Origin: Sipunculus nudus
Taxonomy: Eukaryota; Annelida; Sipuncula; Golfingiida; Sipunculidae
NCBI GenBank assembly: GCA_026874595.1
Contig: CM049308.1
Location: 11,683,501-11,747,500, forward strand
Direction of reading: 5' to 3'
Length of the DNA: 64,000 bases
Shown here: one piece after another, positions 1 through 64,000 of the stretch
How the letters are laid out: the number at the start of each line of letters is the position of its first letter
Position numbering within the stretch: the first letter of the stretch is position 1
The notes under the pieces: model-generated
What the model was told of the DNA's origin: nothing
Seen by the model: the letters and a program-made list of their open reading frames with translations, nothing else
Database searches by the model: none
Translations under genes and position numbers: made by a program

Positions 1-242
1 CATTTCGTTTTGTGTCTGTCAACTGAAATCTGAATTCCTGTGAAGTTTGTATCTGTTTATGAGCATGTAGGGTGTGTAATCAGTTAAAATTTAGCAGGGA
101 GTTTAATGGCTCAAGATTTGACCGGGGGAAGATGGGGTCAGGTAATTTTATTTTAATATTATACCATATTTATATAGCACTCTTTTCACCTAAACGGTGT
201 TCAAAAGTCCTTTTATTAATTTCTGATATATCAATTAATTTA
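1..242 (+). repeat. Direct repeat, copy 1 (identical to 1189-1430)
   Basis: I found no mismatch by eye between this 242-bp block and 1189-1430. The left end is cut by the window, so the true repeat may be longer. The two copies flank L2HGDH exon 796-947. Confidence 0.9.
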
Positions 243-383
243 CAAAATAATGCTTATAATCTGTATTTAGATCTATTGCATTATGAGATTACAGAAATGG
301 AACCCTCATGATACTCTGTAAAAGTGAATATTGCAAAAATTCAAATATGAAATCATGAATATAAAACCAACCACAGTGGTTGT

Positions 384-660
384 ACCAATTTGCAAATACC
401 AGGTACATACGATTTTGCAAATACCAGGTACATACAAATATACAAATATAAAGTATGTACAAATATGCAAACACCAAGTATGTACAAATAGGCAGATACC
501 ATGTACATACAAATATGCAAATACCAGGTATGTACAAATATGCAAATACCAGGTATCTACAAATATGCAAATACCAGATATATACAAATATGCAAATACA
601 TGCTATTGGTATGTGCCAATATGTAAATACATGGTTTGTACCAATATGCAAATATCCAAG
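384..660 (+). repeat. Minisatellite, about 25-bp unit (GCAAATACCAGGTATGTACAA type)
   Basis: About ten degenerate tandem copies in the intron before L2HGDH exon 796-947. They produce spurious open frames on both strands rich in Tyr/Cys/Ile repeats. Confidence 0.85.
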
Positions 661-795
661 TGTGAAGCAATGTATGATCTGGTTTTGTCTGTAAAGACTT
701 CACTTTGCATTTTATTTTACACACTAGTATTGGCAGTTAAAATTGTAAATAATTTGGCAGGTATAACCATTGCTTTAATCAATAATTGTTTTCAG

Positions 796-3700
796 CTGCC
801 CACCAGAGTGGTAAGAACAGCGGTGTGATACATGCAGGGATTTACTACAAACCTGGCTCCCTGAAAGCCAAGCTGTGTGTGGAGGGACTGAAACTGGCTT
901 ACCAGTACTGTGATGAGAACAACATACCTTACAAAAAATGTGGCAAGGTGAGGCGTGTGATCATTTAATAAACTCTGTCTGTTCTCGCCTCCTCCTGGGA
1001 TATTCATTATATAGTCTCAGGTGGATTTATCAGATGACGGTGTTCTGGTGTGTAGGTTACACGACTGCACCAGAACAAATATCACAAAACAATTTCTGAT
1101 TCCCTACACATGCTCCCAGACAGATTAACACACGCTGGAGCTGACAGTAAGCTGCCCAAAGGTGTCCAGTGATATCTCTGACTTTTTTCATTTCGTTTTG
1201 TGTCTGTCAACTGAAATCTGAATTCCTGTGAAGTTTGTATCTGTTTATGAGCATGTAGGGTGTGTAATCAGTTAAAATTTAGCAGGGAGTTTAATGGCTC
1301 AAGATTTGACCGGGGGAAGATGGGGTCAGGTAATTTTATTTTAATATTATACCATATTTATATAGCACTCTTTTCACCTAAACGGTGTTCAAAAGTCCTT
1401 TTATTAATTTCTGATATATCAATTAATTTAAACCCAATATGCCTGACTATCAAAATACAAATGGCACAATTTAAAACTGGATTACACATGAATAATACTA
1501 AAAGAATGAAGAAAATATTTTGCCTAGACAAGAGAGAATAATCAAAGAAATTTTAAGACTGATTGAGGTAAAAAGTGTTAAATGTTTGTTTATTATGTTG
1601 GTCATAAAAATGATCTGAACTAAAATATTTTTAGATTCTTCTTTTTGAAATACTGCCATCACATTCTTTGGTAGAAGTGTACTCCTTACTTGTAAATGTA
1701 ACTAATAAATATTTTCATGGCAAAAAAGAGGTTGACAGGAGGGGATGGAACAGACTATGATATCAGGTTTATAAGCTCTAGTGTATCTTCATGAGAGGGC
1801 AGGTCAGTGACATAAATAAAGGAAATATTGATATAATTTCAGCTGATTGTGGCTGTGGATCAAGAAGAACTACCCCGGCTTGATGACCTCTATGTCAGAG
1901 GTCAGCAGAATAATGTACCCGACCTGCGCATGGTCGGGCCGGAGGAAATCCGAGAAATTGAACCAAACTGTCAGGTCAGTGAGAATAGCTTAGTGATCAA
2001 AGACATAGTAGAGCCTAGGTTTAACTTAGCATGTCCTTCTACAGTGTAGCAAAGTTCAGCCATGGTGGCACAGAATGTGGCTTTGCCGTGAATGATTGTG
2101 ATGAAATTTTACACCTCTTTTTTGTGATGTTCTTTGGCTGTTGTTCTCACGGTATTTCACAATCATCTAAGGTACTGCATGGTATTTCTAGGCTTATTAC
2201 CAGGTTTTCCCATGGTAAAACCATTTTGAACAATTTAAAGAGAAAGAGTACCCCTCTTCACCTCCCAAGAGGTTTGTCCACAGTGTCCTACAGTAAAGGC
2301 CATGCCCTACCAAGTTCTTCAAGAAAGTGGTCAACTGTAGGCAGAACGTGGTAAGTGAGGATCAGGCTTTAGACAGGTTTGAAAAGAGTACGTACAGTAA
2401 GGGTCTTTGTTTAATATCCAGATCTATATCTGCTGACATTTGTTGTCCTGGGGACAGTAGTTAAAGAACCCATATCATTCAGAGAGACTAATTTTGCCGT
2501 TTAATGCTGAATCTCACCACCTTTGTATCATTATTTTCCTTTCACCTCAGAATAAGGTTTCTTTGATTATTTATTGCCCAGCTATATTTTGATATTAAAA
2601 TCCATGTTCCATACCAGTTTGTGTTTTATGGTTCAGCCACAGAGAGTGAGGCTGTTACATTGCAGTATGTTTAACTTTAACTGAATGGTGCATCATAATT
2701 ATCATTGATTTCAATGTGTTTGTAGAGCTGTAGAAAAATCTGTAGTCAGCAATAGTCAGCATGGTTAAAAGTAAATAATTCTTTCTTTGATTTTACTTGA
2801 AATTCAGTACTCTAACACTTGAATTTTTATTTCAAATGGAATTATTTCCAACATATGTTACCACTCCTTTCTCAAAATGTACCTCTTCCAATTTGGACCG
2901 ATGAAATGGCCAGGACTACATGTCTCAGCTGTCAAACTTTAAAATCAAAATGTGTTACATTTCAAGGAACACCCTATGTTTTCTTTCACTTGTGCATGCT
3001 AAGAAAATGTTATTTCCTTTATGAAGTCCTAACCACCAAAACACCCATGTTTATGTAATTTGCCATGAAACAATTCTTATCCAACTTATTTGAATTGACA
3101 TTACTTTCTTCTCTACATTTGTACCTACACCATCTATGTATTTAAAACCCCCAGTGCATTGTGGGGTTATAATTTCAATGCCCACAAACCCTAACCAACA
3201 GAGTCATACTCTTGTAAATCAAACTCTACACAGTGTGCAAATATTACATAAATGAATATGGAAATACAGTGTACCTTCTGATTTTTTTAGGGTATCAAAG
3301 CCATACACTCACCGCAGACCGGAATTGTTGATTGGGGTGAGGTGGCAAGGTCCTACGCTCGTAACTTTGAAGACAGAGGGGGCAAAGTCTTTACAGCTTG
3401 GAAAGTTACAGACTTTCGTGAATCTGAAGACAACCCAAACTATCCTGTCACAATAGTAGGCAAAAATCAGGTGATTATACAGCCTTCCATTTACATGTTT
3501 GAGTGCAGTTTTCATTTAACATATAAATTAATTGCCATCATGATATAAAAGCCTGTGATAGTGCACAGTTCTATGGTGATTTAAAATAAGGAAGTAAAAA
3601 TATGAAATGTCTAGATATGCATGCAGAAATATGTCTCAAAGTCTAGCAAATAAACTTCCTTTTTTCATTTGTAGACATTATTGGCCCACTCACATGTATC

Positions 3701-6700
3701 CTGTGAAATAATTTTCTTCGTTTTGTCTCTTGACATGTTGTCCTCATTACTCTGAAGACATTTGTACTTATTTATACTGGTCATTTATTCTTGAGAATAC
3801 ATGCTGTAACATTTAGGGAAGGAAGGGATTCACAATAACACTGAGGGGTTCACCTTTACACTGAGCGGTTACTGTCACACTGAGGGGTTCACTGTCACAC
3901 TGAGGGAGTCATTGTTACACTGAGGGCTCATCATTACACTGATGGGTTCATTTTTACTCAGAGCGGTTACTGTCACAGTGAGCAGTTACAGTCACACTGA
4001 GGGAGTCATTGTTACACTGAGGGAGTCATTGTTACACAGAGGGAATTACTTTAACTCTGAGGGGTTTACTGTCATACAGAGGAGATCACTGTTACTGATG
4101 GGTTACTGTAACACTGAGCAGTTTCTGTCACACTGGAGGGATTCATTGTTACACTGATGGGGGTTCATTGTTTCACTCAGGGGGTTACTGTTACTCTGAG
4201 GTGTTACCCTCACACTGGGGGTTCATTGTAACACTGATGGGTTACTGTTACACTAAGGGAATCATTGTTACACTGAGGGGGGTTACACTGAGGGCTTCAC
4301 TGTTACACTGAGGAGTTCACTATTACACTAAGGGGTTACTGTTACACTGGAGGGTTCACTGTTACGCTGAGGGGTCCATTGTTACACTGAGAAGTTCACT
4401 TACAGTGAGAGGTTACTATTATCCTGAGGGACTAAAAGATTGCCCTTAAAGAGGTCTGCAATAAAACCCTTAGATAAAGGGTTTTGGCTGCTGAAAAAGG
4501 GGGGCCGGGACCAACGCTACTCCCCTTTGGATCAGTATCTGATGTGCCACGATCTTCCACAGTAATACTGTGGCACAGAATGGAAAGTAATAGGTTTTCA
4601 GAGCTTTATTGTTTTTCAGAATGTGATGTTTAGAGAAGAGATCCTCCAAGCCAAAAATGTACTGACCTGTGGTGGGTTGTTTGCTGACCGTCTGGCAGAG
4701 TTGTCAGGATGTAACCCCGTGCCAAGAATCGTTCCGTTCAGAGGAGAATATCTGTTACTCAAGCCAGAAAAATCACATCTAGTCAATGGAAACATATACC
4801 CGGTAGTTAATTATTACCACCATAAACCACTGTGTTTACTTGTTATTTTGATACACCTAGAGGTACAAAAGTTTTATTTTATATAATAATTTCATGAAAC
4901 ATTTTCACATCCATTTTTCATTGAGATAAATTTCAACCTTGGTTATACTTCCCAAAGTAAGAGTTGGCATTAAATATTTACTTGATGTTTCATTTTGAAT
5001 CAGATCATATTCATTAACAATTTATTTTTTATTTATTCTTCTTGTCTAATCCAGCTGTTATTATGAGATGCATCAGCTACATAAACTGATAACCTGGTAA
5101 TATTTATTCATTTTTATAAAATGTATATCAACTTTGTATTGTCTCAGTATACTGGAAAATTGAAACAAAACAGCTTTATTTTTACTAATGCAGTTTTTCC
5201 CACAAATATTTTGAAAGTAAGGCCAAAAAAAATAAAAAGGTAAGGTTCTCAGGCACCGCCCGTCAATTTTAACACGACATCAAAGTTTTTAATTTGATTT
5301 TCATCTTTCAAGAAGATAAAATAATACAGTTTTGATAAGTTTTCCATTGTTATGTAGTGCTTTTACCTGTTTAGAAAAAAAATTATGTTATTATCATACT
5401 TTTCCCTGATCATATGACATTTTTTTTAAACATATAAAAAAAGGTATTAAAAAAACCTGCCCACCCGCATTGATTTCTGAAAAAAAGTGCCTGAGAACCA
5501 AACCTTATTTTTTGGGCCTAACACTTCCCTGATTTGAAGTTCTGTCTGTAGTTTAAATGTGAGGGAATAGGTGCATTAACATGGGGAGGGGGGTGGAGAG
5601 AGCAAATTAAAAATAAAAAGTAGAACTTTTTGACTTTGTGTTTAAGTTCATCATGCTTGTGCAGACTTGGGGCCCCTATCTTGGTAGAGCTTAGATGTTA
5701 CTATACCATCTGCAGTAGTTTTTTTCAATGCCTCAGTCAAAACCAAGTCCTGGGTATTTATGTACAAAAAATGTAAATCAGTTAGGCCTATCAACAATTG
5801 ATTGATAATTTTAACAGGTGCCAGATCCAAAGTTCCCGTTTCTGGGTGTACATTTCACACCAAGGGTAGACGGAAGTGTGTGGCTAGGACCAAATGCCGT
5901 CCTGGCATTCAAAAGGGAAGGATACAAACTACTGGACCTTAATCTAATGGATCTGTTTGATTCTCTCAGTTTCAGGTATGTTATCTGTGGAAGTGGATTT
6001 TTTGGCCTGCTGGTTGTTCTGGCTGTTTGTGCTGAGCTTTGTGTTGTGGTTATAACTTTTTGCCTAAAATTAAACAAAAAAGTCCAGAATGTATAAAAAT
6101 TTTATGATACATGTTTGTTTATTAAGCTTTTAATTGTAATCATGAAGGAAAAAAATAATCAGAATTAAATAGGGCCTCAGTGAATATCAAAATTTGAATG
6201 TCATTAATGAAGCAGTAAAAAAAGACACAAAGTTCTTATATATAAATACCAGTGCTGCCATCTGTTGGACACTTCATAAATTAAATTCTGATTGATTCTA
6301 ACTGTCAAGCATTGGAGTAACTGAAACATTGTCATCTCTGTTAAATTATACAACAAGTATAAAACCAGATGATTAGACAAATGAAATTGAAACAAATGTT
6401 TATAACCTGTAGTTCTCTGATGAAATGAAAAGAAATAAGACTCATTTGAATCACCACTTTGACTTAAAGTTATCATCATGACAACAGAGCCAGCATGGAA
6501 CTGTCTTTAATTACCTTGCCTGTTTTTTAGTATCATTATTTTGTATGCTGTATAGCCTAACATATGATCTTTTTAATAATTTTCAGTGTATAGCAATTAT
6601 TTGATGTTTCCTTTGTAGTTACCGCTTGATGATTTTGCTTATATCTAACAGTGCTGCATGGGTTTTTACTCATATCTTTCTCTGTTTGATTGTTGTCAGT

Positions 6701-9700
6701 TTTACTATTTTCTTTGTTGTATATTTTCTTTTTTTTTGTATTAGTTGCTGCATGACCCTTTTGTTTTCCTTGAGGGTGGTAGGATAACAACTTTGTTTAC
6801 CTCCACAGTTGCTGCATGATTTTTTTAATTGCCTCAACAATTGTTACATGATTTTTTTGTTTGCCTCAACAATTGCTGCATGATTATTTTGTTTGCCTCA
6901 ACAGTTGCTACATGGCCATTTGGTTTGCCTCAACGGTCGCTGTCTGACCATTTTTTTGCCTTGATAGTGTTTGGATGATTATTTTGTTTGCCTCAACAGT
7001 TGCTGCATGATTATTTTGTTTGCCTCACCAGTTGCTGCATGATTATTGTATCCCCAGACAAAGTCGGGATACTATGGTTTCACGTCGGTCCCGCTGCCGC
7101 TGCCGCAGAAAAACTTTGTGAGCGGGATAACTCAAAAAATATTTCGCTGATTCTTTTCAATGTTTACATTTGTATATATATAGGTAAGGGGACAAAGTCT
7201 ATTTAAAATGGGGTCATGACCTATGCTAGGAGAGTGACCTTGACCTTGAATAGGTCCATTTTTGCTGAAAATAACACAAATTCTTAAATATCTCAAGTAA
7301 GCTTGCATTGACTGGTCCAAAAATCAAGGGGACTGAAGATCTTGGATAGCCTTGAGATATACTGGTGGCGCCACCTATTATCCTTTTTTTGTTTTTACAC
7401 CTTTTAATACCCCCTTAATTGCCACTTGACAGTACTGTAAGCATTATAAGTCAAAAACTAATGGACAGATTTCTTTCATATTATGCACATGTAGAGAGAT
7501 GGGTTATGGGATGAGGTCTATTTACATTTGGGTCATAACCTTTACCATGAGAGTGGCCTTGACCTTTAATGTGTCCATATTTGGTGAAAATCACACACCT
7601 CCTATGATATCTTCAGTGTTGATAGCCATATGGATTTCAAACGTGACTTATGTATGGCCCACCACTAAAGTAAGAACCCTATAGATTCTAGGGTCATGAG
7701 GTCAAAGGTCAAGGTCACTAGACTTGCATCTTAAAAGATACTGTGGATGCATTTTAAGCCAAACTTTCATCCCAGGTCTTCCATCTTGAATATATAGCTC
7801 ACTTGCCAATAGTGGATGATCCATATCAATTTTGGGGTGACAAGGTCAAAGGTCAAGGCCACAGGAGCTATCTGTCAAAAAATTAGTTTCTGGATGATAA
7901 TTCCTGCTTTTATTGATGTATTGATTTCAAAATTGACTTGTATATGTCCCATTGAAAAAGCAAGACCCCAATTGATTTTGGGTTCATGAGGTCAAAGGTC
8001 AAGGTCACAGGACACATCTTTAAAAAGATTGTGGATGCATTTTCAGCCAAACTTTCATCCCAGGTCTTCAATCTTGAATATATAGCTCACTTGCCATAGT
8101 GGATGATCCATTGAAATTTTGGGGTCACAAGGTCAAAGGTCAAGGCCACAAGAGCTATCTGTAAAAAAAATAGTTTCTGGATGATAATTCCTGCTTTTAT
8201 TGATATATTGATTTCAAACTTGACTTATATATGTCCCATTGAAAAAGCAAGACCCGAATAGATTTTGGGGTCAAAGGTCAAGGTCACAGGACACATCTTT
8301 AAAAAGATTGTGGATGCATTTTCAGCCAAACAATTCATCTCAGATCTTTCATCTTGCACATATAGTTCAGCTGCCAAGAGTGGAAGACCCCTATCAATTT
8401 TGAGGTCACAAGGTCAAAGGTGAAGGTCACAGGAGCCATCTGTCCAAAAATTAGTTTCTGGATGATAATTCCTGCTTTTATTGATGTATGGATTTCAAAC
8501 TTGACTTGTATATGTCCATTGGAAAAGCAAGACCCAAATTGATTTTGGGGTCATGAGGTCAAAGGTCAAGGTCACAGGACACATCTTTAAAAAGATGTGG
8601 ATGCATTTTCAGCCAAACATTTCATCTCAGATCTTTCATCTTGCACATATAGTTCACCTGCCAAGAGAGGAAGAACCCTATCAATTTTGAGGTCACAAGG
8701 TCAAAGGTGAAGGTCACAGGAGCCATCTGTCCAAAAATTAGTTTCTGGATGATAATTCCTGCTTTTATTGATGTATAGATTTCAAATTTGACTTGTATAT
8801 GTCCCATTGGAAAAGCAAGACCTGAATTGATTTTGGGGTCATGAGGTCAAAGGTCAAGGACACATCTTTAAAAAGATGTGGATGCATTTTCAGCCAAACA
8901 TTTCATCTCAGACATTTCATCTTGCACATTCAGTTCCCCTGCCAATAGAGGAAGACGCCTGTCAATTGTGAGGTCACAAGGTCAAAGGTGAAGGTCACAG
9001 GAGCCATCTGTCCAAAAATTAGTTCCCAAGATGATAATTCAAGCTTGGATTAATATATGGATTTCAATCCTGACTTATATATGGCCCATCAATAAAACTT
9101 GACCTCTATTGATTTATATATAAAAGTGGATGATCAATATTAATTTTAGGTCACAAGGTCAATGGTCAAGGCCACAGGAGCCATCTGTCAAAAAATTAGT
9201 TTCTGGATGATAATTCCTGCTTTAATTGATGTATAGATTTCAAAATTGACTTGTATATGTCCCATTGAAAAAAAAAAGACCCCAATTGATTTTGGGTTCA
9301 TGAGGTCAAAGGTCAAGGTCACAGGACCAACATCTTCAAAAAGATTGTGGATTGATAGATGGAAGAAACAATAATTGATTGCCAGGTGTCAGTATATGCT
9401 GCTAAAAATGGGGGCCTATTCTTAAAGGGGGGGGGGGCCTACTATGTCTGGGGATACTCTGGCACCTGCGGTGCCAAGAAATGTCTAATTTTTGTTTGCC
9501 ACAACAGTTGTTACATGATTATTTTGTTTGCCTCAACAATTGCTGCATGATTATTTTGTTTGCTCCAACAGTTGCTACATGGCCATTTGGTTTGCCTCAA
9601 CAGTTGCTGCATAACCATTTTGCTTGCCTTAAGAGTGGTTGGATGGTTGCTTTGTTTGCCTCAGCAGTTGCTGCATGATTATTTTGTTTGCCTCAACAGT

Positions 9701-12533
9701 TGCTGCATAATTATTTTCTTTGCCTCAACAGTTGCTGCATGATCATTTTGTTTGCCTCAACAATTGCTGCATAATTATTTTGTTTGCCTCAACAGTTGCT
9801 GAATGATTATGTTTGCCTCAACAGTTGCGGCATGATTATTTTGTTTGCCTCAACAGTTGCTGAATTATTATGTTTGCCTCAACAGTTGCTGCATGATTAT
9901 TTTGTTTGCCTTAACAGTTGCTGTGTAACCATTTTGTGCGAAATTGAGTGATGGAATGGTCACTGTTTGCCTTAACAGTTGTTGCATGATTATTTTGTTT
10001 CTTTTACAGCTGTTGCTTGGTACTCTTTTTGCCCTAATGATATTTGCCTACGTGAGCCCTATTAATCCAGAATTGCCTTTAATATTTGTCCCTCAGTTAC
10101 TGGATGTGTACAGCTGCCATGGTCCGTCCAGCCATTAACTTTTAGTGTCACAGCGATAACTTACAATGGCTTTAATGGGTTTTCACAAAACTCACCATAA
10201 CTTCTTACCGGTAGATTATCTCGCCTGAGTTCTGTTATGAGCAAAATCCACATTTAGTAAGGTCAGAGGTCATAAGATATGCTACGGGTGTATTATGCAC
10301 CATCTTGATGATATTTAAGTTTTGCTGTTTAAATAAAAACCAGTTAAGTTAAAATCACTACTGGTAGTCCTTACAATAAAAGCAGTGGCATAATATGTCC
10401 TACAAAATCATAAGAAACATCACTCCTAATCAAGCTTGCTTAAAATGTGATGTTATTTGGGTGAGATTGTACCAGCAATATTCATGGGAGTTAATGCAGC
10501 TGACTGACAAGTTCAGAATTCATCAGAGATATAGCTGGGCTCTGACTGAAGATGAAATACTAAAGTTTCATTTGCCATAGGTTCCCAACCCTAAGTACCC
10601 TTGGTTAGGGGTTCACTTTACCCCTCGACTGGATGGGAGTATCTGGCTTGGACCCAACGCGGTGCTGGCTTTTAAACGAGAAGGCTACAGTCTGTCACAT
10701 ATCAGTGTTCCTGATATTGTAGATGCTGTCAGCTTTAGGTAATCACAGTACATTAAATATCTTTCTTAGCATATTTCTGCGCTGCCTTACATTATTAATA
10801 CACCATTACACACAATTTATAATATTTCAATCAAACTCTGTTTGTTATTACTGATTCTACTTATTATTGAAAATTTGTTTAACATATAATATATGATGCT
10901 GTGAAATATGGAACATTTGCCCAAAATGCCTCAAAATTGATTTTGGCTCCATCTGGTGTTCATTTTATGAACAAACTGTTTCAGCTGTTTGTTCATACAC
11001 AAGATTTCTTTATATGGAATGAATGAGCTGTATTTCTTATTTGTATCAATTTAATCATTATACATACATTTGTTCTTGCCTCTGATTTATTCCCTTGATT
11101 GACTGACACTCAAATGTTTGATATATATACATTATTGATGCAGCAGGCAACATCCAATCTGCATGTGATGTTTTGTCTTTGACCCTCTGTAACCCTCCAG
11201 ACTGCTGAATTATTATTAGTGAATAGTTAACCCTGCCCCCAGTGCCTTTCCCTCTCTGTACCTTTTAACACATTTTTTCTGCAGGTTAATTGTAGTATAG
11301 AACACTTTTTATAACAGTTTATCTAATCCTGCTTCATTCATTCTTTTTTGTCATATTTTTTTCTATTGATAACAAACTTGATCTTATTTAAAATTTTCTT
11401 ATGAAAATGAATATTGTTGTAAAATTGTAATATAATTATATGTAATATTATTCTAAAAATATACAAGTAAAAGCATTCACAGTACCTTACACATACACTG
11501 GAATCAACAGCAGACCATACATTTGGTCAGAGAGAATGTTAGCAGCTTTTCCTTCATCCCAATTCAAATCAGTTTACCTTTGATAAGTTGTGTTTTTCCA
11601 GAGGATTACGTAAGCTGGTCTTCTCTAACTTTTCCTACGCTGTTGGGGAGCTGTATCGGGGAGTGTACATTGCCGCTCAGGTCAAACAGCTCCAGCGATT
11701 TGTACCTCAGCTTCAGCTGTCTGATGTCACCAGGTAAAATTCTTGCACATATGCTACACCTTGTTGTTGTTAAAGTTAGTGTGAAGGTGGTCTCAAGAAA
11801 TTATTTACTTATAGACAGTCAAAGTCTCATGCACTGAGCATGGTCCATGTGCTTACATGCCAAGGGATTTAAATCCCATGCACTGGGGCTTTTGACAGCT
11901 TATTCCAAACTATTCATTAATTCAAAGTAATTGTGTAGAAGAGCTGATGTACATCTGTTTGACTAGAAAGCATCAAAATTGTAAAAAAAAAAAAAAAAAT
12001 TCCACAGACCTCAATAATATAATGTAACATACTGCACATATAATAATATTGTTTGAAATCATGTAAAGTTGGAAAAGGTAAACAAAAAACATTCATAACA
12101 GTACTTTTTGTGAAGCCAATCACTGTACTGAACTTTTCACAAGATTGTACTTTTTGATTAGTTGCTTACAGACTTTCATAGGCTTTCAGAACTACCAGCT
12201 TTGTATCTTTTTCTGCAAATCTTCATTATATGTACTGGCAGGTGACTTTTCAAACACCCATCCCTCCCCACCTTTATATGTATTAGAAAATTATAATGTA
12301 GCATGTATAATGTTTTAATATAACTGTTGATTGACAGGGGTCCAGCTGGTGTGCGAGCCCAGGCCTTGGACACTGACGGGAACCTGGTGGATGACTTTGT
12401 GTTTGACGGAGGAGTAGGAGACTTAGGAAGCAGGATGTTACATGTACGTAACGCTCCATCACCCGGTGCAACATCGTCTCTGGCAATCGCCAAGATGGTA
12501 GCTGACGAGTGCCAACAGAGGTTCAGCCTATGA
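796..12533 (+). CDS. L2HGDH: L-2-hydroxyglutarate dehydrogenase, 5'-truncated by window edge
   Basis: FAD-dependent mitochondrial enzyme (DAO/GlpO fold) that oxidises L-2-hydroxyglutarate to 2-oxoglutarate. Coding exons seen: 796-947, 1843-1974, 3291-3470, 4620-4802, 5818-5975 or 10581-10738, 11602-11733, 12338-12533 (TGA). All junctions are AG/GT and phases chain without a break (1, 0, 0, 0, 0, 2, 2), giving about 376 residues with either alternative exon. Family hallmarks in order: [115 protein letters not shown] and a C-terminal RFSL. The mitochondrial presequence and GxGxxG FAD-binding exon are missing and must lie before base 1, since animal L2HGDH proteins are about 460 aa. No frame break was seen. 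Identity is firm; exon ends are by eye. Confidence 0.95.
1189..1430 (+). repeat. Direct repeat, copy 2 (identical to 1-242)
   Basis: Second copy, 1188 bp downstream of copy 1. Identity ends at 1430/242, where the sequences diverge abruptly. Bases before 1189 can only be compared if the sequence upstream of the window is known. Confidence 0.9.
3815..4435 (+). repeat. Minisatellite, about 19-bp unit (TTCACTGTTACACTGAGGG type)
   Basis: More than thirty degenerate tandem copies in the L2HGDH intron between 3470 and 4620. Unit length varies from about 15 to 20 bp. Confidence 0.85.
5219..5520 (+). mobile_element. Short inverted-repeat element, family 1 copy a
   Basis: About 300 bp. The left end GGCCAAAAAAAATAAAAAGG, then TTCTCAGGCAC, is mirrored by GTGCCTGAGAACC...TTTTTGGGCC at the right, giving terminal inverted repeats of about 35 bp. 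The middle contains an A/T-rich stretch with a GTGCTTTTACCT block shared with the other copies. No coding capacity; MITE-like. Confidence 0.75.
5818..5975 (+). CDS. L2HGDH: L2HGDH alternative exon, copy A
   Basis: 158-bp exon entered in phase 0 after a polypyrimidine/AG acceptor (ttaacag) and left in phase 2 at AG|gtatg. It encodes [16 protein letters not shown], then [18 protein letters not shown], then [16 protein letters not shown] plus the first two bases of Arg. This is the conserved core next to the flavin and substrate site of the DAO fold. It is homologous to the exon at 10581-10738. Because 158 is not a multiple of 3, splicing both copies into one mRNA would shift the frame. Codons and splice sites are intact, so it reads as a working exon. 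Confidence 0.9.
6800..7047 (+). repeat. 32-bp minisatellite, left part (TTGCTGCATGATTATTTTGT type)
   Basis: Tandem units of about 32 bp of the form CCTCAACAGTTGCTGCATG plus ATTATTTTGTTTG. The array stops at 7047 where the AGGTCA element begins and resumes at about 9485, so the element sits inside the array. Confidence 0.85.
7048..9457 (+). mobile_element. 2.4-kb element with terminal inverted repeats and internal AGGTCA tandem array
   Basis: The ends GTATCCCCAGACAAAGT (7048) and the inverse of GTATCCCCAGACATAGT (to 9457) match at 16 of 17 bases. Between about 7690 and 9340 a unit of about 140 bp alternates with a partner of similar length. Nearly every unit carries AGGTCAAAGGTCAAGG or a one-base variant. 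No protein of size is encoded; the only open frames are short. It lies in an L2HGDH intron and interrupts a 32-bp minisatellite. A non-autonomous DNA transposon of mollusc type is the likely reading. Confidence 0.7.
9485..10015 (+). repeat. 32-bp minisatellite, right part
   Basis: Same unit as 6800-7047, about 16 copies with small deletions, ending about 560 bp before L2HGDH exon copy B. Open frames across it are repeat artefacts. Confidence 0.85.
10581..10738 (+). CDS. L2HGDH: L2HGDH alternative exon, copy B
   Basis: 158-bp exon with the same length and phases as copy A. Acceptor is ccatag|gtt and donor is AG|gtaatc. It encodes [16 protein letters not shown], then [18 protein letters not shown], then [16 protein letters not shown] plus two bases of Arg. 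By my count 37 of 53 residues match copy A. The catalytic-core stretch is nearly unchanged and the differences are concentrated in the last 17 residues ([12 protein letters not shown] versus [12 protein letters not shown]). Both copies join equally well in frame to the next exon at 11602. I see no stop or frame break, so this is not an evident pseudo-exon. Confidence 0.9.
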
Positions 12534-15500
12534 TGAATCCCTACAAATAGCCAAGGTCTCTGGAGTTGGTGATTACAGAAGAGTGCTTGAAAGGCATAGG
12601 AAGCATTTTCAACTTAAAGGAAATTTTGTTCTTCATAATAGTCAGCATAATATTAAAATAGGGTAAACAATGTAAATTTCACTATATTTATACAGTAAAA
12701 CCTCAAACTTTTGACCAACAGTTATACCTTGAAAAAGTGGTTGCATTTTGAGTGAGGTCTTATACACTGAGTAAATTAAGAATTGGGACCATTAACAAGT
12801 GGTTATATTTTTAGGTGGTTGCTAAAGATAGGTGATTGTTGGGCAAGGTTTTTACTTTATGAATTTAATACTGTAATCTCATAAATAAAGTTTAATTAAA
12901 AGCTAAAGGACAAATGTTCATTCAGTGAAATTATAAAATTTGCACAAAAGTTAGTATCATACTTAAACACTAATAACTGAGTAATACTGTAACCTCATGA
13001 ATACTCAGGAAGTCCGAGGTGACAAAAGGGGTTTTAATGATTCAAAAGTGTAACAGGTCACACTCCCCTTTACTTAATCACCTTCACAAAATCAGTATGT
13101 TGATTAAAGAAATAGGTCATCATGCAGAAAGAAATGATTATGTCATATTTATCTGCACTTTGGTTATGGTGAATTAATTATCACACGTAGCTTACTCTAA
13201 ACCAGGTTAAAACAGGAGGAAACAGAAGAGCAGAGAAAGGATGTTATTTTCCAGAATCATCACCCCACATGTTCTATTTAGGGCTTATATACTCAAAAAT
13301 TTTAAATTGTTATTACCATTATGTATCTTAAATCACATGGTGCTATATTTTATAATTGACATTTGTGTTTTACACATGTACAAATACTGATTTACCAATT
13401 ATACTTTGCTGCATCACACACACAACCAGTTTTGTTGAATTTCTTGGAAGCTTCAAAATTTCATAACAGCCTAGTGTTATTGAATTGTTTTCCTTGAAAG
13501 AACACTGGAAGGAGTGAACATTAAAAGGTAAACCTTAAAGTATGTCACTGAAATAACAGCATTTTATACACCATTATTTACGAGAATTTTGTTCCTCTGA
13601 TTCACCATATAAGATGTATATAATTTTTTGTTACTGATCAAATAATGTGGTTGGCTTCATATATGCGATTTTCATTGTTTCAACAAGGTTCTATTTTTGC
13701 AGTCTTACTACAGAGTAATATATACACAGAGTATATCCACCATTTTATTATTATTTCAATTTGTACATTATTTCCAGAGTACATGGAAATCTTCAACAGT
13801 GGAAATTCCTGATGATTATAGGCAGATAATCTAAAAGATCTGATACTTTTAATAGAAGTCCTTGATAGGTGTATAGCATAAAACATGTTATCACTTGTAA
13901 TACCAATTGTTTGAGATTTATGGATAATGTGTTAGGTGAATATGACCAATCATGTACCTGTACTCATAAGGAGTCTTGTTCATAATTTATTTTCTCAAGA
14001 ACAACCCCCCCCCCCCCCCTTTCCATGAATATCACAATTTGAAACTAGTGAAGACAAACTAACCACAGTGTGTTTTATAGGTTTATGATTATTTCAAATT
14101 TTTATCTAGTATTGATTTGAATTTATATACATGTAGTCATTTTGTTAACCGTGACATGCCAAACTGGCATATTATTAACAGAAATATACACCTTTTCATC
14201 AAATGATTAATATATATTATACCATAGTAGTTTTAGAAGTTAAATCACAAGGTTCTATGTGTATGCTTTCTAATCAGGCCAAAACATATCTCATCAAGGT
14301 ATTTCAGGGTGTTTTAAATGGATCTCTTGAATGTCAATCATTTTAAATAAAAAAGGTAGTCAAGTTAACTTGTTTCTTTTTCATGCATTTCTTTCAAGTG
14401 AGCCCCTGCCAAAGTCTTTCACATAGAAAAATTAAAAAAAAAAAATTCCAGCAATGATTGGCAGAGAATGAATGGTATGCAAGGCAAGACTCAAAAAAAA
14501 ATTATCTACCACTGTGGAAAATTTGAATGGCATCACCTATGCCAGACTACTGGTCACTCCTCAGAAATGCAAAATACTATGAAATTTTTATTTAGTGTGA
14601 CAGCATTTTTGTGAGAAAGCTGCAGACAGACAACTCTCCCGAACAGTGAAATGTTCCATTTATTACCAGATTAACATATATCACTCCTTATCCGGTGTGG
14701 TATAACCATACGGTTAATATTGTAACATTAGTGAAATGCAGATTATCTTTTGTAATAATTACAAATCTAATGGTTGTTTGCATACTAGCTGCAATCAACG
14801 AAGAACCACCATACATGCGCATCAACAGAAAGAACACCTTGTACATACAATAGTTTAATAAAATGTTCTTAGACTCATTCACACTTTGTACATAACATTT
14901 ATGACTCTACCAAAATATGAAATACACACTTGTTCATCTTTTTTATGGAAAATATAGCCCTTTTCCCCTCATTAACTGGATACTGGTACTACTGATGAAA
15001 CTAAAACTGTAATCCTCACAAAAGAAAACAGGTTGCCAATGAACACAAAGGGCCACTGACTACTCTGGAGTGGCATAGTGTTTCATTTATTCAAATATAC
15101 TTATGTGTAGAGTTTATAATATGTCAAGGTAACACTGAGATCTGTCTGCAAATGGTTTCTTGTTTCACTGACTGGAACATTTATATTACAACAATCCAGA
15201 AGATTATGTTGCCTAAAGGAATCTGTTACTTGTATCCCCATATTATTTCAGTGCTTGTTGTGGCAAGTCCACCAGTTTGTAAAATGTAATATATTCAGTA
15301 AGAAACGCTGCCATGTACATAGTAAAGCTAACTACAGCACAATGTCTTGACAATATAGTCCAGTCATACCGCATGGTTAATGACAAAACTTAGTATCTCC
15401 ATCCAAGATGCTTGCTGTTTCACCATTAAGTAAATTGTGTTTTCGAGTAAAAACACGAGGGTTCCATATGTCAGTGCTGAGATGTGACAGCTGATATAAA

Positions 15501-15617
15501 TGTCAGTGGCTGACTCAGTGGACCAGTTCTTGCTACATGAAGCTGTACATTTGTGAATCAGCCATCCTGTTCTTGCTGCCAATATTTCTCATTCTTCATT
15601 CTCTCAGATTTCCCCTC
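12534..15617. other. Intergenic region between L2HGDH and eIF4A3 3' ends
   Basis: Holds the 3'UTRs of two convergent genes. An AATAAA lies near 12884 for the plus-strand gene. It also contains a poly-C run near 14004-14020 and one short inverted-repeat element near 12690. I see no further gene. Confidence 0.6.
12690..12860 (+). mobile_element. Short dispersed element, family 2 copy a
   Basis: Begins ACAGTAAAACCTCAAAC, followed by GTGGTT-containing segments such as AAGTGGTTGCAT and AGGTGGTTGCTAAAG. It resembles the copies at 17.66, 18.49 and 39.55 kb. Borders are approximate. Confidence 0.4.
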
Positions 15618-18600
15618 TTATATCAAGTCAGCAACTGTAATAAAAACAATCACAAATTTAATTCACAAGTTCTAAAATAAACAGCAAAAATGGCGTTTAA
15701 TCAATTTCTGCACTAATATCAGCTATAGCACCATATTTGCCTCCACCAGGAATGCCAGTGAATGCAAACACAATAGGGGGACACCTTGCATGGTGGAGGC
15801 TTGCATTCCTTAGAATACATATTTCTAGTTATTATATAATTTGAACCACAAGTTGCCCTGGGTTGACTTTCTGAGCATGAAATATTATGAATATAAGCAT
15901 GACTTGTCAGCTTGGGAGGGGAGCATCTGAAAACCCATATCAGATTGATAAAGACACCTCTTGATGCCTATAGTTTAATGCTTATTAATCCAATTACTTA
16001 AAAAGCCCTCTTTGCCTCTGTATAACTGCCAACATTTTGGTATAGGGGACAGTTTAGCAAACCAATTTTAATGTTCTCTAAGGGAAGACTAACAAACTTA
16101 TCTTAATGGTTCTCTCAGAAATATAAGTCTTTGTACAGATGTGTCCATTCACTTAAGTGGAAGACTGCTAAGGCAGTGTTATAATTATAAATATATATAT
16201 TAATATTCACTTATTCAATTCTTGTACTTGTTATTTCTGTTACTCATAGATACCTTCCAGAATCTGTGAATATTATATGTTTAAATTTCCAGCCATGCAT
16301 CCTTACTCTATCCAATGTTAACAGTAATTAATCATTTATGTGTCACTGTCCTACCAGTGAGTTGTTGAGGCTCAGCATAGCGTATAATAATGAATCATCA
16401 ACATCATAAACACAGCGTCATCACAGCCTTCCAGCAGAGGACAAAATATCTGCTCAGTTTTAATTACACTTACCCTAAGGGACCATTACCTAATTGAGTT
16501 TAACAAATATTGTCATGGACATATAATGTCTGCAAGAGGCTGACCATGATATTCTACCAAGATAAAGAGAACGAAAGCCGTAAAAGTGTGAGAGCCACTT
16601 ACCATTCATAGGCATTTCATCAATCTGTGTGGAGTAGTACTGTTCAATATCACGTAAAATCCTGATGTCATCATTCTTTACAAAGTTAATGGCCACACCC
16701 TTTCTGCCAAATCTTCCTGAACGACCAATCCTGTGAAGATCAGAAGCGAATTTACACATTCAAATAGCACAAACAATTAAATGCACTTTAAGTAACATGA
16801 GTGAGAAATTCAGCATAGCGTATCATATAAAATCACTGTACTGGTACTCAAAGATTCATAATTTACTCATCATCATTTCTCACTAAAGGGCTCATTACTT
16901 TCATTCTATTAAAATGATAATCTGGCCTTGCGGACATAAGCACTATATAAAATGACTCTACTGGTAATACATGCATAACTCATCAGCCAATACAGAAAAA
17001 ATCAGTAAATATTTGAAAATTTTCAGAAAGAAAATATTGTCAATTTCTCCAACCAAATTGATTGTTCTTGAATAAATGAAATTGGCTACAGACTAGTAAA
17101 TTAAATAACTTTTATTTAATTGTCCTAATGTCTTTATCAAATCAAATTTCATCATGTTAAATGGAAGAAACAATAATTTTTAGAAAGCGTAAGTATGTTT
17201 TGTGGCCTACTTTAATATTTTACTATCCAGTGGAGAAACATACAGACCTGTGTATGTACAATTCTCTGTTGTTTGGCAGGTCATAGTTGATGACCAATGA
17301 GACCTGTTGAACATCAAGACCACGGGCCCACACATCTGTTGTGATCAACACTCGGCTATATGGATGAAAAAATATATGTTTATATCACTGAGACATGTAG
17401 AAAACATACACAATACAACAACAGTTCAACAACTCCTACACTGGATGAGCAGAAGAGATCTAAATTAATTATTGAGAGTGGTTCATACCTGGAACCAGCA
17501 AACATTTACCATTCATCAGCATTGATCCATGATGAACTGGACAAAAAAGTGCAAGGTTATGCGAGTAATAAATTACTGTCAAGTAATTGCAGTGTACAGA
17601 AAATTTCAGTGTACAAGTAGTTCTTGCAAATGTTCTGAAGTATCGGTAACTCATAATTACAGTAAAATCTTGCCAGCATGAACACCTGTGGAACCAGCCA
17701 AAGGGGTTGTGTTAGTGGGAGTTTTTTTTTTATGATGATTCACATTAGCCTGGGACCAAAAAAGTGGATGTATTAGTGGGGTCTTTGAGATAGTGGGGTG
17801 GTCACCAGGCAAGATTCTCTGTAAGACCTATTTTCCCCATTTTAGCTCTTTTTTTCATTCTATTTCCACTTCTATAAAATATTTGTATTTTACTTAGGTA
17901 CATCAGTAATAAAAGCACTTAACAGCAGGAAAGGTAATCTTTGCCCAGGGAGCTCTTCAAAAACACATGTAAATACAGAAGGTTATGAATGTGTCTAGTT
18001 TTGCAGTGTTCAGCTTAAAAGAAACTCCTCCCCCTTCCCCCTCATATCATAATTGAAATGCCAATGGAAGACTCAGTATAGCGTATAATATTACATCACA
18101 GTGCTCATTTATATGCTTGTCATCATTGCCTTCACTTAATGGCCTAAAAGCCTGATAAACAGGATTGCAAAATAAACACTTATTATTCTTTTTTTGTTTT
18201 GTTTTTTTCAACAATAAAGTCACAATTTACCATAATACACATCAGTATATATCAACATACAGTAGAAAATAACATACGTTGCTCCGGATCTGAATTCTTT
18301 CATGATAGCTTCCCTCTCTTTCTGTGGCATGTCTCCATGCATGGACGATACAGTGAAGTTTGCTTCACACATTTTCTCTGTCAACCAATCCACCTGGGAA
18401 GCACAATAATAAATTCTGGCTCTAATAACTAATGATCAAAGGTGGGCGACTAGTGCTTTATGTTTTTTTTCCATTTCCGGCAACTATAGTGAAACCAGTG
18501 TAATAGGACCACCTGTGTGACTGGATAAAAGTTGTCTTACTTCACAGGTGGTCTTACTAGACTGGTCAGTTATAACCAGTGGGAATGCTTTTGGTTCAGG

Positions 18601-21600
18601 CAAGGGAGGTCTTAATAGACCGGGGGTCTTTCAGACAGGTTCCACTGTACATCCTTTCCATTGTACAACAGTATATGCCAATCAACCAATATAATGATCA
18701 GCATAAGATGATTTGTTCCACCAGCCACTGGCCACTATATCATTGCACATTCTTAAACACAATCTTTCTTTTATGAAATGAAATAGGTTAAAGACAAGAA
18801 AATATCATCAACAGCTTATTTTATATTTTGACTTTTTCTTCCTTCCTCATCACCTTTCAGTCAGGTAAACTAGCAAGGCCGAAGTGTTGCCTTCCTTATT
18901 TTGACATCTGAATCATATTGACATGAATATTCATGACACCAGCATCCAAATGAAGTCCATCACAAGACTTCATGCATATGACCAAAGCCCTTCATAACAT
19001 TATCAAAAACAACACACCATGAAGAAAGTGATTTATTGCATTATTTACCAAATCTGATTTGTCTAGTTTTTTCTTGCTAATTACATTCTTCATTATTTGC
19101 TAGAAATTTGCACTTGGACAATAGGATGCACATTTTTAAAGCCATCAGAAAATATCTATAGATAAAGCAAATGTTGACACATTTTCCCTTCCATAATCTT
19201 AAAAATTACATTATAAAACGGTCAGGTGAATGGACAAAACAAACCTGCAACTGCCATCATTTTTGTATTCAATTTTGAATAACTAAAACTTAATCATGTG
19301 TTACAGTAATAAATCACAGACGGAGCCACCTATATTTACCTTTCTTTTTGTGTTACAGAAGATGACGGCTTGTGTAATGGTCAGTGTATCGTAGAGGTCA
19401 CACAATGTGTCAAATTTCCATTCTTCCCTTTCCACAGCCACAAAGAACTGTTTGATGCCCTCCAGTGTCAATTCATCACTGTAAATATATAATAACATGG
19501 ATACAAGTTTTTTTTAACAGGATTTAGACAAGGAAAGATCACTTAATTAACAGGTATTCTTTGTAACTGAACATTTTATATTTGATTTTAAATCACATTT
19601 ACAACAAGCAAATCTCAATTAATCATTGTTTTTCATTCCAGCATGAGTAATTCAGAATAGCGTATATGTTAATCATTATGTTTCAATTTGTGATATAAAA
19701 TATCATCATAATCTCTCATACATGAACAAGGAAATACTTGCTTACCTTACATTTATTAATAACTCAAAAGTTCTGAGCAGAGAATTAAAAATAACACTCA
19801 ATAAAACCACTTCATATATTGGGTAAGATATTAAGAGCATTATATGACTGGTAAATACAACAGCTGCTGAAGAGGACTGCCACCTGTAAAGACGACGTAA
19901 AAATCCTCCCTAACTTTACCACCCACACAATGAATTGCCAGGATCATTCTGTAAATTATCAGATATTCAAGAGTTAAATAAACAATTCAAATATTTTCAA
20001 GAAATCAAACAGACTAAAAAATTCATAAAATATTCCAGCAAATGCTAAAATCCCTGAATCTCTGAGGGTAAAACAGAAACATTTCCTGGAATTTCAACTT
20101 TCCAGAATATCCCATAAATGCTAATATAAATAACTAAATTACAGGACTCTTACAATTCAATCTCTGTGTAGTATTTAGGGTTTATTTGAACAATCAGGTT
20201 GAAATAACTGACCGTTTGACCAAGATCCTGATGGGCTCTGTCATGAACTTGCTGGTCATTTCCAGGATCTCGTGAGGCAGCGTGGCAGAGATGAGGACGA
20301 CTTGCGTGGCAGGGGGAAGATATCTGTACACATCGTAGATCTGTTCCTTAAAACCTAGAGGGCAAGATAACAAAACATAATAGAACAAGAACACAGTCAT
20401 GAAGTATGTACACTGACTGATAATTATTACATTACTTGACAATGATTTGACCTGAAATTGGTATGCAATTTCAGATTGAGAAATTCAGAATAGCGTATAG
20501 ACAGATCACTGTGGTTTCACTCAATGATATAAAATATCATCATCATCATTCCTCAAACTGAAAAATGTCAATAATCAAAAATAATATATTTAAATATAAC
20601 TCTTTAATTTCAATTATATTAATAATTTAGTCATCAAAATTGCAAGCTGCACAATAAGGAGTTTTAGAAGTATCTGAAGATAACTTAAGTAGTCCCCATT
20701 TGAAATTTGATTTATCAACCCATTTGAATAGTTTGCAAAGACCATTAATTGATGTTTTACATAATCAGACACATTTAACACTATAACTAACTCTGCATAC
20801 TGCAAGATTGATAAAACATTATTCTACCAAATATTGTTTAATATGGATAAAGCACATTTGCTCTAGTTGTTAACATATTATAATACAACTGCTCAAGTTG
20901 TTAATGAAGTGAATGTTGGTGCAAGGGTGCTTGGAACAATGTGACCACCAGGCTAAGATACTATGATGAAGGATTTTGTTTGATTAAACTGAGGTAATGT
21001 TTGGAAAAATTTTCTTATCTTCTACACAAAAGCTCAAAGAATGCAGGTTACTTGGTTTTCTGTAAATAAATCATGATCCAGATGCCAATATGAAACATGA
21101 GCTGCCCACCTTTGTTCAACATTTCATCAGCTTCGTCCAACACTAGCATTTTGATTGATCTGGTCCGCAAGTTTCTCCTTCTGATCATGTCTGTTAAAAT
21201 ACAGCAAATATATCAGTGTTACATATAAATCACAAACCAACATAACTTAAAGAGTATGAGAAACACTTGACACCAAAGTGCTAAAAAAACAGTTTTCTTT
21301 AAGATGGCTCAGTCTTATGCATGTTTGAATCATTTAGGCTCATGGCTACACTGAAAAGTCATCACTGCCATCACAAGATGTTGTACTAATGTTATTAAGA
21401 GCATACACCTTATGTATATTTTATCAATTTTTAAATTAATTAGTAATGACTGTAAAACTGTATGCCATAAGTATATTAAAGCATACCTTCAAAAGAAGAG
21501 GGATATAACTGTGCTGTGTATACATGTTCACTTGATGTAACCCTTAAAGACAATACGTATTAGGAATCATGGTGGATATATACAATAATTCAGTACTGTA

Positions 21601-24600
21601 ACTTACCAAATACTCTTCCAGGTGTACCAGAAACAACATGCTGCCCATAGTCAAGTTTTCTTATGTCTTCTCCCACATTGGTCCCACCAATACATGCATG
21701 ACACTGGACACTCATATAATCTCCAAGGGCTAATATTACCTGTAATGGTATAAACACACACTGGCTTTAAATCTTCTGTAAACAATGAAACCAGACACTA
21801 CTTAATCACAATGAAAATTGAGCAAACAATTCTTGAAAATCAACAACCTGAAAAAAGTTTTATATATACAACTTGCATGATACATTACAACTTAAACAAG
21901 ACACCATTTTATTATCTAAAAATTTAAGTATTAATATTGTATTTCTTGAAAGCTATATCCTCCCTAATAACCAGAAAATAACATATTGATCATATTAACA
22001 ATTAATGAAATTGAAAATAAGATAGCTCTATGACTGGAGCACATAAAAATATGCCAACACAAAATGACCTGGTGATTGGCATGTACATAATTTTCCTTCC
22101 TACATTTCTTTTGAATCCCTAATGACCTCTGAATAGCATCTGCATTATTACTTTAAGAATGATGCACACGTAAGTATTCTTTCAGGGTTTCCACACTTCA
22201 ACCTAAGAGAACTTCCAAGACTTATTGGACCTTAAATGTCTCATCAACAATTTCCTATTATGTATGAAATATTGTTCAAGCTTAATGACTTACTGATGAA
22301 AACAATACCATTTAGTTTACATTCTGGCATGATGGATATGCAAATAGCAACAACACATCCTTCAACTCATTCCAAAATTCGCTCTGTCCATCAAAGGATT
22401 TATACAATTACACAACATTTTACAGTATGTAAGACCTATTAAGCATAACAAAATGTGTTAATTTATTCTCCCCATATAGGAAAATTGACTCTGTCTTTAA
22501 AGGACCTGAGAGACAAATATATAATTTCAAGGAATTTCAAGGCCTCAAATTTTATATTTGTTTTAAAATCCATGACATTCCAGGTTTTCAAGGACCTACA
22601 GACTCCGACTTTGAAAAAATCTTGCAGTATGTATCTACGATGCAGGCATACCTTCTGGATCTGGACAGCCAACTCTCTTGTTGGTGACAAGACAAGGGCC
22701 TGCGTCTCTCGTACCTGCGTGTCGAGGCCCTGGAGGATCGAGATGGAGAAGGTGGCGGTCTTTCCTGTACCTGACTGAGCCCTGCAGGTATAAACAATCA
22801 CTTGTGTTTGAAATCCTATAGCTGGTTAAATGAGTCATGTGATAAAAATGTAGTTTTGCCCAAACTAAGATCATGCTTATAATCAGCTCATTATATGGCT
22901 GCAATAGCTGTGAAACTGGACAGTCTGGACTTGTGCCAAGGTTGCTAGCTTGTATTCAGTTATTATCTAGAAATTACAAACAACTTCAGACTTCCTACTT
23001 TTTTACCATATATGAACAAAATCAAAGACTCACAGAGGTCCTGTAAGGTTTATATGTGTAAAGTACCATGATGAATTTATCATGATATATCATCCTAAGT
23101 GGACAGAATATCTGCTTGGTCAGCATATCATAATTAAACCTTACAAACCAGCCCAATCTTATTCCAGCTGTCTTGCATATTTGTCTAGGTTAGCTCAGTC
23201 TTGGGTCTCACAAATGACAGTTTGAAATCCTGGACAATCACTGCAAACCTTCTTGACGCTTAAACTACATATGTTATGAACTCACTGTGCAATGACATCT
23301 CTGCCCTTTACGATGGGTTTGATAGCTCTCTGTTGAATGGCTGATGGCTTCTCAAATCCTTCAATTATAAACAAAACACATGTCAAATGCACATTTTTAG
23401 CTCAGCTGACTTTAAGTCATCTGAGCTATAGTCGTGGTCCTTTGTCGTCGTCCGTCCGTCCGTCTGGCCATTCGTTAACAGGGCACGTTTTAAAACCATT
23501 GGACCTACGAAATCAAAATTCTGCATACCAATAGATGTATCCAAAATCTCCTACCATACCGAAAATTGGGTCATTAGGACTTCGTTCCTTTGAGATATTA
23601 AGGAAAAACCCCTGTTTTCCATAAAAAAGCCATTGTCACACTTCAAAGCTGCCTAATATCAAAACCACTGATCTGTTTTTGATCATATTTAGTATTCATA
23701 TTTTTCCATACATTTTCTGTGGACATACCAAAAATTAGGTCAGTATTGGGTATTATTTTGAAGTTATGGGCCCAAATATAATGCATTTTCTTAAAAATCA
23801 GGAAATATATTTGCTTACTTAACATGAGAATTGCTGATGCTGGAGACTTTTTTTTCAGGAATATAACTTTATTTAATCAAGATTCAATTGTTTACCCAAA
23901 ATTAGATCTGAATTTTGCAAATTTTTCAAGTTATTAGCATAAATAAAAAATCAGTACCTTAAATTTTGTCCAACTTTGGCAATGGCACGTTTTTTCCCTG
24001 TAAGCACTGTTGATTTAATTTTCACAGCATATATACATAAGGATTTAATGTTTTAAAACCTGAAATTTCAAAGGAATTGTTTGAAAAGAGTAGCTTTTAT
24101 TCAAGTTTTCATACACCATGTCAATTGTTGTTTACATCTGGCCCACCTAGTAATACAGTCTTCACTTGCATTATGTAACCCACCCCAGGCAGCTTGCCCT
24201 GGCTTAGCTTGGCCACTACTAGCAGGCTTCCCCTCTGCCCTGCACTCCCTCCCCCCCCCCCCCCCCCCCAGCTGGTGCATAAACTAGATGAATGTTATAA
24301 TTTTCTGTATTTTATTTTATTTAGGCTATGCTACATTTTAGATTTTGTATTGTACCACCAGGGTTACAATGATTAAAGTGCACATTTAATTGTGTCCACA
24401 AAGTAATGTATTGCAATGAAAGTGTGGATGTTCATCAGAGTGCTCATTAAAGATTTTAATTTGTTTGACTTATAACTCATGGTTGTATCAATTGTTACAT
24501 GATACTGGCTAAATAATCAAAATTTATATTGCTGATCCTTTAATTTTAGTTCATGAAATTAAACATTCCCAACTCCAGTTTGCTCCTAGTATAATATATT

Positions 24601-24952
24601 GGGTGTTTTGATCCTTGGATTAATTTTAACACATGTATTAGTTTCATAGTTGAGAATACTTTCTTTTTTCCTGATACCATTTAAAAAATATAAATATTTA
24701 AATTTTTCCTGTTAGAGCTGTGGATTTAATTTTCACAGCATGTACATATTAGCATTTCATCTGTTAAAATCTGAAATTTGAAACTAATTGATCAAAAACT
24801 GTAGATTTTATTCAAGTTTCCAGGTACCAAGTCTTCATTGTTTACATCAGGTCAGTATAAATGCAGTGTACTGGGCAGTTACATAACACCTTCAGGTCTG
24901 ACCTACTGCCACTGTGAGTGTCTGGGTCAGGCAGTAATTACCAGAGAGCCTC

Positions 24953-24983
<31 letters not shown>

Positions 24984-25048
24984 GGCAGTTTAGCTCTCTC
25001 TTTCTCTCTCTCTCTCTTTCTCCTCTGCTTTTTCTCTTTCTCTCTCCA

Positions 25049-25094
<46 letters not shown>

Positions 25095-28000
25095 TTATTG
25101 CCTCTCTTCCTCCCTCCATCCCATTCTGTTGACAGGTACTATAAACTAGATACATTAGCTATAAATGTTGATGCAATTTAGAAATGTGAATCAACTGAAA
25201 TATTCACAATCACATGTATGTTAAACTGTAGATTTATAGTAACATTCGTAAACCTGGATAAAAATTATGTAATGAAAAAAAGGAATAAATGCAAATATTG
25301 TTAATTTTTTATTGGCTCATTAGAATGGGGAAAAAAAATGATTTGCTTTGTTTCTCCATCTTTCTGCCTGTTTTAAATATTTAATGTTCATGAATAAACT
25401 TTTTTTATAAGCACTATTGAATTAAATTTCATATCCTGTATGTATATGCAAGGGTGTTGTAACTCTCCCCATCCCCTACTTCATCCCACTGAGGCTTTGC
25501 TCCTTGGCACTGTGAACAATAGTTCTATGGCTATAGCATAAAATTTAATAATTAAAGAAAATATCTACAGAGAGACAGAGGCGTTGTAAGTCTGATCATA
25601 ACACAACACCCCCCCCCCCCCTCCCCCCCATCAAGTCATTGCACCTGTGGAGTGGGGACGTTATGGCAACTGTATAAATATCATAAAATTGATAAAAAGG
25701 GTTTACCAAATAAATTGGATCTCATCAGACAAATGTGTAAAACACATGTAAAAAATGTGTTGAACTGTCAACAGCTTATCAAAAATGTAACCAATAGAAA
25801 GGCATGGTCGGATCTCAAATATTATTTGCAACATTTTCTTCAATCATATAAACCAACCATGGCCCAAATTACCTCTTCCTCTCAAACTTTACCTACATTT
25901 CATCATATTTTTAATATTTTAAACTTCTAGGTGGTTCAGTACTGTTGACCATTTGTCCATAGGTACCTATGTACATGCCAGAAATTATGTCAATATTGTG
26001 TTATATGCAGACGTGAGGGTCATCAAAATAATGTACCAATCTTGCAGTTTTCCATACACTATAGATCCTTCAACAAATAGCCTTATCATCATTATACCAC
26101 TGCTTAGTATAAGTACTGTCATTGCATTCATATTTGCTCAAATAAATTGTTTTTTTCGACCCCTCCCAAATAAATAAAAAATAAACCACTATATTTTACT
26201 CCATATTAATCCATCAGTCAGATTATTTCATATATCATTTACTCACATATTACATTATATTCCTTTATAAAAGCCCAACATGACCATGATATTCATAAGC
26301 TTTTTCTACTCAATATAGTATAACAATGGTGATACATTTATAGTCCAATCATGATCAGCTGAGCGTCGTGACCCATGGGTCCCTTGTTAAAGAAAAGTTT
26401 TGGCTAGTATCATTAATTTTGACAATTTTACTTTAAATTGTATGTAAAATTACTCAAAAACAATTAGAAAACACAAATATTTATTCAGATGAAACCTACG
26501 AGACAAAATTTCACTCCATATCGCTCATACAGTCAGGGTAGGTTTTCTGCCAAGGGCAGAAATAGGGTAGAAATATCTTTCTGCTGGGCAGAAATAGTTT
26601 CTACCTGGCAGAATTGGCAGACAGACAAGATTAAAAATGCTAAATATGGCAAGGGGTTAATTATTTAAGATTTATCACCTGAATATCAATAATATAGTGA
26701 GATTAATTTTCATATTCCAAAATATAGACCCAATTTTTAACATGTATCACTCAGGCTAATATTCAGGGGAACAAAGACCAAAACTTTCAGTTTGTACCAA
26801 TAATTATGACAAAATCTTATGACTGGAACCGTTGTAAAATATGATAGGTAAAAGTGCACTATAGGAGACCTCAGGTCACCGCACTGCAAGTTATTCCACA
26901 CGGGAAAGGCACAGCCGCTACCACAGTCCCGGGGCGGCATAACTGTACCCCTGTAACCTCTGTTTACCATATTTAAAATTTGGTAAAAGTAGTAACATAT
27001 TAACAAGCAATTACTTGAGACATGTGACCATATGGTATAAATATACGGAGTGCTTATTGACACACGGTCCGAAATTCTCGGTTGCCTCGATTTGGAAGTC
27101 TCGGTTACCGTGTTTTGAGGTCTCGGGTACTGAGAATTGGGAGTGTCGGTTACCGTGTGTCACCAGTGGTCAGTCATGCGTACCGCAATAAAGCTGGCGC
27201 ACCGTTGCCCCATTTAATCACTTTGATCACTGGTGTCCTAGATCAATGGGCCAGGTAACTTCAAAGGCTAGCCTACAAGGGAAACTGGGCGTCATGAAAT
27301 GTGGTTTTTTTTATCATTGCGAAGACGTTTCTTTTGCCTTATTGTAACAGGGGTTTTCCAGGGTAATTGTGTAATTAAATTTTTTTTTCAATGCGACAAT
27401 GGCCTATTTTCCATCTTTAACGCAAATTATAAACAAAAGTAATGTTCTGTAATATAAAGGAGATGTATAATTTTACAAAAAATAAGCATTTTATTTAAGG
27501 TGGTGTTGTTTGAGAGTCATTGTGTATCCTAAGTCGAATTTATCGGCTCAAACTTTGATCTACCACCATAACGTTATGCATGACGTTAATGTTGATAAAG
27601 TCGCTAACAAAACGTTGCATTGCATTGTACAAGCTATATTTGACTAATTTGAGCACATTTAGTCATAAAATATCAAATATGGTAGTTATTCTTATATAGA
27701 TATCCATTTTCATTTATTATAGAATAATAAAAATTTGAAAATAATGCGTCAAAGATAATAAATGAAACAAGCCTTTAAAAATTCTCTAGTTGCATATTTA
27801 CCTCATCCAGGGCCCCTGCATGGCAGGGCATGCATTATATATTAGGAAACACTGTTTACAGGTCGAGAAGGATGATACTGAAGAAGACTGTATTGGAATA
27901 TTTAATTTTATATGGAACTTGCTTGAATATTTATGTACGGTATATTTTGTATATAATAAAAATATGTATGCATGTTTGTGTCCGTATCTTAACATGTTTA

Positions 28001-31000
28001 TATTGTGTATATTTATATAGCATGATCAATTGTTTGGATTTTCTTTTTTTATTACAGAAATGTAGTACATGCATAACGTAACAGTACATACATACAAACA
28101 TACATATAGAAATTAATATTTCAATAACAATTTACATTGAATCGTGAAGATTATTCATGTAGAGGACAGCAGGTCGGTAAGGTTTTCCCATTTTGAATAA
28201 TGTTGAGTTAATTTACCTCCTCAAATTAAGTTTCTTAGCGATTACATCATATGTTGAATAAATCTGCTTAACATAGCTTATACATCCATGATAGTTCGGT
28301 AACATTTTGAGACATCTGCAATTACAAACATACTTTTTAGCAACCAGTGTTAGCATATTTAGCCATCTATGTTCGCTTTAACCTAACAAAACTTCAGATA
28401 CTGAAAACTTAACAGAGGAGTTTAATGATGAATTATTCAAAACCTCTTGTATATTTTTAACCACAAGTTAGCGACAAGAGGACAATTCCAAAAAATATGT
28501 GATAAAGTTTCTCTTACTAATTTACAAAAGGTACAAGTAGGAGAATCTATTAGCCTACATTCAGCTTCATAGACTGGGGCAAATGCTGGACAAGAATTGA
28601 GTGTGTCCAGCATTATTTGCTGATATGCTTCATGATCAAGAGGCTCACAGGAAGTAATAGAAAGTAATATGTATTACTCTATTACTTTGCCTTCTGTTTC
28701 TATTACTATTACTATTACAGCTAAAATTTTTGAGTCTATTACTATTACTATTACATGGAAAAAGCTGTAATAGTCTATTACTATTACTATTACTTATTAC
28801 TATTACCCCATGTCTGCTATGAAGAAATGGGTTTAACGTCACCCGACGTTGTAGTTCATAAAACTGAGAATTCCTAAGTGGTACAAAATTTGTTGTGTCA
28901 TAAATCTTGGAGAATCCCATATAAACAATCTCCTCTGATATATCAATTAAATCTTGTTTCCATTTCTAAACTACTAAGTCTGGAGTGACTAAATGTTTCT
29001 CTTGTTTTCTCTCATCATTAGAGTGTACGGGTTGTGCTTTTCTTATAACGGTGTAAAAGTAAATTTTTACACTTGTTCCAACAGCGGACCAAGTATTCTA
29101 CTAAAGTCTTACCGTTATAATTTATGAATTAAACCAATTGAATTGTATTATCAAGTATAGGAAACTGCGTAATTGTGTAAGATGTTTTATCATACAGAAT
29201 TGTTAGGGGTTCGTAATATAGGCAGAACATTCAAAACCATTAACTGTGCCTCTCATCTTCGACGTCACCGTTTTTACATTTGACACAGCCCCTTGCTTCA
29301 TTGTTTAGGTTCTTGTATTTATATGGTGGTATCAGCCTATATATGGTGTCTAAAATCTGTCAGTTTCACTTCTCAGCGCAAGTATCCCACACCAAAGCCG
29401 AGCAAGTGTACTGAACTTAATTTGCTGTCGTCGATCAGGCCATATACTTTTTACGTATATACTTAATTATGTGCCGTGCACTGAGTGCTGATAAAACTGA
29501 TAAAAAATCTTAATTTCAGAACTGATCGGTATTGTTCAAGCCATTTATGTTGATTATCAGAACGTAACTTCTTGTTCAGATTACGTTGGCAATGCGTCGT
29601 ATTTCATTATATGTGTGTATTAATATACATCAATGGATTCGAGTATATCTTACTTCTTTGCATCTGAGCACTCAGTTATCGGCGACTTGCAAGGTTATAA
29701 TCCAATATAAATACTTTCTTGGTTAGACTTGTGTAATCCATAGTGATTCCAAAACCGTAACATCTCAATCAAATGATATCTACATGTTAAACAACCAATG
29801 TCTCTTTTAGAGCAGCAATTACACATGCAGAACCTGTGAACACTAAAAAAGGTAACGGAGCGGTCCGTTTTGAATTTTATCACATGACGGGGTTTATGCA
29901 TATCCCCATAACTCAGACGCATAATCTATAAGACTGTTACTACCATCATAGTATTTAAGTTTGTAAAGGAGTCATATAAGTATAGTATCCTTAAAATTCT
30001 TAAACTTGCTCAATACTAGACCAAGAGATTACAATCCAACAGGCACTAGGAAATCAGAACTTTTAGGCCATAAAAAAATGGATTTTATACCGACATTAGG
30101 CTTTTTATTTTTTCTGTTAAGCCGTTAATACATATATATTAAACAGCGTCACGGATTATATTGCCCTGTACCTCACATAGTACCCCAAACCAATTTGTGA
30201 AAATATTATTACTTAATCATACATAAGCTGAATAACTACTATATAAACTTTTTTATGGTGTTATAGATTTTGTGATCAAATTTTAGTCCAAACAGCTGCG
30301 AGTGAAGAGTAGTTTCCTATATTTACCCATCAACAGCTTTTTTCCTGCATGCATGCACATGCCCACTTACTAGGGCGACGTGTTTCTATTCCTTGAGGCA
30401 AACGATTACTTAATAATGAAGAAACTAAAAAATATGATCAGGACAGGAGCGACCTTTTCGAAACCCATTCTGATCTTTGGATATAGGGTTAAGTTTGTTA
30501 AAGTAAGACGCGTTATTCTATAATCGATCAGGCCACGATGATGAGTTGTTGATAAAGATATGACCATTCCATGGCTCGTAGTAACTTAGCCAATTTCATT
30601 TTCGGTTTGTTTCTCTGATTTTTAACATGTACACTTTACATCGTGAAAATCTGGAAAAGTATACATCTCATAAAGAAGAATGTGACAAAATTCTCAATAA
30701 TCACGTCTCTATTAAAATTAGAGTAATAAAGTATCCACTTCTCCAGGTTAATAGCAATTATTTCATTATTCAGTACTTATCTATGTGCTTATCAAGTTTG
30801 TATATTTAGTAATAAAAAACTATGATTAACTTACTATATTTTGTATTAATTTCAATAAAGCTTATTTGTTCCTATTATCCTTGTTTATTATTTTCTGATT
30901 AGAAAAATGATATTGAATAAAACGAGATATATGTATGTAAATTATATTTTATTTTTAAATGACACCCGTGTGTCAATAAGGGCGGCCATAAATATAAGCA

Positions 31001-31450
31001 AGTCAGACACTTTTTGGCTTGCACCTGCACAGCTCACCATTTATCGCCCATCTTAAAAGCAAGAAATCCGCCGGTAATAAGCACAACTGTCGATAAAATC
31101 AGTTCATGATTAAGTTTTCTGCACAGATGATAATAATGTTGTTTTAAAGATATTAAATTAACTCAAGCTACCGATGCAAAACACAGGAGAACCATTCATG
31201 TGTATACAACACATACAACTGACGACTGGCTGACGTTTTCGCAACAAGCACAGATGACCAATGCATCACTACAAGTGCGTTAAAAAACTGTATGTATCTA
31301 TTTTTACGGAAATGTTTGATTACCGTATGCATATATTCCTCGAAGCAGATCTTCTCTGATGCCCATCTGATCGAATGTGGGGGTAACGTCCACATCTTCA
31401 GACGTTTCAAATTCTACGTTTCGCAAATCTTCAGCCACACGCCGAGCCAT
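15618..31450 (-). CDS. EIF4A3: Eukaryotic initiation factor 4A-III (DEAD-box RNA helicase)
   Basis: Core ATP-dependent RNA clamp of the exon junction complex (nucleus/cytoplasm). Eleven coding exons on the minus strand: 31450-31324, 23358-23286, 22781-22652, 21739-21607, 21190-21110, 20354-20213, 19478-19340, 18393-18278, 17355-17248, 16730-16603, 15634-15618. All phases agree and total 397 codons plus TAA; human eIF4A3 is 411 aa. Motifs: AQSGTGKT (68-75), PTREL (100-104), GG (128-129), TPGR (149-152), DEAD (173-176), SAT (204-206), ARGLD (324-328), HRIGRSGR (349-356). The subtype is set by [27 protein letters not shown], and the C-terminal [20 protein letters not shown]...MPMNVADLI, which is eIF4A3 rather than eIF4A1/2. 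The start is the first ATG ([20 protein letters not shown]), in an acidic N-terminus typical of eIF4A3. Intron 1 is about 8 kb. Six introns carry snoRNA-like sequences. Confidence 0.97.
16368..16429 (-). ncRNA. Box C/D snoRNA-like, 18S guide family, copy E (eIF4A3 intron 10)
   Basis: Minus strand, host sense. C box GTGATGA (16424-16418) and D box CTGA (16375-16372), closed by a short AGGC/GCCT stem. The guide ...TATACGCTATG immediately precedes the D box. Ten bases complement the universal 18S stretch AUAGCGUAUA. The base fifth upstream of box D pairs with the G of AAUAG. This is the shortest copy and has the weakest stem. Confidence 0.65.
16800..16884 (-). ncRNA. Box C/D snoRNA-like, 18S guide family, copy D (eIF4A3 intron 9)
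   Basis: Minus strand. A perfect 10-bp terminal stem, AGTGAGAAAT with ATTTCTCACT, encloses C box ATGATGA (16873-16867) and D box CTGA (16813-16810). This is the canonical kink-turn layout. The guide GATACGCTATG lies directly before the D box; nine bases complement 18S AUAGCGUAU. It sits about 70 bases downstream of the 5' splice site of this intron. Best-formed member of the family. Confidence 0.8.
17661..17829 (+). mobile_element. Short inverted-repeat element, family 2 copy b
   Basis: The ends ACAGTAAAATCTTGCC and GGCAAGATTCTCTGT are inverted repeats. The interior has AGTGGG and GTGGTCACC blocks. Lies in eIF4A3 intron 8, beside snoRNA copy C. Confidence 0.6.
18066..18135 (-). ncRNA. Box C/D snoRNA-like, 18S guide family, copy C (eIF4A3 intron 8)
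   Basis: Minus strand. C box ATGATGA (18126-18120) and D box CTGA (18076-18073), with a short GAAG/CTTC terminal stem. The guide TTATACGCTATA lies before box D; ten bases complement 18S AUAGCGUAUA. The host orientation and layout match the copies in neighbouring introns. Confidence 0.68.
18486..18650 (+). mobile_element. Short inverted-repeat element, family 2 copy c
   Basis: ATAGTGAAACCAGTGTAATA at the left opposes CAGACAGGTTCCACTGTAC at the right. The interior has repeated GGACCACCTGTG and AGGTGGTCTTACT blocks in inverted order. Lies in eIF4A3 intron 7. Confidence 0.6.
19643..19719 (-). ncRNA. Box C/D snoRNA-like, 18S guide family, copy A (eIF4A3 intron 6)
   Basis: Minus strand. C box ATGATGA (19709-19703) and D box CTGA (19655-19652). 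The terminal stem ATGAG/CTCAT continues through a mismatch into further pairs. The guide ATATACGCTATT is directly 5' of box D and gives the longest match, 12 contiguous bases, to 18S AAUAGCGUAUAU. Expected product is 2'-O-methylation of the G in AAUAG by the box D+5 rule. Confidence 0.78.
20476..20556 (-). ncRNA. Box C/D snoRNA-like, 18S guide family, copy B (eIF4A3 intron 5)
   Basis: Minus strand. The 8-bp terminal stem TTGAGGAA/TTTCTCAA has one G-U pair. C box is ATGATGA within a run of TGA repeats (near 20549-20543) and D box is CTGA (20488-20485). The guide TATACGCTATT is directly before box D; 11 bases complement 18S AAUAGCGUAUA. Its left half resembles copy A (GATATTTTATATCA just after the C box), so the two copies look like recent sisters. 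Confidence 0.78.
21303..21372 (-). ncRNA. Box C/D snoRNA-like, different guide (eIF4A3 intron 4)
   Basis: Minus strand. A perfect 6-bp terminal stem GATGGC/GCCATC encloses C box GTGATGA (21365-21359) and D box CTGA (21312-21309), 70 nt in all. An internal AATGATT may be a C' box. The sequence before box D is CAAACATGCATAAGA, unlike the five other copies. Only an 8-base match to 18S (AUGCAUGU) came to mind and it is set off from box D, so I assign no target. Confidence 0.65.
23395..26389 (+). mobile_element. Long dispersed repeat, family 3 copy a (3.0 kb)
   Basis: Starts TTTTAGCTCAGCTGACTTTA followed by AGTCATCTGAGCT (a hairpin) and (CCGT)n. Ends at a palindrome GACCCATGGGTC then CCTTGTTA. 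Contains poly-C runs, a CT microsatellite and internal tandem copies of an AT-rich unit with AACTGTAGATTTTATTCAAG. No protein motif seen. Lies in eIF4A3 intron 1. The second copy is at 61147-63694. Confidence 0.75.
24950..25095 (+). repeat. CT microsatellite
   Basis: Imperfect (TC)n run inside the long dispersed repeat. It creates Ser/Leu or Arg/Glu repeat frames on the two strands that are not genes. Confidence 0.9.
28160..30560 (-). pseudogene. Decayed non-LTR retrotransposon (reverse transcriptase to C-terminal zinc motif)
   Basis: Minus-strand fragments in several frames, in LINE order. The RT block [20 protein letters not shown] is at about 30505-30427. A thumb/connection-like stretch [18 protein letters not shown] is near 29930-29870. 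A segment [15 protein letters not shown] lies near 28890-28820. A zinc-knuckle-like [20 protein letters not shown] is at about 28545-28470, followed by a typical tail ([10 protein letters not shown]). Many stops and frameshifts mean no coding capacity. It lies inside eIF4A3 intron 1, in host orientation. Confidence 0.75.
28680..28808 (+). repeat. CTATTA microsatellite
   Basis: Runs of (CTATTA)n within the LINE remnant, splitting its C-terminal coding traces. Confidence 0.8.
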
Positions 31451-31709
31451 TTTTGAAGCGGAAGTGGCCGAAATGCGGAACGCTGGGGCTCATAGACTGG
31501 CATATGCTCAAAAATATTTGTCATGTTGAAGCTACCTGAGGTGACTGTGCTGGTGCATGCTCGACGCAATAAAATTTCGTGGTTGTTTTTTTTTTTCATC
31601 AAGTCAATGAATCTGAAGTGACCATTTCCGTTAATCTACCCCCACATTCACAACTCTACGGTGGCAATTTATTTTTAGATAATACATTGATCACTCATTA
31701 TATTAAAAT

Positions 31710-31710
31710 G

Positions 31711-31785
<75 letters not shown>

Positions 31786-31787
31786 AT
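31710..31787 (+). repeat. AT then GT microsatellite
   Basis: (AT)n running into (GT)n about 250 bp upstream of the eIF4A3 start codon. Confidence 0.9.
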
Positions 31788-31849
31788 ACTATAACAAAAA
31801 GTCATGCATTACTTTATACACATCTAAAATACCTATTTTTAATCAGCAA

Positions 31850-32125
31850 AAAAGAAAGGTTCCCAGGCCCCGCGCGTATCAGTTTTGAACCCTTGCATCA
31901 AATATTTTCATTTGTAAATAATCAACTTTGAGCTCCAGCTGCTCGAACATTTCCTTCAAGAAAATAAAAAAATAAAAAATCGATAAGATTTCGTTTTGTA
32001 ATATGGTGCTTTTACCTATTAAGTAAAACAATTATTTTATTATCGTGTTGTCCCTGACAATTAATAAGAAATGTTTATCGAACAATATTTTACACTCCTC
32101 AATGTTTTTTTTTAAAGGTAGGGCC
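31850..32125 (+). mobile_element. Short inverted-repeat element, family 1 copy b (diverged)
   Basis: Same orientation as the 5.2-kb copy: AAGAAAGGTTCCCAGGC at the left, TTTCCTTCAAGAAAATAAA and GTGCTTTTACCTATTAAGTA in the middle, ending at GTAGGGCC. The right inverted repeat is degraded. Confidence 0.6.
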
Positions 32126-32429
32126 TACCTGAAAACACCATTAACTATAATATTCTTACATATCTATGTTGACATAGATTTAATGATGTTGTCCGTATAA
32201 CACAACGTTAAGCATTCCTTGGGCTTCATTTAAGTTTGCAGCTCTCTACCTATTAAACCGATACCTTAAAATCATGTTAATGTACAACATATGAGTTATA
32301 TATTAGGAAGATATTATATCACGCCTGGAAGATAGAAATAATATTAATACACAGCAGGGTGTTTTGTCGGCAAAAAAATTGAGGATTAGAATGGTAATTA
32401 GGCGTTCTACACAATAAGTAGGCATCCTT

Positions 32430-33795
32430 CAGTCTCGGAAGACTGTATGGTTTTGCGCCCTGGTAAGATGTAACTCTGGAACAACGTCTTGTATGGTCAG
32501 TCATGCAGGCTTATGCGGGCCCGCGCGGGAGTGGCAGCCTCCCACAGCGAGTACACAAGAACTCTGATACGTACTGTTATATCGGTGTGTCTGGCCGTCC
32601 TCTTCTGACTCTTGGCTTTGGATTGCTGAACACAGGGTCTCTACGAACTTGGTGAGGTCTTTCTGTACTCTCTGCCTCCAGGTTGTTCGTTCTGAGGCGG
32701 TGACTTCCCAGTTGTTCAGTTCGATGCCCTTTGGCGTTCGGGTCTCCCTGGCAGACATCTTTGCAGCGGAGTTAGGGTCTACCTGTGTGGCGTACTCCCT
32801 GTACCAGTTCACCGTAAAGGAGATCCTTTGGGGATGCGACCATCGTCCATTCTCACGACGTTTCCGTGCCATCGCATGCGTCTTTGTATGGCGTCCGTGC
32901 TGGGAATTTCAGCTCTGTTCATGACAGCAGTGTTTGGCACTTCATTCTGCCAGCTGATGTCCAGGATGCGGCGGAGACATGTGGAAAGCATTCAACTTGT
33001 GCTCAGGATTTTATGGCGCGTATTGGCCAGGCCTCACTGCCATAAATCAAGGTTTACAACATATATGCTCTGTAGACCTGCATATTGGTATTATTAATGT
33101 TCTTGTCAGGGTGGTGTCTGCCTTGCCAATACGCTTGTTCAGCTCAGTCTGAAGAGAGAGGGAGCCAGAGATCGTTGAGTCCAGGTAGACGAAGTCGTGC
33201 ACGACTTCGAGCTGGTAATCTGAGATTCTGATGTCCAGTAGAGTGTCCACATCCTGTTCCATCATTTGCGTTGTTTTCAGGTTGATTTTGAGTTCAAAAG
33301 CCTGACAGGCTGAACAGAATTGGGACATGAGCTTCCGCAGGTCTTTAACAGAGTGGGTTGTGACTGCTGCGTCGTCTGCAAAGAGTAGGCCCCGCACACA
33401 CTTCAGTTGATCTTTGGACTTTGCTCCTAGCCTGGAGAGGTTGAAGAGGTTTCCGTCTGACATGGTTCGGATCGAGGTAGATACCTTCGGTAGCGGATCT
33501 AAAGGCATGCTTCAGCAGGACAGCAAAGAAGATGCCGAGTAGGATCGGAGCAAGGACTCAGCCTTGCTACCCCATTTCGGATGACAAATTAAGGCTTCTG
33601 TTGTCGCGCTGTCATTAACCACGGTACCTTTCATGTCATGTCATGTCATGGAAGGACTTTATGATGCTGAGGAGCTTGGGTGGACATCCGATCTTATTGA
33701 TGATCTTGCAGAAGCCCTCCCTACTCACCAAGTCAAACGCCTTCGTCAGGTCGTGCAATATAGCAAATCTTGCAATAGTAAAGTTTGACTTACAA
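32430..33795 (-). pseudogene. Decayed endonuclease/reverse-transcriptase LINE fragment
   Basis: Minus strand. The RT palm is visible: DLTKAFDLVSREGFCKI near 33770-33710, then LLFADDAAVTTHSVKDLRKL (FADD active site) at about 33395-33330. It continues through a connection region (FVYLDSTISGSLSLQTELNK), LRRILDISWQNEVPNTAVMN, and the MRWHGNVVRMDDGRIPK motif common to this LINE group. It ends near a Cys/His-like tail. Frame changes and a truncated 5' end make it a dead copy. The longest intact piece is 153 codons. Confidence 0.85.
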
Positions 33796-33799
33796 TAGA

Positions 33800-36100
33800 G
33801 CTTTGCATGACCCTGTTGCTATATAGACTGAACGTGACATATAGACTTGCGTGTGACCAACGTTTGAGTTATAGAACTGGTCATGATATTGAATTATAAG
33901 GCCAAGAGGCTTGGTATACATCATATATAAAATAAGGCTGCCCCCCTTTGTGGTATGTACCATAAAATAAATTATTTTTAAGTGAAAAAAATTAGAATAA
34001 ATACGGAATGTAGACCATGCTGCTTGAAAACAGTGTGATTTACCTCTTCATCTCAAGTAAGATGCAAATAAAAGATTTCATAAACAGGGCTGTCCTTGAA
34101 ACCCTTGCCAGGTGTGTCCTGAGGTATATGAAACCTCTTGTAAAACATTGTTGGTTGTTACTTGCAAAACAAGGTTCAGTGCAAGTATAAACATCCTTTT
34201 ATATAGGGTTATTAAAGAAAAATGATGAAAATTTTCAATAGATTGTGTCCTGACCTATTATATGTATTCAGATATACTTATATTTTATCTGCTTGAGAAA
34301 AGTGCATAATATGAATGACGTTTTGTGAAGCACCTCTAAGAAGTTCTAAGATTTCAGTGACTCTATTTGGTTTTACAGCAAAAATATGTGAAAGATGCCT
34401 CTAAAATGTTAACTAAGTTACCCTCCTGAAAAATGCAAAACAATATACAGGGGTTCCTTAATCGAAAATTATTGGTACTCCAATCTTCTGTTGCCCTTTA
34501 CTTCGAAGATTACAGTGTTCCCTGTGAAAGCAAACTTTTACAGGTGATGAACTCTGAAAATTATTTTAGTTACTGGGATTTTACTCTTTGTACTTCATAG
34601 CTATGTCCACCACGGGACCCTGACTTTTAAGTTCCATAAAATCCGCCATTGTACCTGGTAATACATAAGGAAAGTCACCAGCTGGCGCCTGAAGTATTTC
34701 AGACTGAACAGAAACTTTGAAGGTACATTTTTGTTCCTAATGCAAAAATTCCTCAAGGAGTTGTACAAGGTAAGAAGATCGTACCTTTATTCAATGTCAA
34801 CAAAGTTACTGATGTTGATAGATTCATGCAGGCGGAATTATCACGTAAAGCTCACTTCAGAAAAGTGCAGTTTTCGCAAAAGTAATCAAGGATTGGTGGC
34901 TGGTATAAATAAGCCTACCAGGAATCATCAGGCACATGATATTTGGAAAGATGTCTACGAAGTGACCGTCTGCTATGTTACTTTTTCAGAGTAACAGAGT
35001 GGACAATTTTGGTAACCTAGTAGAGGACATAAAGTTTGTCTAACCCTCTCATTGTACCATTACAATTCCATTCATAATATGTTATATGAATTTAGATAAC
35101 AATTTCCGACCTTTATGAGGTTCAGAGGTAGGGGATGGTAACAGAAAGTTGATAGTGTACAGAATGTTCGCCTGATTGACCAAGTATATACTTAAATTTG
35201 CATGCATCCTCCATGCCAGAAATACACACAAAATCTTGCTATTATCAAGTGCCATATATTCCACTTTCTCCAAGTATATATGAAAAAAAATTTGATTTAG
35301 TCCTCATGTGGGATTTAATTTGTTGTGTATTTTACTTTAGGTTTCAAAAGCCAAGAGAGAAATATCGGATATATAGAAGAAAAGAAGACCAATGAACAAG
35401 AAAAGAGAACAGAATATCTCAGGAAAGGACGTGAGAAGTAAAGGAAGTACCGGGAAGATCAGAACCCGGATTAATATAGTTCTACAGTACAGCAGAAATA
35501 TTTCATAAAAGCATGATTAGTGAAGATCATTTTCTCTCATTGAGATGAAACGCATAAGAATATGAACTTAACATTCTCACTCGGAAATTAATTATGTTGG
35601 CAGGGGCGGATGGGTGCCCTTGGGTGCGGTGGGGGGGGGGGGGTTAAGAAAATCTGGGAAATAAAAAATAAGCGGTTAATACCTAAAACAGAACCGGATT
35701 TTGCATCATGACGCTTTTTAACTGCTTCAGTTTGCGCCATTATAGCCTATATTTATCAAAATGTTTCTACACCGTGGGAGGGAGTTTCCCCGTCCAATAC
35801 CCTCCCTCTCTGCGCCCCCTATTATAAAATCTTGTATCCGACCTGGGTTGGCTTCTGCATGCGTGCATGACTATATCGGTAACTCAGTGGAAATGATTAT
35901 GTATCCGCTCTGTTACCATGCTTCCACTATAAGTTACTGTCACTAAAATTAGGAAATATTCGTTAAATGTTGATATTTTGTTAATATTGTAGTTTGTACG
36001 TACAAATTAGGACATTATTGCAGAAAATAAATTAAAAATTTTCTCTTAACATTTAAAGCTAATTTTGTAGATTAAAAACCTATTCTAGTAAGGAAAATAA
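33800..36100. other. Intergenic DNA without a recognisable gene
   Basis: Only short open frames. A stretch at 35341-35393 (RFQKPREKYRIYRRKEDQ) follows a good acceptor (TTACTTTAG) but stops after 18 codons and has no partner exon I can identify. A poly-G run lies at about 35630. Confidence 0.5.
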
Positions 36101-36119
36101 AGTTGCGACTTAAAGACAC

Positions 36120-36121
<2 letters not shown>

Positions 36122-36185
<64 letters not shown>
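36122..36185 (+). repeat. AT microsatellite
   Basis: About 32 AT dinucleotides. Confidence 0.95.
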
Positions 36186-36188
<3 letters not shown>

Positions 36189-36689
36189 GTTTTAAATGTG
36201 CAGCACGGAAGTTTACTTGTCCGTACCATATGTTAAAGTTTCAATATCTGAAAAGCCAAAGAGTGCTTAGCATTGCAACCATACCATCCTGTTCAGAAAT
36301 ACTTAATGGATAAAGTAATATACACAAACGCCTCATAGGTGATGCCTCTTGTTTATAAAAAATAAGTCGCTATAAGTCGATTTTATGTAGTATCGTGTTT
36401 AGCCATTAGCGTGAGAAATCAAGTAAGGATGAAAACGTGTTTCATTTGATGTAAATTTCAAAACAGTTTAGCAGTCTGTAGGCGCCACCTGCATCCTTTG
36501 ATATTAATTTCTATGCAGCATAGACTCGTGAGAATCGATCTTGTATGACGGTCTCACGGTAACTGTGTCTAGTAGGCGACGTCTTGTCTGCAAATTTGTT
36601 TCGGGTACATTTCCCACGAAATCATCCCTGGGGACGTGTTTGCGTCAAGTTTGATGTGTGTTGACAACAGACATCGTGAATGGAAGAAT

Positions 36690-36702
36690 CTTATATAAGG
36701 CG
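36690..36702 (+). promoter_or_regulatory. Possible TATA box
   Basis: TTATATAAGG stands in otherwise mixed, more GC-rich sequence (about 36480-37000). A non-repetitive open frame follows at 36802-37089. No protein family was recognised. A TATA-driven short transcript is possible but unproven. Confidence 0.3.
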
Positions 36703-37089
36703 TGTATCCCAGTTATCTTCAGAATGAGCCGGAACGCTACGTGAGTGTAGCGTTTCCCGAGTGTATTTCAGCAGGGCAACCGCGGCTAGTCTGCTGATTC
36801 TGTGTGTCCAGTTGGGAAATCGCGTCAGTGTAGTGACAGTCTACGTCTGAGGGAGGCCACCTTATTGGTACTCTGTAAAGTACTTCAGAGACAGTGGTAT
36901 TGCATGCCGAAGGACAGGCATATTCATGATGGTGCGCGCTTCCAGGAACAGGCAAGGGGACTCTGTCCTGACCGACACTTGACTGTGTCACATGAAATGC
37001 TCCCATTTAGGTTTTTGCTGACAGAAGAATATCTGCTGTCACATAAGTATTTTATATTGGCCTTGGAAAGCATTCGTTTGTGTTTTTAG

Positions 37090-39200
37090 GGTTTACTATA
37101 AAACTACACATTATACTCAATTAAAATCTAAAATTTGATTTTATGCTTGCAGATTTTAAGAAGAGGATACATCATTTGTTTCAGTTGAATTTTTTAAAAT
37201 ATAAATAAAAACCGACAAAAGGTGAGTTTTCACCGTGCCATACCATGGGAAGACATAATTGAGCAATTTTATTATTTGTTAGATAAGTAGAACTCATTTT
37301 TATTCCGGGATTATTAACTACACGTGAGATTTTAATACCCTCTGGCAATGGTAATGGTTAATCTTATAGTCTTAAACTGGTGAAATTTCGCTAGGAGTTC
37401 TTTTGATTGTGCTCCCTGCAGGTATTTATAATTTTGGCAGACACAAAACTGCAAACGTAGATCGTGGTATATGCTTACTCGGAACAGGCACTTGGTGGCC
37501 TACTTCCTCAAAGGGTCACCAGGGAATTATCAGGTCATGTAAAACGAGATACATAAATTTGAGTAAGGGTGTTCAGTTATGCGACTCAATATTTGCGGTT
37601 GATTTTTCCAAGTTAGGATGTAGAATATCTTATCCCTACGATTATTTAATATATGAGCACCCCAGCTGGGATATACCGGCAAACAATCGGAGAACGGCTG
37701 GAGAACAACCATCTTGGTGATCGAGTGGCATTACATTGGAACTTCAAGACATGCATTGTATATACTGTTTCCGTGTTTACTGTTACCTAGTTAAACCGAT
37801 CTATATCTATATCTGTGACTGTACTCCTATTCACCCTATTGATGCCACAGGCCAAAAGTGTATACAAAAGATTAATGGTTGGTGTGATTTTGGTCAGACG
37901 ATAATTTCATGCCTGCGTATATGTGTCATATACCTGCCTCTTGTAGGGGTGCCCCCCACTTTTTGGCAATGGGGATGGTCAATGTAATCTCCCCCCCCCC
38001 CCCCACACACTAGTCAGAGAATACTATTTATACATTGCAAATTAAATAAGTTAATCAATGGAATTACAGACTTTGGTTCCATTTATGAGTTTACAATATG
38101 AAATATATATAATATCTAAACCTGGTTTATAGTTATCTTATATTGGATCTTATACTGAAAACATAATACCTTATTTAAAAAAAAATAATAAATAATTGTA
38201 ATATAGTTGAAATGTGATTAAGTATATATATATTATTTATATATAAATACGTGTGTGTGTGTCTGCAAGTGCTGCCCCCCCCCCAAACCCCCGGGGAGGA
38301 AAAGTTGACGCCACTGACCTCTTGTCATGTTATCAACTGATCAACTGATACGGAGGATTAATGAATAATATTCTGGCAACTTTCCAGTGTCGTAGTCATC
38401 TTTCATGAATATTTATGAGCAGCTGTGTTAGAACAATCTTTGTGAGCGGTATTAGAAACTAAGGACATCAAGGAATAGTAATTTTCGTTATTGAAATATT
38501 TCATATCAAGAAGAAACAAGAATAGGTAAATCATCAAAACTGACCTTCCGAGCTCTCCGGGGGAAATACCTGAAGAAATATTTCGTATCTTATATACAAT
38601 ACTTGATCATAAAAAACCGTCAAATCTAACAAGAAACTAGAGGAAATTATCTGTAATTCCAGGCACCAAATGAATTTGGATATCTTTATAGTATACATAT
38701 AAAAGTATGAAAAATATCAAAAGAAACAATATATTTACTAACCTTTATTGCAAATGTCGTAAATACTACAAAAAGCACTGATAATTTATATATTCACATC
38801 ACTTCAGTAATAACAAAAACGTAATCGCCGAATAATATGTGGGTACGTCAATATTATGCTATATACTTTTTTTTGCAGCGGAACATAAATCCTTTCTCAT
38901 GTCATATTAAAATGTCATTTTTTTGCGAGCGTACAATCATATAAAATTATTAGTTTATAAAATGACACGCGGATGGCATATATACAGATCTGGTTCTATA
39001 TACCTTAAGGCACCCTAGCAGTTACATTTATTGTCGGTTCAACATTTATATGTAAACACATATATATATGTGTGTATGTAAACATTTAAACACATATTAC
39101 TATACATAAACACCATTCCTCATAAATTAATTTATTGTATGTGCGTTTAATGAAGTCCCCTCTTTTTAATTTATGTGATATAAATATACATGTGATCACA
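37090..39200. other. Intergenic DNA without a recognisable gene
   Basis: A 105-codon open frame at 37403-37720 follows a plausible acceptor (CTCCCTGCAG). It has no motif I recognise and no clear partner exon. Poly-C runs lie near 37990 and 38275. Confidence 0.4.
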
Positions 39201-39202
39201 AG

Positions 39203-39207
<5 letters not shown>

Positions 39208-39250
<43 letters not shown>
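39208..39250 (+). repeat. AT microsatellite
   Basis: Pure (TA)n directly abutting a hairpin element. Confidence 0.9.
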
Positions 39251-39253
<3 letters not shown>

Positions 39254-39412
39254 CTGAATGTTTAGCACTTTGTAGCTTCGGGTTATTACTCAAGTTTCAC
39301 GCCGGTGCAGCGGATGGTATCAACACCCGGGAGAACTCGCTACCATACACAACACCGGCGTGAAACTCGGAGTAACATAACACGATGCTCCAACGTGCTT
39401 AACATTCAGGTA
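39251..39412. mobile_element. Hairpin (foldback) element, about 160 bp
   Basis: CACCTGAATGTTTAGCAC at the left is inverted as GTGCTTAACATTCAGG at the right. Inside it GTTTCACGCCGGTG is inverted as CACCGGCGTGAAAC. The two arms of about 75 bp are imperfect complements around a short centre. Confidence 0.75.
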
Positions 39413-39509
39413 GTCTGCTCTACCTTAGCTGTATCAAGCACTATACTACAAACACTGGAACCTACTTAGAACGAAGTATATATATTCAGTAGCACTGAAA
39501 CCTACTTAG

Positions 39510-39511
<2 letters not shown>

Positions 39512-39554
<43 letters not shown>
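39512..39554 (+). repeat. AT microsatellite
   Basis: Pure AT run next to the family 2 fragment at 39553. Confidence 0.9.
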
Positions 39555-39557
<3 letters not shown>

Positions 39558-39660
39558 TCCAACCTGTCTGAACGACCACCTATGAAATACGGACACCTGG
39601 CTATTACGACCACTAGATATCAGTCCCTTTCGAAATTCCGTTATATTATCTATAGTTAAA
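39553..39660 (+). mobile_element. Short element, family 2 copy d (truncated)
   Basis: Starts TACAGTCCAACCTGTCTGAA then CGACCACC. Only the left part is evident, joined to a long AT microsatellite. Confidence 0.45.
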
Positions 39661-40395
39661 ACCTGTGAAATACCTGTGAAATTACTAATTAATTGACCTG
39701 CCTAATGCGTAATGTATATATATATAACCTTCAGGCTTACCGGCTATAGATCACATGATTACCTTGAAATGAAATATTCCTTCCTGTTGACTGGAGTAAC
39801 TTTAATGGTATGTAAAAGCTAGTTCATTAATTAAATATATGCTGTATACAGTGTATTGTGAACCTGACCAATGCATATCATATCGCCAAATCAATATATT
39901 GAATATAATTGTTTGTAGATGTGGTACACTAAACAAATTATAACGCTACGTAGTTCACTACAAATTGATCTTTGCCGATAACAAATTCACGGCGAAATTT
40001 AAGGTTCGTTCCACACTTGAATCATTTTCAGAATATATAGCATATAATATCAATATATTATTTTATACCGTCAAATAAAAAAAACTTATACGCCTGTTTC
40101 CCTTGAACGACATTGCTATCAACTGATCGCTGAGCATTATATGGACATTGAACAGGATTGTTTCACTAGAGAAACATTGCATGTACATTTACTCATACAC
40201 ATATAATCTTCAACGGTTTCCCGTGGGGGGGGGGGGGGGTGCACATATAATTGCAGTTCTTTCACAGATACTGAAATAAGCTAAAAATTACTTATATTTG
40301 GATATTGCATTTGTGTACAGTTATAGACGATTGCTTACATGCCGTTCTGCAGATGTTACTTAGTCTGCGTAGATATGTATAGTTTGTGGGTTGTA

Positions 40396-42729
40396 TTAAA
40401 TCTTACACGGGTATATCTCATTGGCCAAATAAAGTTGGATCACGTTTGTCACGCGCTGTCGAAGCACCATTTCTTCATTAAGCCCAAGCCATTTGCTCTG
40501 TGTCCCGGACAGAACGCGAGGTATCCACACGATCACAGCAGACACCAGTACCTGGCCTAACAACTTGTCATCATATAGATGAAAACTTTCCATATTCAGA
40601 CATATTATATTAATAAACACCACCAACAGAATGATATCTATGACAACCTTAAACTCCATGACGTGTACGGAAGGCACAAGAGAGTAGCAGCGTTCCAGGA
40701 GTTCTTTGGGAACTTTGATTTTCCCTTCGTCATTCTGAAGAATCTCTGGTTTTGTTTCTGGGTAATCCCTGGTATAGCGTTCGCATTCTTCCTGGAGCAA
40801 GTAGTTGATTTTATGAAACGGTTCCTCAAGGCGTGACAGCAGACCAAGCGCGCAGGATATTACTGCCAAGATCAAGATAGCCCGGGGAAGCTCCGTATTG
40901 TAGTTAAGAAGAAGACCAGATACTGTATAACTGATGATGAGCGCTGAAAGATGAATAGTCGGGACGACCAGGAACGTTATCACAGCTGCCACTCCAAGAA
41001 ATATAGCAATAAGAAGCATCAAAAACTTCAAAATCTTCACCCACTTGCGTGCATTTCCGTCGCGATCCTGTATCTCTGGATCTGCATGCTTTTGTAAGAT
41101 TTGGCAACAAAGAGCCCCCAAGGGAGTCAAAGCAATTGGCGTGAAAAGCAGCAAAAGAGAATACAGAACCACAGCATTCAACACTTTGTTTTTGAAGTAG
41201 CTGCTGACGGGTTTCATGTTCGAAGGCCGAAAGATTGCTAACCAAAAACTCCAAAAGTCAAGATTAACAATTAAGGCAGCCCGGTGGATGAGATGATTGT
41301 ATGTGATCGCGTGTTCTGATTCCTGTCTTGCTTTCACTCTCAAGTTCGATGGAAGATCTTGACCAAAAAGTGTGCCGTTGTCCCTGTAACTCCATGATGT
41401 GGTATCGTTTTTAAACACAAGTGGCAAACCGATGGCATAGAGAGCCCCCGCGAAAACGTATATATACAGGAACATTATCAACATTATGTTGTAGTTCTCT
41501 CCTTTATCACTGAGGAGCCACTCAATTTCGATCAGTTCTTTATCTCCGAAAGCGACCCTGGTTTTGAATTCTTCATTGTAATACATTAAATCTGCGGCCA
41601 TGTAGAAATAAATGTACGATGGAATGACTAGTACCAGAATGGTTCTTCTGATGACAGTCACTAATATGCAAGACCAAGGATGGAACAATATATAGTATGG
41701 AAGCTTTGTCAGATTGACTGGTGTGGCTGTACCTAGCACGCACCAAGAGGTTCTACCGTTCTCGTCTGTAGGCGCTGTGGTGTCAGCATTACTGGGTAAA
41801 GTATCAGTATCCTTCCGAACGGATGATGTTTCATTTAAATCAGGCGGAAGAATATGAGTATAACTGGTTTGTGCTGATATATCAGTACCTAACAAAGGCT
41901 TAGAGATGTCAGAATCTTTGGCAACGTATTTGACTGCATACGTCAACTTCGTTTTACATCTACAAACTGATTTCTTTTTCTCTGTGGCCATTTCAGTGCC
42001 CTCCGGTGGGATACACCATTTTATTGTCAGTGGCAAGTGGAAAAATACAATAAAACCAATGACCTGGCACAAAAAGTGGGCGATGAAATCAAGTCTGTAG
42101 ACTGGTTCCCACTTCTCCATAACTTCTCCATTAAACTTACTACAGCAGTGAAACACCTTCGCATCATCTTGATGGTGACTATGTTCCTTATCACAAGGAT
42201 ACTCCGGACCACTTTTTGCCAAATCTAAGTAATTTTTGAAACAGAGATATTTAGAACCTTTTTGAAGAGACATTTTGTCAGTCGGTCGATATACCATCTT
42301 TCTTAGAGTTTTTACGATTACTTCATATCGTTCCTTCAGGGGCAATCCTAGGAAGCATGCCTTGTCGTACGTCATTTTTAAAGTAATGGATTCCATTGAT
42401 TCTTTGAAGGTACCCAAGGCAAAGGTGTCGAATCTGTAATCTTTGGTCAGCAAGGTTTTCCCCATTTGATTCGTTAGGATCCATTTTCTTGGGTCATTTA
42501 GGCGGCTGTCACTGTCAGTCTCATGGGGTAATATGTCATCCCCCAGTAAAAGTTCTAAGCGGACAAAATCTACCGCGTTATTGTAAATTTTACTCCAAAG
42601 ACGTGCTTGACTGTGATTGGAGATGCTTGTTTCACATTCTGGATGTTCTATATTGGAAAAAAACGCCACCTCGTCCACTGAACAAGAGGCCAGCGATACT
42701 ACCATAAACACATTCAAAAAGATGAACAT
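40396..42729 (-). CDS. Uncharacterised multi-pass membrane protein, single coding exon
   Basis: Uninterrupted 777-aa reading frame, by far the longest in the window and intronless among intron-rich neighbours. I do not recognise a named family. Residues 1-16 (MFIFLNVFMVVSLASC) form a signal peptide. An N-terminal extracellular-type domain of about 195 residues contains C125, C163, C179 and a CC pair at 195-196. A first hydrophobic segment is at about 213-236. A low-complexity Ser/Thr/Asp loop covers 270-330. Further hydrophobic segments are near 352-378, 413-438, 515-545, 564-590, 592-608, 615-632, 690-712 and 722-740, about nine in all. The start is supported by the signal peptide directly following the ATG. 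On the coding strand CTACAG|G lies about 10 bases upstream and could end a 5'UTR intron. A receptor or transporter role is possible but not shown. Confidence 0.85.
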   Translation of the reverse strand: MFIFLNVFMVVSLASCSVDEVAFFSNIEHPECETSISNHSQARLWSKIYNNAVDFVRLELLLGDDILPHETDSDSRLNDPRKWILTNQMGKTLLTKDYRFDTFALGTFKESMESITLKMTYDKACFLGLPLKERYEVIVKTLRKMVYRPTDKMSLQKGSKYLCFKNYLDLAKSGPEYPCDKEHSHHQDDAKVFHCCSKFNGEVMEKWEPVYRLDFIAHFLCQVIGFIVFFHLPLTIKWCIPPEGTEMATEKKKSVCRCKTKLTYAVKYVAKDSDISKPLLGTDISAQTSYTHILPPDLNETSSVRKDTDTLPSNADTTAPTDENGRTSWCVLGTATPVNLTKLPYYILFHPWSCILVTVIRRTILVLVIPSYIYFYMAADLMYYNEEFKTRVAFGDKELIEIEWLLSDKGENYNIMLIMFLYIYVFAGALYAIGLPLVFKNDTTSWSYRDNGTLFGQDLPSNLRVKARQESEHAITYNHLIHRAALIVNLDFWSFWLAIFRPSNMKPVSSYFKNKVLNAVVLYSLLLLFTPIALTPLGALCCQILQKHADPEIQDRDGNARKWVKILKFLMLLIAIFLGVAAVITFLVVPTIHLSALIISYTVSGLLLNYNTELPRAILILAVISCALGLLSRLEEPFHKINYLLQEECERYTRDYPETKPEILQNDEGKIKVPKELLERCYSLVPSVHVMEFKVVIDIILLVVFINIICLNMESFHLYDDKLLGQVLVSAVIVWIPRVLSGTQSKWLGLNEEMVLRQRVTNVIQLYLANEIYPCKI

Positions 42730-43404
42730 AGCGTATACCTGTAGAGATCCTATTGACTTCTTGTGTATATTTTAGAGGGTATCATCCGTATCACTCGTTC
42801 AGTCTCTTGCACGAACTGTTATCTCAAGGTTCTTCTTACTACACTGTATTACATAAGCAGAGCCACCTTGATAGAGTGGACATATATCGGGCACCGTGCC
42901 CTAATCAGTTAACAATACTCATATTAAGAAACATCGGAGTTTTCCTCTGTGTTGTGTTCTACAGATCCAGGTCAATACATCTCTATGTGATGCCGCATGT
43001 ATATATCCAGCATACAAAAGGATCCGTATCTTTCGTTAAATATCCTAGGTAAAGCAGACTGTCTTTATTACCCTCAGTTAAAGTATGAGAGTATATATAT
43101 GGCGGAGCTTAATCCCTTTCAGTTCGTCTGTCCCTGTGCATGCACAGTATATGATCGCTATGTGTTTAGCATGGCTATTTATTTAAGGTTGCGGAGATTA
43201 ACCTTAAAGATACAGCACGACTGTATACACTTTTTGTCAGGACAAAGGATGTTTTTATCTCCAATAACTTCCTGGTGTTGGGGAAAACCGTATTTTATTT
43301 ATATATTCAAAGTTGTTTACGTGTTAAACGATACACTTTTATGTACTGCACTATATACGTACACAGCATGCCACTTATACAGTAATATAATATAGAGTAC
43401 CGGT

Positions 43405-43455
<51 letters not shown>

Positions 43456-44330
43456 ATATGTATATGTATAAACACATTGTTACCACGATGGTACAAAAAA
43501 TGGTTTGTATAACCTTGTTTTGTTACATTCTGTAAGGAGTCCCAACATAAAAGGGTCATTGGCCTCTATACTTGATTTTTGCACTTTCAGAGTAACTGTC
43601 ACTCAATTTACTGTTTAAATTTGATCCATATAAAGGCCGAAAATTATGCCTGATGGGGATTGGCGGTTTTGTCCAAGTTTCCAACAAATGCAAAAGTTTA
43701 GTTTAAAAACTCGGATTTAAAATTTCCATAAATGATGATTTAAGTTTTCCAAAACCTTGAGTATTAAGGTTTTTAAAGATTGGGATTGATTTTACAAACT
43801 GACATTTTATGAAAAGGAACAAAAATTTTTTTAATTATCTTAACACCATAATCTTCCATACCAGTGAATAAAGACTACACATTTCAGCTAAAGCATAATT
43901 TATGTATGATACAAATGGAGAATTGGCCTTGCAGTCTCAGTCTACTATATCTCATACTCAATGAAGTCTGCAAGCTGATGTCGCCGTATATTAGGTTTCA
44001 TTTAAGCTGAAAGACAAAGGAGAATTCAATAAATCCCTCCACATAACACAATATACTGTAATATGAACTGTCTAATAAAAATCCCTTCCTAAACGGTTCA
44101 TAATAAGAACGTGCTTGGGTTCAAGCGAAAAACAATTAAGTTAATGTTTCCTACCAAAGCTATTGCAAAATCTTATGATAACCTTGTGAACTTCTTCCAA
44201 ATTAATTTAGAGAAGTAAAAAGCTATTTAATAAAGTAATATATATTATAGATGAACGGTTGCATTTTAGGACATCTAAAGAACCTGTATACAGTAAAGAC
44301 CCGAATTATTACACCTTCTGTCTTTGAGCG
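42730..44330. other. Upstream region of the membrane protein gene; otherwise no gene seen
   Basis: Should hold the promoter of the minus-strand 777-aa gene. No clear TATA box was found. AT/GT microsatellite at about 43405-43455. The open frames here are short and motif-free. Confidence 0.4.
43405..43455 (+). repeat. AT then GT microsatellite
   Basis: (AT)n followed by (GT)n, as at 31710. Confidence 0.9.
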
Positions 44331-44335
44331 TCTAC

Positions 44336-44416
44336 GCCCCCCCCCCCCCCCCGTCTCTCTGTCTCTCTCTGCATGTCTGTCTGTCGGCATGTCTCTCTGT
44401 CTCTCTCTCTATTTAA

Positions 44417-44472
<56 letters not shown>
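44336..44472 (+). repeat. Poly-C, CT and AT simple repeats
   Basis: A C run, then (TCTG/TCTC)n, then about 55 bp of (AT)n. The frames crossing it are low-complexity artefacts. Confidence 0.9.
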
Positions 44473-44476
<4 letters not shown>

Positions 44477-45284
44477 AAGGGTGCTCTTTTCATTATATGA
44501 AACGGGCGTAACTCCTGTTGTGGCACTCGTGTCTGGCCGCGTATTACATTCTATGTTTAATCGTACTGGTTGAACTCTCGTTGTCATGTTAGCCTTGCGT
44601 TTTCACGCCTGGCCGAGGTCACGTGATGAGCCTGGTATGTAGAGATACCCAGCGCTGTTTTTCTGGAGAATTCCTGAAACGCGTGTTTACTGTGTTGTGC
44701 AAGATCTTATGGACTGTTCGAGAAGTGGAAACTTCTCGGCTTGTGCTTTGAAGGTAAATAAAGGGGCTGTGTTTTAGAACGGGAGGGCAGAGATAACAGC
44801 GGAGCAGATTCCAGCGGACGCAGAAGCGTGTGTCAGTTTCTAGGACCTTATCCGACGAATGCGGCAATTATCGATGTTCTAAGACTTTCTCCTGGATTTT
44901 ATGCATTTAGACTTCAGTTTACTTTCTGGATTGTTGCAAGAGCTTTACACTGGACTGTCATTCTCCGAGAGTTAACATTTAAAGGACTTATCGTTGTGAT
45001 GGTGTTGGTATCCAGGTACTGTGCACATTATTTTCTGTGTGATTGTATTTATTTGTTGTTATACCACTGTTTTACTGTATAATTGTATTGATTTAGTGTA
45101 TTGTAATGTTAGGGTTGTTTTAAGAATAAATTATAGTTATTTGTTAACAAAAAAAAACACTGGCTTCTTTATTCATTCCCCTAGACATTTCACGCTGCCT
45201 AGTGTTACAGAATCTGATTTTTTTATCTCCATTACAAAATTTGTGTTCATCACGTATACGTGATCTGTTTATATTAGGTTCCGT

Positions 45285-45288
<4 letters not shown>

Positions 45289-45330
<42 letters not shown>

Positions 45331-45345
45331 GTATATATATATATG
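45289..45345 (+). repeat. AT microsatellite
   Basis: Interrupted (AT)n run. Confidence 0.9.
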
Positions 45346-45797
45346 AGAAGTAGGTTTCACCTATATACTGCTTCTGTATGTATATCAATGATCGTCAGTA
45401 TCCCGTGCTCTGGGAATTCCATTTATCTATGTTCCGAGATCAAAGTCTTTGCATGGGACCTTGCAATGGCGCAAGCTTTCAATAGCATGTATATTTTCAT
45501 ACATGATGTATTTTTTTTATATGTTATGTATTTTACTTTTATACATGATACATAAAATACATTCAACATGATAACCTTCCTTTTTTCATACCTATTATAT
45601 ACCCACATATATTCAGCGAGCAATTTAAACGAGTGTTAGGCTGTTAAAGCGATCATACGGTGCTTCAGGTCGACATATATATTTAACCATCTTGTTTATT
45701 GGGAAATTAATAACTATATCCTGCTTGTAATTGTAGTGATTTGTACTTAATTTAGACGAGGAAATATTTATTAAAGTTTCCTTTACAACTGAAACTG

Positions 45798-45985
45798 AAG
45801 GGGGGATCCAGGATTTAGAAGAGTGGGGGGGGGGGGGGGGGTTAAACCCGTGCAGGAGGACTAATGAAAACCCTAAGAAAAAGGTCGGCTTGTCCGGGAA
45901 AAAAAGGGGGGGGTCCAGGCCGGTAAATTCCGCTTGAAACCCTTAAAAAAAGTTGCCCCCCACCACCAGGATCCGCTTCTGAACT
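45798..45985 (+). mobile_element. Dispersed element with GGATCCAGGATTT end
   Basis: GAAGGGGGGATCCAGGATTT at the left opposes CCAGGATCCGCTTC at the right. Similar left ends occur near 49411 (GGCGGATCCAGGATTTAGG) and 57928 (GGATCCAGGATTTTTTGCAG). All three are followed by GGGG runs and GGAGGACTAATGA-type or related sequence. Confidence 0.5.
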
Positions 45986-46450
45986 GATATGAGTACATGT
46001 ACATACAAATGCATATTCATGCAGGGATCAAAAATAGAGGCGAAATACTGGCATTTTACTGATAGTTCGGGACCTGCCTATATATAATGCCAGTCCCCCT
46101 GGGGTGGCAAAAAAAATTCATTTTATTTACGCGGTCTTCGCAGTTAATCTATCAGAAAATTTCAGCTACTGTAGCTTTGAAAGACTTCTGAAAAAAAAAT
46201 ATTTAAAAAAATTACACTTCCCAATCACTTCTACCTGAAAATCAATCCAACTGCGCTTGTATATATATATATATATATGATATATCACGAAGTATACTTC
46301 CACAGTTGTGCGGCTTTTAATATATAACTGGAAGACCCTTACTATAGTCCATATATATACAAGTATATTATAGGCTCTGTAAAATACTAAATATATAATT
46401 TGGCTTGAAAATGTGTAAATATTTTTACCTTCTAAAGCTGCAGAATGTAT

Positions 46451-46792
46451 TTAGGCCAAAATAAAAAAAAGGTATGGTTCTCAGGCACTTTTTTCAGAAA
46501 ATCGATGCGGGCGGGCGGTTTTTTTAATTTTATTTTTTTGGTATGTTTCGATAAAAATGTCAACTTATAAGGGAAAAGCATGATAATAACATATTTATTT
46601 GGCTAAATAAGTAAAAGCACTACATAATAAAGGAAATTGTATGATTTTATCTTCTTGAAAGAAATGTCCGAGCGGTGCAGCTCAAAATTGATAAGTTTCT
46701 ATTGAAAATCAAAATAAAAATTTTTGATGCGGGGGTTTAAAATTGATGCAGGCGGTGCCTGAGAACCGAACCTTTAATTTTTTTTGGCCTTA
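46451..46792 (-). mobile_element. Short inverted-repeat element, family 1 copy c
   Basis: Opposite orientation to the 5.2-kb copy. Ends are AGGCCAAAATAAAAAAAAGG and TTTTTTTGGCCT. Both ends carry the CTCAGGCAC/GTGCCTGAG pair, and AGTAAAAGCACTACATAA lies in the middle. Confidence 0.8.
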
Positions 46793-46893
46793 TAAAGAAA
46801 ATAATGTTTATGGGAAAGATTCTTTATAAAGGAACAACAGTGCAAGGGTACCGTTGGAAATTTTATCTTATATACCCGATTTTGCAAAAGATA

Positions 46894-46899
<6 letters not shown>

Positions 46900-46982
<83 letters not shown>
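46900..46982 (+). repeat. ATT and AT microsatellite
   Basis: (ATT)n then (AT)n, immediately right of family 1 copy c. Confidence 0.9.
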
Positions 46983-46984
<2 letters not shown>

Positions 46985-47741
46985 CTGTATGGTGGATAAC
47001 CGCTTGCAAGTATAAGGTTGCGCAGCACACTGCTTTATAAAGGTAAAGTCTGGCATCAAGTTAGAAATCCGTTTAACACCGCATGCAAATGTATCAGGCC
47101 ACCGGTATACATATAACATGACCTCTGATGTGTTAGGTTTTACGGGGACGCGTTTAGGGAAAGTGTATAGAATAACAAAACGGACCTCTTTTCCATCTGC
47201 AGTATAAGACATGACATCTTTGAATTATAATCTTTTTAAAACCTTGTATTAACAACATATTTATTGGATTTACATGTAGTAAATAGCAATGCCGTTAAAT
47301 ACAATAGTATTAATATGTTTAAGGAAATAGAATACATTGGCGGCCCGAAATAGTCCGGTGGAAATTTTTTTATTCATTTTGAGCCCTGTTCACGTGTCAT
47401 TGAATCGGGTCTGCATATATACTTAAAATTCTTTGAGTATTTGTTCACTGAATCATGATAAATGCTTCTTTCGGCAAATGAAATCAACCGCCAATAAATA
47501 ATATTTGCCAGGGGGGGGGGGGGGGGAGTTAGGAGAATAGTTAATGGAATGCCTCAACGAGTCTCAATTCTAAACATTATATTCGCAAAAAAAAAAAAAA
47601 CAACAATAGAAAGTAAAATAATAAATAAGCTCAAATAAGTTGAATAAATCTTTCGCTGGGCGCTAAGAAATTTGTTTAATTCAGGGACGAATTCGAAACA
47701 ACGCTTCTGCTCTTTGATATTTGTGATAAAAAGGGTGTTGT

Positions 47742-48098
47742 CAGGCCAAAAAAAATAAGGTTTGGTCCTCAGGCACTTTTGAAATCAATGGGGGCGGGCG
47801 TTTGTTTTTATTTTTTTGTTTGTTTGTATATGTTTCGATAAAAATCTCTAATGATAAGGAAAAAGCATGATAATAGCAGATTTATTTTGCTAAACAAGTA
47901 AAAGCACTACATAAAATTTAATCAAAATTGTATGATTTTATCTTCCTGAAAGAAATGTCCGAGCGGCTAGAGCTCAAAATTGGTAAGTTTCTATTGAAAA
48001 ACAAAATAAACATTTTTGATGGGGGGGGGGGGGTTACAATTGATGCGGGCGGTGCCTGAGAACTATACCTTTTATTTATTTTTTTATTTTTTGCCTAA
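47742..48098 (-). mobile_element. Short inverted-repeat element, family 1 copy d
   Basis: Close relative of copy c, 950 bp away and in the same orientation. It shares GAAAGAAATGTCCGAGCGG and GCGGTGCCTGAGAAC. The internal G run is expanded. Ends are CAGGCCAAAAAAAATAAGG and TTTTTTGCCT. Confidence 0.8.
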
Positions 48099-48099
48099 G

Positions 48100-49920
48100 A
48101 CTTGTATAACAAGGCATAACTATATAGTATAATCCTTAGCTGTTGAGATTATCCTTCTTGGCAAAAGATAGGTTCAGTTGTCAAAGTGCTTGAAATCGGT
48201 GATCTATAAAATCCCTTTATTTCCTATTAAATACCGACCTATAGTCTATAAGCCAACGCCGTGCCAGAAAGTATATATACAGGGGGTGACTTAAATCTAT
48301 GTGAGCCCCATAAAGCCAGTTTTGTAATCATTCATCTGTCGGGGACGACCGACATTGACTGCATGTTCGGTGCGTAAGATCGGGATAAAATCGTATTTTT
48401 GACTTTATCTCAAAGAATAAAAGTTAAAAAGAAAATCCCTTATGTTTAAAGGCAAGGTTTTTGATGACCATCGGAGAGTATATCTGAGATTTTACAAAAT
48501 CAAAACGTACCCAAAAATAACAGACTGTCACACATGGAGGCACATACCTTTATACGTGTATATCCAGAAAAGACAGGGGCGGATTTTGGCAACATGGAGC
48601 CCCTGCATGGCGGTAGGCCTACTTAAAGAATTGGCCATTTTATAAAATTGATAACGTAAGGTTATAAAAAATTCTCTTAAACCGATTTGAAATTAAATTG
48701 ACTTTCATCTACATTATGTAATTCTTAAGTATGTTCAATGGATCATGATGTTGACACACGTTTATAACAGCATTACATAGCACGTTTAAATCATTAAAAT
48801 TCAGCGAACTTACAGATTCATTAAAAATAACGTGTCATTCATTTTCATAAAAAAAATATGTGTTGACGTCGAGACCAATGAATAATTTTGGATTAGGGCA
48901 ATGCAGATAAATGATTTGTATATCGTTTATTATTTTAAAAAAACAAATGACTTGTTCTTGATTTACACGTCAGATACCAGTGAATAGACACACGGCTGGC
49001 GTGTTGTCTTTTATATATAAATTGTTGTAGGTACCAGTCTATTTATGTCATCCATCATGCATCAGCGGCATCTGGTGTCCATTTTAACGTACTAATGTCA
49101 AAAACACAAGCACATGCAAGAGGCAGGGAGGACCACTGTCAATGACAGTTCAGAGTAAACTGTGGGTATGATATCATCACATAGCATGTAGCTCAAAGAA
49201 ATCAGAAAATTAATTTAGTTACAGAATACCAGCCTAGCAATGGTTTGGCAATGACTGGTATCGGTTGGGATTACAGTCACAGAAACAACTGATCAATTCT
49301 CAAAAATGAAATACTGTAATAGTGTAAGTCATACTAAGTGCAATACAAAGCTACAACTGCAATATCTTCATATTAATTTATAATATTAAATTGACCATAA
49401 TCAAGGGCGGATCCAGGATTTAGGAAAAGGAGGGGTACAACCCTGGAGGACTAATGACAAAACCTAGAGAAAGGTCCCCAGGTCTGGATAGGACTGAAGA
49501 ACTGGTCTGGTCTAGCCCTAGTAACGGGTCTCACATGGGGCCCTGGCCCATGTGAGAGCCCTAGTAAGACATCATGTACAAACTGGCGACCCTTAATTCT
49601 GCATTAAAACAGTATTATTTTAGTAAAATATTGCAATATTGGTTATATTTGATGGTATGGTAATTAAAGTTACGATATATTTCGTGTATCTCTGCCCAAA
49701 ACAACTGATTTTCAGAAGGTACCGTTTAGCCGGTCATAACACAGCATGTCTGTTGGGAATTCCCCGGGAAAACCCCGTTTACGTCATATGCGCCACCTCG
49801 TGATGGCCCGTAATCCCGGTGACAGCTGAGGGACCGTCTCAATTGCACACATTTCGAGTGGTTTCACGTATGATTCATCGTCTCAGTATTTGCACACGGA
49901 CAGCACCGCGCCGTTTAAAC
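48100..49920. other. Intergenic DNA upstream of the RecQ-like exon
   Basis: Only a GGATCCAGGATTT-type repeat near 49406 was recognised. The last 200 bp (about 49720-49920) are richer in CpG, consistent with a promoter for the plus-strand exon at 49922. Confidence 0.4.
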
Positions 49921-49921
49921 A

Positions 49922-50098
49922 ATGGAGTCTCACGTGGCGAGGGTGTTGGAAAAGTACAATTTTCCATTCACAGAACTTCGTCAAAAGCAAGCTGATATCA
50001 TCAGGACTGTTTTAAACCGAAAAACGTGTTTTGGGGTACTACCAACAGGCTTTGGGAAAAGTGAAGTGTTTGGTTTTCCTCCATTGATAATGGATGAG
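49922..50098 (+). CDS. First exon of a RecQ-like DNA helicase (rest not found)
   Basis: ATG-initiated 59-codon open exon ending at GATGAG|gtatga, a good donor in phase 0. The protein has a Q-motif-like FPFTELRQKQADIIRTVLNR followed by Walker A in the RecQ form GVLPTGFGKSEVF and then PPLIMDE. Superfamily-2 RecQ helicases have this spacing of FxxFRxxQ, LPTGxGKS and QLP. No later exon (a DEVH-like box or HRD motif) was recognised downstream before the CEBPZOS-like gene. The model is therefore partial: either far exons were missed, or it is a stranded gene fragment. The first-exon call is confident at motif level only. Confidence 0.55.
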
Positions 50099-51367
50099 GT
50101 ATGAACATATTCTTTATCTATGAATTATAAGTATAATCAATAAATATATTTATAATATATATATATTTAAAAAACTGACAAGTTTTTTGTGTGTCAAAGT
50201 AATATTTTTTATAGGTTTACTATTATTTTTATAGGTTTACTGTATTTCCCAGTATGGATCGTTATATGGTTTTAAATAAAACTTATTTTATCTTATGAAA
50301 TAAAATTCTTTATCAGTTAATTTATTTCCTAGTTCACATATTTAACTTATTCCTCATAAGTGCATACAATACTGGTTACTAGTACACCAAGGTTGCAGTC
50401 AGCTTCTTGTCCTGTGCCGTTGCTGGCCCAGGTCAGTCACACACGCTTAGCCTATAGGCAAATACCTGGATACAGGTAAAATTTATAATAAAAATAATTT
50501 GGTTTTAAATGTTTTGCACTACTTTTTAAATCCACTTTAGTTGCTTTGCTTGGGCAGGGCATGGGGCTGGTTGGTCGGTCATTTTGCTGCCAGGTAATAA
50601 TTAGTCACCCTTAATGAAGCATTGTCCAGCTCATGCAGTCGCTCTCGCAATTAAACTTCTACTATTCTATATATATATATTTGTTTCTTTTCTGTGTGAA
50701 AATCTGTAAAACAAATAAAACGTTATTTTTGCTTATATTTTATCATCTAAGACAACATGTTATTTAAAAAGGTTAAAATTATTGACCACCCCAGTCAGTT
50801 ACTCTCGCATTTATTTCCTATTTGTTCGAAATTTATTGAATTTGTGTGCGAGAGCTATTGTAATCGATCTAACTGTTAGGTCTTCATAGTTATACTTACA
50901 CAATAGTGGACCAGAATCTCAGGATAATAATATAGAATTGCTGAACTGCGTCCGAATGATAGGCCATAACCGGGACGTCGCTCTTGGTTACACCACTAGC
51001 TGCATTTGTTTCCTCTTATACGGCCCCTCAGTGCCAAAATTAGCGGGTACCGGAACTCCTCTAGGCGGAAGTGCTTATACGCATGCGTCGTTCTGGATCC
51101 AGAGGCAAATGTGATGGCTATACAGGTGTTTCTTTAAAGTGAGTACTGGTTAGCTTCAATAACATACTTTTCCAAACTTTTTGGGAGGTACGCGAATAGT
51201 ATAAGTTCTCATGGTCAGGTTTGCGCAAGTTTCATTGTTAAAAACAGAAGGGTTGATTTTATATGATTTTTCCCCATGACTGGTTTAGAAGTCGAGCGTT
51301 TGCTCTGAATGATTTTATGCGGCCGAAACCGGAGTAAGACGAAGGTAAGGCCGCTTATGCAGCTAGC

Positions 51368-51838
51368 CCAGTTATAGCTCTGTTTAAAAACAGTTGCCTT
51401 CATTTATCAAGAGTACGGGAATGCATGCATCTGTTAGACAACTTGAATGGACCCAGTTTGAGTACAACCGACTGATGTTGAGTTTGGTGAGCCAGGGTGC
51501 ACAAGTTACATCATCACTGCTAACTTCCAGACCCACCCAGCTGAAATGCCATTTCATGCTCCTGGCTGGCTGAAACAATCCAGTGTGTAACCCTGGTAAC
51601 CGGTGTAGCCAGTGGTCATGTGTAGCCAGTGGTCAAGTTACAAGGACACTCACACCAGTGATGATGTAACATGTGCACTGCACACCGCTGGCTGAAACAA
51701 TCACCCTGAGCTCACCACACTCAAGATCAGATGTACTCAATCTGGGTGCATCGTCTAACAGATGTGCATGCGTTACCATCCGCTAGATAAATAAAGACAA
51801 TGGCCTGTGGCTCTGTGTTTAAACAGAGCTATAACTAG
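51368..51838. mobile_element. Foldback element, about 470 bp, near full-length inverted repeat
   Basis: GTTATAGCTCTGTTTAAA at the left is matched by TTTAAACAGAGCTATAAC at the right. Further inside, CATCTGTTAGAC pairs with GTCTAACAGATG, and GTTACATCATCACT pairs with AGTGATGATGTAAC. The arms therefore extend over most of the element. No coding sequence. Lies between the RecQ-like exon and the CEBPZOS-like gene. Confidence 0.8.
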
Positions 51839-52913
51839 GTCTAAATCAGGAGAAGCCCTGACTGGCTTTGCCCAAAAAAGTAATACATGTTCCCATTAGC
51901 TAAAAGACTGCTTATTGTTGTGCCTTACAATTGACCTCTGGTCACATGGCCTTGCTATGGTACTGAGACTGTGTGCTGGATGGTTTTTCTGAGGATACTT
52001 GAGTATAAAGCAAAACTGAACTGTTAGTGTGAAAGAAAACCTTGGCATAATATTGCTTCTAATAAAGTCCCTTTAAAGAAAGGCTGTGGCTTCTGAACAA
52101 GGGGGGGCTAGAAGGATCCCCCCTCAGTCTGCTTCTGATTGTTGCCAAAAAAAGGATTTTGCAGAAAAGCCGGGTAGTTTCTATCTACGTGACAGTTGTG
52201 TGATCTCAAATATATTTTAAACTAATCATTCTTATTGTTCATTATATGATTATTTTAAGTTTCAGAGAAATGATGATTGTTGAAAAATTGATATAAAACA
52301 AAAGAAAACCAGCTTGATGGACAAATATAAACGTATACCACCAGATCGGTGACAAAACCTGCCATGACAGCTTTCCTAAGAACATCCATGTATTCAGCCC
52401 GGACCCAGCTTTTCCAGTTTAATACACTGATTGTGTCTTAATTTTAAGTATAAAGTTTATGTAAATAACCCAACACCTACAACTTTCAAATAGTTGTTGT
52501 GACGTGGCAGTTACCAGCTGTATTGTTACGGTTTTATATTATAATGTTAGAGGCTGTCGTGCAGATTGTACTTCTTATTGGCATGACAGTAGTGCCAATA
52601 GCCTCGGCCAAAAAGCCAGGCCTGCGACAGGGATCCTCAGAGGCTTGAATGTCAAGATTATAGCGATCTTTAAAGTTAATTTTAGTTTCTGAAAACAAAC
52701 TTACTAAGTTGAAAGTTGATGATATAAATTTAAGGGTAACAGACTCTTGAATAAACACTCAGAATTTTATCTGATTTTGAATTTTGAACAAGAATACAGT
52801 CTTAATTAATTGTAACATTTTAACATGAAAGAACACCAATTATTTGTTATTTATACACAGTACACCCAATACAAACTGTGTATTTTTCCTGAGCAGGTAC
52901 AGTTGACTGAAAA

Positions 52914-55900
52914 ATGAGGAAATACCCAACCAAAGGAAAATCCGGGCACAAAGCTGTTCCTTGGCTCAGAAGGGTCATCATTGGAGAGACTGTTTTATTT
53001 GGAGCATTTGCAGTAACATGGTTTCAGCTCTGCAGGTCATCAGGTGGGCTTTTCTTTTGAAATAGAAAAACATGTCTGTAGACAAAATTCTGCCTCATTA
53101 GGTTGTTACTGCCCAAGACAAACTGTTTTTAATGCGAGTTGAGCATTCAAATGGCAATCCATAGAGTTCTCAAACCATTTTCGCGAAAATGGTTTGAATC
53201 CAGCTCAGGAGGTGTTTTCAAACTGTTTCCAATGTGAACCAAATTATAGGCTCCACAAATGTGCCATGTTACACTGAATTTGCATTCAATATGGTTTAGA
53301 ACAAGCCTTGAAGTGGCAACAGAATTACAGCACATGCTGAGACTAATGCTTGTATAATCATGTTGTCACATTGATTGACATATGAAATGTACATGTCATC
53401 CTTTGGTGCCAGATGCCCTTGTGAAGGCACAATATGCTTTGAAGCTGAATTGCAATGACCAATTTGCTTTGAGCAAAGTGTTTAAAAACCATATTGTGTT
53501 TGAAAAATGTATGTGCCACTTGGCTCAACATGTTGTTTATAAGTTAGGTCCGTGGATTGCTTGACGGTTTTTGTTTATTTTTTTATTTTTTATTTGATTC
53601 TTAATTATTATTACAAAGAGTCATAATATTCTGTAGAGTCTGTCCAACAATTGGGCTCATCAGGATTTGGTGCTACTTATTGAGAGGTTCCCATTTATTT
53701 TGAAAAATATATTGCCTGTCAGTAAATCCGGTACTCCTGCAATTATTTGCAAGAAAACTACCACCATGATTGGCAAAGAGTGTGAGTGAATCAAAGTAAT
53801 TTCTGAGAAAACAGTCTAATATTGTTATGACAAAGTGACTGAAGTCACAGGGTCAAGGAAACTATTTTATGGGCAGTGATTGGATATGACAGTAGTTAAT
53901 GCTACCAATAACCATATTTGATAAAATACATCATCAGCTAAAAGAAGCCATGTATCCTGTGCTGTCACTTTTCAAGGAAATGTGTGGAAAGGTGCAAAGT
54001 GTACATTTAATAAGCTGGACTAAAATCTTTCCTTCTCTAAGCCTGTTGCTGGAGTGCACACAATTTTCTGTCATTGTAACAGAATGGAAAAAATATCAGC
54101 ATGTCCCACTGTAGGATATTGCCAATGCAGGTATTTTCTTGTAAATGGATTGGCTGGTGCAGCCAGTTAAATATATAGTTACAATTTTTGCATACCAGAA
54201 TGTATGAAAATTCAAAGAAACTTGCTAAATTTGACGTCTTTCTATGAATGAAAGACCTTTTGCCACATATCAGTTTGGAGGCAGTTGATTAAGATCAAGT
54301 GATAATGCAAACTGTGCCAAATGCAGCAATTCTTCATGTCTGTTCATGTTCACACAATATTTTATAACACATAATAAATATATTAGATAATAAATATTAG
54401 TATGACCTTCAGTTAAAACATTACCATAGATGCCCTTTTTATCCCTGCAGCTATAAATAAACTTAAATTCAATAAATCTTAACTTTTTTTCTGAACTCGC
54501 CGTGCTGCCATTAATTGATGGTTAATCTGAAATGAACTGTTAGAAGACCATTCATCCAGACATGGTATGCAGTGCACATGCAGCTTTGTTGAATGATGGT
54601 CTGGCCAGGCTGGACGCTACTGGACACTAGGCTTTTGCCTGCAGTGTTCAGGCAAGCAGTCATTTAGTAACTCCACATTCAAGAGTATCGGTATTAGCAA
54701 TACGGTATCCCATGTTATTGTCAAAGAACAATGGGCGCTGGATGATGGGATGGACTATAATAGAGGTATATCTACTGGAAGTTTTCTTCCAAGATATTGT
54801 GAAGATGAACATTGTAATATACCTAAGCAGTTTTGCAGATTATATGAATAATTAAATCTTCCCATGTTTTATCGCTATAAAATCTAATGTTGGATTTAAA
54901 GTTACTTTCCTTGTTAAATGAAAGTGCTTGTTACATAAGTATGTTGTCCATGTATTTAGGTGCAAGAGAGAGAAAAAATGTATGCAAATAACTGTGAATG
55001 CAATATAATAATTTAAATGAAAAGAATATTTCAGTTTCATTCTCCTTTCCATTATTGATTGATGACTAAGTTTGATTCAATATATCAATTATTAAATTTG
55101 TTACATCCATAAATTTAAGGATTTAGACATGGTCAAAAAAATGTTTTTCCACTTGTAAACCTTGCTGATACATGTCCCCTTTCAACCATCTCTTGATAGA
55201 GTGTGACAAACTAATGATGATAAAAGAAACTGAAGAGTAAAACTGTACTTCAAAATTTTTCAACTTCATGAGAGATTACAGAAGACACCTATAATACTTC
55301 TAATAAACTTGTTTTCAATTTTTTATCCTTCCAGAGTTTAGGTTCAAGGTGCACAAATATTGTCCATCTCTCCTCAATGGTAGGTCTGTTTAAGCTGGTT
55401 TGCTGTCCTAAATACTTTGGTGTGTAATATAAATGTGCATGTGTGTGTGGAATCGTATGGTGGAAGAGCTTTAGTCTTTAAAAGATCAATTACAGTGTCA
55501 CGGTTTTATTTTACAGGATTCATAAATATGTGATCATAAATGATCTTAATCAAGGGATTTGTTGTCTTCCATGTTCTTTGGTTTATACATCTCTGCCAAG
55601 GAGGTTATGTTTTCATCAGTGTTTACTGGTATGTATATCCCCTCCAAGGAGGTTATGTTTCGATCACTGTTTATTGGATTGTATATATATCATCCAAGGA
55701 GATTATGTTTCCATCAATATTTTTCAGTTTGTATATCTCTGCAAGGAGGTTATGTTTTTATTAGTGTTTATTGGGATGTATATATATCTTCTAAATAGGT
55801 TATGTTTTCATCAGTGTTTATTGGTATGTATATATCTTTTAAATAGGTTATGTTTTCATCAGTGTTTATTGGTATGCAGGGTTGGGTTTTATCTGGATAA

Positions 55901-58900
55901 AACACGTTTAATCAAGGACAATGGATAAAACTGGGTTTTATCCAGTTAAAACCAGTTTTATCCGGATTATACAGGATTAAACTGGATAAAACTAAGAATC
56001 ACTATGTAAAATTTATTTAAATTAACATAAATGTTAATCTGGTTAAATAAGTTCAGGAGGTTTATTAATATATTTAAAATATATAAGTTTTATATCCAAT
56101 TGGCAAATTCCTCTAGGTTCATGTTTCACTGTTATCAGCATCCATTATTAGCTTATGCTCAACACACCAGATTTAAGAGCTGTCCCTTTGTCTTCTGGCT
56201 GGTAGTCAATTTCTCAAAAGGATGTATCATCTTTATAGCATCATCCTTGATCAGCCATTAAATATTTACTCAGTCACAGGTCAGGCTTATCCAGTGGAGG
56301 TATCTCCTCTCAGGCTGTCATGACTGGATGGTTGTCAAATGGTAGCCCACTGTTGCTGCTTGTGTACGATAAACATGCCTTTCCAGTGGCAAAGGAGTCA
56401 AGGAATAACACAACTACCCCACATTCAGAGAAACCTACTTGGACAAGACAGCTTTTCAAGTATTTAATAATTTGCATCTGGAAAGGTCACCCCCACAAAA
56501 TTATTGACATAGTGATTGATGTCACTGTATATCTTAAGTCATTTATGTTATAAGTGACTGGATCATGTACATCTCTCTCAGATGTAAGAATAAATGCTTA
56601 TCTGTGAATATATGATATACTATAGTACCACTGATTGTGGAGTTTAACTAAACATGTGTGAATTGCAGTTGTTTAGCTTTTCAGTAGTTTAATGTAAAAA
56701 ATAGGTAATAATGTATAAATAAGTCATACTATAACTGACCTCCCTGAAGAAGAGAAATAATTTCAATTTTCAAAATTATTATTAAAATCATGGTATGACA
56801 ACCTGTGGCAAAAACATTGAGTTTTAGGTATAAATATATGGTCTCATAATAATTCAGTTAACTAGACATATCTGTTCCTTATAAGAACTGTATTTTTTTT
56901 ACAATGGAAAGCTAAACTTAATATAAAATGTCTACTTCACACACAGTACACACACAAACTTCCAATAAAACTGGATAAAACCTGTTTTATCTGATCCGGA
57001 TTAATCCAGATTTATCCAGTGGATTTAACCAACTGCGGACAAAACTGCCAACCCTGTTGGTATGTATATATCTTCTAAATAGGTTATGTTTTCATCAGTG
57101 TTTATTGGTATGTATATATCTTCTAAATAGGTTATTTTTTCAGCAGTGTTTATTGGGATGTAAATTTCAACCAAGGAGGTTATACTTTCATCATTGTTTA
57201 TTGGTTTGTATATCTCTCCCAAGGAGTTTATGTTTTCATCAGTGTTTATGGGATGTAAATTTCAACCAAGGAGGTTATACTTTCATCTTTGTTTATTGGT
57301 TTGTATATCTCTCCCAAGGAGTTTATGTTTTCATCAGTGTTTATTGGAATGTAAATCTCATCCAAGGAGGTTATGTTTTCTTCAGTGTTTATTGGTTTGT
57401 ATATATCTCCCAAGAAGGTTATGCTTTCATCAGCATATATATTTTTGTAAATCTCTTCCAAGGAGGTTATATTTTCATCAGTGTTTATTGGATGTATATA
57501 TCTTCTAAATAGTATATGTTTCCATCAGTGTTTATTGGGATGTAAATCTCATCGAAGGAGGTTATGTTTTCATCAGTATTTATTGGTTTGTGTATCTTGA
57601 CCAAGCAGGTTATGTTTTTATAAGTATAACATGCCTCACCGCTAATCTTTGGTTCTGTGTTTGGTTTTTGTCTGTGTCAAGAAAGCTATGTGGTCCTCAG
57701 TTTTTGTTGGTTAGTCTATCCCTTTTGTTGAGGTTATATTTACATCAGTGTTTGTTGACTTGTGTAAATATGCCAAGGAGGTCAAGTTTTCATCAGTGAT
57801 TGATCCATTGTGCATCTCAGCTATAGGTGTTGTTTTCATCAGTATCGATTGGTTTGTGTATCTCAGCCAAGGAAGTAATGTTTTCTCAAGATCATTCTAG
57901 TCCATAGAATCCAACCTTGCTCAGGCATGGATCCAGGATTTTTTGCAGGGGTGGGTCAACAGGTGTCATGCATAAAAACTGTCTATAAAAAAAGGTTGTT
58001 GGATAAGAGCAGTTGGGGGGGGGGGGGGTTGACCACAAAACCTCCTGTCATGCATTAGATTTGTCTAAAAAAAAGGTTGTTGGTTAAGAGCAGGGGGAGG
58101 GGGAGTCTCAACTAACACTAAATCTGCAGATATCTCTGCTTTTTTGTTGAAATAATGCTCGCCAGAGTGTATGCTTCCTTCCCAGACTAACATGATTGGC
58201 CAATTTGTCATTTATTAACAGTTTTTGGGCCACAGGTAACGTGAACCTGTATCTTTACCTAGGTGATCAGTACCTGTACTTGACGGTCATGAGTAGGAAG
58301 AACCTGGTGCATGTACCTGAGGCTAAAGTATCTCTACCTGTATAATGCAATTCAGGTGTATGTTTGGGACTGGTAATGTTGACTTGCATATTGATGAAAT
58401 GTGTATAATGCCATTAGTTCAAATTATCTGCACGTGTATGTGGGTACTTTTTAAGTACCTTGACCTGTATCTAGGTACTCTATGAAGTACCTGTACCTAT
58501 ACCTTCTTGCAAGTACCTGTATCTGTACCTAGGTATTAACTCATGTACCTGGAAAAACTTACTGCAGGCTGCATACCATCAGAACACATTGATGGTCAAA
58601 TGGATCCTTCATTTAAACAGTTAAGTTCTTCAGAATATTGATTATATTACCTACTGTATGTAGAATTCAATAGTAATTTGGTTTTAAGCTGACTCTTAAT
58701 TAAGTCTTAATTAAATGCACACTGAATGAGAGCATATTCAAATTACAGCAGTATCAAAATATGATGTACCTGAATCTGAATATCCATCGTCATACGTTGA
58801 ATATGCAAAGAACTTCATTGACATTTCCGGAGCTAATGATTCTGTATATTGGACCACCACGCGACGTGAAGACTAAAAACTTCTAAATATCCTCCAGATG

Positions 58901-60834
58901 ATTGACTTTTGGAAATTTTATTTATTTTTAAGGACGAATATCTAGAATTAATATGGTAGAATGAGGAAGAAGGGGTTTGGCTCGACATTGACGGGTTGGC
59001 CGAAGATTCAGTGACATTTGTCTTATATTGAGATTAGAGGAATTAACAGGATAAAAAATGATGGATGTCCAAATTCTTTTATTGAAACAATTATGAATAG
59101 TATAAAATGAAATTAAATAACAAACAATATACAGGTAAATATTTTCAATTATTAAAATAACTCAAAACCTACCTAAGTTTCACAGGAATCAACATTGTCA
59201 GTGATGGATCGCTGCATGGCATTGACGGGTTGGTCGGACATTCAAGTCACAAATTTTTGCTCTTGGACTTGTAACCGCACATAAGTCGACCCCCCAACTT
59301 TTGATGTTTTTTTCAGGCTGAAAATTTCTCTTGTTTTATGCGAGTTTTTATGGTAAGGTACACTCTGCATCATATTCTGCAGCGGTTATACACTCCATCA
59401 CTTTAACAGATACTTTGTATAGCAAGATACTCCGGGTCACACCACCAGGGGTCACACAAAGCAAACAGTTGTAATCAGGCCAATGAGAGCATGGTATCCT
59501 TTTGTGCATCCACCTCCAATTTTAACACCACAACACCCTGCTATCATTGGTCTGATTCTTGGCCCTGTGCCAGCTCTGATGTTGAGCCCCCGGAAAACTT
59601 GCTAAAAAAAGGCAGCAATTATAATTAAGGAGATCTGGAATGACAGCAGGGTTTAACCACTGTGTGGGAAGTGGATTAAAGGGAAAATTTATTATTTGAG
59701 TTGCATCATCAAACAAAGTTACATGAAGAAGCTAAATTTCCATATTCAAATCAAACCATGAACATGAGTAATGATGCAATCATCACATATATGATCCTAA
59801 AGTCACCCGGATATGACTATGTTTATACCAGCAGGTCAAGTGCTTGATGATGATCATAATGCTGGTGCCTTATCAGATTGGCAATTACATAATACAAGTA
59901 GTGTCAGTATATCCATGAGGACATGTTTTGTAGTTTTTTGCACTCACAGGGTCCTGATACATCAATGCATCAAAGACATGTACTTTTACATGCATTTATT
60001 TGCTTGTTATCCTGAATGCAGTTCATAATTAAAATGGTCAAAATATATTTTACAGCTCATATCTTTCCTCATGCATGTTTGTTTTACTGATTTGTTTTGT
60101 TAACTAGTAGATCTAGACTATAAATCTGTCAGAACTTTTTGTGTCATACTGTGAGTAAATTTCACCATGATATAACATTCATTCACTTGATTTCAATTAA
60201 ATTTGTCGGTTTTTTTTCATCTTAAATTATTTTTTGGTGTCTGAATATAAGACAACTCAATAGAAAACCTTGAGATGTACAAAGTGTACAATTACTTTTT
60301 ATATAAATAAGAATTTACCAAAAGGATTTTAAATTTATGATGGTAAACCCCAATGGCAGCAAAAACTTTAGTTCACAGAGCCATTCACGTGACTTTAAAT
60401 ACTGTCTGTAAGATATATGAAAAGCCATACTGGTCAATTGCAAAGAGATATAGAAAAAGAATTCACAAAAAAATTAGATCACACTGTATGGGAATCCAAC
60501 CCATGACCCTTTGATTGTTGGTTGTCTGCTCTACCACTGAGCTAACAGGGATCCCCAACCCTTCTGTGTATTAGCACATTTTCATGGGAAATGGCGAGGC
60601 AATGTCAGGGTATTATACATGCTATCTGTAGATATTTTGCTTTCTGAATTTTTGCACATGATTGCTTTGTTGTCTTTTACAAAATCATCTGAATCTTAAT
60701 CTTGATTTATTTTTCATTTATATTTGACAGGGTTTTACTGGTTTGGAAAGAAAGTTGGCAGCAGTTCAACATTTCCAACCAGAGAAGGTGACTTGAAACT
60801 TTGGGGAATTACATCATCTGAAACCTCAAGATAA
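52914..60834 (+). CDS. CEBPZOS-like small mitochondrial-type membrane protein
   Basis: Three exons: 52914-53043, 55335-55379, 60731-60834 (TAA), with consistent phases (1, 1), giving 92 aa. An in-frame TGA lies two codons before the ATG, which fixes the start. The sequence begins MRKYPTKGKSGHKAVPWLRR, then a single hydrophobic segment at about residues 20-40 (RVIIGETVLFGAFAVTWFQ). It continues SSEFRFKVHKYCPSLLNGFY and later REGDLKLWGI. The layout matches vertebrate CEBPZOS: basic N-terminus, one ExxxxFGA-type membrane segment, a short xxFRxxxxKxxPxxL motif, an aromatic motif, then a Trp near the end. Human CEBPZOS is 80 aa. The first two exons alone would not identify it. Intron 2 is 5.4 kb and repeat-filled. 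Confidence 0.6.
55575..57910 (+). repeat. About 45-bp minisatellite (CAAGGAGGTTATGTTTTCAT type), interrupted
   Basis: Tandem units of the form CCAAGGAGGTTATG, TTTTCATCAGTGTTTATTGG, TATGTATATATCT, in CEBPZOS-like intron 2. Left part is 55575-55876; right part is 57057 to about 57910. The array is open in several frames on both strands, an artefact of the unit. A hAT-type element splits it. Confidence 0.88.
55877..57056. mobile_element. hAT-type non-autonomous element with 8-bp target-site duplication
   Basis: 1180 bp, starting CAGGGTTGGGTTTTATC and ending ACTGCCAACCCTG (inverted CAGGGTTGG). Flanked by TTGGTATG at 55869-55876 and again at 57057-57064, an exact 8-bp duplication. Eight-base duplications with CAGGG termini are the hAT signature. 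Sub-terminal GGATAAAAC/GTTTTATCC motifs are repeated near both ends. No transposase domain seen. Confidence 0.85.
58235..58560 (+). repeat. Degenerate GTACCTGTA-type repeat
   Basis: About a dozen occurrences of ACCTGTA or GTACCTG, including inverse TACCTAGGTA palindromes, in CEBPZOS-like intron 2. Unit length is irregular. Confidence 0.6.
60485..60560 (-). repeat. tRNA-like sequence, probable SINE head
   Basis: Minus strand: an A-box-like TTAGCTCAGTGGTAGAGCA and a B-box-like GGGTTGGATTCCC at tRNA spacing, with a partial CTGT/ACAG acceptor pairing. The anticodon arm does not fold and the B box has one base off consensus. A tRNA-derived SINE or pseudo-tRNA is more likely than a working tRNA. 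Confidence 0.6.
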
Positions 60835-61146
60835 CACTGAGCTCCTGGATCAACATATAAACTGTATAACCAAACACATTGGGAATTCCCTGAATTCATG
60901 ATTCTGGTTTTATTTAATATGACTACATCTCACAAGTACTTGAACATTTGTAAATTTTCAGTTTGTAGGATCTTGCACACTTTATTTAATTTCCATGGTC
61001 TGCCATGGTAATCACCACATGATTATAAGGTTTATTCTGATAAGGTTTGTGGATTTCCAATTTTTTACTCTAGACAGGTTATTACAATAGTCAACTGTGT
61101 AGAAAGTAAGTCTTTTTGTTAAAGAAATTATAGGAATATCTTAATT

Positions 61147-63694
61147 TTTAGCTCAGCTGACTATAAGTCATCTGAGCTATAGTCGTGGTCCATTGTCCGT
61201 TGTCCGTCCGTCTGTCCGTCCTTGGTGCGTGGCACGTTTTGAAACCGTAAGACCTAGGAATCCAAAATTCGGCATAATGTTAGATGTCCCCAAGATCTCC
61301 TACCAAGCCGAAAACTGGGTCTTTGCAACTTTGTTCCTTTGAGAAATTAAGGAAAAACCTCAATTTTTTATTAAAAACCTATTTTCACACTTCAGGACTG
61401 ACTAATATCAAAACCACTCATCTGTTTTTCCTCATATTTACCATAAATATTCCTCTATATAGTTCCTATGGACATGCCAGAAATTATGTCTGTATTATTT
61501 AATTTAAAAAAGTTATGGGCCCAAACATAATGCATTTTGTAAAAATTCAGGAAAGATATTTGATCACTTAACACAAAAAATGTTAAAGCTATGGACCTTT
61601 TTCCAGTAATATAACTTTAATTAATCAAAATAAATTGTATACCCAAAATTAGATGAAAATCTTTTAAATATTTTAAAATATTAATAAAAATAAAAAATTG
61701 GTACCTTAAATTTTGCCCCATGGCACGTTTTTTTCCTGTAAGTACTGTGGATTTAATTTTCACAGCATGTTTTTGTAAGCATTTCAACTGTTAACACCAA
61801 AAATTTGAAACTAGTTGATCAAAAACTGTAGATTTTATTCAAGTTTTCAAGCACCATGTAACATATTGTTTACATCAAGCTAGTGTTATGCAGTTTGCAA
61901 GAGCTCAGCTCCCCAGCTTCAGCTCTAAGTTCCTTAAATTCGGCATACAGTTAGATGTCTCCAAAATCCCCTACCATGCCAAGAATTTGGTCACTAGGAC
62001 TTAATACCTTCGAGATATTAATGAAAAACTTCATTTTTCCAATTAAAAACCCATTGTTACACTTCAAGACTGCCAAATATCAAAACCACTGATCTGACTT
62101 TAATCATAAATAATATACATATTTTTCAATCTCTATGCACATGCCAGAATGATGTCAGTATTGCGTAATTGTTTTAAGTTATGGGCCCAAACATAATGCA
62201 CTTTGTAAAAAATCAAGAAATATATTTACTCCCTTAACAAGGGCATTGCTGAAGCTAGAAATTTTTTTGTCAGGGATGTAACATTATTTAATCAAGATTC
62301 AATTGAATACCCAAAATTAGTTCTGAATTTTTCAAATTTTATAAGTTATTAGTATAAATATAAAATTAGTACCTTAAATTTTGCCCAACTGTGACCATGG
62401 CCCGTTTGTTTCCCGTGAGCACTGTTGATATAATTTTCATATCATGCACACATAAGGATTTCAGCTTTTTAGTTTAGAAAGCTTAAAGAAACTGGCCAAA
62501 AATTGTAGCTTTTATTAATGTTTTTTATGAGACCCAGTCAGACTTTGGCTCTCTCCGGCCCCTCTTGAGTCACCTGTATTATGCATGCTTGAGGCGAGGC
62601 ATACACGGAATCCAGGCAGCTTATGGCCAGCCACAGTTGATCCAGGTGTCCAACCCAACTCATCTAGTAGTTTTAACCAACAACATAACAATAAACAATA
62701 AATTAATAAATTTTTATTGTTTTTTTAGAACAAATTAAAGAAAAATAGAAAAGGAATTTGTTAGTTCATAATAACAGGAAAATAACTTGCAGTTACTGAT
62801 GATATAATAATCTTGTATCGATGGGTAGAATGTCACGTATTCCAAATAACACCATGCAGTCACCTATGGCATTTTTCAGTTCAATTTTAATGATAAAGAA
62901 GTATATCATATTATTCATTACTAATCATTAGGGATCATATGAAGGAAATTAATAATAGACAAAAATGCAGTTGATAATATTAATCTGGATTCCTACTGTG
63001 TCTAGTGTGTACATTGATGTGAAATTAGTCCAAAATGAATTTTTTACAGTTATTTTTTAATATAAATAAAAAAGCCATAAAACCAGGTACTTATGATCAT
63101 TATTTAAATGTGTGAATTTTGTATATTGTTTGGTGAAAACTGAATAAATACCAGACATGGTGCAAATACTTTGTAATTGTATTTAAATACGGATATGATT
63201 ATGTACTGCATAAAGAATGGGAATTCAGGTAAAAATGAAAGTATATGAATACTCGTGCAAATACTTTCTAAATGTATTCATGAATGCATTCATGAATATA
63301 TTCTTTAATATTATTTTAATAATTATTTCAGTTATATTTCATTTTAAAAAATCATATGATTCTCTTATTATTTTTAATAAAAATTATATTTGGGACAATA
63401 TTTGTAATTTTTTTTAATTAATAGTTAAACTCTTATATTATATGTTCTGCTTATAAGTTATATGGCCAAGTCAAAATCTTTGTGACAATAGTACTCCATT
63501 TGTTAATAAAATAAATGAAATCAATCCTCTTCCCTGTCTCCAAAGGTACTATCAAAATCATACATAAGCTAAACAACAACAACTCATAATACAGCTTATT
63601 TTTATTACCACATAAAACCAGCATGTGCCTCATTTCTAAATCATATTTTTTTTCATATATAACAGCTGAGCGCCGTGACCCATAGGTCCCTTGT
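61147..63694 (+). mobile_element. Long dispersed repeat, family 3 copy b (2.5 kb)
   Basis: Same start (TTTTAGCTCAGCTGACTATA) and end (GACCCATAGGTCCCTTGTA) as the copy in eIF4A3 intron 1, same orientation. Two internal units are about 670 bp apart, each with GGGCCCAAACATAATGCA. It lies downstream of the CEBPZOS-like gene. Confidence 0.75.
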
Positions 63695-64000
63695 ATATAA
63701 CTACACATGACTGTTAACATCAAACTATAAAACATCTTTTATATTTGTATTAAAGGTTCTACCATATCAATGAATAGGTCCATACTCCAGGAGTATATTT
63801 GAATATACAGCTGCAAATGTATCCTGTAAATCTTTACAAAAAAAAATGAAAGGATTTTAAAAGTGGATTAAACAGCATGATTCAGCATTGTAGATTTTGT
63901 AACTTGTATTAAATGAATTTCTTGCAATTAATTCCAAAAGTAGGACACTATTTGTTGTCTTTTTGGGAAATATTGGAAGAAATATGGAGGCATGAATAAA

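Follow-up and report, generated by a model that had tools for sequence, protein, structure and literature searches.

Five introns of the eIF4A3 gene of Sipunculus nudus each hold a predicted U54-type box C/D snoRNA with the same 18S rRNA guide

Why should a single helicase gene carry the same rRNA guide in five of its introns? Such guides had been placed in introns 5, 6, 8, 9 and 10 of eIF4A3 in a preliminary description of the window (the whole stretch of 64,000 nucleotides of S. nudus DNA analysed here). The host gene occupies 15618..31450 (-), with 11 exons and 10 introns. Its exons, assembled by hand from the window, encode 355 residues that match PDB chains of eIF4A-III with E=1e-224 and 747 bits, as compared to 6e-172 and 574 bits for eIF4A-I, and on these scores the predicted protein is assigned to eIF4A-III and not to eIF4A-I/II. 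GT/AG at the exon borders define introns 2–10. Exon 1 was located near 31.3-31.45 kb (coding part ~31450-31324, borders counted by hand), exon 2 lies at 23358-23286 and the last coding exon at 15634-15618, all on the minus strand. With exon 1 located and introns 2–10 bounded in this way, the earlier intron numbering is therefore right.

We confirm that each of the five introns holds a predicted box C/D snoRNA on the minus strand, with a C box, a D box and a terminal stem, the stem in intron 6 having a mismatch. The intron-5 copy (20476..20556; C box 20546-20540, guide 20498-20490, D box 20488-20485) is closed by an uninterrupted stem of 9 bp with one G-U. The intron-6 copy (19643..19719; C box 19709-19703, guide 19665-19657, D box 19655-19652) gave no uninterrupted stem of at least 4 bp in the uninterrupted-stem test, and a stem is found if one mismatch is allowed (by eye, 8 paired positions out of 9; stem score 7.0). 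Uninterrupted stems close the other three: 6 bp with one G-U in intron 8 (18067..18133; C box 18126-18120, guide 18086-18078, D box 18076-18073), a perfect 10 bp in intron 9 (16800..16884; C box 16873-16867, guide 16823-16815, D box 16813-16810) and 4 bp in intron 10 (16368..16429; C box 16424-16418, guide 16385-16377, D box 16375-16372). Stem quality thus spans the range first described, uninterrupted in four of the five copies. The C box reads ATGATGA in four copies and GTGATGA in intron 10, fitting RUGAUGA throughout, the D box is CTGA in all, and one base ahead of it stands the same 9-nt guide, ATACGCTAT, in every copy. From D box to 3' splice site the distances are 130, 173, 717, 79 and 737 nt (introns 5, 6, 8, 9 and 10), and only one is near the ~70 nt reported as the optimum in vertebrates (PMC1821038). 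Because the intron-10 and intron-6 stems are weak and these distances are mostly off ~70 nt, some copies may be inefficiently produced or degenerating.

The common guide, centred on ACGCTAT as first noted, pairs with 18S rRNA over 11, 12, 10, 9 and 10 nt in introns 5, 6, 8, 9 and 10, and the fifth base from box D falls on the same G in all five. These pairings were scored on the assembly's own 18S copy, a truncated unit of 1048 nt retrieved with a pattern that includes the target. In the 1800-nt 18S of contig L006, which stems from a contaminating eukaryote, the target G is position 595, with U578 and A619 in place. The pairs Um627/Um578 and Am668/Am619 (PMC11542601), their columns taken as human and yeast, give an offset of 49 on both sides of this G, which therefore corresponds to human G644. 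The Arabidopsis counterpart of human Gm644 is Gm597 in a table of PMC3511168. Together with the Rfam match of the intron-5 copy (below), this supports the predicted target as the equivalent of human Gm644, the U54 site, in line with the original assignment. A scan for the 18S stretch in viral contigs gave no match.

Against Rfam snoU54 (RF01277), the intron-5 copy scores 36.3 bits, above the cut-off of 35, and the copies in introns 6, 8, 9 and 10 score 33.1, 31.3, 20.4 and 30.2 bits, below a gathering cut-off that is a curation threshold and not a functional feature. These four were grouped with the intron-5 copy as paralogues by common guide and alignment. In a genome search that scored 63 of 683,762 candidates, four of the five copies were among the five best RF01277 matches (E-values 0.003, 0.025, 0.077 and 0.157), and the intron-9 copy was absent from the matches listed. 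Seven of the 11 matches at E<=10 lie outside eIF4A3, and by eye none of the seven contains the exact guide in its middle 120 bases. Of these, L036 resembles a C/D snoRNA of another kind with a different guide, and L041 carries a guide altered at a single position, in weak surroundings. Sub-cut-off matches also occurred in all 14 prokaryote control genomes, so weak RF01277 matches are mostly noise.

The gene, the window and the genome were scanned for the arrangement. A scan of eIF4A3 for C box, D box and stem returned five candidates, as compared to a mean of 0.2 and a maximum of 2 in 200 shuffles. Four are U54-type copies, the intron-10 copy falling below the stem threshold, and the fifth is a new element in intron 4. 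The same scan returned no candidates on the rest of the window's minus strand or on the whole plus strand, and intron 7 of eIF4A3 holds no C/D candidate at the thresholds used. ACGCTAT occurs at two other minus-strand sites in the window, and no D box follows it at either. Across 1.43 Gb of genome, the guide and D box pattern ATACGCTATNCTGA has 23 matches, five of them in eIF4A3, and its backwards-read control has 5. With the C-box pattern used, a C box within 110 nt accompanies none of the 18 matches outside eIF4A3 and all five inside it. The RPS20 check covered loci on contigs C4 and C3, with two partial matches on contig C132 left out: 9.9 kb around an RPS20-like exon on C4 gave neither a guide and D box match nor a snoRNA match, and U54 was not found near a weak partial S10-domain match on C3. 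As far as these searches reach, there is no second U54 locus in the genome. It is quite unlikely, if conceivable, that U54 function in this lineage depends entirely on the five eIF4A3 introns and not, as it does in vertebrates, on a ribosomal-protein host, which would tie modification of the G quantitatively to expression and splicing of a gene for an exon-junction-complex helicase.

The new element in intron 4 is predicted to be a sixth box C/D snoRNA (21303..21372 (-); C box 21365-21359, D box 21312-21309), with the stem GATGGC/GCCATC and a candidate D' box at 21343-21340. Its guide is other than that of the five U54-type copies, and no Rfam family matched above its cut-off.

Comparison of the five copies points to what has been kept. 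All nine guide positions are identical, and mean pairwise identity is 0.94 for the C box and 1.0 for the D box. For the two spacer segments it is 0.34 and 0.36, for the single base D-1 it is 0.20, and for both flanks 0.30, where ~0.27 is expected from 35.5% GC. Sequence identity of the stem strands is 0.43 and 0.48, but most copies still have them paired. Since guide and boxes are conserved with spacers and flanks near chance, selection seems to keep the guide. In pairwise blastn among introns 2–10 the best matches lie over the snoRNA bodies (80 nt between introns 5 and 6, 84 nt between introns 5 and 9, others shorter). Matches elsewhere are short, with E of 0.005-1 (e.g. 22 nt between introns 3 and 6, 28 nt between introns 7 and 9), and look like noise. 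Segmental duplication that included the flanks was rejected on their 0.30 identity and on the confinement of the best matches to snoRNA bodies. The intron-to-intron duplication proposed earlier is likely, though flanks near chance identity do not reveal its mechanism.

The five elements are very probably U54-type box C/D snoRNA paralogues encoded in introns, derived from an old intragenic duplication and redundant in function. On the model of other intronic C/D RNAs, splicing of the eIF4A3 transcript would release introns that are debranched and trimmed to the C/D core. The usual C/D proteins are 15.5K/Snu13, Nop56, Nop58 and fibrillarin. With these bound, the D-side guide of each RNA would pair with AAUAGCGUAU in 18S rRNA, and the G five bases from box D would be 2'-O-methylated; expression, processing and methylation are predicted alike for all five copies. 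One U54 copy would have become five within the gene, after which purifying selection probably acted on guide and boxes with overlapping function.

Why five persist can be read in two ways. Duplicates may persist by chance with one or two at work and weak ones being lost, as in the "constrained drift" of PMC3511168, a reading that we hold tentatively, at somewhat short of even chances. The stems of 10 bp down to 4 bp and the nine-fold variation in splice-site distance are consistent with it, as are the frequency of same-host copies in C/D families (PMC8178906) and the very unequal accumulation possible for snoRNAs from consecutive introns of one Ostreococcus host (PMC7671301). However, an intact guide in five of five copies with spacers near chance is unexpected if some had long been without function. 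The less probable reading is one of dosage, in which one intron delivers too little U54, five copies are maintained and selection acts on copy number as such. That all copies retain the guide in full and both boxes, with nearly all else diverged, would fit this, and U14 is multiplied in similar fashion in an Hsc70-type gene of the same genome; still, two of the eIF4A3 copies lie >700 nt from the 3' splice site, and in a human survey a family with more members was not necessarily more abundant in total (PMC8178906). Present evidence does not distinguish dosage need from neutral redundancy.

Could each copy have a separate further target through a D' guide of its own, beside the common one? The D' halves are strongly different between copies, yet the sole plausible match of at least 9 nt to the targets searched (18S and 5.8S of L006 and LSU of L003, both contaminating eukaryote contigs) is that of the intron-9 copy to 10 nt of 18S, at a site absent from the assembly's own 18S copy, which makes this improbable. 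Three further rRNA matches, two of them to LSU and one to 18S, involve the C box or the stem and were rejected as D' guides. An effect in cis, with the snoRNAs pairing to branch-point regions and affecting eIF4A3 splicing, has a precedent in SNORD2 of EIF4A2, a paralogue that hosts five snoRNAs (PMC10324135). Duplex energies with the final 120 nt of the introns (introns 5 and 9 leave only 118 and 67 nt downstream) gave z of -1.5, -0.6, -1.7, 0.5 and 0.6 for introns 5, 6, 8, 9 and 10, not clearly beyond mononucleotide shuffles, and we regard such an effect as very improbable. Chance arrangement, which short boxes in AT-rich introns might invite, can be dismissed with near certainty, as guide and D box together (TACGCTATNCTGA) appear in none of 200 dinucleotide-shuffled versions of the 15.9-kb gene, and the five of 23 genome matches that fall in this gene are the only ones with a C box.

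Preferring functionally redundant U54-type paralogues, we see this locus as a natural series, in which five paralogues with one guide share a transcript and differ in stems and splice-site distances, and in which what makes an intronic snoRNA productive could be measured side by side. U54 also joins those snoRNAs that have different host genes in different lineages. It is represented in Rfam clan CL00008 by RF00206 for human and Arabidopsis (PMC3511168) and by RF01277, the entry matched in eIF4A3. The eIF4A3 copies resemble U54/SNORD54 in their C/D boxes, D-side guide and 18S G, whereas chicken U54 is a single copy in RPS20 intron 3 (PMC2653536). The portions of the literature examined do not mention eIF4A3 as a snoRNA host; the eIF4A-family gene reported with five snoRNAs is EIF4A2 (PMC10324135).

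The preliminary description called the amplification striking, which its precedents do not bear out. Drosophila mfl carries one C/D snoRNA as four intronic isoforms, DmSnR60 a-d, which differ from the eIF4A3 array in that their introns belong to variable 3' UTRs and that D and D' guides both target 28S (PMC1821038). In human, 59.5% of C/D families with several expressed members have a single host (PMC8178906), and U14 (SNORD14) repeats one guide in introns 5, 6 and 8 of chicken HSPA8/Hsc70 (PMC2653536). The S. nudus genome itself has four U14 copies in a row among the frames of an Hsc70-type gene and two more among those of a nearby MCM-type gene; these six are near-identical over their full length, whereas the eIF4A3 U54 copies are alike mainly in guide and boxes. 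The five-intron arrangement is thus an ordinary kind of guide-RNA multiplication and not unusual; here it concerns U54-type guides in eIF4A3.

The host gene, eIF4A3, lies on the minus strand, from about 31.45 down to 15.6 kb of the window. With borders placed at GT/AG, exons 2-11 read through with no internal stop, and the protein scores 747 bits against eIF4A-III and 574 bits against eIF4A-I among PDB chains. Exon 1 was located by motif search and then read from the sequence, giving ten introns in total, and this model bears out the numbering of the snoRNA-bearing introns (5, 6, 8, 9 and 10) in the preliminary description. Each of these carries, in host orientation, the C box, D box and terminal stem that had been described, with the qualification that the intron-6 stem forms only with one mismatch. 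All five copies share the 9-base guide ATACGCTAT, ending one base upstream of the D box. Scored against the Rfam snoU54 model (RF01277), the copies in introns 5, 6, 8, 9 and 10 reach 36.3, 33.1, 31.3, 20.4 and 30.2 bits; the cut-off is 35 bits, which the intron-5 copy passes and the other four do not reach. Searching both strands of the 64-kb window for a C box, a D box and a stem together gave five candidates, all inside eIF4A3: four of the U54-type copies (introns 5, 6, 8 and 9) and, in intron 4, an element not noted before. The stem threshold excluded the fifth U54-type copy, that of intron 10. Over 200 shuffles of the gene, the same scan averaged 0.2 candidates and never gave more than 2.

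The guides were paired with two 18S sequences, an incomplete 1048-nt unit from the S. nudus assembly (contig C18) and the 1800-nt 18S from L006, a contaminating contig of eukaryotic origin, both chosen by a pattern that includes the target. On the former they pair over 11, 12, 10, 9 and 10 nt (introns 5, 6, 8, 9 and 10) with the same G at D+5, and on L006 they likewise place one G, G595, at D+5; the 9-12-base complementarity first reported thus holds on both. U54 is listed for human Gm644 and Arabidopsis Gm597 (PMC3511168), and a table row with Gm644 also has Gm599 and Gm598, its presumed yeast column being empty (PMC11542601). The flanking methylation sites are Um627/Um578 and Am668/Am619 (PMC11542601). 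U578 and A619 are in place in the L006 18S, so G595 corresponds to human 644, as had been counted. The predicted guide target of all five copies is the equivalent of human G644. The alignment of the 1048-nt 18S (L033, C18:44500-52500) spans the full Rfam model but lacks a good deal of the sequence; this rDNA unit, at the end of a contig, is either broken or misassembled. The intron-4 candidate, a sixth box C/D snoRNA (21303-21372, minus strand), has a guide differing from the U54 type. Its D' side pairs over 10 nt with the 18S stretch GCTACACTGA (A1469) of the contaminant L006, the only reference for this pairing, as the stretch lies outside the 1048-nt unit.

Mean pairwise identity among the five copies is 1.0 for guide and D box and 0.94 for the C box, 0.43 and 0.48 for the stems, 0.34 and 0.36 for the spacer segments, 0.20 for the single base D-1 and 0.30 and 0.30 for the flanks, where base composition predicts ~0.27. 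Such low identity outside guide and boxes points to old duplications, or to copying of the snoRNA body alone. Either cis recombination or retroposition may have been the route, the data fitting both. Greater length and similar bases following D set the copies of introns 5, 6 and 9 apart from those of introns 8 and 10, which are shorter (54 and 53 nt from C to D end) and have CTGAG in common; this suggests two sub-lineages.

A pattern search of 1.43 Gb in 153 contigs found 23 matches to ATACGCTATNCTGA (guide plus D box) and 5 to the reversed pattern. The eIF4A3 copies account for 5 of the 23, and none of the remaining 18 has a C box within 110 nt by the pattern used. Five of these 18 lie on contigs C66, C72, C73, C74 and C75, which also bear ribosomal S10-domain frames of full length, bacterial in our reading. 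Frames of this kind, near-identical in score, occur on small contigs C61, C62, C66, C72-C75, C89 and C99, probably bacterial contigs within the assembly. With RF01277 at E<=10 (63 of 683,762 candidates scored) there were at least 11 matches, of which 4 are in eIF4A3 and 7 lie outside it. The best five listed include those 4 (E 0.003, 0.025, 0.077 and 0.157), the third-best being a locus, L036, with a guide unlike that of U54; the intron-9 copy is absent among the matches listed. Given the fraction scored, a diverged U54 copy may exist outside eIF4A3. L036 (C2:58983141-58983211, minus strand; 31.7 bits) appears to be a separate C/D snoRNA, having a stem and a guide not of the U54 kind. No U54 was found in 9.9 kb around an RPS20-like exon, recognised by eye, on C4.

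Judged from sequence, the copies are most likely released in the ordinary way, by splicing of the eIF4A3 transcript, and would then redundantly guide U54-type 2'-O-methylation of 18S. That this redundancy is neutral is a plausible, if tentative, reading; that copy number serves a dosage need for U54 seems less likely, and the present data are compatible with either. The short intron-10 stem and the far-upstream placement of the copies in introns 8 and 10 hint at unequal output, and unequal accumulation of snoRNAs from successive introns of one host is described for Ostreococcus (PMC7671301).

Elsewhere in the window, all on the minus strand, a weak reverse-transcriptase match (RVT_1, 33047-33511; E=0.003, 17.8 bits, below the Pfam cut-off of 29.6) is likely a retroelement remnant. 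A tRNA match (60480-60551) scores 32.4 bits, barely above the Rfam cut-off; ARAGORN calls no tRNA there, and it is perhaps a tRNA-derived repeat. An open frame of 791 codons (40396-42771) contains many hydrophobic stretches by eye and has no Pfam match.

We found no published case of U54 copies in eIF4A3 among the papers listed in literature searches on eIF4A/eIF4A3 hosts, mollusc snoRNAs and U54, a coverage excluding most subscription journals. Multiplication within one host, initially called striking, proves to have parallels. As a control, U14 gave at least six matches in the S. nudus assembly, all inside 30 kb of C12 (120 of 49,531 candidates scored), five of the six listed exceeding the Rfam cut-off. 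They lie at about 74.58-74.61 Mb (L051, L052). On the plus strand, four stand in a row between frames with fragmentary matches to DnaK/Hsp70 models; the minus strand has the other two, among frames two of which show fragmentary matches to an MCM model. The predicted hosts, with intron placement read from open-frame order rather than a full gene model, are an Hsc70-type gene, as we name it, and a nearby MCM-type gene on the opposite strand; several U14 copies thus share one host-type gene, like the copies in eIF4A3. Published cases agree: DmSnR60 a-d have one Drosophila host gene (PMC1821038), sponge snoRNAs are duplicated in adjacent introns (PMC3412847), and 59.5% of human C/D families with at least two expressed members have a single host for all (PMC8178906). 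In chicken, according to PMC2653536, U14 (HSPA8 introns 5, 6 and 8), U18 (RPL4 introns 2, 5 and 6) and HBII-108 (GNL3 introns 5, 7 and 9) are repeated within one gene much as in eIF4A3, whereas U54 itself occupies a single intron, RPS20 intron 3.
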